NCBI GenBank assembly: GCA_963575745.1
Contig: CAUYUJ010001452.1
Coordinates: 1 to 64,000 of the forward strand
Source of the DNA: Prorocentrum cordatum
Taxonomy: Eukaryota > Sar > Dinophyceae > Prorocentrales > Prorocentraceae
Direction of reading: 5' to 3'
DNA: 64,000 nucleotides
Below, in pieces: positions 1-64,000 of this stretch (position 1 is the stretch's first letter; every line of letters starts with the position of its first letter). A program made the position numbers and the translations under genes. The notes beneath the pieces were generated by a model. The model worked only from the letters and a program-made list of their open reading frames with translations, ran no database searches and had not been told where the DNA came from.

Positions 1-37
<37 letters not shown>

Positions 38-41
38 CCAC

Positions 42-112
<71 letters not shown>

Positions 113-1190
113 GCATCATCATCGCCACCACCACCAAAATCGTCATCATCCTCATCATCAGCATCATCATCATCATCATCGCCGTCATCAGCATCATCAG
201 CAGCAGCATCAGCATCAGCATGATCATCATCATCAGCATCATGATCATCATCTTTTGCATCGTCATCATCATCGTCATCAGCATCAGCATCAGCATCAGC
301 AGCAGCAGCATCATCCGCATCATCATCATCATCATCCTCATCATCATCATCATCATCATCAGCCGCAGCATCATCAGCATCATCATCACCAGCAGCGGCA
401 TCGTCATCATCATCCTCATCAGCATCAGCGTCAGCAGCATCAGCATCAGCAGCATCAGCATCATCATCATCATCAACATCATCATCATCATCAGCAGCAT
501 CATCATCATCATCAGCATCATCATCATCATCATCAGCATCATCATCTCAGCATCATCATCATCATCGTCATCATCAGCAGCATCATCGTCACAAGTCATC
601 CTGATCGTCATCAGTATCATCATCATCATCATCATCAGCATCATCATCGTCATCATCTTCATCATCATCATCGTCGTCATCATCATCGTCATCATCATCC
701 TCACTTGTACCATCCTCCCCCTCCTCCATCAGCATCATCATCGTCATCATCTTCATCATCATCATCGTCGTCATCATCATCGTCATCATCATCCTCACTT
801 GTACCATCCTCCCCCTCCTCCTCCTCCTCCTCCTCCTCCTCCCCATCCTCCCTCTCCTCCTCCTACTCCTCCTCCTTTTCCTACTCCTCATCCTCCGTCT
901 CCTCCTCCTCCTCCCCCCTCTCCTCCTCCTGCTCCTCCTCATCCTCATCATCATCATCAGCAGCATCAGCATCATCATCATCACCATTACCATCATCGTC
1001 ATCATCTTCATCTTCTTCATCATCATCAACATCACCATCATCATGAATATCTTCCTCCTCCCTCTCCTCCTCTTCCTCCTCCTCTTCCTCCTCCGTCTCA
1101 TCATCTCCATCCTCCTCCTCATCCTGCTCTTCCTCCTCCTCCTCCTCATCGTCTTCCTCCTCCTCCTCCTCATACCCATCCTGCTCTTAG
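1..1190. repeat. (ATC)n / (CTC)n microsatellite
   Basis: Almost uninterrupted ATC/CAT triplets give way after about 710 to CTC/CCT triplets. Long His-, Ile-, Ser- and Pro-rich frames here are by-products of the triplet repeat and are not genes. The tract contains a near-exact ~94-bp tandem duplication (about 635-728 and 729-822). Confidence 0.97.
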
Positions 1191-2025
1191 AATTAGTATA
1201 GTTCTAGTTAGCATTCGTATGAGTATCAGTATCTTTCGTCTTATGCTTAGTAATCTCATCATTAGTAGTCACATTCCTATTAGTAGCATTGTGTCTCAAT
1301 ACTGTTAGTGTTAGTGTTATGAGTACTGTGCGTATGATTAGCCGTGTGCCTCTCAGTAGTAGTATTAGTACTGATAACAATACTACTATTAGTGTGAGCC
1401 ATATTTGTATGAGTAATATGAATTATGCGTACTAAGATTCTTCTTGTTGCTATAGGAATTACTAGTACTCGCAATTCGTTTCTTATTGTTCGCATTGTGA
1501 GTGTTCTTAGTATTCGTATTAGTGTTCGTATCTTCCTTGGTCTTGTCATTGTCGTTCTTAGTACTATGCATAGTCTCGTTATTGATATGAATACGGCTGT
1601 TATGTATAATCATAAGCTTCTTCCTCTTATTATTAATATGAGCCTTCTTATTCTGAATGTATTTAGTACTGCCTGCATCACTGTTATTATCCCTTGTAGC
1701 CGTATACTTGTGCGTGCCAGTGTTAATCGTATTGCTACGATGAATCAAGAGTTATGAATTGGTGATAGTGTTACGATAATGAGTAGCAGGAGTATAGTAG
1801 TACTTGGGATATTAAAAAAAATAGTTTTAGTAGCAGCATTCTGGGTCTGGGTAGCAATAGTAATATCATCATGGTAATCGGTAATATAAGTAGTATGATA
1901 TTGTTAGTATGCACCATGTTACCAGTAATAATCTTAAGAATGTTACCATGGCTAGAAATACTATGACTAATACTAGTACTAGTATTAATAGGATTACTAG
2001 TATTGCTATTAGTTTTATTGGTATC
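1190..2025. repeat. degenerate AT-rich triplet tract
   Basis: Diverged TAG/TAT/AGT triplets keep a 3-bp rhythm, which keeps frames open on both strands (Asn/Thr-rich on minus, Ile/Val-rich on plus). It looks like an old microsatellite that has accumulated substitutions but few indels. No gene is supported. Confidence 0.7.
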
Positions 2026-2160
2026 ATTCCTCCTCCTCCTACTCCTCTTCCTCTTCCTCCTCCTGCTCCTCCTCCTCCTCCTCCTCCTCCTCCTCATGCT
2101 CCTCTTCCTCCTCCTCCTCCTCTTCTTCCTCCTCCTCCTCCTCCTCCTGCCCACCCCATC
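2026..2160. repeat. (CTC)n microsatellite
   Basis: A run of CCT/CTC triplets with scattered CTT. Confidence 0.95.
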
Positions 2161-2790
2161 CTTCGACCCTGCTAGAGAAGACCCCCTGCCGGAGCGAAAG
2201 TGCGCACTCGGCGCGCCCTGCGGGGCCGCCCCCCCCCGCTCAGCGGGCGGCGGCACAGGCTCGAGAACTCCGCCACGACATGGCCGTCCATCGGGGTGCG
2301 CGCGGTCGAGCGCCCGCGGGCCAGGCAAGCCCGGAGGATCCCCGGCCCCGGCCGCTGCCACGGCGGTGGTGCAGTGCGTCCGTAGCGCTCGAGGATGGTT
2401 CGGGGAATGCTCTCGAGGGTGCTCGAGGGTGTCGGAGGAGGGGAATGTTCGAGGATGCTGGGGAGGACGGCTGACGATGGGGGAAAGGGACAGGGAGAAA
2501 GAGAGGAGAGAGAGAGAGAGAGAGATAGAGACAAACAGAAAGATGATAGACATCAGAAAAAATCGAAGCGGGAAGCGGCAAGCAACCCTGCCGCGGGACA
2601 GTCCCCCGCCTTCTTTCCCGACCGAGAGGAAGTCGCAGGGGTGAAGCAAGTGCGAGGTTCGAGGAGGGGGTCCTCGCCCTTTTCCGCGTGTGGGGGCCTG
2701 TTTCGGCAATCGTCTGTGGGGACGCCAAACTTGAGGGGCCCACCATTTCGGCAAGAAACTTGAATTAACGTTTCTGCTGGTATGTCTTGC
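2161..2790. other. GC-rich spacer, no gene recognised
   Basis: GC-rich unique-looking sequence followed by a GA-rich run (about 2490-2535). Several overlapping frames are open but their Arg/Pro/Ser-rich translations resemble no family. Confidence 0.4.
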
Positions 2791-2794
2791 AATC

Positions 2795-2950
2795 GTCTGT
2801 TCTTCCCTCCCTCCCTCCGTCCATCCGTTCCTCCTCGTCCTCCTCCTCGTCCTGCTCTTCGTCCTCGTCGTCCTCGTCCTCGTCGTCCTCCTCATCATCC
2901 TCCTCATCCTCCTCCGCCTTCTCCTCCTCGTCCTCCTCCTGTTTCCTGCC
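2795..2950. repeat. CTC/CGT triplet tract
   Basis: CCTCCT and CGTCCT triplets, an interrupted microsatellite. Confidence 0.9.
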
Positions 2951-3039
2951 CCATGGTGGCATGAGTGTTTCACGTCCTATTGTTGACGTTAAGCAAACAT
3001 GAGGCGGGGCCTGTTGCGTTATGCAATGATGTCAAGAAT

Positions 3040-3071
3040 AGACACAAAAAACAAAAACAACAACAACGACG

Positions 3072-3102
<31 letters not shown>

Positions 3103-3150
3103 CGACAACGACAACAACAAAAAAACTAAAACAAAAACAAAAAACTACGC
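3040..3150. repeat. (AAC)n microsatellite
   Basis: AAC triplets with some AAA and GAC, ending in an A-rich stretch. Confidence 0.93.
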
Positions 3151-3499
3151 TACACAACCAGCAACCGCGGACGGGCGCAGGAACGGCAATTCAAAGAGTG
3201 AAGGCAAAGGACAGTGACCCTCAAGGGCGAAAATAAGACAGTCGGCGGCGACAGGTGAGGTGAGAAACCCGACAACCAAAAACCAACAACTCATGCTAGA
3301 TACACCTCCCAAGAAAACCTGGGGAATATAGAGAACGGGTTAGCTACGAGGGCACAGTGGGCGGCGCCGCGTGCGGGCATTGTGTACGATGCCGCTGAGC
3401 CCCCTCCCCCCCAAACCTCAGTCCCCATACCCGACCCCGCCCTCCAATCAAGGATGGCAGCGAAGATAGAGCGAAACGAAGCAGGCGGCGCATGCGAGA

Positions 3500-4655
3500 G
3501 GGCAAGAGGAATAGTGGATGTGACGCCGGAGGTAAACAGGTGGGCAAGTCTGTCAATACTACATGAGTTCGTTGGTGTCGTGGTCCGCAGGGGGACTCGC
3601 CATGGGGATTCGTCCCATCCCGACGTGCCAACACGGCCACGAACATAGACATCAGTCCCACAGAAGTGAGTGATGCATAGCAAAAAGAGGCTGGCACATA
3701 CGTGGGGGCAGGCCTAAGTACTGGCGGTTCTAAGGGCTGGTACAAGCGCGGTGAACGCCCTAGGGTGGCTGGCTGTGTCATTTTTTGCGAGGCTGGCACA
3801 GACAGTACTGGATGGCCTTCGGTCTGAGCGCTGCAATTCCTACTTCTCCTCCTCATCCAGTCTCCTCGGTAAACATCCCGCCGCCTCTCACAGCTACCGG
3901 GATAGCAAGCGCAGGCAGAATAAAATGTTGGATAACTTACAAAAATGTCATGGTGAGAAGAAGAAAACAAGCGGCGCATGCGCCATACGGTTGCGGTGTC
4001 TCTGGACTGGCGCGCTCGGGGCTGGCTGGCCAAGACAAAGCGGGGAAGCGCAGATCAGACGGTGCATGGCCGAATGAAACGACGGGCATCGCGCGACGCG
4101 GACCCCCAAGACGTGCAATAGGCAAATCGGCCAGGAGAGGCGCGCACAGGAGGAAGAAGGGGAGCTGAGAGTGAAGAACGATGAGTGGTGCACGGCATGA
4201 ACTTGGCAGTGGCCTCCGCGAGGGTCGCGCCGGGGCGCAGCTCCTCCTCCTCCACAGCTGCAGCAACGCCCGGGCGCCCGCCCCCCAGATCCACCTACCT
4301 TCATAGGCTGGCGCGTTGAGGCGAGATGCAATGTAGCACAAAAAAATACTAGAGCGGACGACGACGCTGGAGATAAACGATTAGGAAAATCTGTAGATGC
4401 TAAACGACGTTGTTGGTGACGGTTGTCCACCGGGGGGCTCGGCCTGGGGGCTCGACCCCATACCGACGAGCCAAAATGGCCTTGAACATAGACATTAGCG
4501 TCACAGGGGTGAGTGAGGCATTGCAAAAAGAGGCTGCCACTTACGTGGTGGCAGGCCTAATCACTGGTACGAGCGCGGTGAACGCCCTACGAGTAGGGCA
4601 GCTGGAGATGTACGTTTGTCAGGCTCTTACAGACAACGCTGGCAGGTCTGGATGA
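3500..4655. repeat. diverged tandem duplication, ~843 bp offset
   Basis: The tract near 3500-3810 recurs near 4335-4655. Shared blocks include GAACATAGACAT, AAAAAGAGGCTG, GTGGCAGGCCTAA (as GGGGCAGGCCTAA in the first copy) and AGCGCGGTGAACGCCCTA, in the same order and spacing. The minus-strand translations are also recognisably similar, but no known domain is visible, so it is annotated as a duplicated segment. Confidence 0.75.
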
Positions 4656-5528
4656 CCCAGCTTTCAACTGCGATAAGTGAGCACCGGGAACAGCAAAGCG
4701 CGAAAATAATGACTTTCATACTGCTGCGTGCCGATCCTTAAAAAACTACGGGGCCACGCCCCGGAGCCTCGGAAGTCTGAAAGACCGCAGGAGACCGCAT
4801 CTCCACATAAACCTCCACGGCCGCCCCCCCACCCCGAATACCTTCCCCTACAGTCCAAGAGGTCAAGTAGAGGGCGCGCATGCTTAGGATACGCGCGGTA
4901 AGTCTTGAAACTTGAAAATACGTAATGGGCACGTATGGCAAAATGGCCACTCGAAGTCTGGAAGCACAATTAGACTGGGCAGGCGGACTGACTGGCTTTT
5001 GGTAGGAGTGACAATGCGCCTGAGACACGCTAGGTACAGCCCTCGAGAATGCGATGCTCACCTCGGCGCGTTGCAGACGGGCTTGAAGTACGGGGCTGAG
5101 CTATGGCGCGAGCGCGGGCTGAACGGCGGCAACGGGAAAAAGAGAAACAAGCGTGGACGACCCTTCCGCAAGCAGCAACGACCCAAGGATGAGTCAGAAG
5201 CGACGATAGGGGCGAATAGTCCAGGGGAGAGCAATACATGTTATTCCGGTGCGCCGATGATCTGTGTCTTCGAAAAGGCTCCCGGGCGAATGCGTGCAGT
5301 GCCCGCCCCTGGGCTACTCGCCCCCATCGTCGCCGCCGACCGAGGAGGAGGGAGCACGCGCAGCGCCGAGCCGAAGCCACGGCGAGGCGCGCGCGCGCCC
5401 ACCGTGCCCCGCACGCGGGCACCTCGGCCCCGCATGCCCCCCGCGCCCCCGGCGAGGAGCCTCACCCGAGGGGGGGGAGGAGAGAGGCCAAAGGCCCAGC
5501 GGAGCGGGAAAGGCAGGGGAGGGGGAGT
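4656..5528. other. spacer, no gene recognised
   Basis: Becomes very GC-rich after 5300, with Arg/Pro/Ala-rich open frames on both strands. No motif, RNA gene or repeat could be supported. Confidence 0.35.
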
Positions 5529-5529
5529 C

Positions 5530-5731
5530 TATAGGGGAACGAAAAGTCACAGAAACACCAAAACTCGGACGTACGCGCGGATTTCTCGGATCGGCGCTGG
5601 GGCCCCCCGGCGGCGCCTCCGGCGCCGCCCCTGGCGCGCTCCGCGCGCCAAAGAGGGGGATCCGGCGCCGATCCGAGAAATCCGCGCGGAGATCCGAGTT
5701 CTTATGTTTATGTGACTTTTTGTTCCCCTAG
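5530..5731. mobile_element. foldback (MITE-like) element
   Basis: Two arms of about 65 bp are inverted copies of each other. The left arm starts TAGGGGAACGAAAAGTCAC near 5532. The right arm, read on the minus strand from about 5730, starts TAGGGGAACAAAAAGTCAC. Both continue into GGATTTCTCGGATCGGCGC. The central ~70 bp is GC-rich. It encodes nothing. Flanking GGGAG on both sides is too short to claim as a target duplication. Confidence 0.85.
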
Positions 5732-6990
5732 GGAGGGGAGGGCCGAAAGACAGCGGGAAGGGCACAGTGAAAGCACACAGATATTGCGCGCGAGCGGGAG
5801 GCAGGTAGGCGAGCGGTCGGCACAAAACGCGCGGCGAAAGGTGCGAACGGCAAGGGGCGCGAGAAGCTCGCGCAGAAATGAGACTGGCGCACACAAGCAA
5901 GGAGCGCGGAGGAAAGCAAGCAGAGCCAACAGCTGCAGGGGCGCAAGCCAACGGAGACAAACACTGCGCCCAAGCAAACTGCATGAGGAGAGGGGAGGCC
6001 GACCAGCAATCCCTGTACTGGCGGAACCTGATGTTCGGGAGGTAGCTGATGTGGAAGTTATGGGGTCGTAGACTAGCCCCAGTAATCTACACCATCTGCA
6101 CAGTTGGTAGGAATCTTCGCCTTAAGTGCAGGTGCAGGTGGAGCCTTGTGTTCTGGCGTAGGGAACTTAGGCTAGGGCATAGTCGATTTCGCGGCATTGC
6201 TGTGATTCCCTTATCAGTGCATCGTGTCTTCCACCTGCTTAAAGATGGTGGTAAGACCGTTCCACGTAGGTTCAAATTGCGCCCGAGTGCGGTAGGAATC
6301 GCCGGTCGCTGCTGTCCTCAACACACACTGTTTCGATGCACCCAGCGCATCAGGGCACGGGCGTAGAGACAGTCTGCCCATATTGCATGACGGGTGGTGC
6401 CTTTGGCTAGAAATAGACTTGCATAGCAGCACAAGTATGCGGCACTCGCTCTGATGGCGGTATGTCGGTAGTTATTGCTGCGCAGCTGCTGCTGCGGGTG
6501 GTGAGCACATCACTGCGATCTCAAGGCGCGGCAGCGGTGGGCGCATCGGACTTCGCATCTCTCTGTTGCTGGCGGCGCGCTGCCCAAATTGTCGATGATG
6601 TCTGCTGGTTGCTGGACGGGCGTAGCTGAGACTGTCGGTCGAGTCATTAGGACGTCTTGTGGTTGGATGGCGGCATGGAGCCTGACTGGATGCTGCCGTC
6701 GTAAAAGCTAGACGTGGATGAGGGAAGACAGCAATACATGGACACTGTGGCTATGCAGGACATGTCGTTCTGACTGCAAATGCTCTGTAGAAGTCATGCT
6801 GCGTCGAGTGTCATGGCTGCCCAGTCATATTTCATGTCGTTGTCGTCGTCGCGGCAAGAGTGGGGCCATTGCGTCGCTGCGACTATGGCTCGGGTGGCTG
6901 AGTTGTTCAGTCTTGCCGTGGGCGCGCGTAACTCGGCGTGAAAGTATCTGTTGGATGCTGTGAAAAGTCCTGGACCGTTAGGCCTAACAG
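5732..6990. other. spacer, no gene recognised
   Basis: Mixed-composition sequence without a convincing coding frame, RNA gene or tandem repeat. Confidence 0.3.
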
Positions 6991-7007
6991 TCGTCGCGGC
7001 GCTTCGT

Positions 7008-7463
7008 TTAGTCGTGGACGCGCTGGCGGAAGGTGCGCGCCCGCGCGGTAGGCGCCATTGAGCACTGGGGACGCGGTGAGCTCTGCAGGTCGTTGCTGGA
7101 AGAAGGATAGCGACGCGGCATTCCGTCTGGCTTCTGCGGCGGCCGCGGCAGCACGCACGGGTGGAAGCTGCCGGTGGAGTACTCGCGACTGAACTTGTCA
7201 AGGCACGTGTGCCAAACGCCCGGGGAGCGGCAAGTGCAAGAGTTGCCACTCTCCATGCAGTAGACCGCGTAGCGCCGCTTCTCCTTGCCACTGGCGTCGT
7301 CGCCGTCTTCGCCCCTACCCCTGCACGCTGCCCACCCGGCTGCGCAATGCATGCAGTGACCTTGGCCGGGAGGGACTGATTTCAGCGTGAATGGATTGGG
7401 GATGCATCTGTAATCATCGCCGCTGCACTCCTGGTCGCTGTCGTCCTCGTCTGTGCGCGGCAC
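7008..7463 (-). CDS. hypothetical Cys-rich protein or exon
   Basis: A 151-codon frame. Its first half is acidic, then Cys-rich, with HCMHCAAGW and CTCRSPGVWHTC segments; the second half is Arg/Pro/Ser-rich and looks less protein-like. No family is recognised. The sequence has no simple repeat and a more natural amino-acid mixture than its surroundings. It lies about 400 bp downstream, on the same strand, of another plausible frame (7861-8328), so both could be exons of one gene or remnants of one degenerate element. No splice sites were resolved. Confidence 0.25.
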   Translation of the reverse strand: MPRTDEDDSDQECSGDDYRCIPNPFTLKSVPPGQGHCMHCAAGWAACRGRGEDGDDASGKEKRRYAVYCMESGNSCTCRSPGVWHTCLDKFSREYSTGSFHPCVLPRPPQKPDGMPRRYPSSSNDLQSSPRPQCSMAPTARARTFRQRVHD

Positions 7464-7860
7464 AGTAGTGTATTGCGTCGCACGAGCTGCTGCTGGGTAG
7501 TCTCATAATCGTTGTGGTGGTTTCTTTGTCTTGGTTCTTGGATCAACAGAGGCGGCACGAATTGCCATTTTCGGTTTGGGGGTGGAGTCAGTTGGCGGGC
7601 TGCTGGAGCCAGTGGTCGGTCGCAACTGCCTCCTGGCGGTCACGGTCTGAAGTCGATGTAATGTATGGACTGATGTGGAGTTGGCGGCAAAGTATGCCCT
7701 GTGCATTCCTCGCGTAGCCTGTCCTGGAAGTCGCGCTCTGTCTGCTCAGGATGTCATCGTTCTTCGAGTTGCTGCTGCATCCAGTCGTAGCACCTGTGAC
7801 CTCGATGGATGTTGGTCGAAATGCCTCCTCTCGTGAAAATAAACGACAAATGCCTTGCTC

Positions 7861-8328
7861 TTAGGGAGTGGCATCAGCATCGCTGGCGTCGCCTGCATTG
7901 CACGGCCAGAGTGAATCACTGGTCTCATGCGGTGCCGTTGATAGATGTGCTCGACTGACGTTAGTGAGAGCTCCCCGATCACGGGTGGACATCTGGGGTT
8001 GGCAGGCGCAGGTGCCAAGCTCGTAGTGGGTTGGTGGTAGTGTGGGTTGGCGTAGTGACGTCGACTCTCTCACAGTACCAGCCCACTCATCAAGCACGTC
8101 GGTGATGTAGCGCGGTATTCCCTTCAGTTCTACGTAACATGGTTGCTCATACGATGCTGGCAGGGTGATGCGTTTGTGGGTCCTCTCAATGATTGGTGTG
8201 GCCCATGGCGGGTGTTGTGCTGCAGCGCCAGATGTGTGGAGTACGTCAACCAATAGGTTGGTAAGGGATAGTAGCTCCGAACCAGTCGAGATGTTGTTGT
8301 CGCCGGTGGTCATGGAGCAAACAAACAC
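7861..8328 (-). CDS. hypothetical protein or exon
   Basis: A 155-codon frame whose translation looks protein-like: a hydrophobic stretch (SELLSLTNLLVDVL, about residues 17-30) and a mixed segment PCYVELKGIPRYITDVLDEW near residues 63-82, with ordinary composition and no repeat. The C-terminal third is Thr/Ser/His-rich and ends in an Asp/Ala-rich tail. No domain is recognised. It may belong with the minus-strand frame at 7008-7463. It could also be a chance frame in unique sequence. Confidence 0.33.
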   Translation of the reverse strand: MFVCSMTTGDNNISTGSELLSLTNLLVDVLHTSGAAAQHPPWATPIIERTHKRITLPASYEQPCYVELKGIPRYITDVLDEWAGTVRESTSLRQPTLPPTHYELGTCACQPQMSTRDRGALTNVSRAHLSTAPHETSDSLWPCNAGDASDADATP

Positions 8329-8329
8329 G

Positions 8330-8955
8330 TAGTTTTCCGTGGCATTGAAGTTTGCGTATGCTGGTGTTCTCGTGTAGTGAGAACTGGTATCGCTTGGTGT
8401 ACTGCTGGTTGTGAATGCGGTAAACGGTCTCCTTGGGGTCCTTTTTGCTGTGCCGTCGTGACTATAATGTCGGCATGTTTATCGTATTTTGCCGTTGCCG
8501 ATGTCGTCGGAAAGCTTTGCTCACGTTAGCTAAAGCATGCGCTGGTGGCGTAGCTCGTGTTTGTCTGCGTCGCCGACTAGGACGTGCAGCCCATATCGCC
8601 TGCATTGTGCCATGCGGTAGAATGGTACGTCGTATGGGGGCTGGAACCACATGGCTACGTATGCTTGTGTGCCAGCTCGTTTGCTTCCATTTGGTGAGAG
8701 CGGTGGTGAGTAGCTGGAAATAGTTGTGGCTCGTGTCGGGAAGCATGCTAACGTATTGTGGCCATGGTCCACCGCGTAGGCCCGCCCAACATTCGTCGGC
8801 ACTGGTATGCACTCGTGTCCAAGTTGTAGAGAGATTTTGACGAACGTGTTGCCTTCGCTTGGCGCTGGTAAGTTCCTTTGTTTGTGTCGTGGAATGTGCT
8901 CTGAGTGTTGTAGTGTGTGTATGTGTGTTGTAGCTGCCTCTGGGTCGTGGTCCGC
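8330..8955. other. spacer, no gene recognised
   Basis: GT-rich unique sequence with no supported gene. Confidence 0.3.
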
Positions 8956-8956
8956 G

Positions 8957-9005
8957 TCCTCCTCCTCCTCCTCCTCCTCCTCCTCCTCCTCCTCCTCCTC
9001 CTCCA
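8957..9005. repeat. (CTC)n microsatellite
   Basis: About 15 uninterrupted CTC triplets, followed by G/A-rich sequence. Confidence 0.95.
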
Positions 9006-9169
9006 CCGTGGGCGCGCAGGGAAGGGAGGGGAGAGGGAGGGGGGGTCGAGAGGAGGGGTGCGCGAAGGAGGCGAGGCCGGGCGGGCGGGAGCGGGCGCGG
9101 AGGGAGGGAGGGGGACAGGGGAGGGCGGGGAGGGGCGTCCCGAGGCAGCGAAGAACAGAGAGGAGCGAC

Positions 9170-9305
9170 AGAGGGGCGTCCAGAGGGGCGTCCAGAGGGG
9201 CGTCCAGAGGGGCGTCCAGAGGGGCGTCCAGAGGGGCGTCCAGAGGGGCGTCCAGAGGCAGCGAAAGGGAGGACGGGGAGGGGCGTCCAGAGGGGCGTCC
9301 GGAGG
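9170..9305. repeat. 12-bp minisatellite
   Basis: Tandem copies of GAGGGGCGTCCA, seven perfect and a few diverged. Because 12 is a multiple of three, three frames read as four-residue peptide repeats (for example SGRP on minus); these are not regarded as genes. Confidence 0.95.
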
Positions 9306-9659
9306 CAGCGAAAGGGAGCGACAGAGGCGGAGGCGTAGAGAAGAAGCACGAGATTCCGTGGGACAAAACCGGTCGAACAAGGCCCAGGCAGACCCGCGGA
9401 CAGCCGGACAGCCCATGCTTATGAACGACGACAGGACGACCTGCCCCAGACAGCCCCCTGGACAACCCAGCGGGGATCCAGACAACCGCCCCTGGACAAC
9501 CCCTCTTGATATGTAAAGATATGCATAAGTCCCACCAGCCCTCTGGGGCGTGAGTGGTTTAGGGAGTTTCCTCGTCAATGGTCCTTATTCCCTTTCGGTG
9601 AGCCACCTCCCCCTGCACCTGGAGGGGAGGGGGGTGGAACGTCCAAGGACTCGGCGAGG

Positions 9660-10565
9660 AAGCCAACATCAGTGTATGTACTGAGGTGTCTGCCAGATGT
9701 TGGCCTACTGGGGGGGAGAGGGAGCCATAATCCAGTACGGCCCGTCCTTTCATCGATCTACCCCTGGATAGATGGCCCCAAGATGACCCCCAAGGTTCGC
9801 AAGGGTGCCCCGATTCACCCAGAGGGCCCCAAGAGGTGCCCAGGAGGCCCCCACGAGGCCCCCACGAGGCCCCCGAGATACCCCCAAGAGGCTCCCAAGA
9901 GACCCCCAAGAGGCCCCAAGAGGCACCCCAGGGGCACCGAAAACGCCTCAAGAGGCCTCGGCGAGAAGGCCACAATCACCCATGGTACAACAAAAAGTCT
10001 TGGCCACATATTGGCCTGCTGAGTGGCGACCCTAAGAGAGGAGTCTTCTCCGTTGATCAAAATCCTCCGAGATGGCCCCAAGATGGCCATCGAGGCTCCC
10101 AAGTGTCCCAAGACGGCCCCAAGAGATGCCCAGGAGGGCCCAAGAGGTCCCCGAGAGGCCACCAAGTGGCTCCCCAAGAGGCCCCTCCTGAGGCACCCAA
10201 GACGCCCAAAGAGGCCTCGGCGAGACGGCAAAAACCAATTGATTATAAAAAAGTGTGACCATATGTCGGCATCCTGGGGGAGGGGCCTAAGTGACCCCCC
10301 CTTTCTTTGATCGAGCTCTTCCAAGATGGCTCCAAGATGAGCCCCGACGTTCCCAAGGGTGCCCCAAGACGGGCCCAAGAGGTGCCCAGGCGGTCCCAAG
10401 AGGCCCCCAAGAGGCTCCCAAGAGACCCCCAAGAGGCTCCCAAGAGGCCACCTGAGAAACCAAATACGCCCCAAGAGGCCCCCATAACTGCCACGAGACC
10501 CCCAAGACGCCTCAAGGACTCCAAGAGGCTCTCGAAAGAAACCCGGAGAGACTCTAAGAGGCATC
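9660..10565. repeat. CCCCAAGAGG minisatellite with higher-order structure
   Basis: Degenerate 10-11-bp units of the type CCCCAAGAGG make up most of the tract. They are arranged in three longer units of about 250-300 bp. Each begins with a related ~90-bp segment (near 9690, 10005 and 10255) containing TTGATC/TCGATC, then ...GATGGCCCCAAGATG, then the decamer run. The reverse complement of the same decamer fills 16560-17090. Confidence 0.8.
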
Positions 10566-10584
10566 CAAGAGGCCTCTGTCCTCT

Positions 10585-10890
10585 CTGCTCGCCCTCCTCC
10601 TCCTCCTCCTCCTCCTCCTCCTCCTCCTCCTCCTCCTCCTCATCTCCTCCTCCTCCTCCTCCTCCTCCTCCTCCTCCTCCTCCTCCTCCTCCCTCCTCCT
10701 CCTCCTCTCCTCCTCCTCCTCCTCCCCCTCCTCCTCCTCCTCCCTCCTCCCTCACTCCTCCTCCTCCTCCTCTCCTCTCCTCCCTCCTCCTCCTCCTCCT
10801 CATCCTCATCCTCATCCTCATCCTCATCCTCATCCTCCTCAGCCTTCTCCTCCTCCTCGTCCTCCTCCTCATCCTCCGACTCCGTCTCCG
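10585..10890. repeat. (CTC)n / (CATCCT)n microsatellite
   Basis: A long CTC run ends in CATCCT hexamers. Confidence 0.97.
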
Positions 10891-10989
10891 ACTCCATGCT
10901 CCCCCGTTTGGGGTACGACGTCTTACCCAGCCCTCTAATACACGGCATTATCCTCCACATCCCTGATCAGGGCAACTCGTCTGTTGTTG

Positions 10990-11035
10990 AAAATATACAT
11001 ATATATATATATATGTATATGTATGTATGTATATA
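10990..11035. repeat. (AT)n / (GTAT)n tract
   Basis: Short AT dinucleotide run leading into GTAT tetramers. Confidence 0.9.
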
Positions 11036-11129
11036 TACTGTGCATGGAGACAGATACATCAATGAATACAAGTATATGTATGTGTTATTCCCCAACAGCG
11101 TTTACACTGAAGGGATCGTAGCGGACATA

Positions 11130-11275
11130 AAAGAAATTGGCCAAAGTAGCCAGCCAACTTCGGTGGGTGGCTTTCGGTGGGCGGCTTTTGGTGGGCGCTC
11201 CCTCAAGAGATTGGCGAAAGTAGCCGGCAACTTTGGTTGGCGGTTCTCGGTGGGTGGCTGTCGGTGGGCGCCATC
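11130..11275. repeat. imperfect ~70-bp tandem duplication
   Basis: AAAGTAGCCAGCCAACTT and AAAGTAGCCGGCAACTTT each lead into several CGGTGGGYGGC copies. Confidence 0.7.
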
Positions 11276-11487
11276 TCTCTCCTTTTCTATCTCTGTTGCT
11301 GATGCTGATGCTGATACGTTTTCCAAGCCGTTGTGGGGACGTGTTGTGGCCCTCTTGAGTCGTCGAAAGGCCCTCGCAGGCCGTCGAGGGTACTTCCTGA
11401 GGCCCGCCTGGGTCATCTTGGGCCCCTCGTGCGCCGCTCTGGGGCAATCTTGGAGACCTCCAAGGCCATTCTGAGTCGACGGATGCC

Positions 11488-11742
11488 GTACATATACATA
11501 CATACATACATACATACATACATACATACATACATACATACATACATACATACATACATACGTACGTACGTACGTACGTACATACATACATACATACATA
11601 GATGCATACATATTTCCGTACATACATACATACATACATACATACATACATACATACATACATACATACATACGTACATACATACATACATACATACATA
11701 CATGCATACATGCCTACCTACCTACCTACCTACCTACCTACC

Positions 11743-11773
<31 letters not shown>

Positions 11774-12015
11774 GTGTGTGCATACATACATACATAGTTA
11801 TATGCATACGTACGTACGTACATACATCTATACATACAAACATACACACATACGTACATACATACATACATGCATGCATGCATACATACATGCATGCATA
11901 CATGCATATGCACATACATATACACGTATATACATACCTACATACATACATACATGCATGCATGCATGCATGCATACATACGTACATATATACATACATA
12001 CATCCATACATACAT

Positions 12016-12046
<31 letters not shown>

Positions 12047-12300
12047 TACATACATACATACATGGATGCATGCATACATGCATACATACATACATGCATA
12101 CATACATGCATACAGACATACATATATGCATGCATGCATACATTCATACATATGTATATGCATACATACATACAATCATACATACATGCATGCATACATA
12201 CGTACATACATACAAACATACATTCATACATGGATACATGCATTCGTGCATACATGTATCCATGCATGCATGCATACATGCATATGAATGTATATACCAT
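11488..12300. repeat. (CATA)n tetranucleotide tract
   Basis: CATA tetramers with blocks of CGTA, CCTA, CAGA and CATG. The Tyr/Met/Cys/Val- and Thr/Tyr/Ile/His-rich frames on either strand arise from the tetramer and are not genes. Confidence 0.98.
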
Positions 12301-12720
12301 ACAAAGACATATGTATGTAAACTTTTATGTGTGGATACAAGCATGCATACCTATATGCATAAACACACATATGTGTACGCACACCTTACGATGTAGAAAG
12401 AGAACGAGAGAGAGAGAGAGAGAAAAACAAACAAAAAAAACATCTACAGAGAAACGAACACTGTGGACGAGAAAAGAAACATGGAGAGCGAAAGAGCGAA
12501 AAAGAGCGGAGGGATGGAGCGGCGCACGATAAACATCCACCAGCAGAGGCTGCCTCGATGATCCGCCGATTCTGCCTCCTCGCCTGGGATGCTTCTGTGG
12601 GTCGCTCTGGGGACCCTGACACCAAAAGTGCCGGCAACTCCGGGGGGCACAGTCTCCGCTTCTGCCGGCTTCCGCATGCTCTCCGTGGCTTCACGGGCGG
12701 AAAAACAAAAAAAACACTAA
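12301..12720. other. spacer, no gene recognised
   Basis: Contains a short GA run (about 12403-12424). Nothing else could be supported. Confidence 0.3.
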
Positions 12721-12815
12721 AAAACAACAACAACAACAACAACAACAACAAACAAAAACAAAAAACAAAAACAAAGAACAAAAAAAAAAAAAAACGAATA
12801 ACAAAAAAATAATCG
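12720..12815. repeat. A-rich (AAC)n tract
   Basis: AAC triplets, then AAAAC/AAAAG and a poly(A) run. On the minus strand this T-rich tract lies ~130 bp downstream of the SGNH gene. Confidence 0.9.
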
Positions 12816-12941
12816 GCCTGCTTCCGCCGACGTCCGGTGTGGCCTCCCGCCGCCCTCCTCCGAGAAAGGGAGGTGCCGGGAGGCCCTTCTCTGCAGCGCC
12901 CCCGCGTCGTTCCGGCCCGCTGGCCGCCAGCTCTGGGAATG

Positions 12942-13841
12942 TCACCTCTCGGCCGGCGGGACGAGCTCAGCCGCGCTGACGTTGAAGCTCAGCTGCGAGA
13001 GCTTCGCGTCGGGAAGAGCTTCCAGCAGGCTCCTCATCAGCGGTATCGTGCTGCTCGGGGCCAGGTGGAACTTGTCGCGGTAGGTCGGAGGCTGGTGCAA
13101 GATGCTCCGCACGTCGAGGTAGTTCCAGCCTCCTGGCAAGATTGCCCGCGCAGCCTCGTTCAGGGACTCAGACTGCGCCTTTCGTGTGTCCATATCAGAG
13201 ACGCACGTTGAGATCCACGAGTGCTTCGCCATTGGGAACAACTCCTCGACCAACTGTACCATTTCTGTTGCGTTTGATTTCCACTCTGACATATACTTTC
13301 CCCATGGCTCACGTTTGAAGATGTCGTTATGCCGTGATACATCCCAAAGGTTCGACTGTAGAAAAAAAACAGAAATGTCGATTCCAAGCTGTGTGAGTTT
13401 ATGTTTAATAAGTTTGAGTGCCTCCTTCGAGTTTGCTGGTAATTGAGGATGTCTGGCAAACTCGTAGGCTCTGGCTAGCGGAAGCTCATACCCAAATCCG
13501 AATGAGAAGAAGTCGATCAACAGCGTATCACTATTCCTTATATTGCAGATGCGCGGACCAGCAAGATTCTCTTGCTTGATGTCTGCTATGGATTCCCATA
13601 AGTCTGAGCTCGTGCTGACGCAAAAGTCGGACGCTGCATAGCGTAGAATAGAATCACCGTAAAAAAGTGCCGCAGTTTTTCTCGACGCCAAGTGCTGCTG
13701 CTGTGCATCCTTCGCCGCAGCCTTCACAGCAAGCTCATTCTCCCCACTTGTTGCTTCAGTCCCAGTCTCGGAGTGCAACCGCAAAGAGCTCACACTGCAC
13801 AATGGAATCGATGCGCAGAGACGGAGCAGAACGCTGCGCAT
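12942..13841 (-). CDS. SGNH/GDSL-type esterase-like protein
   Basis: Single-exon frame of 299 residues ending in TGA. It has the block layout of SGNH hydrolases. Block I is FYGDSILRY with the nucleophile Ser near residue 64. The segment FFLQSNLWD follows near 159-166, the position of the block III Asn and resembling the GLWD of PC-esterase/FAM113-like proteins. The C-terminal DKFH near 255-258 is the Asp-x-x-His pair. The family hydrolyses ester bonds, often on acylated sugars or lipids; the substrate here is unknown. The Met at 13841 was chosen because a hydrophobic, signal-peptide-like stretch (LLRLCASIPLCSVSS) follows it. The frame is open upstream to 14144, but that part is made of a tandem repeat. 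Composition differs sharply from neighbouring simple repeats. A housekeeping or secreted esterase is an inference. Confidence 0.68.
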   Translation of the reverse strand: MRSVLLRLCASIPLCSVSSLRLHSETGTEATSGENELAVKAAAKDAQQQHLASRKTAALFYGDSILRYAASDFCVSTSSDLWESIADIKQENLAGPRICNIRNSDTLLIDFFSFGFGYELPLARAYEFARHPQLPANSKEALKLIKHKLTQLGIDISVFFLQSNLWDVSRHNDIFKREPWGKYMSEWKSNATEMVQLVEELFPMAKHSWISTCVSDMDTRKAQSESLNEAARAILPGGWNYLDVRSILHQPPTYRDKFHLAPSSTIPLMRSLLEALPDAKLSQLSFNVSAAELVPPAER

Positions 13842-13994
13842 GCAAGCCCAGACCAGGCGCGACCGCAATCCTGCCTCAACACGAACGGTGTACGAATGTG
13901 CAGGTCGAGCCAGCACGGCTCGGGCCCAAGCGGCTACGGAGCACGACGAGACGAGGCGACGGCGGCGGGCCTGGCAACCACCAGCTGGACGCCG

Positions 13995-14500
13995 AGGCTG
14001 AAGGGGCCCCAGGACGCACAAACAAATACACACAAACAAATAGATTCCCCATATCTTCCCATATTTTCTGGGCTTTTGCCTTCCCACCCACTTCCCATGT
14101 TTTCCCATATTTTCTGGGCTTTTGCCTTCCCACCCATTTCCCATATTTTCCCATATTTTCTGGGAAGCCGACGATTAAGTGTGCCTGTGTGTTTTTTCCC
14201 CTCCTGAGAGGCGCTGGGAGCAGGCCTGGGCGCGCGCACCGGCCGGGCCGCGGGTGGCCTGAATGCTCCGAGGCCGCGCGAACAGCGGGAGGGCGGCGAG
14301 CAGGCGAGCCGGGGAGCGGCAGCCCCTCACTGAAGGGGCCTCAGGACACACAAATAAATACACACAAATAAAAAAAAATCCCCTTCTTTTCCCATATTTT
14401 CTAAGTTTTTGTCTTCCCGCCCAGTTCCCATATGTTCCTATATCTTCTGGGGGATCGACGATTAATTGTGTCTGTGTGTTTTTTCCCCTCCTGACTCACG
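13995..14500. repeat. duplicated segment with internal ~56-bp repeats
   Basis: CTGAAGGGGCC(C/T)CAGGA followed by ACAAATAAATACACACAAA-like sequence occurs at about 13998 and 14330. Both copies run through CCCATATTTTCTGGGCTTTT repeats (three units in the first copy) and end in GTCTGTGTGTTTTTTCCCCT-like sequence near 14190 and 14475. The first copy lies directly upstream of the SGNH gene and could carry its 5' region. Confidence 0.8.
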
Positions 14501-15008
14501 AGCGAGACGGCGGCCTCGGGAGACCCCAAGGGTGAGGTCGGGCGTGTCCCCCTTGCAGGGGGATCTTGGGCGAGAAGTGAGGAAGATTTGCAGAAGATGC
14601 CCCCGAGATGTGCAAGAATGGTCAAAAAAACGTCCCCAGACTGGATTTCGACCATTTTTGAAGATCCCCCCTGTATCGGGAGCGGCCAAGAGGGGGGGGG
14701 TCCAAGAGGGGGGGGGTGCAAATCATGACCGGCGGCATGTGCGCGGCCCAGCGGGGGGGCCAGGAACGTAATGAAATAAGAAGAGGCGCCATGAAATCTG
14801 GGGAAATATCATGGCCCACGCCATGATATCCACCTCCCTGTAGTCATCACCCCCCTCTTTTCCGCCCCCGACTGTAGAGGGACACGCCCGACGTGACCCA
14901 AGGGAGGTGGACGAGCCACAGGTGCCGAGCATCCTTCAGGCCTGTATTGAGCATAGGCGGACGAGGCCGAGGCTCTCTGGGCTTCTTCCTATAATCTTAC
15001 AATCTGGG
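14501..15008. other. spacer, no gene recognised
   Basis: G-rich runs (14690-14717) and otherwise unique sequence. Confidence 0.3.
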
Positions 15009-15082
15009 GCTCCTCCTCCTCCTCCTCCTCCTCCTCCTCCTCCTCCTCCTCCTCCCCCTCCTCCTCCTCCTCCTCCCCCAAC
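15009..15082. repeat. (CTC)n microsatellite
   Basis: CTC triplets interrupted by two CCCC. Confidence 0.95.
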
Positions 15083-15084
15083 TA

Positions 15085-15540
15085 AACAGGACCCCACCGG
15101 ATCCCTGGCCCGGGAGGGGGCCCCTGGACGCCCCTGGGCTTCCGGGGTTCCTGAAGCCCCTGCTAGGCCTGGGCAACGGGCCCCAATCGGTCAGGGGGGC
15201 TGCCGAACGGCCCCGCGGGAGCCCTCACAGGTCCCGAGCACCCACCAAACGCCCGAAGACGACTCAAAGAAGATCCCCAAGCCGAAATGCAAAAAGAAAC
15301 AATTGTCCCACGGTGTTTGGATGATGCTGGGAATGTTTTATTATTCTGTCGACTGAGAAGGCTTCCAGGCAGTCCAAGAGGACCCCCCAAGAAGGCCCAA
15401 CACGGCCCCAAGATAGCCCGGAAAAAAATACCCATGGAGGCTTCCAGAAGGCCCCAGCAAGACCTTACAAATGTCATGCCCCAAGCGGCCCCCCCCAAGA
15501 GGCTCTCCAAAAGGAGCCTCCGCGAAAACAACTGAAAATG
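15085..15540. repeat. degenerate CCCCAAGAGG-type minisatellite
   Basis: Scattered decamers such as CCAAGAGGACCCCCCAAGA relate this tract to 9660-10565. No gene is seen. Confidence 0.5.
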
Positions 15541-15742
15541 GGTAGGGCGAGATTGAGGATGGGGAAGAAGAATAGGAAACACTAGGATACTATTGAGACA
15601 AACACTATTACAACTACGATGTCGGAAAAAGCCAACAAGAAGTTATCGATGAATGGTATGTTACTATGTCTTGCCCTCCCGCCTTCATGCCAAACCTCAA
15701 GGGCCAAGGTGCATGGCACGAAGCGCCAATGCTGTTTGGAAG

Positions 15743-15744
<2 letters not shown>

Positions 15745-15775
<31 letters not shown>

Positions 15776-16095
15776 CAAACATACATATGTATATATACAC
15801 ATACATGAATGCATGCATACATGCATACATGCATGCATACATGCATACATGCATGCATACATACATACATGCATACATACATACATGCATGCATACATGC
15901 ATACATGCATACATGCATACATGCATACATGCATACATGCATACATGCATACATGCATACAGGCATACATGTATGCATGAATGCATGCATGCATGCATAC
16001 ATGCATGCATACATACATACATACATACGTACGTACGTACATACGTACATGCATACATGCATGCATGCATACATACATACATACATCTATACGTG
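15745..16095. repeat. (AT)n and (CATG/CATA)n tetranucleotide tract
   Basis: A short AT run followed by CATACATG-type tetramers. Frames across it are repeat artefacts. Confidence 0.97.
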
Positions 16096-16559
16096 TGTAC
16101 AATATTGAAGGTCTATAGACTATGGAATACATGCAAGTGTGCTACGAGACAATATAACTATAACCACAGCGCGCACTTCGCGCGCGCGCTCAGGTTCTCC
16201 GGAATCCCAGCTCGCAGTGAGATGTCCAAGGTTGGGCGACGGTCGTAGATAGAACGTTAGCCCGAAGACGCTACGGGCACACGTAGTAAACAGCCCCTCC
16301 CTTAACACGGACATCGGAAGTCGCAAAGAGGACGACGACGAGGACGGGGGGGCGGTTTGGAGGTCGAGAAAGGACAGAAAAGTCCAAGATAATGACGGCG
16401 ACGTAGACGAGGGCAGAACGACAAGGAGGGACAGGAGCAGAAGGAGAAGCGGAGCCTCTGAAGACGAAAAGCAAAAGGGAGGACAGAGAGGAAGGGCCAC
16501 GGTGCCCCTCGCCCACGCATGCACCTCCTAATGGCCTGCGGCCCTTCCTGCATGCGAAC

Positions 16560-17090
16560 CCTGGGAAGATGGTCAGAAACCTCTCGGATGCCTGTTGGGG
16601 TCTTTCGGGTAGCCTCTGGGCAGATTGCTGGAGGCCGTTTTCAAGCCCCTTGGGTGCCGTTTGGTTGCCTCTCTTGGGTCTGTCGGCAGCCTTGAGGGTC
16701 CGTCTGCGCGCGGTTTCCTGGGTCCTCTCGGGCCTGAGGCCTGTGAGTTGTTGGCGTGAGACCTCTTGAACGGCTGCTTGGATCTCTGGGGAAGCCTGTG
16801 GACAGCTTCGTGGAAGCAGCTTGGCGCCTCTTGGGGCACCTCTTGGGGCTCATGGTGGCCCTGTGGGGGGGGTTCTCGGGGGCCTGCTGGCGGTTTTCGG
16901 GTCCTCTTGGGGCGGAGGCCTCGACCCGTGGGTTCGACTTCCCCCCCCCCCCTTTAAGCCACCTCTCGGGGCCTTTTTGGGGCCGTCTTGTGCGGCTTTG
17001 GGCGCCTATCTGGCCGTCGTGGGGCCCTCTAAGGGACTCTTGGGCCGTGTGGGAGCTTTCCTGGGGACCTCCGGGGCCGTCTGGGACGCT
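16560..17090. repeat. inverted CCTCTTGGGG minisatellite
   Basis: CCTCTTGGGG-type decamers are the reverse complement of the unit at 9660-10565, here heavily diverged. Confidence 0.6.
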
Positions 17091-17379
17091 GCGTACATGA
17101 AAACAGCGAGTGTGCTAGAAACGCCTTTTTTCTGACGGGAATGGGATGATGTTTCCCTTGTCGGGCCCTCTTACGGGTCCTCTTGGAGCCGACTTGGGGC
17201 GTTTTGGGTGACTTCCGGGCTGTCCGGATACCACGCTGGCCCGTCTGGAACCAATTTGGAACCCACCCGCAGACGGGAAACTCCGGGGGGGGCGGGGAAG
17301 CCCCAGACAGGCCACGGGGAGGCCCCTGAGGAAGGCCCCTGAGGGACTTAGTGCATGTGCCCGCCCTCCCTCCCCACTC

Positions 17380-19085
17380 CTGCCTCTCCAGGCCACGCCG
17401 CTCGAAGAGTCGCCGGACGCTCGACGCCGCCCCCGGCCACCTGCTGCCGCCGCCACCTGGGCGCCCATTACCCTCAGCAGCCGCGCGCGGCCTCCCGCTA
17501 GCCGCGCCGACGCCGCCACGGCTGCCTCGGGCGCCGCCCCTGCCGCGGTTGCTCCCGCTGCCGCTGGCGCCGCCAGCGCAGCGGCCGCCGCGGCCGCCGC
17601 GGCCGCTGCCGCTGCCGCGGGGTGCTCGACTGGCGCCGCGGCCGCCGCGGCACGGACGGCCGCGCTGAAGCCGGCGGCCGCGGGCGCAGCCGACGCCGCC
17701 GCCGCTGACACCGCCGCCTAGACGCCCGCTGCCCTCGGTAGCTGCGCGCGGCCTCCAGCCGGCCGAGCCGCCGCCGCCGCGACTGCCTCGGGCGCCGCCC
17801 CTGCCGCGGCCGCCCCAGCGAAAAGCAACGCGACCGGCGCTGGGCAAGCCTCAAATGACAAGCGAAACGGACACGCTGGCCGAAGCGAGTCGCTAGCGAG
17901 CGGCGGCGAGTCAATCGGCCCCGTGCTTGTCGGCAGCTATCTCATAGGATGCCCCGAACCCAGCTCGCGCCAGGCCTCCCGACCGCTCGTCGGCGGCAGC
18001 GGGGCTCCACCAAAACCAAAACAAGGGCGAAACAACGATTGGCGCGGAGATGGTCGGACCACCTGTGCCATGGGCAGAGCGGGGCGCCAAGGTCATACAC
18101 CAAAAGGGGCAGGGGGGGATAGGGGTGGCACGCTGGACGAGCTCACTGGGCCAACGGCCCCCGTTGAGACCAGCTGGCCGGGACGGACCCTGCGGCGCCA
18201 CGACTCAGAAGAGGGGGGCGGGAGGGAAGGAGGACGAAGCGGAGGAAAGCGAGGACGAGGAAAAAACACGGCGGACCGGCGCAGACCAGGAAGAGAAAAG
18301 GGAAGTGGAAGGGGCAGCAACCAAGCACGTTGGGGCGGGCGGGGGGCGGGCGGGGGCGGACGTCAGCGGCGCGCGGTCAGCGGCTGCTGAGCGCCAGCAC
18401 GAGGTGGTCGGCGGGGCTGGGGTTGGCGTGCGGGGAGGGGTGGGTCGGGGGGGTTGCCTTGGTGCTGTGGACCAGCAGCTCACACGGCATCCGCCGTGGA
18501 GGCTGCCGCGGCCGCCGCCAGGCACTCGGCCGCCGCCCCTGCTCGCGGTTGGAGGCGTCGCAGCACTGCCCGCGCTTTCCCCCTGCGAAGGGAAATAGGA
18601 AGTCGCCGGGCGTCCCAAGTCCGCCACCAGGGCGGCTTCCTCCCCAGTGGCGTCCGCCACCCGCTTGGCCAAGATCAAAACGCTCTCCTGGCCTCGGGCC
18701 CCCACCCGCCGCCGCGGGCCTCCACCACCATAAATATGACGGTAAAGCCCTGCGCCGCGCACCGTCGGTCAGCGTCAACGCGCAGTCGCTCGCACTCCTC
18801 CGCCGCTGTGGCCGCGCTGGAGGACGCGGCGCAGGGAAGAGGTCGGCGCGCAGCCCGGAAGCGACGGCGAAGTCTCAGGCAGCTGGCACCCCGTTGCACA
18901 ACCTGGGAAGGCACACCGTCAGCGGGGCAGCGGTCGCTGGCGTCCGGGCCCGGCCCGTCCGGCTCGCCGCGGCTGCCCCCGCCGCCTCTGGCGCCGCCGA
19001 AGCGGCGGCCGCCGCGGCTGCCGCGGGCGCCGCCACCGCCGCTGCTGCGGGCTGCCCGGCCGGCGCTGCAGCTGACGCGGCACGG
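17380..19085. repeat. GCC/GCN-rich low-complexity region
   Basis: Two GCC-rich blocks (17400-17830 and 18940-19080) give Ala-, Arg- and Pro-rich frames in several phases. The intervening 17830-18930 is GC-rich without a recognised domain. An Ala-rich coding exon cannot be excluded. Confidence 0.5.
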
Positions 19086-19234
19086 GAGCTTGTTACCTAA
19101 CAGCGAAGACTGTAGGTTTCTAATGGTGTCAAAAGCGAACATCATGACTCCTCAAAGGGATCGGGGCGGGACCCGGGGCGGCTGCCGCCGAAGCCCAAAT
19201 CGCATGGGACATCCTCGCAAAATCGCTCTTGGCG

Positions 19235-19575
19235 CTCCCAGAACGCCACTCCCGGGCTACATTTTGAAAGCCCGGAACCAACTGTAAGCCACTTCGTGCT
19301 CTTCGACTTCCCAGAACTCCATTCCCGGGCCACATTTTCGAAGCCCAGAGCCAACTGTAGGCCACTTCGTGCTCTTCGACTTCCCAGAACTCCATTCCCG
19401 GGCCACATTTTGAATGCCCGGAGCCAACTGTAGGCAACTTCGTGATCTTCGTGTTCCCAGAACACCATTCCCGGGCCACATTTTGAATGCCCAGAGCCAA
19501 CTGTAAGCCACTTCGTGTTCTTCGCGTTCCCAGAACACCATTCCCAGGCTACATTTTGATTGCCCGGAGCCAACT
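19235..19575. repeat. 73-bp tandem repeat
   Basis: About five copies. The anchor ATTCCCGGGCCACATTTT starts at 19321, 19394 and 19467, with a variant at 19540, an exact 73-bp spacing. The unit also contains GAGCCAACTGTAGGCCACTT. Confidence 0.95.
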
Positions 19576-20590
19576 GTGAGGCTGAGGTTGAGGCAGGCTG
19601 AGGCTGAGGCAGGCTGAGACTGAGCCTGAGGCAGGCTGAGGCTGAGGCTGAGGCCGATGCAGGCTGAGGCTGAGAAGCTGATCCTGAGGCTGAGGCAGGC
19701 TGAGGCTGAGGCTGGGGCCGAGGCAGGCTGAGGCTGAGGCTGAAGCTGAGGCAGGCTGAGGCTGAGGCTGAGGCTGTGGCTGAGGCTGAGGCAAGCTGCG
19801 GCTGAGGCAGGCTGAGGCTGAGGCTGATGTCGGCTGAGGCTGAGGCAGGCTGAGGCTGAGGCTGAGGCTGAGGCTGAGGCAGGCTGAGGCTGAGGCTGAG
19901 GCCGAGGCAGGCTGAGGCTGAGGACGAGGCAAGCCCAGGCAGGCTGAGGCTGAGGCTGAAGCTGAGGCAGGTTGAGGCTGAGGCTGAGGCTGTGGCTGAG
20001 GCTGAGACAAGTTGCGGCTGAGGCTGAGGCTGAGGCTGAGGCAGGCTGAGGCTGAGGCTGATGCAGGCTGAGGCTGAGAGGCTGACGCTGAGGCTGAGGC
20101 AGGCTGAGGCTGAGGCTGAGGCCGAGGCAGGCTGAGGCTGAGGCTGAGGCAAGCCGAGGCAGGCTGAGGCTGAGGCTGAAACTCAGGCAGGCTGAGGCGG
20201 AGGCGGAGGCTGTGGCTGAGGCTGAGGCAAGCTGCGGCTGAGGCAGGCTGAAGCTGAGGCTGATGCAGGCTGAGGCTGAGGCAGGCTGAGGCTGAGGCTA
20301 TGGCAGGCTGAGGCTGAGGCTGAGGCCGAGGCAGGCTGAGGCTGAGGCCGAGGCAAGCCGAGGCAGGCTGAGGCTGAGGCTGAAGCTGAGGCAAGCTGAG
20401 GCTGAGGCTGAGGCTGTGGCTGAGGCTGAGGCAAGCTGCGGCCGAGGCAGGCTGAGGCTGAGGCCGATGCAGGCTGAGGCTGAGGCAGGCTGAGGCTGAC
20501 GCTGAGGCTGAGGCAGGCTGAGGCTGAGGCTGAGGCCGAGGCAGGCTGAGGCTGAGGCCGAGGCAAGCCGAGGCAGGCTGAGGCTGCGAC
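19575..20590. repeat. (GAGGCT)n hexamer minisatellite
   Basis: About 1 kb of GAGGCT hexamers interrupted at intervals by GAGGCAGGCT and GAGGCAAGC variants, giving a loose longer periodicity. The Pro/Gln- and Ala/Ser/Leu-rich minus-strand frames are artefacts. Confidence 0.97.
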
Positions 20591-20708
20591 TGCGAGAACA
20601 GCAGAACTCTACAACTGGATTCTCATCTAAATCCTAAGGGGAATGCTTCCAGATATGCTTTTACACATCGCTGTTAGGTTGCTTTGCCGGGATAATTTGT
20701 TGGATTCA

Positions 20709-20870
20709 GGCAAGTTTACTTGCATGGCGTTCGCCCACCCCCCCCTCGCCCCTCTTCAAGCGAATACTAGCGTGCAAGTGCCTTTCGACTTGCGCGATTT
20801 CCGCGCCCCCCCCCCCCGGGCTTGCCTCAGGCTCAGCCCCCCCCCCCCGCCCATGCAAGTAAACTTGCCA
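20709..20870. repeat. short inverted repeat
   Basis: GGCAAGTTTACTTGCATGG (20709-20727) recurs inverted at about 20851-20869, separated by a C-rich spacer of roughly 120 bp. Confidence 0.8.
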
Positions 20871-20879
20871 GAGTCTAAA

Positions 20880-21210
20880 AAAACAAGGCTCGAGGCGGCG
20901 GCGCCGGGGTCAGCGGCCGCCAGCGCGGCCGTCGCCGCCGCCGCCGCCGCGGCCACCGACGCTGCCGCCGACGCTGCGGCCGCCGCTGCCGCCGTCGTCT
21001 GGGAGCCTGGGCAGCCGCGCGCAGCCCCTGGCCAGCCGCGCCGCCGCCGCCGCGACTGCCTTGGGCGCTGGGGCAGCCTCCGTCCAAAGGTCCCATTCGG
21101 AGCTCATTCAGCAGCGCCGAATGAGCTCGGTCGTCGCCCCCGCCTGAGCCGCCCAACTACAAACCCACCAAAACATGCAGTTCGAGCCCCACCGGCACCA
21201 GAGAGCCCAT
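20880..21210. other. GCC-rich spacer
   Basis: Ala-rich triplet stretch, then unique sequence. No gene is recognised. Confidence 0.35.
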
Positions 21211-21214
21211 CTGG

Positions 21215-21300
21215 CGGACTGTCGGAGCTCATCCGTCTGCGAACTGAGCTCATCTGGCTGCGAACTGAGCCTATCCAGCTGCGAATTGGGCCCATCCCGC
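21215..21300. repeat. ~23-bp tandem repeat
   Basis: Four diverged copies of a unit of the type CTGCGAACTGAGCTCATC. Confidence 0.8.
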
Positions 21301-21589
21301 GCCCTGCCCATTCGGCAATATAAACATTGCTCGAACGGCCCACGCCGAGCGAGCTCAATCGACAGCGCCGCCTGCACCAGACGCACAGAATTCGATGCGA
21401 ACGTGGAGCGCAGTCGGCGCGGGCGAGCCGCATGTTAGCAGAATCCAGAAGCGCATATTTATGGGATGGGTTCCCCCGAACGTCTGTAGCGGTGATTGCA
21501 GTGCTGGTAGTGGACGCGACGCAATAATGACACGCCACAGTACGAAGCCCGAGTCACGCTCTTGCGCTAGACTGGCTGTGCCAGGAGTG

Positions 21590-22985
21590 TTGGAGTAGTA
21601 GTAGTAGTAGTAGTAGTAGAAATTATCACTATGGTAGTAGCAGTTATACCAGTAGTAGTAGAAGTAGTAGAAGTAGTAGTAGTAGTAGTAAGAAGAAGAA
21701 GAAGAAGAATAGCAGCAGCAGTAATGGCACTGGCAATCGCAATAATACGAGCGATAGGACGAATAATACAAATAAGAGTAATAGTAATAGGAATAGAAAT
21801 AGAAGTAGTGATAATGAAAAAGATATTGATAATAATAACAGTAATAATAATAATCATACTGATAGTAATAGTAATAGACACCGGAATAGAAATAGCAATA
21901 GTAGTAGTAGAAGTAGTAGTAATAGTAATAGTAATAGTACCAATGGTAATAATACGAAAAATTATAGTAATAAAAAATGATAATACTAAAAGTAATAGTA
22001 ATAGTAATAATAAGAAACGGAAATTGTACTAGTAGTAATAATGATAAAAATAGTAATAGTAACAGTAATAGTCATAGTCATAGTAATAGTATGAGTATAG
22101 TAGACGTAATAGGATTTGTGATAGTGATAGTAATAATAATAGTACTAGTATTAGTAAAAATAATAGTAATTAGTACTTAGCAATTAGTACTTAGTACTTA
22201 GCAATAGTAATAGTAGTAGTAATAGTACTAGCACTAGTACTAGTAATAGTAGTAATAAAAATAACAGTATTAGTAATAGGAATAGTCGTAGAATTAGAAA
22301 TAGTACTAGTGATAGTGATAGTAATGATAATATTAGTACTAGTTGCAATATTAAAAAGTAATAGGAATAGTCGTAGTAATAATAATAATAGTGATAATAA
22401 TAATAATAATATGTGTTATAGTTTTTATAATGGTAGTACTGATAGTAATTGTGATAACAATAATAATAATAATAGTAGTACTAAGACTAGTAATCACAAT
22501 AATAAGAGTGATAGTAATAGTGCTGGTAATAGTAATAGTAAGAATGTTCGTGTTCGTAAAAGTAATAGTAATAGTAAGATAATAGTAATAGTAATAGTAA
22601 TGATAGTACTAGTTATAGTTATAGTAATAGTAATACTAATCGCGATCATAATAATAACATTAACAGGAATAATAATAATAATAAGAGAAATAGTGATAGT
22701 AATACTAATAGTAATAGTAACAGTAATTAGTGATAGTAGTACTAATACTATTAGTAATACTAGTACTCGTAGTGATAGTAATAGTAGTAGTATTAGTCTT
22801 AGGCATCGTCATAGTCATAGTCGTAGTAATCACAGTCATAATCATAGTCATACTCAAAATCATAATCATAGTCATAGTCATAGTCATAATCATATTTATC
22901 GTCATACTCATGGTAATAATAAAAATCTGGTAAAACATAAAAGTGATGATGAAAGTAAGAGTAAGAGTACCGTCAACCTTGGGCA
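21590..22985. repeat. degenerate (AGT/AAT)n triplet tract
   Basis: Nearly 1.4 kb of AGT, AAT, AAC and related triplets that keeps its 3-bp phase over long stretches despite heavy substitution. Short (about 50-150-bp) tracts of the same kind occur at 24,020-24,050 and 24,475-24,580. Confidence 0.92.
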
Positions 22986-24054
22986 TTGCCGGGAACTCGC
23001 TTCCTCGTGCAATGCGGGCGCGGCAATCTCAGATTCCGCGCGGGGAAACGCGGTTTCATGGAGGAGAACTGGAGGAGAAGAAGGAGCGAGAGGAAAGAGG
23101 AGAAGACTGGGTTCACCTACAGCGCTGAGAATTGTTCCATCGAGCGCCATGATCGACTGCAGGAAACGAAAATCTGCGTTCTCGAAACGAACTTTCAAAT
23201 ATCTGACAATCTTCGAAAAACCGACCCAGGTCATCAAAGTATCGTTTCTGGCCGGATCGATCAACTAGCTCCATCCCGCGCCCCAATTTCTCTATCTCGT
23301 CGAAGAGCTCTACGAGGTGTTGAGGGAGAGGAGGAGGAAGAGAAGGAGCAGGAGAAGGAGAATGAGAGGAACGATCAAGGAAATATGTGTTGGTTTGAAC
23401 TCTAGAACCGTGCCGAGTTCAGGGCATTTGAACACTCAATACTAGCATGTTTGGTGGTGCGCCCATTGATGTGCCGAATAGCTCTGCGGCGTATCTGCAG
23501 CTCGAGTTATATGAAGAACTTACCTGCAACTCTCTAAACCTTATCAGAGTAGAATAGTTCTGACACAGTAGCAGACTAAGTCTCGACATCTAGATACTTC
23601 AAACTTGCGCGTCTCATAATTTTCTACCGACTGCTATGCCGAACAGCTATGTATCTTATGTGCAGCTCGAGTTGAATCAGAAGAAAAATCAACATCTCTG
23701 AAAACATAGCAGAGCACCAACAGTGTTTCTGGCCCAGCTCTGGTAGCAGACCAAGCTCAGGCATCTGGACTTCAGACTAGCGCGCCAGATGATGATATGT
23801 CCATTGCTCTGCCGAAGAGCTCTGTAGCTCATCTGCAGCTCGAGTTCAGTGAAAAACTCACCATGAAATCGGGAAACATACCATAATACAAATAGCTTTC
23901 GCCGGACCCCGCTCTGGCAGCAGACCTAGTTCATACATCTAGATATTCCAGACCAACGCGCCTGATGATTCTCGGTCGATTAGGTGTGGCTAATAGCTCT
24001 GTGTCTCTTCAACAGCTCGAGTAAAGCAGTAATACTAATAGTAACAGTGACTGG

Positions 24055-24090
24055 CGCCGGCGGTAAACCGTCAACCTGGTTGCCGCCGGG
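24055..24090. repeat. hairpin repeat 1
   Basis: Arms CCGGCGGTAA / TTGCCGCCGG pair fully if T-G wobble is allowed; loop begins ACCGTCAACC. Confidence 0.8.
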
Positions 24091-24589
24091 GACCTCGTAG
24101 AGCTCCTCGCACGCTCGAGAGTGCTCCGAAAAGAAGCAGACAGCTTCTCGGAGCATTCCTAGAAAGACGTGAAATTTGCATTTTTCGGTGTCATCCTGAT
24201 GTCGGTTCCTCCAAATGTTTCGATAGTAAAACTCTCTCTAGAGAGCTGATTCTGTCTCAAAACAAATTTCAAACACGAACGCCGGACTTAAAATCTGATC
24301 TCAAAATAAATAGTTCAATATCTTTCAAATTTTAGAAAAAAATCGACTCCAAGTCGTCACATTGTCCGTTCTCGCCGGGTGGGCCAACTAGCTGCACCCC
24401 GCGCCAGAATTCCTCTAGCTCATCGACGCCGAAAAGCTCTACGAGGTATGCCGAAAAACTCGACGAGGTACGGAAATAGTAATAGTAATACGATCGTAAT
24501 CGTAATCGTAACAGTAATAGTAATAGTAACAATAATAGTCGTAGTAATAGTAATAGTAAGAATGATAATGTAGTAAATAGCACTGGGAG

Positions 24590-24624
24590 CCGGCGATAAA
24601 CCGTCAACCTTGGTTCCCGCCGGG
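24590..24624. repeat. hairpin repeat 2
   Basis: Diverged arms (CCGGCGATAA / TTCCCGCCGG), same loop. Confidence 0.7.
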
Positions 24625-25630
24625 AACTCGTAGAGCTTCCTCGTGCAATGCGGGCGCGGCAATCTCGCATTGCGTGCGCGAGGGCGCAGTCTCATGGAGG
24701 AGGACGTGGAGGGGAAGAAGGAGTGAGCGGAAAGCATCTCTGGAAAAAAAATAGACATACCAGACCGAGTTCAGGCGTCTGGATACTTTGAGCTAGCGCG
24801 CCTGTTGATTTTCCTTCCGATTGATGTGCCGAACAGCTCTGTTGCTCATCTGCAGCTCGAGTTAAGTAGAGGACCAGAGCACGAGTAGTTTTTGAGCCCG
24901 AGCGCTGATAGCAGACCGAGTTCAGGCGTCTAGATACTTGAAACGAGCGCGCCTGATCATTCCCTTTGAACTGCAGTGCCGAACAGTTGCTCATCTCCAG
25001 CTCGATTTAAGGCCAGATAGCCATGACCATCTCGAACAAATAGAAGAGTACGAATAGTGTTTCGGTTCCAGCGCTCATAACACACCGAATTCAGGCGTCT
25101 AGATACTTCAGTCAATCGTCTGATAATTTCCTTCCGATTGCTGTGCCAAAGAGCTCTGTAGCTCATATGGAGCTCGAGTTAAGTCAAGAAACTCATCATC
25201 ATCATCATCATCATCACAAAAATAATTAGCAGAGTACGAATAGTTTCGCGGACCTAGCTCGAGTAGCAGACCGAGCTCAGACATCTAGATACTTCAGAAA
25301 AACGCGCCTGACGATTCTAGATCGATTCGATGTGCCTACCAGCTCTGTAGCTGTCCTACAGCTCGAGTAAAGTACAGGAAACCGACAGAAGCTGTCAAGA
25401 TGACTCGAAACAGCCTATCCCGCCTGAGTGCTTCTTGGCAGTAATAGGTACCCGATCGATCTGAGATTAAGACGGCGAGCGGGAATAAGAGCGAATTTGG
25501 CGGTAAGAAATATTAGAGCTCTAACGAATGGTTGAATTTGGAGAAATTAAATTTACATTTGTCATAAAAGGGCAAAGATTCCGTCGATATTTTTTAGCTA
25601 ACTAGCACCCCAGCGCGACAGAACTGGGCG

Positions 25631-25664
25631 CCGGCATTAAACCGTCAACCTTTCTTACCGCCGG
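25631..25664. repeat. hairpin repeat 3
   Basis: Left arm CCGGCATTAA carries mismatches against TTACCGCCGG. It opens higher-order copy 1. Confidence 0.75.
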
Positions 25665-26806
25665 GGGACTCGTAGAGCTTCCTGACAATATATATATATA
25701 TATATATATATAATGTCGAAAAAAATGCAGAGAACGAATAGTTTTTCAGCCCAAGCGATTGCAGACCTCTCGATGCAACAGCCAAACGCCCCCGATGCTT
25801 CTGGATTGTCTTCTGTACGAGCTCTGTAGCTCTCCTACAGCCCGAGTTACGTGCGTAAATCGACAGCACCTCTCAAGATGACTCGAACAATACGAATAGT
25901 TTGGCAAACCTAGCTCGCGTATCAGACCGAGTTCAGACCTCTGAATGCGACAGGCGGACGCGTCTGATGTCTCAGAATCGATTCCTGTAATTACCAGCCC
26001 TGCAGCCCACCTACAGCCCGAGTCAAGTCCTCTCAGGATGACTCGAATAATACGAATAGTTTCGCGGACCTAGTTCGGGCAGCAGACCGAGTTCCGAGCT
26101 CTGGATTCGACAGGCGGACGCGCCTGATGTCTCCAAATCGATTCCTGCGACTACCAGCACTGTAGCCCCGCTACAGCCCGAGTTAAGTACAGAAAACCGA
26201 CAGCACCTCTCAAGATGACTCGAACAATACGAATAGTTTCGCGATTCTAGATCAGGCAGCAGACCGAGTTCAGAGCTCTGGATTCAACAGACAAACGGAC
26301 TGATGATTCTGAATCAATTTCTGTAAGTAGCAGCTCTGTAGCTCTCATATAGCTCGACTTAAGTACAGAAAACCAATAGCGCTTGTCATGATGACTCGAA
26401 TAATACGAATAGATTTGCGGACCTAGCTCGGCTAGCAGACCGAGTTCAGAACTCTGCATGCAACAGACACACGCGCCTGATCATTCTGAATCGACAAGGT
26501 GTGCTTACCAGCTCTGTAGCTGTCCTTTATCTCGAGGTAAGTCCAATATACCGACAGCGCGTGTCAAGATGACTCGAAAGGGCCGATCCCGCCCGTGTGC
26601 TTTTTTGCAGTGAAAGGTACTCGATCGAGCTGAGATCAAGATGGCGAGCGGGAATAGGATCGAATATCACGGGAAAAAATACTAGAGCTCTAACGAATTG
26701 AGGAATTTCGAGAACAAAATTTCCAACCGACCGAAAATCAGCAAAAGGTCCGTCGAGATTTTTCTCGCCAACTAGCTCTCCAGCGCTCCGGAACTGGGCG
26801 CCGGCG
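25631..26806 (+). repeat. ~1.15-kb higher-order repeat unit, copy 1
   Basis: Begins with the hairpin repeat and CTCGTAGAGCTTCCTGACAA, contains about five satellite units, and ends with a conserved ~220-bp tail including AAGATGGCGAGCGGGAATA, TCACGGGAAAAAATACTAGA and CAACTAGCTCTCCAGCGC, then the next hairpin. Confidence 0.8.
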
Positions 26807-26826
26807 GTAAACCGTCAACCTTTCTT
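26801..26826. repeat. hairpin repeat 4, left half (split by copy D)
   Basis: CCGGCGGTAA plus loop, ending in AACCTTTCTT at 26817-26826, the first copy of a target duplication. Confidence 0.92.
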
Positions 26827-27224
26827 TTTTTTTGCGGTTTGCGGTCCGCCACTAGAATCCGAATCCGAATCGGCGGAGCAGTGCAACTGAGCCCCCACCA
26901 TCTTAGGTAGGTCGTAGCAGAGCGCACGCCACCTTAGCAGCAGCTCTCGTCAGGGCAGCGCAGGCAGCTAGTTCACAGCAGGTTACCGTGCTACCAGGAG
27001 GCAAGCTCATCGCCTCCTCGGCCACATCGTGCCAATGGAAGCTGTGCGAGCTGGTGCAGGAGGAAGAGGAGGAGGAGGAGGAGGAGGAGGAGATGGGAAA
27101 ATCAACCTGCACGTTGGAACCCCTACCTACAACGCCAATCTGAAGCCACCACCCACCTCCACATCCTTCATTACTGACACCCCCATCGAATGCACCACGG
27201 AGAGCAGTCTTACGAGTACTGAGG
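26827..27224 (-). mobile_element. 5'-truncated LINE copy D with 10-bp target duplication
   Basis: A 398-bp insertion in the loop of a hairpin repeat, bounded by AACCTTTCTT at 26817-26826 and 27225-27234. The left end, read on minus, finishes in a CCGCAAACCGCAAAAAAAAA-like tail, as expected for target-primed reverse transcription. It retains only the last part of ORF2 and a short 3' UTR. Confidence 0.88.
26903..27224 (-). pseudogene. ORF2 C-terminal fragment (RNase H-like) of copy D
   Basis: Open from the 5' truncation to TAA at 26903-26905. It carries the two C-terminal motifs of the family. RGAFDGGVSNEGCGGGWW corresponds to the RNase H first-strand DG motif. After a serine run (an expanded TCC tract), STVTCCELAACAALT corresponds to the catalytic Glu helix. 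The same motif order is seen in retrotransposons A and B, so the fragment is independent support for the arrangement of the domain. It lacks endonuclease and RT and cannot move by itself. Confidence 0.85.
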
Positions 27225-27242
27225 AACCTTTCTTACCGCCGG
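27225..27242. repeat. hairpin repeat 4, right half
   Basis: AACCTTTCTT (27225-27234) is repeated here and runs into ACCGCCGG, restoring the right arm. Confidence 0.92.
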
Positions 27243-28026
27243 GGGACTCGTAGAGCTTCCTGACAATATATAATGTCGAAAAGAAATTTCAGATAACGAA
27301 TAGTTGTTCAGACCTTTCGATGCAACAGCGGAACGCCCCTCATGTTGGATTGTCTTCTATACGAGCTACGTAGCTCTCCTACAGCCCGAGTTACGTGCGT
27401 AAATCGACAGCACCTCTCAAGATGACTCGAACAATACGAATAGTTTGGCAAACCTAGCTCGAGTATCAGACCGAGTTCAGACCTCTGAATGCAATAGTGG
27501 GACGCGTCTGATTTCTCTGAATCGATTCCTGTCATTACCAGCCCTGCAGCCCCCGTACAGCCCGAGTTAAGTGCAGAAGACCGACAGCACCTCTCAGGAT
27601 GACTCGAACAATACGAATAGCTTCGCGGACCTAGTTCGGGCAGCAGACCGAGTTCCGAGCTCGGGGTTCGACAGACGGACGCGCCTGATCTCTCCGAATC
27701 GATTCCTAAGATTACCAGCACTGTAGCCCCCCTACAGCCTGAGTTAAGTACAGAAAACCGACAGCACCTCTCAAGATGACTCGAAGAATACAAATAGTTT
27801 CGCGATTCTAGATCGGGCAGCAGACCGAGTTCAGAGCTCTGGATTCAACGGACAACGCGACTGATGATTCTGAATCGGTTTCTGTAAGTATCAGCTCTGT
27901 AGCTGTCATATAGCTCGAGTTGCGTACAAAAAACCGAGAGCGCCTGTCAAGATGACTCGAATAATACGAATAGGTTTGCGGACCTAGCTCGGCTAGCAGA
28001 CCGAGTTCAAACCTCTGGACTGGGCG

Positions 28027-28059
28027 CTGGCGGTAAACCGTCAACCTGGCTACCGCCGG
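28027..28059. repeat. hairpin repeat 5
   Basis: CTGGCGGTA / TACCGCCGG, one arm mismatch. Confidence 0.8.
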
Positions 28060-29255
28060 GGACCTCGTAGAGCTCTGTTCTTGCCCAGCTCCGCAGAATA
28101 CGTGCAGCAAGCTGAAGCGAGAGCGAAACAACTCTTCAAAATGAGTCGCATAGAAATAGCTCACTTAGCTCGAGGAGCAGACTCGACTCTGTCCGGAGCT
28201 CTAGATGGTCAGCCAACGCCCTTGATGATTCTGTATCCGTTTGTGGATACCAGCTCTGTAACTGTGCTACAGCTTGAGTTAAGTGCAGAATACCGACAAC
28301 GCCTCTAAAGAGACCTTAAGAAATAGTGTTGTGGACCTAGCTAGACTAGCAGAACGAGTTCAGGCCTCCGATGCAAGAGACACACGCGTCTGGTGATATT
28401 CAATCGGCTTATGTGCGTATCTGGTCTGTAGCTCCTTTGAATCTTGAGTTCAGTACAGAAACCGACATCTTGGGTCAAGACGACTCGAATAACACATGAG
28501 TTTGACGACCCTAGCTCGAGTAGCAGACCGAAGTCAGGCCTCTTGATCTAACAGACGAACGCGCCTGATGATTCGATATCGATATCTGAGTATCACCTCT
28601 GTAGCTGGCCTAAATCTCGAGTTCAGTACAGAAAACCGTTAACGCGTGTCAAGATGACTCGAAACGGCCGACGGTTCCCTCAAGGTTTTTGATAGTAATA
28701 TTGCAGCTATGGACCTAAGAATTTAACTGGCAGACGCCGCATAACCCACTATACGTGAGAAAATACCCCTTCTCAAAATGAATTGTCATATTTCGAATAT
28801 TCGTAAAACCGACCCAAAGTTGTCACATTGTCTCTTCTGATCGGGTCGGCCAGCTAGCTCCACCCCGCGCCGGAATTCCTCTAGCTCATCGATGCCGAAG
28901 AGCTCTACGAGGTATGAAACAGGCGAACGCGCCTAATCATTCTGAATCGATGATGTGTGCTTACCAGCTCTGTGGCTCTTCCATAACTCGAGTTATTTTT
29001 AGAAAACCGCCACCGCGTGTCAAGATGACCTGAAACGGCCGATCCCGCCGCAGTGCTTTTTGGCAGTAATATCTACCCGATCGAGCTGAGATCAAGATGG
29101 CGAGCGGGAATAAGATCGAATATCACGGGAAAAAATACTGGAGCTCAAACGAATTGAGGAATTTCGAGAACGAAATTTTCAACCGACCAAAAGTCAGCAA
29201 AAGGTCCGTCGAGATTCTTCTTGCCAACTAGCTCTCCAGCGCCCCGGAACTGGCG

Positions 29256-29288
29256 CCGGCGGTGAACCGTCAACCTGGTCACCGCCGG
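29256..29288. repeat. hairpin repeat 6, GTGA type
   Basis: CCGGCGGTGA / TCACCGCCGG: both arms differ from the GTAA type at the paired position. Confidence 0.85.
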
Positions 29289-29429
29289 GAACCTCGTAGA
29301 GCTCCTTGCACCCGTAAGAAAGCTCAGGATCGAAGCGGAGAGCGTCTGGGAGCTCTTCTAGAAAAACGTAAAATTCCCCACATCCAAAGTGGGGTTCTTG
29401 TTGTCTCTGGACACCCCGCGCAGGAACAG

Positions 29430-29720
29430 GAACACACACACACACACACTCACACTCACTCACACTCTCTCATCATCAACCTCATCAGCATCATCGATGA
29501 TGCTCTCTCACATGCTTAGTCACTCACATACTCATCATCATCATCATCACTCGCACTCTCTCACACGCTCACGAACATCATCATCATCATCATCGGCATC
29601 GGCATCATCCTCATTCAAACATCATCATCGCCACCACCACTCACAATCAATCATCATCCTCTTCACCACTCATCTTCACCACCACTCATCATCCTCATCC
29701 TCATCATCGTTGAGTAAATT
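29430..29720. repeat. CA and CAT microsatellite cluster
   Basis: (CA)n and CACTCA runs followed by CATCAT and CACCAC triplets. Confidence 0.93.
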
Positions 29721-29724
29721 GTGA

Positions 29725-30490
29725 GGAAGTCTCAGGCGGGAGCCCCCTCCCTATGGGACCCGCAGATCATGTTGGTAATCCGAGCGGGTCATCGGGATCC
29801 TGTAACTGTCGTCACTTTTGAGCTCCCCAGGCCTGAAAATGGAGGAGGTCTCAGGCGGGAGCCTCGTCTGTGAGTGACTTGGGAGGAAGTCTCAGGCGGG
29901 ACCTCCCTATGGGGCCCGCAAATCATGTTGGTAATCCGAGCGGGTCATCGGGATCTTGTAACTGTCGTCACTTTTGGGCTCGTCAAGCCTGAATTTGGAG
30001 GAAGTCTCAGGCGGGAGCCTCGTCTGTGAGTGAATTGGGAGGAAGTCTCAGGCGGGAGCTCCCTCCCTATGGGGCCCGCAGATCATGTTGGTAATCCGAG
30101 CGGGTCATCGGAACCCTGTAACTGTCGTCACTTTTGGGCTCCTCAAGCCTGAATTTGGAGGAAGTCTCAGGCGGGAGCCTCGTCTGTGAGTGAATTCTGA
30201 GGAAGTCTCAGGCGGGAGCCCCCTCCCTATGGGGCCCGCAGATCATGTTGGCAATCCGAGCGGGTCATCGGAACCTTGTAACTGTCGTCACTTTTGAGCC
30301 TGAATTTGGCGGAACCCTCTCAGGCGGGAGCTCCCCCCTATGGGGCCCGCAGATCATGTTGGTAATCCGAGCGGGTCATCGGAACCCTGTAACTGTCGTC
30401 ACTTTTGGGCTCCTCAAGCCTGAATATGGAGGAAGTCTCAGGCGGGAGCCTCGTCTGTGAGTGAACTGCGAGGAAGTCTCAGGCGGGAGA
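29725..30490 (+). repeat. ~155-160-bp tandem repeat upstream of helicase exon
   Basis: Five copies anchored on ATCATGTTGG (about 29766, 29922, 30082, 30242, 30353; the last interval is shortened). Each unit contains GAGGAAGTCTCAGGCGGGAG twice and, in most copies, GTCTGTGAGTGAA. The last GTCTCAGGCGGGAG is immediately upstream of the helicase coding frame, so the array probably lies in an intron. Confidence 0.9.
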
Positions 30491-30516
30491 TCGAGGCGCG
30501 GGCGCGGAGCTTGCTG

Positions 30517-30921
30517 ATGTTCAGGCCCAGCGAAAGGGAGTTCACATGGCAGAGCTCGGGGGCGCACAGCGTGCGCCGCTCGGGGTTCACCCTGACGCAC
30601 GCGTCCTACCTGACCTCCACGCTGTCGCAGGGCCAGACGCTGCGCAAGGGCGTCACCATCGACTGCGCGAGAGACGAGGACGCTGGCCGCACGGGCATGT
30701 CGGACGAGCAGTGGTGGCTGCACCTCTACGTCATGTTCTCCCGCGCCACGTGCATGCGGAACATGCTGATCCTGCGGCCGCCGCCGCGAGAGTTCCTGGA
30801 GCGCGGGCCGCCGGCGCCCCTGCGGAAGGCGCTCCTGGAGTTCGACAAGAGAGCGGTTTTGTCCAGGGCGGAGGCGAAGCAGCTCGCGGCAGAGCTGGGC
30901 TTCGTGCTGCCTTCCGCCTGA
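30517..30921 (+). CDS. SF1 (PIF1/RecD-like) DNA helicase, C-terminal exon
   Basis: A GC-rich frame of about 134 residues ending in TGA, carrying the two C-terminal motifs of superfamily 1 helicases. FTLTHASYLTSTLSQGQTL (about residues 25-43) matches motif V (T-x-H-x-x-QG-x-T), and LHLYVMFSRAT (about 73-83) matches motif VI (YVA-x-SRA), with the conserved Arg present. A hydrophobic MLILRPP strand and a C-terminal helix follow. Motifs I to IV are not in the adjacent sequence, so this is a last exon or a fragment; the 5' part would lie beyond the tandem-repeat array. The in-frame Met at 30517 is only a provisional left edge; an acceptor AG at 30523-30524 is an alternative. PIF1-like helicases act in genome maintenance and are also carried by Helitrons, and either origin is possible. 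Confidence 0.6.
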   Translation: MFRPSEREFTWQSSGAHSVRRSGFTLTHASYLTSTLSQGQTLRKGVTIDCARDEDAGRTGMSDEQWWLHLYVMFSRATCMRNMLILRPPPREFLERGPPAPLRKALLEFDKRAVLSRAEAKQLAAELGFVLPSA

Positions 30922-31545
30922 GCGCGGCTGCGCCTCGCTCGAAGCCCGCGGGGTTGTCCCAACGGCTTGGTCTTGCGCGCCAACGGCTCGCGGGGTTGTC
31001 CCGACAGCCTGGCCCGCGGGGTTGTCCCAACGGCTGCGCGACGTGACCAGTAGAGAACGCGCCTGTGCTGGCCGTGGCGGCGACGGCGCCGAGGAACATC
31101 GACATGCGCGCTCATGCAACAGGAAGGGGAGGAGGTGGCGGGGCGCGGAACAAACAGGGGGGCGAGGATGGGGACAACGTAAGGAGTGGAAGGGGGGCCC
31201 GCGCCAAGGCGAGAGGAAATATACGCAGAAGAGACAGCCAGGACGCCTCACCAACCACGAGGACGACGGTGATGGCTTTTTCCAGATTCGCCCAGAGGAT
31301 TCTTATGTGGGGTTCTTCCGTCGGAGTAATTATTAAGATTTTTCGGAGTCAACATGAAGTCGGTTCCGGTAAGTCAACTAATACTAAAACTGGCTCTAGA
31401 GAGCTGAGCTGCTGAGGGAACAAAGTTTATATGCCAATGCTCGCCGTAAATCTGTTTTCTCGAAATGAACGGTCAAATATCTTTCAAATATTCGCAAAAC
31501 CACCTAAAAGTTGTCACTTTGTCCTTTCTGGCCGGGTCGACCAAC
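30922..31545. other. region after helicase exon
   Basis: CGCGGGGTTGTCCC recurs at about 30947, 30989 and 31015 just after the stop codon. No gene is recognised in the rest. Confidence 0.45.
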
Positions 31546-31551
31546 TGGGCG

Positions 31552-31585
31552 CCGGCGGTAAACCGTCAACCTTCCTTACCGCCGG
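31552..31585. repeat. hairpin repeat 7
   Basis: CCGGCGGTAA / TTACCGCCGG, perfect arms. Confidence 0.85.
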
Positions 31586-32687
31586 GGGACTCGTAGAGCT
31601 TCCTGAAAATGTATGACGCCGAAAAAAATGCAGAGAACGAATAGTTGTTCAGCCCAAACGATTTCAGACCTCTCAATGCAATAGCCGAACGCCCCCCATG
31701 CTCCTGGATTCTACAGCCCGAGTTACGTGCGTAAATCGACAGCGTCTCTCAAGATAACTCGAATAATACGAATAGTTTGGCAAACCTAGCTCGAGTATCA
31801 GACCGAGTTCAGACCTCTGAATGCGACAGGCGGACTCGTCTGATGTCTCTGAATCGATTTCTGTGATTACCAGCCCTGCAGCTCCCCAACAGCCCGTGTT
31901 AAGTGCAGGAAACCGACAGCACCTCTCAGGATGACTCGAACAATACGAATAGTTTCGCGGACCTAGTTCAGGCAACAGACCGAGTTCCGAGCTCTGGATT
32001 TGACAGACGACGCGCCTGATGTCTCCAAATCGATTCCTGTGACTACCAGCACTGTAGCCACCCTACAGCCCGAGTTAAGTAAAGAAAACCGACAGCACCT
32101 CTCAAGATGACTCGAAGAATACGAACAGTTTTCTGATTCTAGATCGGGCAGCAAACCGAGTTCAGAGGTCTGGATTGAACAGACGGACGCGACTGATCAT
32201 TTTGAAAAAGTTTCTAAGTATCAGCTCTGTAGCTGTCATATAGCTCGAGTTGAGCACAGAAAACCGAGAGCGCCTGTCGAGATGACTCGAATAATACGAA
32301 TAGGTTTACGGACCTAGCTCGGCTAGCAGACCGAGTTCAGACCTCTGGGTGCAACAGACGAACGCGTCTCATCATTCAGAATCGATGAGGTGTGCTTACC
32401 AGCTCTGTAGCAGTCCTCTATCTCGAGCTAAGTCCAATATACCGAGAGCGCGTATCAAGATGACTCGAAACGGCCGATCCCGCCAGTGTGCTTTTTGGCA
32501 GTACAAGATACCCGATCGAGCTGAGATCAAGATGGCGAGCGGGAATAAGATCGAATATCACGGGAAAAAATAAAGCTCAAACGAATTGAGGAATTTCGAG
32601 AACAAAATTTTCAACCGACCAAAAGTCAGCAAAAGGTCCGTCGAGATTTTTTTTGCCAACTAGCTCTCCAGCGCCCCGGAACTGGCG
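31552..32687 (+). repeat. ~1.15-kb higher-order repeat unit, copy 2
   Basis: Same order of hairpin, satellite units and tail as copy 1; the next hairpin (GTGA type) follows directly. Confidence 0.8.
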
Positions 32688-32720
32688 CCGGCGGTGAACC
32701 GTCAACCTGGTCACCGCCGG
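32688..32720. repeat. hairpin repeat 8, GTGA type
   Basis: CCGGCGGTGA / TCACCGCCGG, perfect arms. Confidence 0.85.
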
Positions 32721-33027
32721 GAACCCCGTAGAGCTTCTTACACTGGCGAGATTGCTCCGAATCGAAGTAGAGTTATGAAATAGAGGTTTTTTCAAAAGTC
32801 TTCATGTTCGATGTTTTCGATTTTCATATTCGCTCAGTTCCTGGAAGTCAACTCATAAGAAAATGCATCAGGAGAGCTGAGCTGCTGTCAGAGAGAAGTT
32901 TATATGCCAATGCGAAGCGCAAAAATCTGCTATCTCAAAATAAATGGTTAAATATATTTTGCATTTTCGTAAAACCGACCAGAAAGTCACCAATTTGTCC
33001 TTTCTGGTCGGGTCGACCAACTAGGCG

Positions 33028-33061
33028 CCGGCGGTAAACCGTCAACCTTGGTTACCGCCGG
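33028..33061. repeat. hairpin repeat 9
   Basis: CCGGCGGTAA / TTACCGCCGG, perfect arms, loop ending in CCTTGG. Confidence 0.85.
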
Positions 33062-33984
33062 AGACTCGTAGAGCTTCCTTACTTCTCGAATTCTAGCTCA
33101 TGGCGGGAACTCGCGCGCAATGAGCAGACGCGCGTGATCATTCTGAGTCGCCTGCTGTGCCTGAGAGCTCTGTAGCTGCCCTACAGCTCGAGTTAAGTTG
33201 AGAAAACCGACAGCCCCTACCAACATTCCGACTCATAGTGAATATGTTTTAAATGGTTTCTCGAATTCTAGCTCATATTGGAAGCTCGCGCGCAATGAGC
33301 AGACGCGCATGATCATTCTGAGCCGCCGGCTGTGCCTGAGATCTCTGTAGCTTGCCTACAGCTCGAGTTAAGTTGAAAAAAACCGAGAGCACCTACCAAC
33401 ATTCCGACTCATAGTGAATAAGTTGTTTCAATCGATTCTCGAATTCTAGCTCACTTCGAGAGCTCTGGCGCAATGAGCAGACGCGCATGATGATCCTGAG
33501 TCGTCTGATGTGCCTAAGAGCTCTGTAGCTGCCCTACAGCTCGAGTTAAGTTGAGAAAACCAAATCACACAGTCAAGTGTAGTACTCATGCAAAGAGGTT
33601 TTTCGATCATAACTTCTTACATATCCAGCGCTGAACATTCTCCCGCCACATGTAGACGCGCATCCTCATTCTCAATCCGAAAGCTGTGCTTGCCATCTCT
33701 GTAGCTTGCCTATAGCTCGAGTTAAGTTGAGAAAACCGACAGCACCTACCAACATAGCACTCGCCACCCGATCCCGCCACAGTGCTTTTCGATAGTAATA
33801 TTCACCCGATCGAGCTGACATCAAGATGGCGAGTCGCACTAAGATCATAGATCACGGGAAAAATATTAGAGCTCTGCCGAATGTTCAAATTTTGAGAACA
33901 TAATTTTCAACCGAGCAAAAGTCACCAAAAGTTCCGTCGAGATTTTTCGAGCCAACTAGCCCGCCAGTGCGTCCGAACTGGGCG

Positions 33985-34018
33985 CCGGCGGTAAGCCGTC
34001 AACCTTTCTTACCGCCGG
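33985..34018. repeat. hairpin repeat 10
   Basis: Perfect arms; the loop starts GCCGTC instead of ACCGTC. Confidence 0.85.
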
Positions 34019-35135
34019 GGGACTCGTAGAGCTTCCTGACCATATATAATGTTGAAAAAATTGCAGATAACGAATAGTTTTTCAGCCTAAGCGATTTCAG
34101 ATCTCTCGATGTAACAGCCCAAGGCCCCTTCATGCTTCTAGATCGTTTTCTGTGCGCACGAGCTCCGTAGCTCTCCTACAGCCCGAGTTACGTGCGAAGA
34201 TCGACAGCACTTCTGAAGATCACTCGAACAATACAAATACTTTCGCGAATCTAGCTCGAGTACCAGACCGAGTTCAGACCTCTGAATGCAACAGGCGGAC
34301 GGACGCGCCTGATGTCTCTGAATCGATTCCTGTGATTACGAGCCCTGCAGCCCCCTTAAAGCCCGAGTTACGTGCAGGAAACCGACAGCACCTCTGAAGA
34401 TGACTCGAACAATACGAATAGTTTCGCGGACCTAGCTCGGGCAGCAGACCGAGTTCAGAGCTCTGAATGCGACAGGCGGACGCGACTGATGTCGCCGAAT
34501 CGATTCCAATGATTACCAGCCCTGCAGCCCCCCAACAGCTCGAGAAAGTGCAGAAAACGGACAGTATTTCTCAAGATGACCCGAAGAATACGAAAAGCTT
34601 TCCGAACCTAGCTCTGGCAGCACACCGATTTCTGAGCTCTGGATTTGACAGGCGAACGCGCCTGATGTCTTAAAATCGATTCCTGTGAGCACGAGCCCTG
34701 TAGCCCCCCGACAGCCCGAGTGAAGTGAAGAAAACTGACAGCACCTCTCAAGATGACTCGAAGAATACGAATAGCTTCGCGAACCTAGCTCGGGCAGCAG
34801 ACCGAGTTCAGACCTCTAGATGGAACAGACGAACGCGCCTGATGATTCGCAATCGATTTCTGTGAGAATGAGCTCTGTAGCTGCCCTACAGCTCGAGTTA
34901 AGTACAAATACTGACAACGCGTATCAAGATGACTCGAAACAGCCGATCCCGCCGCGACGCTTTTTGGCAGTAAAAGATACCCGATCGAGCTGAGATCAAG
35001 ATGGCGAGCGGGAATAATACTAGAGCTCACACGAATTGTTGAATTTCGAGAACAAAATTTTCAACCGACCAAAAGTCAGCAAAAGGTCCGTCGAGATTTT
35101 TCTTGCCAACTAGCTCTCCGGCGCCCCGGAATTAC
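33985..35135 (+). repeat. ~1.15-kb higher-order repeat unit, copy 3
   Basis: Same order as copy 1. Here the tail is followed by short AAGCTTCCAGC modules instead of a hairpin. Confidence 0.8.
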
Positions 35136-35490
35136 CCTTAAGCTTCCAGCAACTAGCGAAGGGAAGCTCTACGAGTTATTACTCTTAAGCTTCCAGCTGC
35201 TAGCTTAGGGAAGCTCTACGAGTCACTAGCTCCATCCCGCGCCGGAATTCCTCTAGCTCATCGATGCCGAAGAGCTCTACGAGGTATTACTCTTTAGCTT
35301 CCAGCAATAACTTGCTGAGGGAAGCTCTACGAGTTACTAGCTCCACCCCGCGCCGGAATTCCTCTACCTCATCGATAACGAAGAGCTCTACGAGGTATTA
35401 CTCTTAAGCTTCCAGCAACAACTTGCTAAGGGAAGCTCTACGAGTTATTACCCTTAGGCTTCCAGCAACAACATGCTAAGAGAAGGTTTA
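35135..35490. repeat. array of short AAGCTTCCAGC / AGCTCTACGAG modules
   Basis: Two module types alternate. One is ~45 bp, TTAAGCTTCCAGC...GGGAAGCTCTACGAG, whose ends can pair. The other is ~60 bp, CTAGCTCCACCCCGCGCC...CATCGATGCCGAAGAGCTCTACGAGG. Both end in AGCTCTACGAG, the same sequence that flanks the hairpin repeat. Single modules recur throughout 24-52 kb in both orientations. Confidence 0.85.
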
Positions 35491-35499
35491 CGAGTTACC

Positions 35500-36033
35500 G
35501 GGAGCCGGCAGTGAACCGTCAAGCTTGGTTTTTTTGAGTTTGAGTTTGAGTCAGGGCGCGGACAGCTGTGGCAGCTGAGCCCTAAGACTCCCAAAAGAAA
35601 GAAGCATCTCTTGATTGGTAGCAAAGGCAAGGTACCTGAAAGGTTGCAAGGATAGACGGCCTCCGTGGATTCTTCGATGGAGGGCGCTCTGTGGAGAGAT
35701 GTGCCTCGTTTGACGGCTGTACAAGGCCGTGGAACACGTATTGGGTAGCCTCTTTCATCCAAGCAGCTGACTCATTTCATATTTGCTTGGTTCCGTTTCT
35801 TCATTCACTAAATATTATTACATCTTATTCCTACGCCTACGCCTCCGAGGCTCGGCAGTGTGAAGATAAGAGATGCTTTTTTCTGTCTTTCTTCCTGCAG
35901 TGTGATGATAAGAAGAGATGCCTTCTCTTGCTGCCCTGTGCCCCGTTTGGGAGTCTTAGGCTCAGCTGCCACCGCTGTCCGCGCCCTGACTCAAACTCAA
36001 AAAACCAAGGTTGATGGTTTACTGCCGGCTCCC
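35500..36033. mobile_element. two inverted retrocopy ends joined head to head
   Basis: About 120 bp at 35500-35620 recurs inverted at about 35905-36033. Each outer end has the left half of a hairpin repeat (GAGCCGGCAGT...), then a T/A-rich tail next to GAGTTTGAGTTTGAG, then TCAGGGCGCGGACAGC. On the outward-reading strand each looks like the 3' end of a retroposed transcript with a CTCAAA-type tail. The ~285 bp in the middle has no recognised coding content. Confidence 0.7.
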
Positions 36034-36396
36034 ATTCCAATGCGCCTGTCTGAATCCTTGGCGCAGCTTCTTCGCAGCTTTCTCAAAGGGCCCTCCAAGC
36101 TTGTTTTTGCGAGGCGTGCAAAACTCCCCCTCCGAAGCCTGCCAGCTCCCCAGGCATGCTTTCTAGCGTTCTTACAAAACACAGGATTCCCATGACGTTT
36201 ACCCGCTTGGGATGCTTCTGCTGAGCGGGCTCTGAAACTGCTCCGACCTGACCTGGTCGCGAAACTGCTCCGACCTGAGCAGGTCGTGAAACTGTCTCGA
36301 CCGGGGTATCAGATTCCAGGGAAGCTCTCCTAGGGCGAGGAGGGTTCCAGAAAGTAGCCCCGGAGTTTGTTCCGGCTTCCGTCCAGATACTGGGCG

Positions 36397-36429
36397 CCGG
36401 CGGTAAACCGTCAACCTGGCTACCGCCGG
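36397..36429. repeat. hairpin repeat 11
   Basis: CCGGCGGTA / TACCGCCGG arms, loop ending in CCTGGC. Confidence 0.85.
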
Positions 36430-37269
36430 GGACCTCGTAGAGCTCTTTTCTTGCCCAGCTCCTCGGAACACGTGAAGCAAGCTTAAGCGAGAGCAAAAAA
36501 ACTCTAAAAAACCGATCGCATACGAAGCAGACTCTGCTCAGAGCTCTAGATGCCTCAGCCAAACGCCCTTGATGATTCTGTATCGGTTTCTGTGCGTACC
36601 ACCTCTGTAGCTGTGCTACAGCTAGAGTTAAGTGCAGAATACCGACAGCGCCTCTAAAGAGAACTTGAGAAATACGAATAGTGTTGTGGACCTAGCTCGA
36701 CTAGCAGAACGAGTTCAGGCCTCTCGATGCAACAGACGCAAGCGCCTGGTGATACTGAATAAGTTTATGTGCGTACCAGCTCTGTAGCTCCACTGAATCT
36801 TGAGTTGAGCACAGAAAACCGGCATCACTGGTGAAGATGACTGGAGTAACACAAATAGTTTTACGGACCTAGCTCGAGTAGCAGACCGAATTCAGGCCTC
36901 TGGATGCAACAGGCGAACGCGCCTGATCATTCTGAAATAGTTTCTGTAAGCATCAGCTCTGTAGCTCTCGAAATCTCGAGTTAAGCACAGAAACCGTGAA
37001 CGCGTGTCAAGAAGACTCGGAACGCAGTTGGTTCCAGCAAGACTTTTGATAATAATATTGCAGCTACGGACCTGAGAATTTAACTGGCAGACGCGGCATA
37101 ACCCACTACACGTGAGAAAAATACCGGTTCTCAAAATGAATTGCCAAATATCTTTCAAATCAAAGCAAAACCGACCCAAGGTTATCACATTGTCTCTTTT
37201 GGTCGGGTCGCCCAACTAGCTCCACCCCGCGCCGGAATTCCTCTAGCTCATCGATGCCGAAAAGCTCTA

Positions 37270-38240
37270 CGAGGTATTTCTGGACTGTCAACGTGAAGTC
37301 GGCCCCTGGCTTCGCTCGGGAGAATTGTTCGACGGAATGAACTAAGAAGTTGCGAGGTAACTTCTGCAATGCAAAGCTTCGCTCTGCGCAATTAGCAGCC
37401 CAAACAAATTGTTAGAACTCAAAAAAGGCTGAGCCAGGCCGCGGAAGGTATGATCGCGTCCCTTTTCGACATTTCGCCAACTAGCTCCACCCTGTCGCCG
37501 AATTCCTCTAGCTCTTCTACCATCAGAGCTCTACGAGGCACTAGAAGTGCAAGCAGACGCCTGAGAGAACTAGAAGTGCAAGCAGATAGCTTCTGATGGC
37601 ATTTTCTGCAAAACTGGAAAATTGCATTTTTGGGCTGCCAACGTGAAGTCGGTCCCTGCCTTCGCTCGGAAGAACTTTTCGACGGAATGACCTAAGAATT
37701 TGCGAGGTAACTTCTGTAATTCCAAGCTTCGCTCTGCGCAAATAGCAGCCCAAACGAATTGTTAGAACTGCAAAATCGGCTGAGCCAGGCCGCGGAAGGT
37801 ATGATCGTGTCCCTTTTCGACATTTCGCCAACTAGCTTCACCCTGTCGCCGAACTGGCGCCGGCGGTGAACCGTCAACCTGGTCACCGCAGGGAACCTTG
37901 TCGAGCTCCTTGCATGCGTAAGAGTGCCCAGAATCGAAGCAGAGAACTTCAGTGGATTTTCTTCAAATCTTCCATTTCCAGTTTTTATTGTTAATCTGAG
38001 CTCAGGTTCCTGGCTTCGCTCGGAAGAATTTGTCGACGGAATGAGCTGAGAATTGGAGAGGCAACTTCTGTGATGCAAAGCTCCGCTCTGCGCAATTATC
38101 AGCCCAAACGAATTGTTAGAGCTGCAAAATCGGCTGAGCCAGGCCGCGGATGGTATGATCGTGTCTCTTTTCGAAATTCCGCCAACTAGCTCCACCCTGT
38201 CGCCGAAGTCCTCTAGCTCTGCTACCATGAGAGCTCTACG
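37270..38240. repeat. three-copy ~355-bp tandem repeat
   Basis: Copies near 37270, 37635 and 37990 share AACGTGAAGTCGG or its variant, GGCTTCGCTCGG, CGACGGAATGA, AAAGCTTCGCTCTGCGCAA or its variant, and GGCTGAGCCAGGCCGCGGA, each followed by an AGCTCTACGAG-type module or the hairpin repeat. Confidence 0.85.
37860..37892. repeat. hairpin repeat 12, GTGA type
   Basis: CCGGCGGTGA / TCACCGCAGG, one mismatch. Confidence 0.8.
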
Positions 38241-38571
38241 AGGTACTTCGGCGCGAGTTGCTCGAGGCTCGTGTTCCGGCGGCTTTGTCCTGAGCATTTC
38301 CCAGTGCGCGGGCCCAGAAGCTCTTCAGAAGGTCCTCTGGTGGTTCTCTCTAGGTCCTTCCAGTGTTTCTCGCCGGGCCCTGCTACGCCCGCCGGGCGCC
38401 CTTCCGTCGTAACTCGTAGAGCTTCCCCTTAGCAAGTTATTGCTGGAAGCTTAAGAGTACCTCGTAGAGCTCTTCGGCATCGATGAGCTAGAGGAAATCC
38501 GGCGCGGGGTGGAGCTAGTAACTCGTAGAGCTTCCCTTAGCTATTTGCTGGAAGCTTAAGAGTAATTCCGG

Positions 38572-39704
38572 CGCGCTGGAGAGCTAGTTGGCAAGAAAAA
38601 TCTCGACAGACCTTTTGCTGACTTTTGGTCGGTTGAAAACTTTGTTCTCGGAATTCAACCATTCGTTTGAGCTCTGGTATTTTTTCTGACCATATTCGAT
38701 ATTATTCCCGCTCGCCATCTTAATCTCAGCTCGATCGGGTAAATATTTCTGCAAAAAAGCATCGCGGCGGGATCGGCTGTTTCGAGTCATCTTGATACGC
38801 GTTGTCGGCATTTTGTACTTCACTCGAGCTGTAGGGCAGCTACAGAGCTCATTTTCACAGAAATCGATTGCGAATCATCAGGCGCGTTCGTTTGTTTCAT
38901 CTAGAAGTCTGAACTCGGTCTGCTGCCCGAGCTAGGTTCGCGAAACTATTCGTGTTGTTGGAGTCACCTTGAGAGGTGCTGACAGTTTTCTGCACTTAAC
39001 TCGGGCTGTAGGGGGGCTACTGGGCTAGTACTCACAGGAATCGATTCCCAGACATCAGGCGCGTCCGCCTGCCAAATCCAGAGCTCGGAACTCGGTGTGC
39101 TGCCCGAGCTAGGTTCGCAAAACTATTCGTATTCGTCGAGCCATCTTCAGAGGTGCTGTCCGTTTTCTGCACTGAACTCGAGCTGTTCGGGGGCTGCAGG
39201 GATGGTAATCACTGGAATCGATTCAGAGACATCAGTCGCGTCCACCTGTCGCATTCAGAGCCCTGAACTCGGCCTGCTGCCCGAGCTAGGTCCGCGAAAC
39301 TATTCGTATTGTTCGAGTCATCTTCAGAGGTGCTGCCGATTTTCTGCACTTAACTCGGGCTCTAAGGGGGCTGCAGGGCTGGTAACGACAGGAATCGATT
39401 CGAAGACATCAGGCACGTCCGCCTGTTGCATTCAGATGTCTGAACTCGGTATGATACCCGAGCTAGATTCGCGAAACTATTTGTATTATTCGAGTGATCT
39501 TCAGAGGTGCTGTCGATCTTCGCACGTAACTCGGGCTGCAGGAGAGCTACGGAGCTCGTGCGCACAGAAAACGATCCAGAAGCATGAGGGGCGTTTCGCT
39601 GTTGCATCGAGAGGTCTGTTCTCTGCAATTGTTTTCGACATTACCTTGCTCAGGAAGCTCTACGAGTCCCCCGGCGGCAAGGAAGGTTGACGGTTTACCG
39701 CCGG
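38572..39704 (-). repeat. ~1.15-kb higher-order repeat unit, inverted copy
   Basis: The same unit in reverse orientation: hairpin at 39671-39704, inverted satellite units, and the GCGAGCGGGAATA tail near 38700. Confidence 0.8.
39671..39704. repeat. hairpin repeat 13, inverted
   Basis: Reverse-orientation copy, one arm mismatch. Confidence 0.85.
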
Positions 39705-39899
39705 CGCCCAGTGACTCGTAAAGCTCCCCTAAGCTAGCAGCTGGAAGCTTAAGAGTAATTCGGACGCACTGGCGGGCTAGCTTAAGAGTAATACCTCGTA
39801 GAGCTCTTCGGCATCAATGAGCTAGAGGAATTCTGGCGCGGGTGGAGCTAGTTGGCCGACCCGATGAAAAGAGACAATGTAGCAACTTTGGGTTGGTTT

Positions 39900-40860
39900 T
39901 GCGAAAAATAACTCGTAGAGCTTCCCTTAGCTAGTTGCTGGAAGCTTAAGAGTAATTCCGGCGCGCTGGAGAGCTAGTTGGCAAGAAGAATATCGACAGA
40001 CCTTTTGCTGACTTTTGGTCGGTTGAAATATTGTTCTCGAAATTCAACAATTCGTTTGAGCTCTAATTTTTGTGTCCCACCATAGTCGATCTTATTCCCG
40101 CTCGCCATCTTGATCTGCTCGATCGGGTAAATACTTCTGCAAAAAAGCATCGCGGCGGGATCGGCTGTTTCGAGTCATCCTGATACGCGTTGTCGGTAGT
40201 TTGTACTTAACTCGAGCTGTAGCGCAGCTACAGAGCTCATTCTCACAGAAATCAATTGAAAATCATCAGGCGCGTTCGTCTGTTCCATCTAGAGATCTGA
40301 ACTCGGTCTGCTGCCCGAGCTAGATTCGCGAAACTATTCGTGTTGTTAGAGTCATCTTGAGAGGTGCCGACAGTTTTCTGCACTTAACTCGGGCTGTAGG
40401 GGGGCTACAGGGCTCGTACTCACAGGAATCGATTCCCAGACATCAGGCGCGTCCGCCTCCCGAATCCAGAGCTCGGAACTCGGTGTGCTGCCCGAGCTAG
40501 GTTCGCAAAACTATTCGTATTCGTCGAGTCATCTTGAGAGGTGCTGTCCGTTTTCTGCACTTAACTCGAACTGAGGGGGCTGCAGGGCTGGTAATCACTG
40601 GAATCGATTCGGAGACATCAGTCGCGTCCACCTGTCGCATTCAGAGCCCTGAACTCGGCCTGCTGCCCGAGCTAGGTCCGCGAAACTATTCGTATTGTTC
40701 GAGTCATCTTCAGAGGTGCTGTCGATTTTCTGCACTCAACTCAGGCTCTAAGGGAGCTGCAGGGCTGGTAATCACAGGAATCGATTCTGAGACATCAGGC
40801 GCGTCCGCCTGTTGCATACCTCGTAGAGCTCTTCGGCATCGATGAGCTAGAGGAATTCCG
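39900..40860 (-). repeat. second inverted higher-order unit, partial
   Basis: Inverted satellite units end in the conserved tail near 40,000-40,130. The hairpin end is replaced by an AGCTCTACGAG module near 40,820. Confidence 0.7.
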
Positions 40861-41074
40861 GCGCTGGTCGACCCGACCAGAACGGACAAACTGATAACTT
40901 TTGGTGGTTTGGCGAAAATTTGAAAGATATTTGACCATTTATTTTCAGAAATCAGATTTTCACGCGTAGCATTTGTATCTAAACGTAATTCTCAGAGCAG
41001 CTCAGCTATCTCGAGAGAGTTTTACTATCCGAAATTCACCGGGAACCGACATCCCAGTGACATCGAACTGGGCG

Positions 41075-41108
41075 CCGGCGGTAAACCGTCAACCTTGGTT
41101 ACCGCCGG
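41075..41108. repeat. hairpin repeat 14
   Basis: CCGGCGGTAA / TTACCGCCGG, perfect arms. Confidence 0.85.
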
Positions 41109-42089
41109 GAGACTCGTAGAGCTTCCTAGCTCGACTTAAGTTGAGAAAACCGACAGCAGCTACCAACATTCCGACTTATAGTAAATATTTTTTGACATCT
41201 GAATGCGACAGGCGGATGCGTCTAATGTCTGCGAATCGACTCCTGTCATGACAAGCCCTGCAGCCCCACTACAGCCCGAGTTAAATGCAGAAAACCGACA
41301 GCACCACTCAGGATGACTCGAACAATACAGTAGTTTCGCAGACTAATTCGGGCAGCAGACCGAGTTCCGAGCTCTGGATTCGACAGGCGGGCGCGCCTGA
41401 GTTCTTCAGATCGATTTATGTGACCACCAGCACTATAGCCCCCCTCAGCGCGAGTTGAGTGAAGAAAACCGAGAGCACTTCTCAAGATGACTCGACCAAT
41501 ACGAATAGTTTCGCGATTCTAGATCGAGCAGCAGACGGAGTTCAGAGCTCTGGGTTCGACAGACAAACGCAACTGATGATTCTCAATCGGTTTCTGTAAA
41601 TATCAGCTCCGTAGCACTCCTACAGCTCGAGTTAAGTACAGAAAACCCAGAGTTCCTGTCAAGATGACTCAAATAATACGAATAGGTTTGCGAACGTAGC
41701 TCGGCTAGCAGACCGAGTTCAGACCTCTCGATTCAACAGGCGAACGCGCCTAATCAGCATCGATTAGCTGTGCTTACTACAAGCTCTGTAGCTGTCCTGA
41801 AGCTCGAGTTATGTTCAAAAAACCGTCAGCGCGTATCAAGATGACTCAAAACGGCCGATCCCACCACCGTGCTTTCGATAGTAGTATTCATCCGATCGAG
41901 CTGAGATCAAGATGGCGAGCGGGAATGAGATCGAACATCACGGAAAAAATACTAGAGCTCTAACAAATTGTTGAATTTTGAGAACATAATTTTCAATCGA
42001 CCAAAAGTCACCAAAATTTCTGTCGAGATTTTTCTTGCCAACTAGCTCTCGAGCGCGCCGGAATCACTCTTAGCTCCCAGCAACTGGCG

Positions 42090-42122
42090 CCGGCGGTGAA
42101 CCGTCAACCTGGTCACCGCCGG
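42090..42122. repeat. hairpin repeat 15, GTGA type
   Basis: CCGGCGGTGA / TCACCGCCGG, perfect arms. Confidence 0.85.
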
Positions 42123-42318
42123 GAACCTCGTAGAGCTCCTCTCACTAGTAAGAGTGCAGAGAGTCGACACAAAATCAAAAAATGGACATTTCTCGAAAAT
42201 CTTGAAATTCGATTTGTTCGATGTTCATATTCGCTCAGTTCCCGGAAGTCAACTCATGCAAAAATGCATCGAGAGAGTTGTCACATTGTCCGCCTCGGCC
42301 GGCTGGGCCAACTGGGCG

Positions 42319-42352
42319 CCGGCGGTAAACCGTCAACCTTTCTTACCGCCGG
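42319..42352. repeat. hairpin repeat 16
   Basis: Perfect GTAA-type arms, loop CCTTTC. Confidence 0.85.
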
Positions 42353-42466
42353 GGGACTCGCAGAGCTTCCTGATATTATATAATGTGGGCAAAAATCCAG
42401 AGAACCAATAATTTTTCAGCCCAAGCGATTTCAGACCTCTCAAGATGACTCTAACAAAACTGGGCG

Positions 42467-42500
42467 CCGGCGGTAAACCGTCAACCTTTCTTACCGCCGG
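42467..42500. repeat. hairpin repeat 17
   Basis: Perfect GTAA-type arms only 115 bp after the previous copy. Confidence 0.85.
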
Positions 42501-44389
42501 GGGACTCGTAGAGCTTCCTGCAATATATACTGTGAAAAAGAATTTCAGAGAACGACTAGTTTTTCAGCCCAAGCGATTATAGACCTCTCAAGATGACTCT
42601 AACAAAACAAACGAACAGTTTTCCAATCGAGCTCGAGTATGAAACCGAGTTCAGACCTCTGAATGCGACAGGCGGACGCGTCTGATGTCTGCGGATCGAT
42701 ACCTGTGATTACCAGCCCTGCAGCCCCCCTACAGCCCGAGTTAAGTGCAGAAAACCGAGAGTACCTCTCAGGATGACTCGAATAATACAACAGTTTCGCG
42801 CATCTCGTTCGAGCAGCAGACCGAGTTCTGAGCTCTCGGTTCGACGAACGGACGCGCCTGATGTCTCGAAATCGATTCCTGTGACCAGCAGCACTGTAGC
42901 CTCTCCCCCAGAACGATTTAAGTGCAGAAAACCGAGAGCACTTCTCAAGATGAATCGAACAATACCAATAGGTTCGCGAACCTAGCTCGGGGAGCAGGCC
43001 GAATTTAGAGCTCTACATTAAACAGACGAAGGCGCCTGATAATTCTCAATCGATTTCTGTGATTATCAGCTCTCTGGCTGCCCTACAAATCGAAATAAGT
43101 ACGAAAAAACGAGAGCGCCTGCTACAATGATTCGAATAATACGAATAAGTTTGCGACCCTAGCCCGGCTAGCAGACCGAGATCAGACCTCTGGATTTAAC
43201 AGGCGAGCGCACCTAATTATTCTACATCGATTAGCTGTGCTTACCAGCTCTGTAGCTGTCCTACAGCTCCAGTTAAGTACAAAATACCGACAACGCGTAT
43301 CAAGATGACTCGAAACGGCCGATCCCGCCAGCGTGCTTTTTGGCAGTAAAAGATACCCGATCGAGCTGAGGTCGAGATGACGAGCGGAAATAAGATCGAA
43401 TATCACGGGAAAAAATACTAGAGCACAAACGAATTGTTGAATTTTGAGAACAAAATTTTCAACCGACCAAAAGTTGTGAAAATTTCAGTTCTTTTTTTTC
43501 GAGCCAACTAGCTCTCCAGCGAGCCGGAATTACTCTTGATCTCCAGCAACTAGCTTAGGGAAGCTCTACGAGTCACAACCAACAGTATGACAATTCAGCT
43601 CGAGTATCAAACTGAGTTCAGATCTCCAAATGCGACAGGCGAACGTGTATGATGTCTGTGAATCGACTCATGTGACTCCTGTGATTACCAGCCCTGCTGC
43701 CCCCTACAGCCCGAGTTCTGTGCAGAAAACCGATAGCACCTCTCAGGATGACTCGAATAATACAATAGTTTCGCGAGCCTAGTTCGAGCAGCAGACCGAG
43801 TTCCGAGCTTTCGGTTCGACAGACAGACGCGCCATGTTCGAAATCGATGTCTGTGACCAGCAGCACTGTAGGCCCCCCCCCCCGAGCACGAGTTAAGTGC
43901 AGAATACCAAGAGCACTTCTCAAGATGGCTCGAACCATACAAATAGTTTCGCGAACCTAGCTCGGGCAGCAGGCCGAGTTCAGAGTTCTCGATTCAACGA
44001 ACAACGCGGCAAACGGTGGTGGTGGCCGCCAGGAGCATCTCCACGGCGGTGCACAGGCCACACAGCGCTTCGTGTCTCGGCGGCCCGATAACGTGTCCGG
44101 CAAAGCTTCCGGCGCTTTCACGCGTGCCCGAACGAAACATGATTTTTTGATGTCGACATAAAATTGGTTGATCCAAGTGTTTTCATAGTAAAAGTGCATC
44201 TGGAGAGCTCATATGAAGACGCAGAGGCCCTCATAGTCGTCTAGAATTGCGAACAATCTGCTTTCTCAATAAATGATTAAATACCTTTCAAAAAATGCAA
44301 AACCACCCAAAAGTTGCCACATTGTCCGCCCGACTGGCTCGACCCCGCGCCGGAATTCCTCGAGCGCATCCATGACGAAGAGCTCTACG

Positions 44390-45150
44390 AGGTAAGACTT
44401 GTAAGCGCGGAACGCCGCACGGGAACCTCTACCAGGAAGCCTGAAACGATGCGCGGAACGCTGGAAACATCGCAGGGGCGCCGATTACGCAAGGAAGATC
44501 TGCCTACGAGCCTGGAAGAACTGCCGAAGCTCTTCCGAAGCTCTACCGAAGCGCTTTGCGCACCCTGCAGCCACGCGTATTGGGAAACGCTAGGAAGCCA
44601 CGCTCCCGGACCCGCTGCCGGTTCCGGTAACCTGCTGCGGGGAACGTGGACCGGCGGAGGTGGGCGTGTCCCCCTCACCACCCACCTCCGGCTTCTCATC
44701 TGAAACCCTCAGCTCTCCAAGGAGCTATCCGGAAAAAAAAAACCCGGATAGCAAGGCAAGGCGCGGAGCGCAGAGCGCTCCAAAGCGCCGCACGGCGAAC
44801 TCTGCCAGGCCGCCTGGAACGATGCGTGGGGCGCTGGAAACCTCGCAGGAGACGCCTGCGAGGGCGTCTTTTACGACGCGCAGGGCTCTGTGAAACCTAC
44901 CACGACACCTCTGCCTAGGAGCCTGCGAGCACTGGCGAAGCTCTGCCGAAGCTCTGCCGAAGCGCTTCGCGCACCCTTGAGCCACGCGTATTGGGAAATG
45001 CTAGGAAGCCACGTCCCCGGACCCGGTGCAACCTCCGGCAACTCGCTGCGAGGAACGTGGACCGCCGTGGAGGAGCTTCTGGCGGGCACCACCACCGTCC
45101 GGCTTCTTCTCTGAAACCCTTACCTCTCTAAGGAGCTATCCGGGAATGTT
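44390..45150 (+). repeat. ~450-bp tandem duplication
   Basis: Two diverged copies share GAACGATGCG-type sequence, GCTGGAAAC(A/C)TCGCAGG, CGAAGCTCTWCCGAAGCG-type sequence and GCCACGCGTATTGGGAAA, in the same order, and each ends in CTGAAACCCT...GGAGCTATCCGG. Copy 1 has a 130-codon frame (44314-44703) and copy 2 a partly matching 75-codon frame (44890-45114) that share SHAYWE-LGSH. No family is recognised and coding status is doubtful. Confidence 0.7.
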
Positions 45151-45392
45151 CCGTTCCCAAGATTCTCTTTCTTCTCCGAGTTTTGGACGCTGCCAAAGTT
45201 TTTGTTTCGAAAGGGTATCTTTGCTCTGGTTGTGGGCGCTACCAAGTTGCTGGAAGCTCATGAGTAATTTCCGGGCGCTGGAGAGCTAGTTTGCAAGAAA
45301 ATCTCGACGGACCTATGAGTGACTTTTCGTCAGTTAAGAATAACTTCTAGAGATCTGCTAAGCAAGTTATTACTAGTAGCTTATGTAATTCC

Positions 45393-45475
45393 CGGATAGC
45401 TCCTTGGAGAGCTAAGGGTTTCAGAAAAGACGTGGAGGTGGGTGGCGAGGGGGTGGGTGGCGAGGGGGCCACGCC
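45393..45475 (-). repeat. inverted copy of the 44,661-44,732 end segment
   Basis: CCGGATAGCTCCTTGGAGAG...TTTCAGA...GGAGGTGGG is the reverse complement of the segment ending the first 450-bp unit. It lies just beyond the 3' end of retrotransposon A. Confidence 0.8.
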
Positions 45476-45534
45476 CATGTTGGGGTGTTGGGGTCGGCTA
45501 CACAGGGCGCGTGCGCCCCAGCCGTGCAGAGTCC

Positions 45535-47856
45535 CTAGGGTCCCTCACGCCCTCTCAACCTCTTTGGGGTTGGAGGCCCGAGGATCTCAGAGATAATCTG
45601 CCGAACACCTTGGAGCAGGCGTTCACAAGCCGTGAGCTCGCTATCTGTAACAGTGGCCCCCAGAGGGAGTAAAGAAGCCTCCTGGAAAACTCGTCGCCAG
45701 TGGTTGTCCCCAAATGAGACCTCCACATAGCAACCTAGAGCAGAGCCTTCAACACTCACGCCACCGTCCCATCCTCCACGGATACGCTTGATACAATGTC
45801 TCTGTTGTCGTAAATATCTGAAGTCAATCCATCTTCCCGTCCTTCCCCTCCTCGCCTCCCAAGTCAACTCATCCGCAACACAATTGAACTCTCTGTAGAT
45901 ATGCTTCCACGGATCCGTCCCTACAGTGGCACACCTGATGTCGTAATCCTCCGCTAGTTGATTCATATCGTTTTGTAGACCGTGCACTCTCCTGCGGTAC
46001 GAACGATCACGGCATTCCCAGATCCCTCGGGCCCAGTTCACCACACACATACTATCACCAGTCATTTCAACCAACAATGAGTTCTCCGAGCCCTCCTGCC
46101 AGACAGTTTCGTTGTTATATCCGTGGGCAATCCTACGAGCGAGCCTGTCGGAGTCCTCAGGGGAGTCCCACGTATCCACAGGGCAAGGAGCACCGGGCGG
46201 TTTCCTGAAGATGGGCTCCCATCGAGGCTGTATTTTTATCATGCACGCAACTACATTCCACCAGTCCGTCGCATTCCACTTGATGCTGAACCAGCGTAAA
46301 TTACCACTCGCCGCCAGCATAAGACAATGCCAGCTGTCAGTGCTTGCATGCGCTCTTCCTCCCACTCTCCTCGTACCTTCCCTCCTCCTGGCTCCCGTGA
46401 ACATGGATACAAGTGTGTCCCTCCGTATTGACCATTCCCCCGCACAGTGTAACATGGCCTGCAGCGTCTGACGCCAGGCTCGTGCCCCACGCAAGGCCGT
46501 GGAGGCGAAGGCCCGATCATGAAACTGGGCCAGCTCCAGCGCAAACTCGAAATTGGCTCGGACCACCTTCTCTAGGAGACTGCAGTGGCCAGCCTGCAGG
46601 AATAGCTCGTATGACTTCGGTGTGGTCCTGTCCCTGAATTCCTCCCACGTCTCCTCCTCCCTCTTGTGTAATCCTCGCATACCGTTGAGACACCTCCCCT
46701 CCCATACCTTAATCCTCTCCAGCAGTCGTAGATTGCACGGCCATCCTATACATCCGTGGTACACCACAGACTGCACGCGAGCGGCATACCTGCGAAACTT
46801 CTCTTTGAGTGAGACCGATCTGGAGCGATAAAACTGGATGTCAGCAAAATAGGCCTTCCTCCCTTTCTCCAGTCGATGATACAAGCCGTGATATCCCTTG
46901 ATTTCCGAGCTGAGCTTCACTCCTAGTACCTCCACCTCCTCCTTCCTCGGCATAACGACAGTCGAGCGCAAGTGCTCTGGGAGATCCTCATCTCCAGAAA
47001 TCGCACAGATGGCTGGTGAGAGCGGGCAGAGCAGCGGCGGATCGCCACCTGTGTACGTCTGGCCAAAAAGTACATACGCCAAAGAGTCCTCCTTCCAGTC
47101 CATCCCCGCCCGTCTGAGTGTCACCGTCATCATACCGATCATCTGTTGTAGCTGGAGCTGCGATGCGGCACAGAGCGTAACATTGTCCGCCCACAAGAAG
47201 TGATGTACAAGAGCACCGTCCGTCCCCTCCCCTTCCAGTCGGACACCGTATCCTAAGGTATCCCAAGTCTGAATCACAGATCCCCAGATGGCCTCCAAGA
47301 CAATATTGAAAAGTATGGGTCCCTCCTTACCTCCCGTTCGGACCGATTTGTTGTATCTCACCTCATCGCCGCACACGTTCTGAAACTCAAAGGTGGCAAT
47401 GTTATGCAGCATGGGCTCCACAATGGCTCTGATGAGGCACACGGGGTACTTAAGGTACAGCATGGCCTTGATGATAGTGTGCAGTGTGACATTATCGAAA
47501 GCTTTGTGTATGTCCAAGACTCCCACGTGCATAGACTCCGCCTTCCCCCACAGATTTGCATGTCTAGTAAGATGTGATAGTGGTGCCGTGACGTTAGTAA
47601 CCTTCTGATCCTTTTCAAATCCGTATGTGCACAACCGTCGGTTCACAGGAAATGCATCAATAAACTGCAACACACATGCCATGTACCATTTACTCATCAC
47701 ACTGATCAGGCAAATCCCTCTGGTGTTGGAGAGTCGTGTAGCATCCCGCATCTTCGGCACAAGTTGGATACTGAGCTGCCTCCACGTCTCAGGGCTGGAG
47801 GCTCCCTGCTCGAAAATCCTCTGGAAAGCACGCCGCACAAACTGAGGCTCCTCCAC
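45535..47856 (-). CDS. retrotransposon A ORF2, reverse transcriptase and RNase H-like part
   Basis: 773 codons in the frame after the break. RT motif A is VLDIHKAFDN (Asp 115), motif B GGKEGPILFN (175-184), and motif C WADN (222-225) where most RTs have (Y/F)xDD. The C-terminus holds RNase H-type motifs in permuted order: TGDSMCVV (Asp 601), H652 with ADEL Asp 662, GGWDGGVSVEG (Asp 697) and VTDSELTAC (Glu 740). The frame begins at the frameshift, not at a real start codon. Because ORF2 is broken, this copy is probably inactive unless the shift is a sequencing error. Confidence 0.88.
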   Translation of the reverse strand: MEEPQFVRRAFQRIFEQGASSPETWRQLSIQLVPKMRDATRLSNTRGICLISVMSKWYMACVLQFIDAFPVNRRLCTYGFEKDQKVTNVTAPLSHLTRHANLWGKAESMHVGVLDIHKAFDNVTLHTIIKAMLYLKYPVCLIRAIVEPMLHNIATFEFQNVCGDEVRYNKSVRTGGKEGPILFNIVLEAIWGSVIQTWDTLGYGVRLEGEGTDGALVHHFLWADNVTLCAASQLQLQQMIGMMTVTLRRAGMDWKEDSLAYVLFGQTYTGGDPPLLCPLSPAICAISGDEDLPEHLRSTVVMPRKEEVEVLGVKLSSEIKGYHGLYHRLEKGRKAYFADIQFYRSRSVSLKEKFRRYAARVQSVVYHGCIGWPCNLRLLERIKVWEGRCLNGMRGLHKREEETWEEFRDRTTPKSYELFLQAGHCSLLEKVVRANFEFALELAQFHDRAFASTALRGARAWRQTLQAMLHCAGEWSIRRDTLVSMFTGARRREGTRRVGGRAHASTDSWHCLMLAASGNLRWFSIKWNATDWWNVVACMIKIQPRWEPIFRKPPGAPCPVDTWDSPEDSDRLARRIAHGYNNETVWQEGSENSLLVEMTGDSMCVVNWARGIWECRDRSYRRRVHGLQNDMNQLAEDYDIRCATVGTDPWKHIYREFNCVADELTWEARRGRTGRWIDFRYLRQQRHCIKRIRGGWDGGVSVEGSALGCYVEVSFGDNHWRRVFQEASLLPLGATVTDSELTACERLLQGVRQIISEILGPPTPKRLRGREGP

Positions 47857-49316
47857 GGCAACTCACGAATGACCTCCGCAACGACTCCATCGCTGCCAGG
47901 CGCCGTGCCCGGCTTCAAAGACGCACGAGCCTGCATGAGCATGCCCATCGTGATGACTCTTCCCTCCACCCCACGGTCGTTGTGTCTGAGTTCCTGGAAG
48001 GCCTCCAAAGTCCGTTTTTCCTCCTCCGAGTTCGTGTAAGACGCCGTCGCATACCTAGTGATTTCCGTACTCCACCTAGTCCTGTCCATTGTCAGCACAC
48101 CCTCACACTCCAGCTCCTTGAGGATACACCGTGAGGTCTTACTGGATCCCCTGTGGTCCTGCAGGAGTTGGTTCCTCCTATGCTGTCTCCTAAGGGTCTT
48201 CCTCCTACGCAGCAGTTGTTTACGAGTATTCCCAAGGGCCCCACGCCTGATGGCAGACTCCACCTCTATGAGCTCCCTGGGCCTCTGAATAGGTTTGCAG
48301 TTGGGGCGCCCCTTAGTGTGGTCCACAAGCTTTGCCGTCTCCAAGAGTACCCGTCCGACCTGCTGCAGGTCCGTCCCTACCGTGTCCGATGCAAGTCCCT
48401 CAATCGACACATCCGCAAGCACACGAAACATGTTCCTCGCCGTGTCATCCGTCGGCTGCCAGCCAACCATGGACACAGGGCGGGGTGGCAAAGCTGGGCG
48501 CCTGATCTCCGTCGTCTTGAGATTTACCCAGACCAGAGCGTGATCACTATAGGCACTGGCTTTTGCACGTATACCTGGCGTAGCTTTGATGGGTTCCACA
48601 AACTGGACCTGGCATCTCATTTCCTGGTGAGCTCTTGCCTCATCCGCGCACCAACGTGTAGGGATGAGTATATAGTCAAGCACACGCTGCACATGTGTGG
48701 AACAGTACGGTATATGTGTGATACGTCGGTCTCCATATGTGTTCGCCGCACAGATCCCCCAAGTACTCATGAACCTCATAAGCATGTCCCTCCTCTCTGC
48801 ATGGTAGTTCGCCTCCTCCCTCCTCCCGTCCACCTGCATAAGACCTCCTCCCGTCATTCCCAGCATATCTGGTTCAAGTTCCGTCTGAGCATCCATCCCC
48901 ACCCATGGTATGACTCCAGCCTGTGTAGTTTGAAACATAGTAACACTGCACTTAGTAAGTACATCTAAATATTCCCCCAAGTGGTCCACATCACGCATCA
49001 CACATGGTAGATACACTGATGTAACTAGAGCACCCCTGAATTCAACACACGCAAATCGTACCCCACTCCGTCGAGCAATCACATGTGGTGCCCAATCCCT
49101 GCACCATGCAACCGCCGCCTTGGAGCAGGAGCTATAGTGAATCTCCCATCCACATCTGTTAAAAGTATTTGCACTGGTATGCTCACACTCTTGCAGGCAC
49201 ACCATTTGAATTGACCTGGCTTCACATGCAGCGACCAGGTTGGGTACTTGACCGTCGGATATTTTCTGCACATTCCAGGTTGCGACCACGGTCTCAGTCG
49301 CAGCCCTACCGCCCCG
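47706..49316 (-). CDS. retrotransposon A ORF2, endonuclease part
   Basis: About 536 codons, open from the codon after the ORF1 TGA. It encodes an APE-type (EEP) endonuclease, which nicks target DNA to start reverse transcription. Motifs, numbered from the GTG at 49289: TWNV (4-7), CLQEC with catalytic Glu 34, MDAQTEL (132-138; Asp kept, the usual Asn is Gln), LDYILIP (204-210) and YSDHAL (247-252; Asp-His pair). A linker and the start of the RT (KPGTAPGSDGV) follow. The frame is lost after LPWRS near 47,845, and the RT continues in another frame at 47856. No AUG precedes the first endonuclease motif. Confidence 0.85.
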   Translation of the reverse strand, partial: RGGRAATETVVATWNVQKISDGQVPNLVAACEARSIQMVCLQECEHTSANTFNRCGWEIHYSSCSKAAVAWCRDWAPHVIARRSGVRFACVEFRGALVTSVYLPCVMRDVDHLGEYLDVLTKCSVTMFQTTQAGVIPWVGMDAQTELEPDMLGMTGGGLMQVDGRREEANYHAERRDMLMRFMSTWGICAANTYGDRRITHIPYCSTHVQRVLDYILIPTRWCADEARAHQEMRCQVQFVEPIKATPGIRAKASAYSDHALVWVNLKTTEIRRPALPPRPVSMVGWQPTDDTARNMFRVLADVSIEGLASDTVGTDLQQVGRVLLETAKLVDHTKGRPNCKPIQRPRELIEVESAIRRGALGNTRKQLLRRRKTLRRQHRRNQLLQDHRGSSKTSRCILKELECEGVLTMDRTRWSTEITRYATASYTNSEEEKRTLEAFQELRHNDRGVEGRVITMGMLMQARASLKPGTAPGSDGVVAEVIRELPWRSLSLCGVLSRGFSSREPPALRRGGSSVSNLCRRCGMLHDSPTPEGFA

Positions 49317-49319
49317 TCA
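49314..49319 (-). promoter_or_regulatory. candidate stop-codon readthrough site, TGA CGG
   Basis: The ORF1 stop TGA (49317-49319) is followed by CGG and stays in the frame of ORF2, with no other stop. UGA-CGG is an established readthrough context in plant RNA viruses such as tobraviruses; use here is an inference. Confidence 0.55.
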
Positions 49320-50951
49320 ATGATTCGGGCACCGTAGTGTCTGAAGAAACTGCACCTGATTAATATCGGGCTCAACGTGTGTCAAATTATCACCATAGAG
49401 GTTCCATCCTTTTGTCGGTCCCCATTCTGCAATCAAAGTCTTTTGTGTAGTATCATCAGCATTCGGCATATACCACATATATGTCATTGGCGGACCCGTC
49501 TCACCTCGAAGAATAGCCGTCGCATTTTTCTTGATATCAGAGAATAGTGCTTGAAACCGTCCTACTGCCCGAACATGTTCTATCTTCCATGGCTGGCATT
49601 CAACTTGGAATCGCACATTGGCCGGCAGTGAAGTGAGTCCCCGCCTGTAGTCATTCTCCCACACACGTTTCGCTTCCCATAGGATCTCAGAGGATGTGCC
49701 TGGCTTGAAATAGATCCTACCCCTCGTATACGGCCAATATCTACCAGTATTCTCCTGAACCGTCCGATCCAAGTCCAGTGCCACCCTCTGTGTAGCATCA
49801 ATTTGTTTAGAGTCAATGAGACCATTCATCGCCGTCGTCAGTGCCTCCTGTGAAAGAGCCTCCCGCTGACGTATCTCACGGTTCCTCCATCCCTCCCTTG
49901 AAACCCACCCTTTGAACTCAACATAACGTGGACTCCAACCAGGGTCGTGCCTGTCCGTACCCGCCTTCGTGGATCCGCTTGCTACCGACAGCCCGTCCCC
50001 CTGCTTGAGCTTCTGAACTTCATTGGTGAGGTCCTGGATCGCCGATTCTGTTTTTGATACCCTAGAGTCCAGAGATGTTTTCAGACCGTCCATTTCCGTA
50101 CGAATAGTGTTCCTGAACGATTGCATGTCTGCCGTCATAGTCTGTTGTCCCGTCATGATGGATCGAAACATCTGTTCAATGTCAAGGCCTGCTTCCTGGG
50201 CAACCTCCTTCGCACCCAACGTTTGTCCCGCACCTCCTCCTTCTCCTTTCCCTGCTCCTTTGACATTACGAGCACGGACAGCTCTAGCAAACGCCCCACC
50301 CCCATCATCAATTGTCATGTCCTGGCCCACCGCATGCAAGCCTGGAGCACCTGAAACTGAAGAACCTGCTGGCATCGCTGGTGCAACACCTGAAACTGAA
50401 GAACCTGCAGCAGCCATCTTTCTTTTGTGGCTGCGTAAGATATTGAAATCGTAACCTTCACCCTGCACGAAGTGGTTACGCAAGATATTGAAATCGTAAC
50501 CTGCACCCTGCACAAACGGTACTGTTGGTGTGAGCGATGGCACACAAATAACAGCTCTCCTGTCACTTCGAGGTGTCCCGACCTGTCTGGCTAGATAGTC
50601 CCAGTCCGCGTGACTGAAGTCGGATCCCCAGCACTCCGTCTTCCCAAGAGAGAGGAAAAATAGACAATTACAGCAGTAACAATAACAATAACAAGTGCAG
50701 GCGGCCTGGCACACACAATAACAATAACAAGTGCAGCGGCCTAGCTGACCTCGATCTTGCTGAACCCGAAGAAGACGATGAAGGCAGCGATGGCTGCCGC
50801 GCCGCCGCCCGCGGCGACGCGCCCCCCCCCCAGACACTAGACGCCTGTGGGATCCAGACGCCTTGATCCAGACGCCCATGTAAGCGTCCAAAACCCGGAT
50901 AGCGAAGCCAAGCGCGGAACGCCGAACTGGGCACCGGCGGTAAACCGTCAA
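49317..50951 (-). CDS. retrotransposon A ORF1, coiled-coil nucleic-acid-binding protein
   Basis: Open for 544 codons, but the first ~20 come from the adjacent hairpin repeat and residues 72-97 from a TGTTAT-type repeat, so the AUG at 50417 (366 residues) is a more cautious start. Residues 150-175 contain a tandem FVQGxGYDFNILR. A coiled coil is likely at 255-315 (heptad-rich, Met/Leu/Ile). The conserved C-terminal domain shared with B and C has YVEFKGWV (343-350), IYFKPGTSSEILWEAK (413-428), VECQPWKIEHVRAVGRF (450-466) and LRGETGPP (481-488). The layout resembles LINE ORF1 proteins, which coat the element RNA; the binding role is inferred. It ends in TGA directly in frame with ORF2. Confidence 0.78.
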   Translation of the reverse strand: MTVYRRCPVRRSALGFAIRVLDAYMGVWIKASGSHRRLVSGGGARRRGRRRGSHRCLHRLLRVQQDRGQLGRCTCYCYCVCQAACTCYCYCYCCNCLFFLSLGKTECWGSDFSHADWDYLARQVGTPRSDRRAVICVPSLTPTVPFVQGAGYDFNILRNHFVQGEGYDFNILRSHKRKMAAAGSSVSGVAPAMPAGSSVSGAPGLHAVGQDMTIDDGGGAFARAVRARNVKGAGKGEGGGAGQTLGAKEVAQEAGLDIEQMFRSIMTGQQTMTADMQSFRNTIRTEMDGLKTSLDSRVSKTESAIQDLTNEVQKLKQGDGLSVASGSTKAGTDRHDPGWSPRYVEFKGWVSREGWRNREIRQREALSQEALTTAMNGLIDSKQIDATQRVALDLDRTVQENTGRYWPYTRGRIYFKPGTSSEILWEAKRVWENDYRRGLTSLPANVRFQVECQPWKIEHVRAVGRFQALFSDIKKNATAILRGETGPPMTYMWYMPNADDTTQKTLIAEWGPTKGWNLYGDNLTHVEPDINQVQFLQTLRCPNH

Positions 50952-50967
50952 CCTTGGTTACCGCCGG
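50934..50967. repeat. hairpin repeat 18
   Basis: Perfect GTAA-type arms at the 5' side of retrotransposon A. Confidence 0.85.
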
Positions 50968-50984
50968 GGAACTCGTAGAGCTTC

Positions 50985-51905
50985 CAAGCTCGACTTAAAT
51001 TGAGAAAACCGACAGCACCTACCAACATTCTGAGTCATAGTGAATATTTTTTTACCTCTGAATGCGACAAGCGGACGCGTCTGATGTCTGCGAATCGACT
51101 CCTGTCATTACCATCCCCGCAGCCCCCTACAGCTCGAGGTCAGTGCGGAAAACCGACAGCATCTCTCAGGATATCTCGAACAATACAATAGTTTTGCGAA
51201 CCTGGTTCGGGCAGCAGACCGAGTTCCGATCTCTGGATTCGACAGGCGGACGCGAATGACCTCTTCAAATCGATTCATATGACATCCAGCACTGTAGCCC
51301 TCTCCCAGCACGAGTTGTGCAGAAAATTGAGAGCACTTCTCAAGATGACTCGACCAATACGAATAATTTCGCGATTCTAGATCGAGCAGAACACCGAGTT
51401 CAGAACTCTGCAGTCGACAGACAAACGCAACTGACGATTCTGAATCAGTTTCTGTAAATAGCAGGTCGATAGCTGTCTCACAGCTCGAGTTAAGTACAGA
51501 AAATCGAGAGTTCCTGTCAAGATACCTCGCATAATACGAACAGGTTTGCAGACTTAGCTCGGCTCACAGACCGAGTTCAGACCTCTGGGTTCAACAGGCG
51601 AACGCGCCTGATCATTCTGCATGCATTAGCTGTGCTTACCAGCTCTGTAGCCGCCCTAGAGCTCGAGTTATGTTGAGAAAACCGACAGCGCATATCAAGA
51701 TAACTCGAAACGGCCGATCCCGCCAGAGTGCTTTTTGGCCTTTAAAGTTACCCGATCGAGCTGAGATCAAGATGGCGAGCGGGAATAAGATCGAATATCA
51801 CGGGAAAAAATACTAGAGCTCTAACGAATTGTCAAATTTCGAGAACAAATTTTTCAACCGACCAAAAGTCAGCAAAAGTTCCGTCGAGATTTTTCTTGCC
51901 AACTG
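50985..51905 (+). repeat. higher-order unit between retrotransposons A and B
   Basis: Satellite units and a complete conserved tail (near 51,770) between hairpins at 50934 and 51910. Confidence 0.85.
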
Positions 51906-51909
51906 GGAA

Positions 51910-51942
51910 CCGGCGGTAAACCGTCAACCAGGTTACCGCCGG
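51910..51942. repeat. hairpin repeat 19
   Basis: GTAA-type arms, loop CAACCAGG. Confidence 0.85.
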
Positions 51943-52320
51943 GACCCTCGTAGAGCTCTTTTCTCACAGGGCGCTCCTTGGAAAGCGTCTAGAGCAAGAC
52001 CAGAGAAACTCGAAAAATCATGTTTTTCTGTTTTTATGCAACGTCGGTTCCGCCAAGTGTTTTGATAGTAATACTGCACCTATGGGCCTGAAAATTTTAC
52101 TGGCGAACGCGCGATAACCCACTACAGGTGCGAAAAATCTGCTTTTTCAAAATGAATTGTCAAATATCTTTCAATTTTTCGCAAAATCACCCAAAAGTTA
52201 ACACTTTGTCCTTTCTGGCCGGGTCGGCCAGCTAGCTCCACCCCGCGCCAGAATTCCTCTAGCTCATCGATGCCGAAGAGCTCTACGAGGTACTAGCTCT
52301 CCAGCGCGCCGGAACTGGCG

Positions 52321-52344
52321 CCGGCGGTGAACCGTCAACCTGGT
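52321..52344. repeat. hairpin repeat 20, left half (split by retrotransposon B)
   Basis: CCGGCGGTGA plus loop; TCAACCTGGT at 52335-52344 is the first copy of the target duplication. Confidence 0.92.
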
Positions 52345-52378
52345 TTTTTTGGGTTTTCGGACCGATGCTCCAGCTGGG

Positions 52379-55300
52379 TCAACTGGCGGCCAGAATCTGT
52401 TGCGCCAAATGCACAACAGCGCTAGTAAGCGCCTCAGCAGCACTAAGTTCGGCGTCGGTTATCGTAGCACCCTCCAGGCACCACGCGGCTTCGCACACAT
52501 CCCTCCAACCGAGAGGCATATTAGAGGACACGGAATAGGGGGAGGAGGAGGGGAGAGGAGAACACGAGATACACTTATTACAATCATATCTGTGATTGAT
52601 GAAACCCACTTGAAGCCAAAAGCCGCACCCCGTTCCTTTGCTGCAAACTCCCCCATCGTAACCACCACGACAGGCGATAGGTTGTAGAAAGTCCTCAAAG
52701 CTAAACTTGTACTCATATTGGTTGTAGAAGCAGTGGCCCTCGCGGGCCAAATGTGTAAGTTCATCAGCCCGTGTGTTATCTTCCCTGAATTCATGCCTAT
52801 ATAAGTCTTTCCCCAATCCAGAACTTCGAATACCCAGATCCCCCGCAGCTCGATCTAGAACGTTAATACATCGGTCCACCCGTCTCTGGTATTGTTTGTT
52901 GTCGCACCGCCATCGTCCCGTCAGCCAGTTATTCACAAGTAAACTATCCCCTTTGATTTCTACCCCGAATCCTGGACTTACAATGTCCCATACCGTCTGC
53001 CTCTCGCAGATGATCGCCAATCTCTTAGCAAGTTTTTGTGTATCTTTCTCACTCGGTATACGCTCAGCATCCCCCCCCATCTCGGGAGGTGTATAGTGCG
53101 CCGCTGTGCCCTTCCAGTTCTGAACAAAGTACAGGAATACCTTTGGTTTATCGTACGTACACAAAAGATTCTGCCACATCTCCAGGAAAGAACTATAACT
53201 CGTCTCGACACTCGACCACCAACAACTGCCATATGTAAGAATGTATGGATACTGCCAGCTACGCTGGCCCACCCTCTCTGGACCAGCTCTCAACCTCTTG
53301 ATCGTGGATGCCTGAGTACGGTTCCCGTGTAGACGGCAACATTCTGTCATAATGTCCCTGCGCGTTGTCCACTCAACATTGTACATGAGCAATCCCCTTC
53401 TGCTGTCCACGAAAGCTCTGTTATCAGGACTGCAGTGATCAATATCATGACCTGGCAGGGAGAGTGTGGGCAGTAGAGCCGCCGACCCACTCCCTGAATC
53501 AATATTCTCAGAAGCCACACCATTAGTCCCAGTCTTTTCAAGTTCACTCAAAGAGTCACCGCCAAACCCTTGTCGTAGTCCCTGCAGTCGTCGTCTTTTC
53601 AAGTTCTGCCTGTTGAAGCTGGCGTCCTGGGTCGCAACATGTCTGGCGAGCTCCTGTGAGACATTCTCCAGCCTCTCACTCAATGCAATACTCTCAGCAA
53701 CAGCTTGTGAGATGGCTCCCGTGAAAGATTGCGAGGGTGTATCAGCAAAGCGTACTCTCTTCTGGGAAGGCTCTGGATCAGCACCAAACGTGGCGACGTG
53801 TGCCTGGGGTGTTCCCTCGCATTCGGGGCTTCCCCAGGACTTGCGTCCTGACGCCTCTTGCAAAACTTGGCGACGTTGCCTGAGGTGTTCCCACGCACTC
53901 GGGGCTTCCTCAGGACTTGCGCTCTGACGCCGTTGAACATGTCGTCGGTGACAATCTGACAGGATATACTCCTTGATACTTCTCATCATCGTCCAGCTCT
54001 TCCAAGCAATCATCTGCACAGCTGATGGGAAATTGGCCTCAGCGAAATGCTGTCGCACCTTGTGGAGCATCTCAGGGCGCCAGACACCCCATGTTAGCGA
54101 AGACGGCTTGCGGCGGCACCACATACGCAGTAGGCACATGCCTTCAAAAGCATGTATGGTTCGCACCGCCTCAGCATCAAGCGTGAACATCTCTCCCGCA
54201 TATAGCAGACGCGATTGGACCTGAGCTTGATAACGGCGATATTTATGTTTCAGCGGTACCGATCTGCACCCAAAATATGATATCTGAGCGAAAAAGGATC
54301 CCCTGGCGCATTTAAGTCGATGCGCTAGGTCTTCGTGTCCCTCGAGAAAACTTTTGCAGACAACGCAGCCCAGAATAGAAAGCGACTCCACCGGCGTGAA
54401 GGCAACTCGTTGGTCTCCGACTTGGGCCAAAATCGGCGTAGGGTCCTGGGTCCCGCATACGAGTATCTGCAAGGATGATGACTTCCAACTCATTCCCCAG
54501 TCTGTTAAAGCAATGGTGAAAACATCAACGATCTTCTGGATTTCCTTAGCATTCCTCCCCACAAGGTACAGGTTATCAGCCCAAAGCGCATGGTTGTACG
54601 TGTGGTAGGTAGCGGGGTTGTGGGGGTCGGGGATCTCGTATCCTATGTTCTGAGCGTCCAGAGAGGCAACTACAGAGGCCCACATGGCGATAACCACGAT
54701 GTTGAAAGCTAGCGGGCTCTCAGTCCCACCCGAACTCAAGCTCTTATCCCAAGAAACCCCATCCAGTTGGATCCCTTCGAAGACGATGGTGCAATTTGTA
54801 ACAGCGAGCGGCTCAATAAGTGCATATTGTAGGCGTGCTGGGATCTCTAGTTTATCCATTGCGCGTGCAAGCATACTGAGCGTGACATTGTCGAATGCTC
54901 GTGCAATATCTGCCGATGCAATATGTGCGCTCTGATCTTTGCCCCATATAGAAGCGTGCTGTGCAATACCTTTAAGTGCGGCCGCAATCTCCCATGTGTG
55001 TCGTCCCCCTGCGAAGCCGTAGATTCCCAACTTACTTTTCCACAAAGCCAGCCTGTCCTCAATAAGAATAGTGACCGCCGTGAGGTACCACTTGCCTAGA
55101 GTGTTGGAAATTATCAAATTCCTGGTGTCATCCAGGGACTCCATGTTGGACATCTTCGGCATGAGATTCAAATACACGTCACACCATGAGCTGGGAGTGC
55201 GCCGACGACCTGAATATATCTCCTGAAACACAGCAGTGATCCTGCGCATCGAGCGCCATGGCAGAGCTTTGAGTAACTCAATGCTAACACCATCGGGTCC

Positions 55301-56722
55301 ACAAGCTTTGCCGCTACGAAGGCGAGCGCGGGCTCGATATATGACGGAAGGCGTGAGTGTGGGGCCAACTGCTTGGCTGTCAAGTGCTGCGCAACGGAGA
55401 CGTGTAACAAGTTGTGCATTACGCTCACGCTCAGCAGAACATGTCATGGTACGTACTGTGTGTGCCTGCACCTCCTCCTCCCAGGCCTCCCTGTCCTCCG
55501 TGACAATACCATCCACCTTCAATTTACGAACTCTCGTCCTCTTCCCCCTCCTAGTCGGTGCTACTGAATATTCAGCTTTCTGTCGATTGTGTTCGTCTTG
55601 CAATGGTCGGAGTTGCCGTCTAAGTTCACGCTGTGCTTGCCGATTGCCTTTATGTTCACGAACTTGCTTTTCAAGTAGGGCGTGCTGTGGGGTCCTCGCA
55701 GGGGGTGACCTCTGGTGTCCAGGAGCACTCAGCAGGGGCAGGGCGTGATCACGAATTGTTCTTGCCATCTCCTCTGGGCCTACAACAGGCACCTGGATAT
55801 CCACCAAAGCTCGAAACATATCCTCCTCCCTATGGCTCTCGAACTGCTTATGGGCACTATGATGCCTAGGTGCAGGACGGTAACGTGATGTAGGCTTCGC
55901 TGCAACATTCATCTCAACACGAACGAGAGCATGGTCGCTGAATCGGCTGTCGTGAGCCTCATACAACATGTCCACTCTACCGTCTACAATCATGTCAGAC
56001 CAACTGGTGGGCACCATGATGTAATCAAGCACACGGGGAGCCGTCTGCCTGCCTAAAGGTTCAAAAGTAGGCACCCTCCGAGTCCCTAGTGTATTTGTCG
56101 CGCAGAGCCGCATCCGCTGCATGAAGCCCTCCATCTCCTCCCTCATGTGATCTTCCCTCCACCTCCTCTGTTCATGATCCCCCTTCACACCATACCCTCT
56201 ATGCATAGCAATGGACAGAGCTTGGCCTGTGTGGATCCCGAACCTGGTCTCCAGTCCAGGCGTCAACTCCACTTGGCAGTCCCCCGCCAGCACAAGTCTG
56301 TAGTCGGACCCATTCTTCGAACACAAGTGTGCAAACGTCTGCCTTATATAACTAAGCATATTCTTCTGAACATCAAGTGCATCATCACGATCGCAGTGCG
56401 GGAAATACGCCGACACCAAGAAAACACACGGACGCCTAAACGCAAGTATTGAAATACGGTCTGTTGAAAAACTGGCTTTGATATTATGACGTTGTTGCCC
56501 TCTGATCACAACGCCAGCCTGCTTGCAAGTAGAGAGATAAGATTCCCATCCCAACTTTCTAAAACTGATCGAATTATGTGAGAGGTTCTGGCACTCCTGC
56601 AGACACACGATATTTGCCCCAAGTGTCGACAGCAGGCGCATGCAACTAAATCCCCTGTCCTGACTCTTGCCGATCTTGTTCACATTCAAAGTCCCAAGCT
56701 GCATAAGTAGGGAGTCAGGCAA
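52379..56722 (-). CDS. retrotransposon B ORF2, endonuclease / reverse transcriptase / permuted RNase H
   Basis: Intact frame of 1,447 residues (numbered from the TTG at 56722; first AUG is residue 7). EEP endonuclease, about 7-270: LNVN (12-15), LQECQ with Glu 43, AGDCQVEL with Asp 148, LDYIMVP (232-238), SDHAL (262-266). RT, about 465-800: CGPDGVS (474-480), motif A ADIARAFDN with Asp 605, motif B SGGTESPLAFN (664-674), motif C WADN (714-717). A long variable segment (930-1100) includes a QRRQSASPEEAPSAWEHLRQ-type part. The RNase H-like domain, about 1225-1447, has its catalytic motifs in permuted order: GDS Asp 1259, His 1310, RADEL Asp 1320, YDGG Asp 1356, TDAEL Glu 1425. The protein would nick the target and copy the element RNA. 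Confidence 0.92.
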   Translation of the reverse strand: MPDSLLMQLGTLNVNKIGKSQDRGFSCMRLLSTLGANIVCLQECQNLSHNSISFRKLGWESYLSTCKQAGVVIRGQQRHNIKASFSTDRISILAFRRPCVFLVSAYFPHCDRDDALDVQKNMLSYIRQTFAHLCSKNGSDYRLVLAGDCQVELTPGLETRFGIHTGQALSIAMHRGYGVKGDHEQRRWREDHMREEMEGFMQRMRLCATNTLGTRRVPTFEPLGRQTAPRVLDYIMVPTSWSDMIVDGRVDMLYEAHDSRFSDHALVRVEMNVAAKPTSRYRPAPRHHSAHKQFESHREEDMFRALVDIQVPVVGPEEMARTIRDHALPLLSAPGHQRSPPARTPQHALLEKQVREHKGNRQAQRELRRQLRPLQDEHNRQKAEYSVAPTRRGKRTRVRKLKVDGIVTEDREAWEEEVQAHTVRTMTCSAERERNAQLVTRLRCAALDSQAVGPTLTPSVIYRARARLRSGKACGPDGVSIELLKALPWRSMRRITAVFQEIYSGRRRTPSSWCDVYLNLMPKMSNMESLDDTRNLIISNTLGKWYLTAVTILIEDRLALWKSKLGIYGFAGGRHTWEIAAALKGIAQHASIWGKDQSAHIASADIARAFDNVTLSMLARAMDKLEIPARLQYALIEPLAVTNCTIVFEGIQLDGVSWDKSLSSGGTESPLAFNIVVIAMWASVVASLDAQNIGYEIPDPHNPATYHTYNHALWADNLYLVGRNAKEIQKIVDVFTIALTDWGMSWKSSSLQILVCGTQDPTPILAQVGDQRVAFTPVESLSILGCVVCKSFLEGHEDLAHRLKCARGSFFAQISYFGCRSVPLKHKYRRYQAQVQSRLLYAGEMFTLDAEAVRTIHAFEGMCLLRMWCRRKPSSLTWGVWRPEMLHKVRQHFAEANFPSAVQMIAWKSWTMMRSIKEYILSDCHRRHVQRRQSASPEEAPSAWEHLRQRRQVLQEASGRKSWGSPECEGTPQAHVATFGADPEPSQKRVRFADTPSQSFTGAISQAVAESIALSERLENVSQELARHVATQDASFNRQNLKRRRLQGLRQGFGGDSLSELEKTGTNGVASENIDSGSGSAALLPTLSLPGHDIDHCSPDNRAFVDSRRGLLMYNVEWTTRRDIMTECCRLHGNRTQASTIKRLRAGPERVGQRSWQYPYILTYGSCWWSSVETSYSSFLEMWQNLLCTYDKPKVFLYFVQNWKGTAAHYTPPEMGGDAERIPSEKDTQKLAKRLAIICERQTVWDIVSPGFGVEIKGDSLLVNNWLTGRWRCDNKQYQRRVDRCINVLDRAAGDLGIRSSGLGKDLYRHEFREDNTRADELTHLAREGHCFYNQYEYKFSFEDFLQPIACRGGYDGGVCSKGTGCGFWLQVGFINHRYDCNKCISCSPLPSSSPYSVSSNMPLGWRDVCEAAWCLEGATITDAELSAAEALTSAVVHLAQQILAAS

Positions 56723-56746
56723 CCCACTCTTAGGACCCGTTGAGCC

Positions 56747-56752
56747 CCGTCA
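56747..56752 (-). promoter_or_regulatory. candidate stop-codon readthrough site, TGA CGG
   Basis: The ORF1 TGA (56750-56752) is followed by CGG GGC and continues in frame into ORF2. A has the same TGA CGG GGC. Confidence 0.6.
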
Positions 56753-58153
56753 ACGACTTGAATTGAGAGCGGCCGTGAAATCATCATACGTGCATGTGAT
56801 ATTTGTATTGTGCTTAATCGTGCCATCCCATATGTCACGATGTACTTCCCAGTTGCCCGTCGCCATCTTGAATACAGCAACCTCAACCGGTCTGCGGCTC
56901 GCATCGGAAGGCTTCGACCAGATCGTACTCGTACCATTGCCCGACCCCGTCTCGGCCTTGATATCCATCGCTGGGTTATTGCCTATCTTTTCACGCCATG
57001 TGCCGTAAAACCTCCCGCATGCCGAAATGTGATCCTTCTTCCATGGAGGTGCTTCCAAGCGAACTCTGACTGTTGCTGGGGTGGCTGTCATATTTGCGAA
57101 CATGCTGGCACGTATGGGTGGGCTACGTGCCGTCTGCTGTGGCGTGCGGGTGTTGTCAGGCGTGAAGGCATATTCGAGAAGTTGCTTGATCTCCCAGAAA
57201 ACTGAATCTTCCGTGCCCGCAGTGAACTTCATCTTCACCGAGCTCAGCATCATGCGGCTGCCGTTCAAGCGTAGGGTTCCCATCGCATCGAATCGACTAT
57301 CGATCTCGTTGGGAAGTATTGACCTGATATTAGTAATGAGCTGAGCAGCATCCGAATCCCTCATCATCGACTGTGAACGCTGAAGTGTTGACCCATTCCA
57401 TTGTGTCCATCCAGTGAGCTCGACAAAGCTACGATGCCAAGAGAGCCTCTGTCCTCCCCCACCTCCCAGAGGATTGGCACCAGGGCCGGTACCGAAACCT
57501 CCAGAGGTGGATGCGCTGGCAGTGCTTGGTGGATTCGAACGGAGATCCCTCATCTGACGCTCTAGGTCACTCATGCGTTTGTCCTGCACCTCCTGATGGG
57601 TAGAAATGCGTGCGATATCAGCTTTCATCATTCCCTGCTCGGCTGCTGCTACCGCCTGACCTGCCATGATTTCTTTGTGAAAGTTTTGCATCCATCCAGG
57701 CGCCTCGCTCGCTGTGGACAAGCTGGCCGCCTTGGCTGCCTCAAGAGACTGGCGTGCCTGAGCAAGCGCATCTTGATATGCTCGTCCCTCCCCATCACGT
57801 CCCTCTGCCCCGCAATGACGAACCTGCCTCTGAAAATCCTCCCCCGCTCCCATGGCTGCATCCCTTCCTCCAGGCATGTTGGCAGCAATATTGGCCATAT
57901 CTTCAGAGTCTGGGAACCCCCACCTTTGAAGAAAAGCACGATCTTGTAGCACTTCACTTGCACGTTTGAAACTGTGGCGTGAAGTCCCGAAATATTGATC
58001 CAAATCAACAGAAGGTATGTCCAAGGAAGGACCCTGTCTACGATACCACTGTGATGCTGTCTCTCCCCAATGTTCGAGACCACACTGCCGACGAAAGACA
58101 ACTTGTGAATCCCAGGAGTCTTCCGTCCTGAGTCGTCCAGATCGTACTCTCAC
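56750..58153 (-). CDS. retrotransposon B ORF1, coiled-coil nucleic-acid-binding protein
   Basis: About 467 codons between an upstream TGA (58166-58168) and the TGA at 56750. The N-terminal region (HWGETASQWY near residues 28-37 and RAFLQRWGFPDSED near 72-85) matches ORF1 of C (RWNETVAQWH, KAFLNKWGIP). A coiled coil is likely near 160-215. The conserved domain follows: FVELTGW, FTAGTEDSVFWEIKQL, VRLEAPPWKKDHISACGRF and WEVHRDIWD. No AUG precedes residue ~86, within the conserved N-terminus; the GTG at 58153 is only a marker of the open frame. Initiation may be non-AUG, or an upstream exon may supply the start. The role is probably to package the element RNA. Confidence 0.82.
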   Translation of the reverse strand: MRVRSGRLRTEDSWDSQVVFRRQCGLEHWGETASQWYRRQGPSLDIPSVDLDQYFGTSRHSFKRASEVLQDRAFLQRWGFPDSEDMANIAANMPGGRDAAMGAGEDFQRQVRHCGAEGRDGEGRAYQDALAQARQSLEAAKAASLSTASEAPGWMQNFHKEIMAGQAVAAAEQGMMKADIARISTHQEVQDKRMSDLERQMRDLRSNPPSTASASTSGGFGTGPGANPLGGGGGQRLSWHRSFVELTGWTQWNGSTLQRSQSMMRDSDAAQLITNIRSILPNEIDSRFDAMGTLRLNGSRMMLSSVKMKFTAGTEDSVFWEIKQLLEYAFTPDNTRTPQQTARSPPIRASMFANMTATPATVRVRLEAPPWKKDHISACGRFYGTWREKIGNNPAMDIKAETGSGNGTSTIWSKPSDASRRPVEVAVFKMATGNWEVHRDIWDGTIKHNTNITCTYDDFTAALNSSR

Positions 58154-58244
58154 GGTAACAATGAATCAAATATGCAAAGATGTACGGTACTCAGGCAAAA
58201 ACGACTCTGAGGCACCGTGTACAGTAAGTGGAACAAAGAACGCC

Positions 58245-60341
58245 TTACTGCACAATGCAGCTCGAGACGAGGGGGACCCCAGCGGTGAGACCAAGCCAAG
58301 CAGGAGGTAAGCTCTGCTCAACCTGGTCACCGCCGGGAACCTCGAAAACTGACTTCCATATCAGCTGAGCGGGGTCCCGTCGATCCCAATATCGAGGTTT
58401 GAGGCCTATGTCAATCCAGCAACCGCACCCACATCCCTCAGACGACACGCCGCCATCGAAACCAGCCCGAATAGCAGCAGCAACGTAAAACTCTGTCTCA
58501 TAATCATGTGTATACGGACTACATTCAGAACTAGAAATCTGGCCCTCTCGGGCCTGGTGTGTTAGAACGTCGGCACGAGTATTCCACTCCCGAAAATCAT
58601 GACGAATAAGATCCATACCCGGCGCTGGAGGTCGTATATTATAACTGCTACAAAGCCCATCAAGCGTATTGATTATTTTTGATATTCTATCCGCATATGA
58701 TTTATTATCTGCACGCCACCGTCCCGTAGCCCAGCTAACCACGAGAAGCGAGTCACCCACCACCTCCAGAGGGATTCCAGGGGCCTCCAGGTTCCAACGG
58801 GTTGCTTTCATATTATGAAGAGCGATGCGCTTTGCAAGTTTCTCAGCAGCCATCGGACTATCATCCGTGCTCACCTGAATTTCACCATGCTCAGAGGGCG
58901 CCAAATATGCGGGCAAACCCACAGGTCCGCACGTCGACACCTCCTGGAAACATTGAAGCATGCTCTGAGTACAAAGGTGTGTGACGTATTGCATAAATCC
59001 AAGCTGGGAGCCTGCAAAATGAATCCACCAATCATCTCCGAAAAACTCAGCCAATGTATATTGCCATGACCTCTGTCCAATACTCTCCGTACCTCGACAG
59101 CGACGTTTGTAAGAAGATGCCTCTGACCAGTTGCCAAAGTGTCTCATCGTCTCGCTCATAAGTGTACGAGTGCGGTCAGTGTACGGTCCAAAACATAAAC
59201 ATGCCATACGGGAATCGCGCCATGTCCTCTCCGTATCCTTCAAGTCAATGACTTTCTCAACGATCATGCCCTTTGCAAAACATGCAATGTCTTTTGCGAA
59301 ATTCCAGTGCAATATCAGATAACGCTGGACTAGAGAAGAATACCCAGCCTTCAAGAAACGTTCCCGTGCGACATGATATCTCCTCTGCTGATAAGCTTGC
59401 TCCGTTTCCGTCGGGCCTTTTCGAGAAGAGATCATCATCTTCAGGCATTTCCCTTCGAATGAATGGAGAAACGAAAGAGTATAAGAATCTGCAGTGGTGG
59501 TCTCCATACCATACAGCGCCAAGCTCTGGACTCTGTCCTGGTATCTCCGCAGCTTATCCTTGAGAGGAATACAATGTGACCTGAAATACCCTGCCTGAGA
59601 GTAAAATGCGCGACGAGCACAGTCAAGGCGAAAAGAAACATCACGATGTACAGAACAGTTATATTCACTATGCAGCTGCGTGCCCAGTACGTCCATAGAA
59701 ACAACCCGACGATAACATAACTCATCAATCTGCTGCACTACATTCCTCCCGTCACATGCATCTGAGAAGATCGGTATTTTGAGATCCATCGAACGCGGAA
59801 TATTCCCGTCCTCATCCAAGATAGCAGGAGTTCCGCACACCATGTACTTCAGCGATGTGGGTTTCCATCGCATGGAGAAGTTGTACAGTGGAAGTGTCAA
59901 GTCTCTTACCATACGGGTAAGCTCCTCACGGCTACGACTGACGAGGTACACGTTATCTGCCCAGATAAAATGATTCACCACCGACCGATGCTCCGTACCG
60001 AAATCTACCGCATACCCCATGCCCTGAACGTCCCAATTGTGAATAACGTCACCCCACATGGCAGCAATAATGAGGTTAAAGCCCAAGGGCCCTTCTGGGC
60101 CTCCAGTCCTAATACAGGTGTCCCACTGGATGTTATCAATCTCCAACCCGTCATAGTAGAGGCAGCCCGTGCTGTGCGATAACGGATCCAGAAACGCGTG
60201 CTGTAAATACGCAGGGACACGTGCATGCTCAAGACCCTTATGGACATTCTGTATCGTGCAGTTGTCAAAGGCCTGGTATATGTCCATGTCCGCAACGTAC
60301 AGACACTCACGCTTCCCCCACTTGTCCCCGTGCATGCACAT
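58245..60341 (-). CDS. retrotransposon C ORF2, reverse transcriptase and truncated RNase H-like part
   Basis: 698 codons from an internal Met after the frameshift. RT motif A is ADMDIYQAFDN (Asp 20), motif B TGGPEGPLGFN (79-89), motif C WADN (127-130). The RNase H-like part has VVGDSLLVV (Asp 530), His 581, RADVL (Asp 591) and GFDGGVSSEGCGCG (Asp 629). The Glu-bearing helix is missing: after residue ~142 of the domain the frame runs into hairpin-repeat sequence (FEVPGGDQV) and then into the 5' UTR of B, ending by chance at 58245. The protein is therefore probably inactive. Confidence 0.84.
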   Translation of the reverse strand: MCMHGDKWGKRECLYVADMDIYQAFDNCTIQNVHKGLEHARVPAYLQHAFLDPLSHSTGCLYYDGLEIDNIQWDTCIRTGGPEGPLGFNLIIAAMWGDVIHNWDVQGMGYAVDFGTEHRSVVNHFIWADNVYLVSRSREELTRMVRDLTLPLYNFSMRWKPTSLKYMVCGTPAILDEDGNIPRSMDLKIPIFSDACDGRNVVQQIDELCYRRVVSMDVLGTQLHSEYNCSVHRDVSFRLDCARRAFYSQAGYFRSHCIPLKDKLRRYQDRVQSLALYGMETTTADSYTLSFLHSFEGKCLKMMISSRKGPTETEQAYQQRRYHVARERFLKAGYSSLVQRYLILHWNFAKDIACFAKGMIVEKVIDLKDTERTWRDSRMACLCFGPYTDRTRTLMSETMRHFGNWSEASSYKRRCRGTESIGQRSWQYTLAEFFGDDWWIHFAGSQLGFMQYVTHLCTQSMLQCFQEVSTCGPVGLPAYLAPSEHGEIQVSTDDSPMAAEKLAKRIALHNMKATRWNLEAPGIPLEVVGDSLLVVSWATGRWRADNKSYADRISKIINTLDGLCSSYNIRPPAPGMDLIRHDFREWNTRADVLTHQAREGQISSSECSPYTHDYETEFYVAAAIRAGFDGGVSSEGCGCGCWIDIGLKPRYWDRRDPAQLIWKSVFEVPGGDQVEQSLPPAWLGLTAGVPLVSSCIVQ
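58318..58336. repeat. hairpin repeat 20, right half
   Basis: TCAACCTGGT (58318-58327) is repeated and runs into CACCGCCGG, completing the GTGA-type hairpin. Confidence 0.92.
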
Positions 60342-62218
60342 ATTGGTAAGGCTACTCGTGATATGGGATGTGCTGTGACCCTGACGGAACCCATAGAGGC
60401 CCAGAGGGTGAAAAGCTTAGACTCCTCCACATGCTGCTCAACCAGGATAACTACGCACGCCGAGAACCAGCGAGTTATGCTATTCTGTAAGCACAAGAGT
60501 CGGGCATCCGCCAAGTTCGTGATCCCTTTTAGTTTAGGCATGTATGCAATGAGAATGTCCCTCCATCGAACAGGGTACTGGACAGCCAGCCTCAGAAGAG
60601 AGTCAAAGATCTGTTGGATGTGCCGAACTGTGCACCATGGGAGAAGCTTGAGCATTTCACAAGGTACGCGATCAGGTCCTGTTGCCCGTCGCGTTCGAAG
60701 ACGAGCTCTCGCTGCACAACATATCGACATCGTAATACTTCGAATGATCTGGCCACCCTTGATCTCCTCCTCCGCCTTCCTCCTGATTCCCTCCATCAAG
60801 TTGCAGTTCTCCTCCCTCCTACGCTGTGATGTCACCTTCCCCTTAACATGCTCCTCCAACTTCTCCTTCAAGATATATCTATCCTCCGTCTCCCATCCAT
60901 CAACCACCACATGTTTGATACGATGCCGAATCTTACGACGGGTCTGGGGTATAGCCCATTCAAGAAGATCACGCCGATACTGTCTCCTCCAAACATTGGC
61001 AGCTGCTCTGAGTCTCTTTTTCTCTGGACCATTCTGAAGGGACCGAATCCGCTCCTCGAGACGTGCGAGCTCGGGCGGGCGAGAAGGCGCCCGAGGCCGG
61101 GCAGCTGAGGTCGTGGAGTAATCCACATCCTCCTGCGTGAATGCTTTCAAAATGACAGGAGCGGTCTCTGTCACGTCCTGTGGTCGTGTCGACACAGCTG
61201 GAGGGGAACCACATCCAGCAAACACGGCACCGCAAAACTCGAGGTCAACCCTTTCCCTCCCTATCATCTCGTCCGCATACGTCTGAGCCCGCCATCCCAC
61301 CAAAGAAGGTTCCCTGTGCACACGCTCGACCGTCCAATCAGTCCTGTCAGGACTGGGCTGTCGTACTGTGCACATAACTAGAGCATGATCAGCAAGTCTA
61401 CTACGATTATGAGTTCCACCGCAGCGATACTTGAAATCGATCTTACACTCCTGCACCTCCCACCCCATCGGTACCATCACATAGTCTAAGACTCTCCTCA
61501 TCGATCTAGTCCGAGAACGATTTCGCTCCTGTCCCCAGGGCTCCCAGGTCGGGCGACGACGATCGAAGGTGTTGGCAGCTAACAAACCCCAAGTCTGCAT
61601 AAAGGTCAGCAAGTTATCCGTCAATATCTGCCTCCTATCCTTCCTCTCCCTCTCCGCCTTCCCTTCAGATCCCGTCCTCCTCCATGATTTCGTACCCGTC
61701 CCAGTGGCAGCATAACCCTGACCTGCAACCTCAAGCTGAACAAGTGGTGGCAACTCAACATTGGCATCCGCAAGCAAACAAAAGCTGGCCTGACGATATT
61801 TCTGCTTCAAGAGACGGATCTGACCCTCCAACTCCCCCAGCATTTCCGCCGATTCAAGATCACACTGATCACGATCATGATGTGGAAAATAAGCCGAACA
61901 TATGATCACCTGAGACGCCTCCGTTCCAAACACACCCAAGACAAATCTATCGCAGTCTGTGACACACTCGCGCAGGAGCTGGGCCCACCCATGGGCATAC
62001 AACAAGCCTGCACGTCTATCCCTGGAAGGTTTAAAATGCCAACCGAGTCTATCTAATTCAGCTGAGTCAAAGAACTCACACTCTTGCAAACCGAAAATTG
62101 AAGAGGCTCCCATCTTCCTCAGAGATGTTAGAACCTCGGTCCCACGTGAGTTGGAAACACCCGAATTACCTACATTCCATGTTCCGATACGAAGTCCCTT
62201 GCTCCAATATCGTTTTTG
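60005..62218 (-). CDS. retrotransposon C ORF2, endonuclease and RT start
   Basis: Open from the codon after the ORF1 TGA. The EEP endonuclease begins with IGTWNVGNSG, upstream of the first AUG at 62113. Further motifs, numbered from that Met: GLQEC (8-12), LADANVELPP (Asp present), LDYVMVP and LADHALV (Asp-His). The RT N-terminal region follows: RATGPDRVPCEMLKLLPW and YMPKLKGITNLADARLLCLQ. The true frame is lost near 60,395-60,410; translation from there to 60005 is out of frame. An AUG start at 62113 would remove the first endonuclease strand, which supports entry by readthrough from ORF1. Confidence 0.84.
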   Translation of the reverse strand, partial: QKRYWSKGLRIGTWNVGNSGVSNSRGTEVLTSLRKMGASSIFGLQECEFFDSAELDRLGWHFKPSRDRRAGLLYAHGWAQLLRECVTDCDRFVLGVFGTEASQVIICSAYFPHHDRDQCDLESAEMLGELEGQIRLLKQKYRQASFCLLADANVELPPLVQLEVAGQGYAATGTGTKSWRRTGSEGKAERERKDRRQILTDNLLTFMQTWGLLAANTFDRRRPTWEPWGQERNRSRTRSMRRVLDYVMVPMGWEVQECKIDFKYRCGGTHNRSRLADHALVMCTVRQPSPDRTDWTVERVHREPSLVGWRAQTYADEMIGRERVDLEFCGAVFAGCGSPPAVSTRPQDVTETAPVILKAFTQEDVDYSTTSAARPRAPSRPPELARLEERIRSLQNGPEKKRLRAAANVWRRQYRRDLLEWAIPQTRRKIRHRIKHVVVDGWETEDRYILKEKLEEHVKGKVTSQRRREENCNLMEGIRRKAEEEIKGGQIIRSITMSICCAARARLRTRRATGPDRVPCEMLKLLPWCTVRHIQQIFDSLLRLAVQYPVRWRDILIAYMPKLKGITNLADARLLCLQNSITRWFSACVVILVEQHVEESKLFTLWASMGSVRVTAHPISRVALPICACTGTSGGSVSVCTLRTWTYTRPLTTARYRMSIRVLSMHVSLRIYSTRFWIRYRTARAASTMTGWRLITSSGTPVLGLEAQKGPWALTSLLLPCGVTLFTIGTFRAWGMR

Positions 62219-62221
62219 TCA
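62216..62221 (-). promoter_or_regulatory. candidate stop-codon readthrough site, TGA CAA
   Basis: ORF1 ends CAA TGA; the next codons CAA AAA CGA continue in frame to the endonuclease motif TWNV with no stop or AUG between. The following codon differs from the CGG of A and B. Confidence 0.45.
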
Positions 62222-63622
62222 TTGGCGTCTGTTGACCTCACTCTCTAGCATCTGCTTAGTGACAGCCGCCACCGCAGGAAAAGCACTGACAACCTGCTGC
62301 CACTGTGGCTCGTGCACCTCCCAAGTATTACGAGCTGAAGTGAATGTGGCGATATTGATGGGACGCAAAGCACCCTTGGCGACGGTCCATATCAACGATC
62401 GCGGTGGTCCAATTTCTCCTCTCACTTCGATCTGAGCGTGCTGTTGCGTCATCGTCCTGAACGCACCGCAAAACCTCGCCACAGCTTTAACGTGATCCCT
62501 TTTCCAAGGTGCGCACTCGATTTGAACACGTAAATTTGATCCTGGGAACTGAATCGCAAGGCCCTCAGTCAAGACTGCAGGTAAAGGTAGACCATTGTGC
62601 CCATCAACCGTATTCCTAATGATTGCATCCCACTTCTTTTTAATCGTCCAGAGCAGGTCCCTACTCGTATTGGGTTTGAAACTGATCTTAACACTGCCAA
62701 ACATATACCTGCCCGAATTGATACGTTCAGTTGTTTCACGATCCACTGCGTCCTTCTCGAGTTGATTGCATCGCTCCAAACAATTATCAATAAGTTTTTG
62801 GCAATCACTCCACGTTAGAAGTTGCTCTGCCCGCGCGCCATGATCTGACCAATTCGTCACCCACCCTTTCAACTCAATGTATGTCGGTTTGAAGTCCTGG
62901 AAACGCGAACTGGGAGATAATCCAGGCGGCCCACCGCCTCCAATACCACCACCAGCAGTAGTACGAGAAACATCTGATCCAGCACCACTTCCATTATGTA
63001 CTTGACGCAGGGCCTCTTCAAACTTATTCATCCTCTCCTCCATCTTGTTAGCTCTGTCATCGTGCTTCTGCAATGTACTCTCCACGGCTTTGATATGATT
63101 GTTCGTGTTCTGAATGGTCTGTAAAATCTCCTCCTTGCTATCCTCTGCTTTGAAGAAATGGTCCATGACGAACCTCTCAAACCCAGTGGTGGCAGTTTTC
63201 ATCATCTCCTCACGTTGTTTTTGAATATCACCTCCATTCCTCGGTCTCTTGTTTTCTTTATTTGTGTCCATAGCACCGTTCATATTTGCATCAACCGAAG
63301 AGGATGCACCCGACATTATTGCTTCTGAAATCTGTGATGGAATACCCCACTTATTAAGAAATGCTTTGTCGTCTTCACGCTGTCGTTTCCCTGATGCACG
63401 CTCCAAGGATCTTAAATCAGCAGCGTCCCAAGGTTCAAATTGATCCAAGTAGTCGAAATGATCCACACGGTCCTCTCGAGGTGTCAATGGGCAGTCAAGA
63501 TCTTGACTTGTATTCTGATGCCACTGAGCAACTGTTTCGTTCCAACGCCCCAATCCAATTGCTTCCAACAAAGCTTGTCTCGACTCGGGTGTGTCGTACG
63601 ACGTGGTCCCAAATACTTGCAC
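62219..63622 (-). CDS. retrotransposon C ORF1, coiled-coil nucleic-acid-binding protein
   Basis: About 467 codons between an upstream TAA (63629-63631) and TGA at 62219. The N-terminal region shared with B includes GLGRWNETVAQWH and AFLNKWGIP. An Asn/Lys-rich patch with KENKRPR could be a nuclear-localisation signal. A coiled coil spans about 155-205 (NTNNHIKAVESTLQKHDDRA...). The conserved domain has YIELKGWV, ISFKPNTSRDLLWTIKKKW, VQIECAPWKRDHVKAVARF, VRGEIGPP and WEVHEPQW, closer to A than to B. No AUG occurs before residue ~103; the GTG at 63622 is a marker only. It probably binds element RNA. Confidence 0.82.
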   Translation of the reverse strand: MQVFGTTSYDTPESRQALLEAIGLGRWNETVAQWHQNTSQDLDCPLTPREDRVDHFDYLDQFEPWDAADLRSLERASGKRQREDDKAFLNKWGIPSQISEAIMSGASSSVDANMNGAMDTNKENKRPRNGGDIQKQREEMMKTATTGFERFVMDHFFKAEDSKEEILQTIQNTNNHIKAVESTLQKHDDRANKMEERMNKFEEALRQVHNGSGAGSDVSRTTAGGGIGGGGPPGLSPSSRFQDFKPTYIELKGWVTNWSDHGARAEQLLTWSDCQKLIDNCLERCNQLEKDAVDRETTERINSGRYMFGSVKISFKPNTSRDLLWTIKKKWDAIIRNTVDGHNGLPLPAVLTEGLAIQFPGSNLRVQIECAPWKRDHVKAVARFCGAFRTMTQQHAQIEVRGEIGPPRSLIWTVAKGALRPINIATFTSARNTWEVHEPQWQQVVSAFPAVAAVTKQMLESEVNRRQ

Positions 63623-63716
63623 GAAGAATTACGATATGCTCCTCAGGCTCTGCTGATCACTACCGCTGGCCTTGGCGGAGGTAGCCCAGGCAGGACAAAG
63701 TCAGCGGCTCCGTGAC

Positions 63717-63741
63717 CTTGAGCCGACACGTTACTTGAGCC
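63717..63741 (-). promoter_or_regulatory. two GGCTCAAG motifs, possible spliced-leader relics
   Basis: On minus, GGCTCAAG occurs at 63734-63741 and again at 63717-63724, 17 nt apart, exactly at the 5' end of element C. GGCTCAAG is the 3' end of the dinoflagellate spliced leader. The upstream ATTTT of the leader is not conserved here. Confidence 0.3.
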
Positions 63742-64000
63742 GGGGGACTCGTAGAGCGGGGGGACTCGTAGAGCTTCCTGACAGTATATAGAGTGGGAAA
63801 TAATCCAGAGAACGACTAGTTTCCATGACTCTGACAAAAAAACAAACAGTTTCGCAATCCAGTTCGAGTATCAGACCGAGTTCAGACCTCGCAATGCGAC
63901 AGGCGGACGCGTCTGATGTCTGCGAATCGACTCATGTGATTACCAGCCCTGCAGCCCCCCGACAGCCCGAGTTAAGTGCAGAAAACCGAGAGCATCTCTC
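63742..64000 (+). repeat. satellite resumes at window end
   Basis: Two copies of GGGGACTCGTAGAGC, the right flank of the hairpin repeat, are followed by satellite sequence running off the window. Confidence 0.8.

Follow-up and report, generated by a model that had tools for sequence, protein, structure and literature searches.

Few protein folds have been studied as thoroughly as that of RNase H. The window analysed here, a stretch of 64,000 nucleotides from Prorocentrum cordatum (contig CAUYUJ010001452.1, positions 1 to 64,000), raises the question of whether LINEs of this dinoflagellate carry an RNase H in which the two halves of the domain stand in exchanged order. We consider it very probable that the ORF2 C-terminus of these LINEs is a circularly permuted archaeal-type RNase HI (aRNH), whose new ends fall between helix A and strand 4. 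Structure prediction and profiles support the fold and homology of this predicted domain. A conserved and abundant RNase H permutant would be a natural test of active-site survival after re-wiring of the chain, and would also inform the placement of RNase H relative to reverse transcriptase in LINEs.

LINE copies in the window and the order of their motifs

Three LINE copies lie head to tail on the minus strand from 63.6 to 45.5 kb, in the order C, B, A. Each comprises an ORF2 and an ORF1-like frame; a further copy, D, consists of the 3' part of an element alone. The ORF2 proteins of A, B and C are only about 24-39% alike in aligned blocks, and therefore represent three families rather than copies of one family. 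Pfam placed RVT_1 over the cut-off in ORF2 of all three, which identifies them as LINEs by their reverse transcriptase, and Exo_endo_phos weakly, below the cut-off, in A (E 0.034) and C (E 0.039). No Exo_endo_phos match was listed for B ORF2, the N-terminal part of which resembles the regions of A and C that look like an endonuclease. In copy A, ORF2 is divided between two frames. When the entire ORF2 frames of A, B and C were searched, no RNase H family appeared among the Pfam matches at E up to 1, and the permuted order helps to explain how annotation can miss RNase H. The features, all on the minus strand, are as follows:

58248..58460, minus strand: C, start of the RNase H first half (FDGG); the frame is lost before the Glu helix
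58539..58802, minus strand: C, RNase H second half, GDS to RAD (boundaries estimated manually)
58245-60416, minus strand: C, ORF2 reverse transcriptase frame
56750..58165, minus strand: B, ORF1-like open frame
52379..56749, minus strand: B, ORF2 open frame of 1456 aa, reverse transcriptase and predicted permuted RNase H
52733..52996, minus strand: B, RNase H second half, placed first, from strand 4 (GDS) to the last helix (RE-N--AD), residues 1252-1339
52382..52687, minus strand: B, RNase H first half, placed last, from strand 1 (DGG) to helix A (TDAEL), residues 1355-1456, then stop
47706..49316, minus strand: A, ORF2 upstream frame, endonuclease-like region
45535..47862, minus strand: A, ORF2 downstream frame, reverse transcriptase and predicted permuted RNase H
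45841..46107, minus strand: A, RNase H second half, placed first, residues 586-674 of frame 45535-47862
45580..45798, minus strand: A, RNase H first half, placed last, residues 689-761
26903..27224, minus strand: D, DGG-to-CEL half and ORF2 stop, nothing else left

In the canonical RNases HI compared, the motifs run DGG, Glu, GDS and RE-N--AD. Downstream of the reverse transcriptase in ORF2 of these LINEs, a GDS strand is followed by the RE-N--AD helix, a DGG strand, a TDxEL helix and the stop (the Glu helix being present in A and B), so that, relative to the canonical order, the chain is cut after helix A and before strand 4. The linker joining the old ends, from the last Asp to DGG, measures 35 residues in A and 36 in B. 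The permuted order proposed by the sequence-only reading (GDS, a RADEL-type helix, DGG, then AEL or SEL) is thus present in A and B. The residues it named are the same as D1268, H1319, D1329, D1365 and E1434 in B and D603, H654, D664, D699 and E742 in A, when the count begins at the open frame's first codon; its own start lay 9 (B) and 2 (A) residues later. Its description of copy C as lacking the Glu end was likewise borne out, since C has GDS, RADVL and FDGG before the frame is lost, and copy D shows, as described, DGG, then TCCEL, then a stop.

The earlier assignment of a catalytic His, 10 residues before the last Asp, had to be given up. This position is Trp in P0011, one of three public relatives (P0009, P0010 and P0011), and canonical archaeal-type RNases HI carry either His or Trp there. 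As the position is variable, the match in H-to-D spacing with E. coli RNase HI looks coincidental. The Arg lying 7 residues before the last Asp, in RE-N--AD, is invariant among the six relatives, and this, together with the variable His position, marks the domain as of archaeal type. Read from the sequence, the predicted catalytic set is the archaeal-type D-E-D-R-D, and the active-site His should read Arg. Both D-E-D-H-D (ordinary) and D-E-D-R-D (archaeal-type) RNases H are described in LINEs in the retrieved parts of PMC5348765 and PMC4640811. It had also been claimed that no DG or Glu motif stands upstream of GDS, and this agrees with our comparison of the six relatives, in which the only invariant columns from residue 392 of A to GDS are Gly and Trp. 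Immediately ahead of GDS, B has a helix that is alignable with helix A, though Lys stands in place of the Glu.

The catalytic box of the reverse transcriptase, normally [YF]xDD, reads WADN in A, B, C, P0009, P0010 and P0011, the second Asp being replaced by Asn.

Profile comparisons and predicted structures

Cutting the domain and re-joining its halves in canonical order was expected, on the permuted reading, to improve the profile match, and it did. Against four canonical RNases HI, hhalign gave the re-joined profile a score of 90.4 over 123 columns (E 5.2e-15, probability 98.4) and the native one 74.0 over 65 columns (E 7.7e-12, probability 97.5). By these E-values the domain is homologous in sequence to the aRNH family. 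When the columns of the DGG half were shuffled 200 times, the mean score was 73.6 and the maximum 86.3, and the re-joined score was reached in 0 of 200; the DGG half alone scored 26.5, against a shuffle maximum of 19.6. The corresponding HMMER control was weaker, with the re-joined score reached in 1 of 200 shuffles and that of the DGG half alone in 0 of 200. A re-joined five-sequence profile matched LC11-RNase H1 (3u3g) over positions 5-165 with E 2.4e-5. In native order the same profile matched 3u3g with E 7.2e-4 as two separate segments whose order was exchanged, with the DGG segment contributing about 0 bits, and its top match was 3hst (1.5e-4), through the GDS half only. A canonical profile run on the six native C-termini gave two segments, in exchanged order, in P0010 (20.8 and 0.2 bits) and in P0011 (2.6 and 1.1 bits). 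The remaining four C-termini each gave a single segment, that of B extending into the helix upstream of GDS.

Among Pfam families, RVT_3 alone matched all five cut-out domains tested, in each case through the GDS half, between profile positions 55 and 123. The scores were 27.2 bits for P0009 and 23.9 for P0010 (cut-off 21.6), and 13.7-14.7, below the cut-off, for A, B and P0011. Re-joining the halves raised them by just 0.2 to 1.1 bits, and the DGG half alone matched Pfam RNase H models in 0 of 5 sequences.

AlphaFold (AF2) models of A and B both have the order b4-aB-aD-b5-aE-b1-b2-b3-aA, and the canonical RNase HI order b1-b2-b3-aA-b4-aB-aD-b5-aE was found in neither; we therefore call the domain a permuted relative of aRNH and not an ordinary member. 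The models were built on six sequences. That of A had pTM 0.73, with pLDDT of 90 or more in 125 of 236 residues, and that of B pTM 0.68, with pLDDT of 90 or more in 109 of 277 residues; pLDDT over the five B models ran from 41.9 to 70.8. Values exceeded 90 across much of the core in both. With VIA-align, the GDS side of the A model was aligned at residues 55-140 to 66-149 of 2ehg and at 49-138 to 64-141 of 3aly, and the DGG side at 152-221 to 67-133 of 4e19 and at 154-225 to 3-70 of 4h8k. The sequence-only reading had looked to a structural superposition for an RNase H fold with permuted connectivity. The predictions point that way in part: both models are permuted and, by VIA-align, the A halves pair with archaeal-type RNases HI in exchanged order, but B was aligned on the GDS side only, with a chain start at 25-26 in 4 of 6 RNase HI matches, so the exchange is not shown by B. 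Z scores of the RNase HI matches to both models were low (3.3-4.1) and fell below those of unrelated folds, for example CinA (5.5). The six RNase HI matches to the B model had 20-29% identity, against 12% or less in the other 44 matches listed. The top Foldseek match of A was PelC, with E 9e-4 but TM 0.27 and rmsd 12.6.

Conservation across the genome and in divergent relatives

We searched the 4.13 Gb genome for further copies. The dinoflagellate spliced leader gave 7,201 + 7,017 (14,218) exact matches and its reversed control pattern 0, which marks the host as a dinoflagellate. For the C-terminus of B, 140 matches were scored of 5,494 candidates, all reaching the last residue and 5 with an inner stop; at least 93 had 94-100% identity and at least 47 had 73-76%. 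For that of A, 150 matches were scored of 5,448 candidates, all with 94-100% identity and reaching the last residue, 10 with an inner stop and many lying in frames of 1260 aa. Copies of A and B together at 94% identity or more thus number at least 243 in the 4.1 Gb genome, these counts being lower bounds. All 50 fetched loci of B and its 75% sister group, and all 30 fetched loci of A, retain D-E-D-R-D; this count is biased upward because the loci were best matches or hand-picked from the match lists; copy C is without the in-frame Glu.

Comparison of a B locus with one of the 75% group (L001 and L031) gave dN 0.100, dS 0.765 and dN/dS 0.131 for the DGG half, and dN 0.151 with saturated dS for the GDS half. 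Closer pairs of loci had dN/dS of 0.10 to 0.63 in the DGG half, a wide spread on few changes. Among the 30 A loci, subject to the same biased selection, pN/pS was 0 in the DGG half (pS 0.026), 0.385 in the GDS half, 0.486 in the stretch before the GDS half and 0.105 in the reverse transcriptase part.

The three public relatives have the same permuted order, two of them at near 25% identity. With the P0010 domain as query, 150 matches were scored in this genome (of 4,252 candidates) at 26-38% identity, 137 of which ran from the GDS side to beyond the Glu position in one match, and many of which lay in open frames of 1238-1355 aa. One of these, L081, carries GDS, RE-NKRAD, DGG and TLGEL in that order. 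At the level of sequence, the permuted order is thus shown to be conserved across several divergent families. It is not a product of chance, since D-E-D-R-D is retained in the fetched loci and the order recurs in P0009, P0010, P0011 and L081. Local misassembly is excluded as its cause by the many genomic copies, the divergent families and the public relatives. Not all RNase H in this genome is permuted: at least 80 RVT_3 matches were found (150 of 610 candidates scored), and 27 of the 80 begin at profile position 2-3 and extend at least to 119, that is, in canonical order.

Relation to known RNases H, origin and alternative explanations

The predicted domain shares D-E-D-R-D, the GDS strand 4, the RE-N--AD last helix and the predicted strands and helices with archaeal-type RNases HI (LC11-RNase H1, 3u3g/4h8k; Rv2228c, 3hst; H. 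salinarum, 4e19; Sulfolobus, 2ehg/3aly), and differs in its exchanged halves, in having its termini at the junction of helix A and strand 4, and in a longer stretch before the last strand. Plant L1 (Ta11), oomycete L1 and oomycete Utopia are likewise LINEs with aRNH, but with D-E-D-R-D in ordinary order, aligned with cellular RNase H; a text search found no mention of permutation in either source (PMC5348765, PMC4640811). Symbiodinium LINEs (SymbioLINE-Dnmt) are also dinoflagellate LINEs with ORF1 and a reverse transcriptase in ORF2, in contrast to which the ORF1-like frames here had no methyltransferase match in Pfam, and the part of that paper retrieved describes no permuted RNase H (PMC5890265). 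Neither permutation nor circularity is mentioned in the main text of a 2014 survey of the RNase H-like superfamily (PMC3985635). In open-licence papers, searched mostly by title, we found no natural circular permutant of RNase H described, nor, in the open-licence literature, a permuted RNase H in retrotransposons or RNase H-like transposases; open-licence titles and abstract beginnings on dinoflagellate LINEs gave none describing a permuted domain. LINEs with archaeal-type RNase H were already known, and what appears to be new here is an RNase H with swapped halves in a LINE.

LINE RNase H is thought to clear template RNA after first-strand synthesis. Because the domain here retains both the residues and, by prediction, the fold, that role is also the likeliest for it: during target-primed reverse transcription, the permuted RNase H would most probably strip the RNA strand from the RNA/cDNA hybrid. 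Permuted domains usually arise when a domain is duplicated in tandem and the two outer halves are then lost, and this domain may have originated in the same way. Two weak hints would fit a duplication, namely the alignable pre-GDS helix of B and the last 14 residues of P0010 after helix A, RCGAVFFNSDCSVR, which are strand-like with NSD, like a second strand 4; this tail is possibly a relic of the duplication. L081 also extends beyond helix A, with REIFFVSL. We somewhat favour the view that the permutant arose once, by tandem duplication and outer-half loss in the ancestor of a large dinoflagellate LINE lineage, and that it would still be active in many families beside a WADN reverse transcriptase.

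The same two hints could also be read as traces of two decayed tandem RNase H domains whose halves do not pack in one chain; an active enzyme would then require two ORF2 molecules to exchange parts, if one forms at all. The permuted order would follow from two such truncated domains, the P0010 tail resembling a second strand 4 and the B helix, with Lys for Glu, a former helix A. We regard this as improbable, because AF2 models both halves within one chain with high confidence, the catalytic residues of both halves are kept in 80 of 80 fetched loci (by the same upward-biased selection), and in A, B and D the frame ends shortly beyond helix A. Still harder to credit is that the C-terminal part belongs to some other alpha/beta domain with look-alike motifs. 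The ranking of CinA and PelC above RNase HI in sequential structure searches speaks for it, but RVT_3 as the sole Pfam family common to all five sequences, the identity of the six RNase HI matches to the B model and the hhalign probabilities in both orders speak against it. A circularly permuted aRNH therefore remains our preferred reading of the ORF2 C-terminus.

Some repeats of the window lie beside the LINEs. A repeat with a period of approximately 177 bases forms many arrays across 25869-43191, with related copies near 51.0-51.7 kb and 63.8 kb. A segment, GGTTGACGGTT[TC]ACCGCCGGCGCC, is common to the 3' tails of B (52180-52381) and D (26705-26910), and occurs on the same strand in the tandem repeat unit at 42310 (42310-42608).
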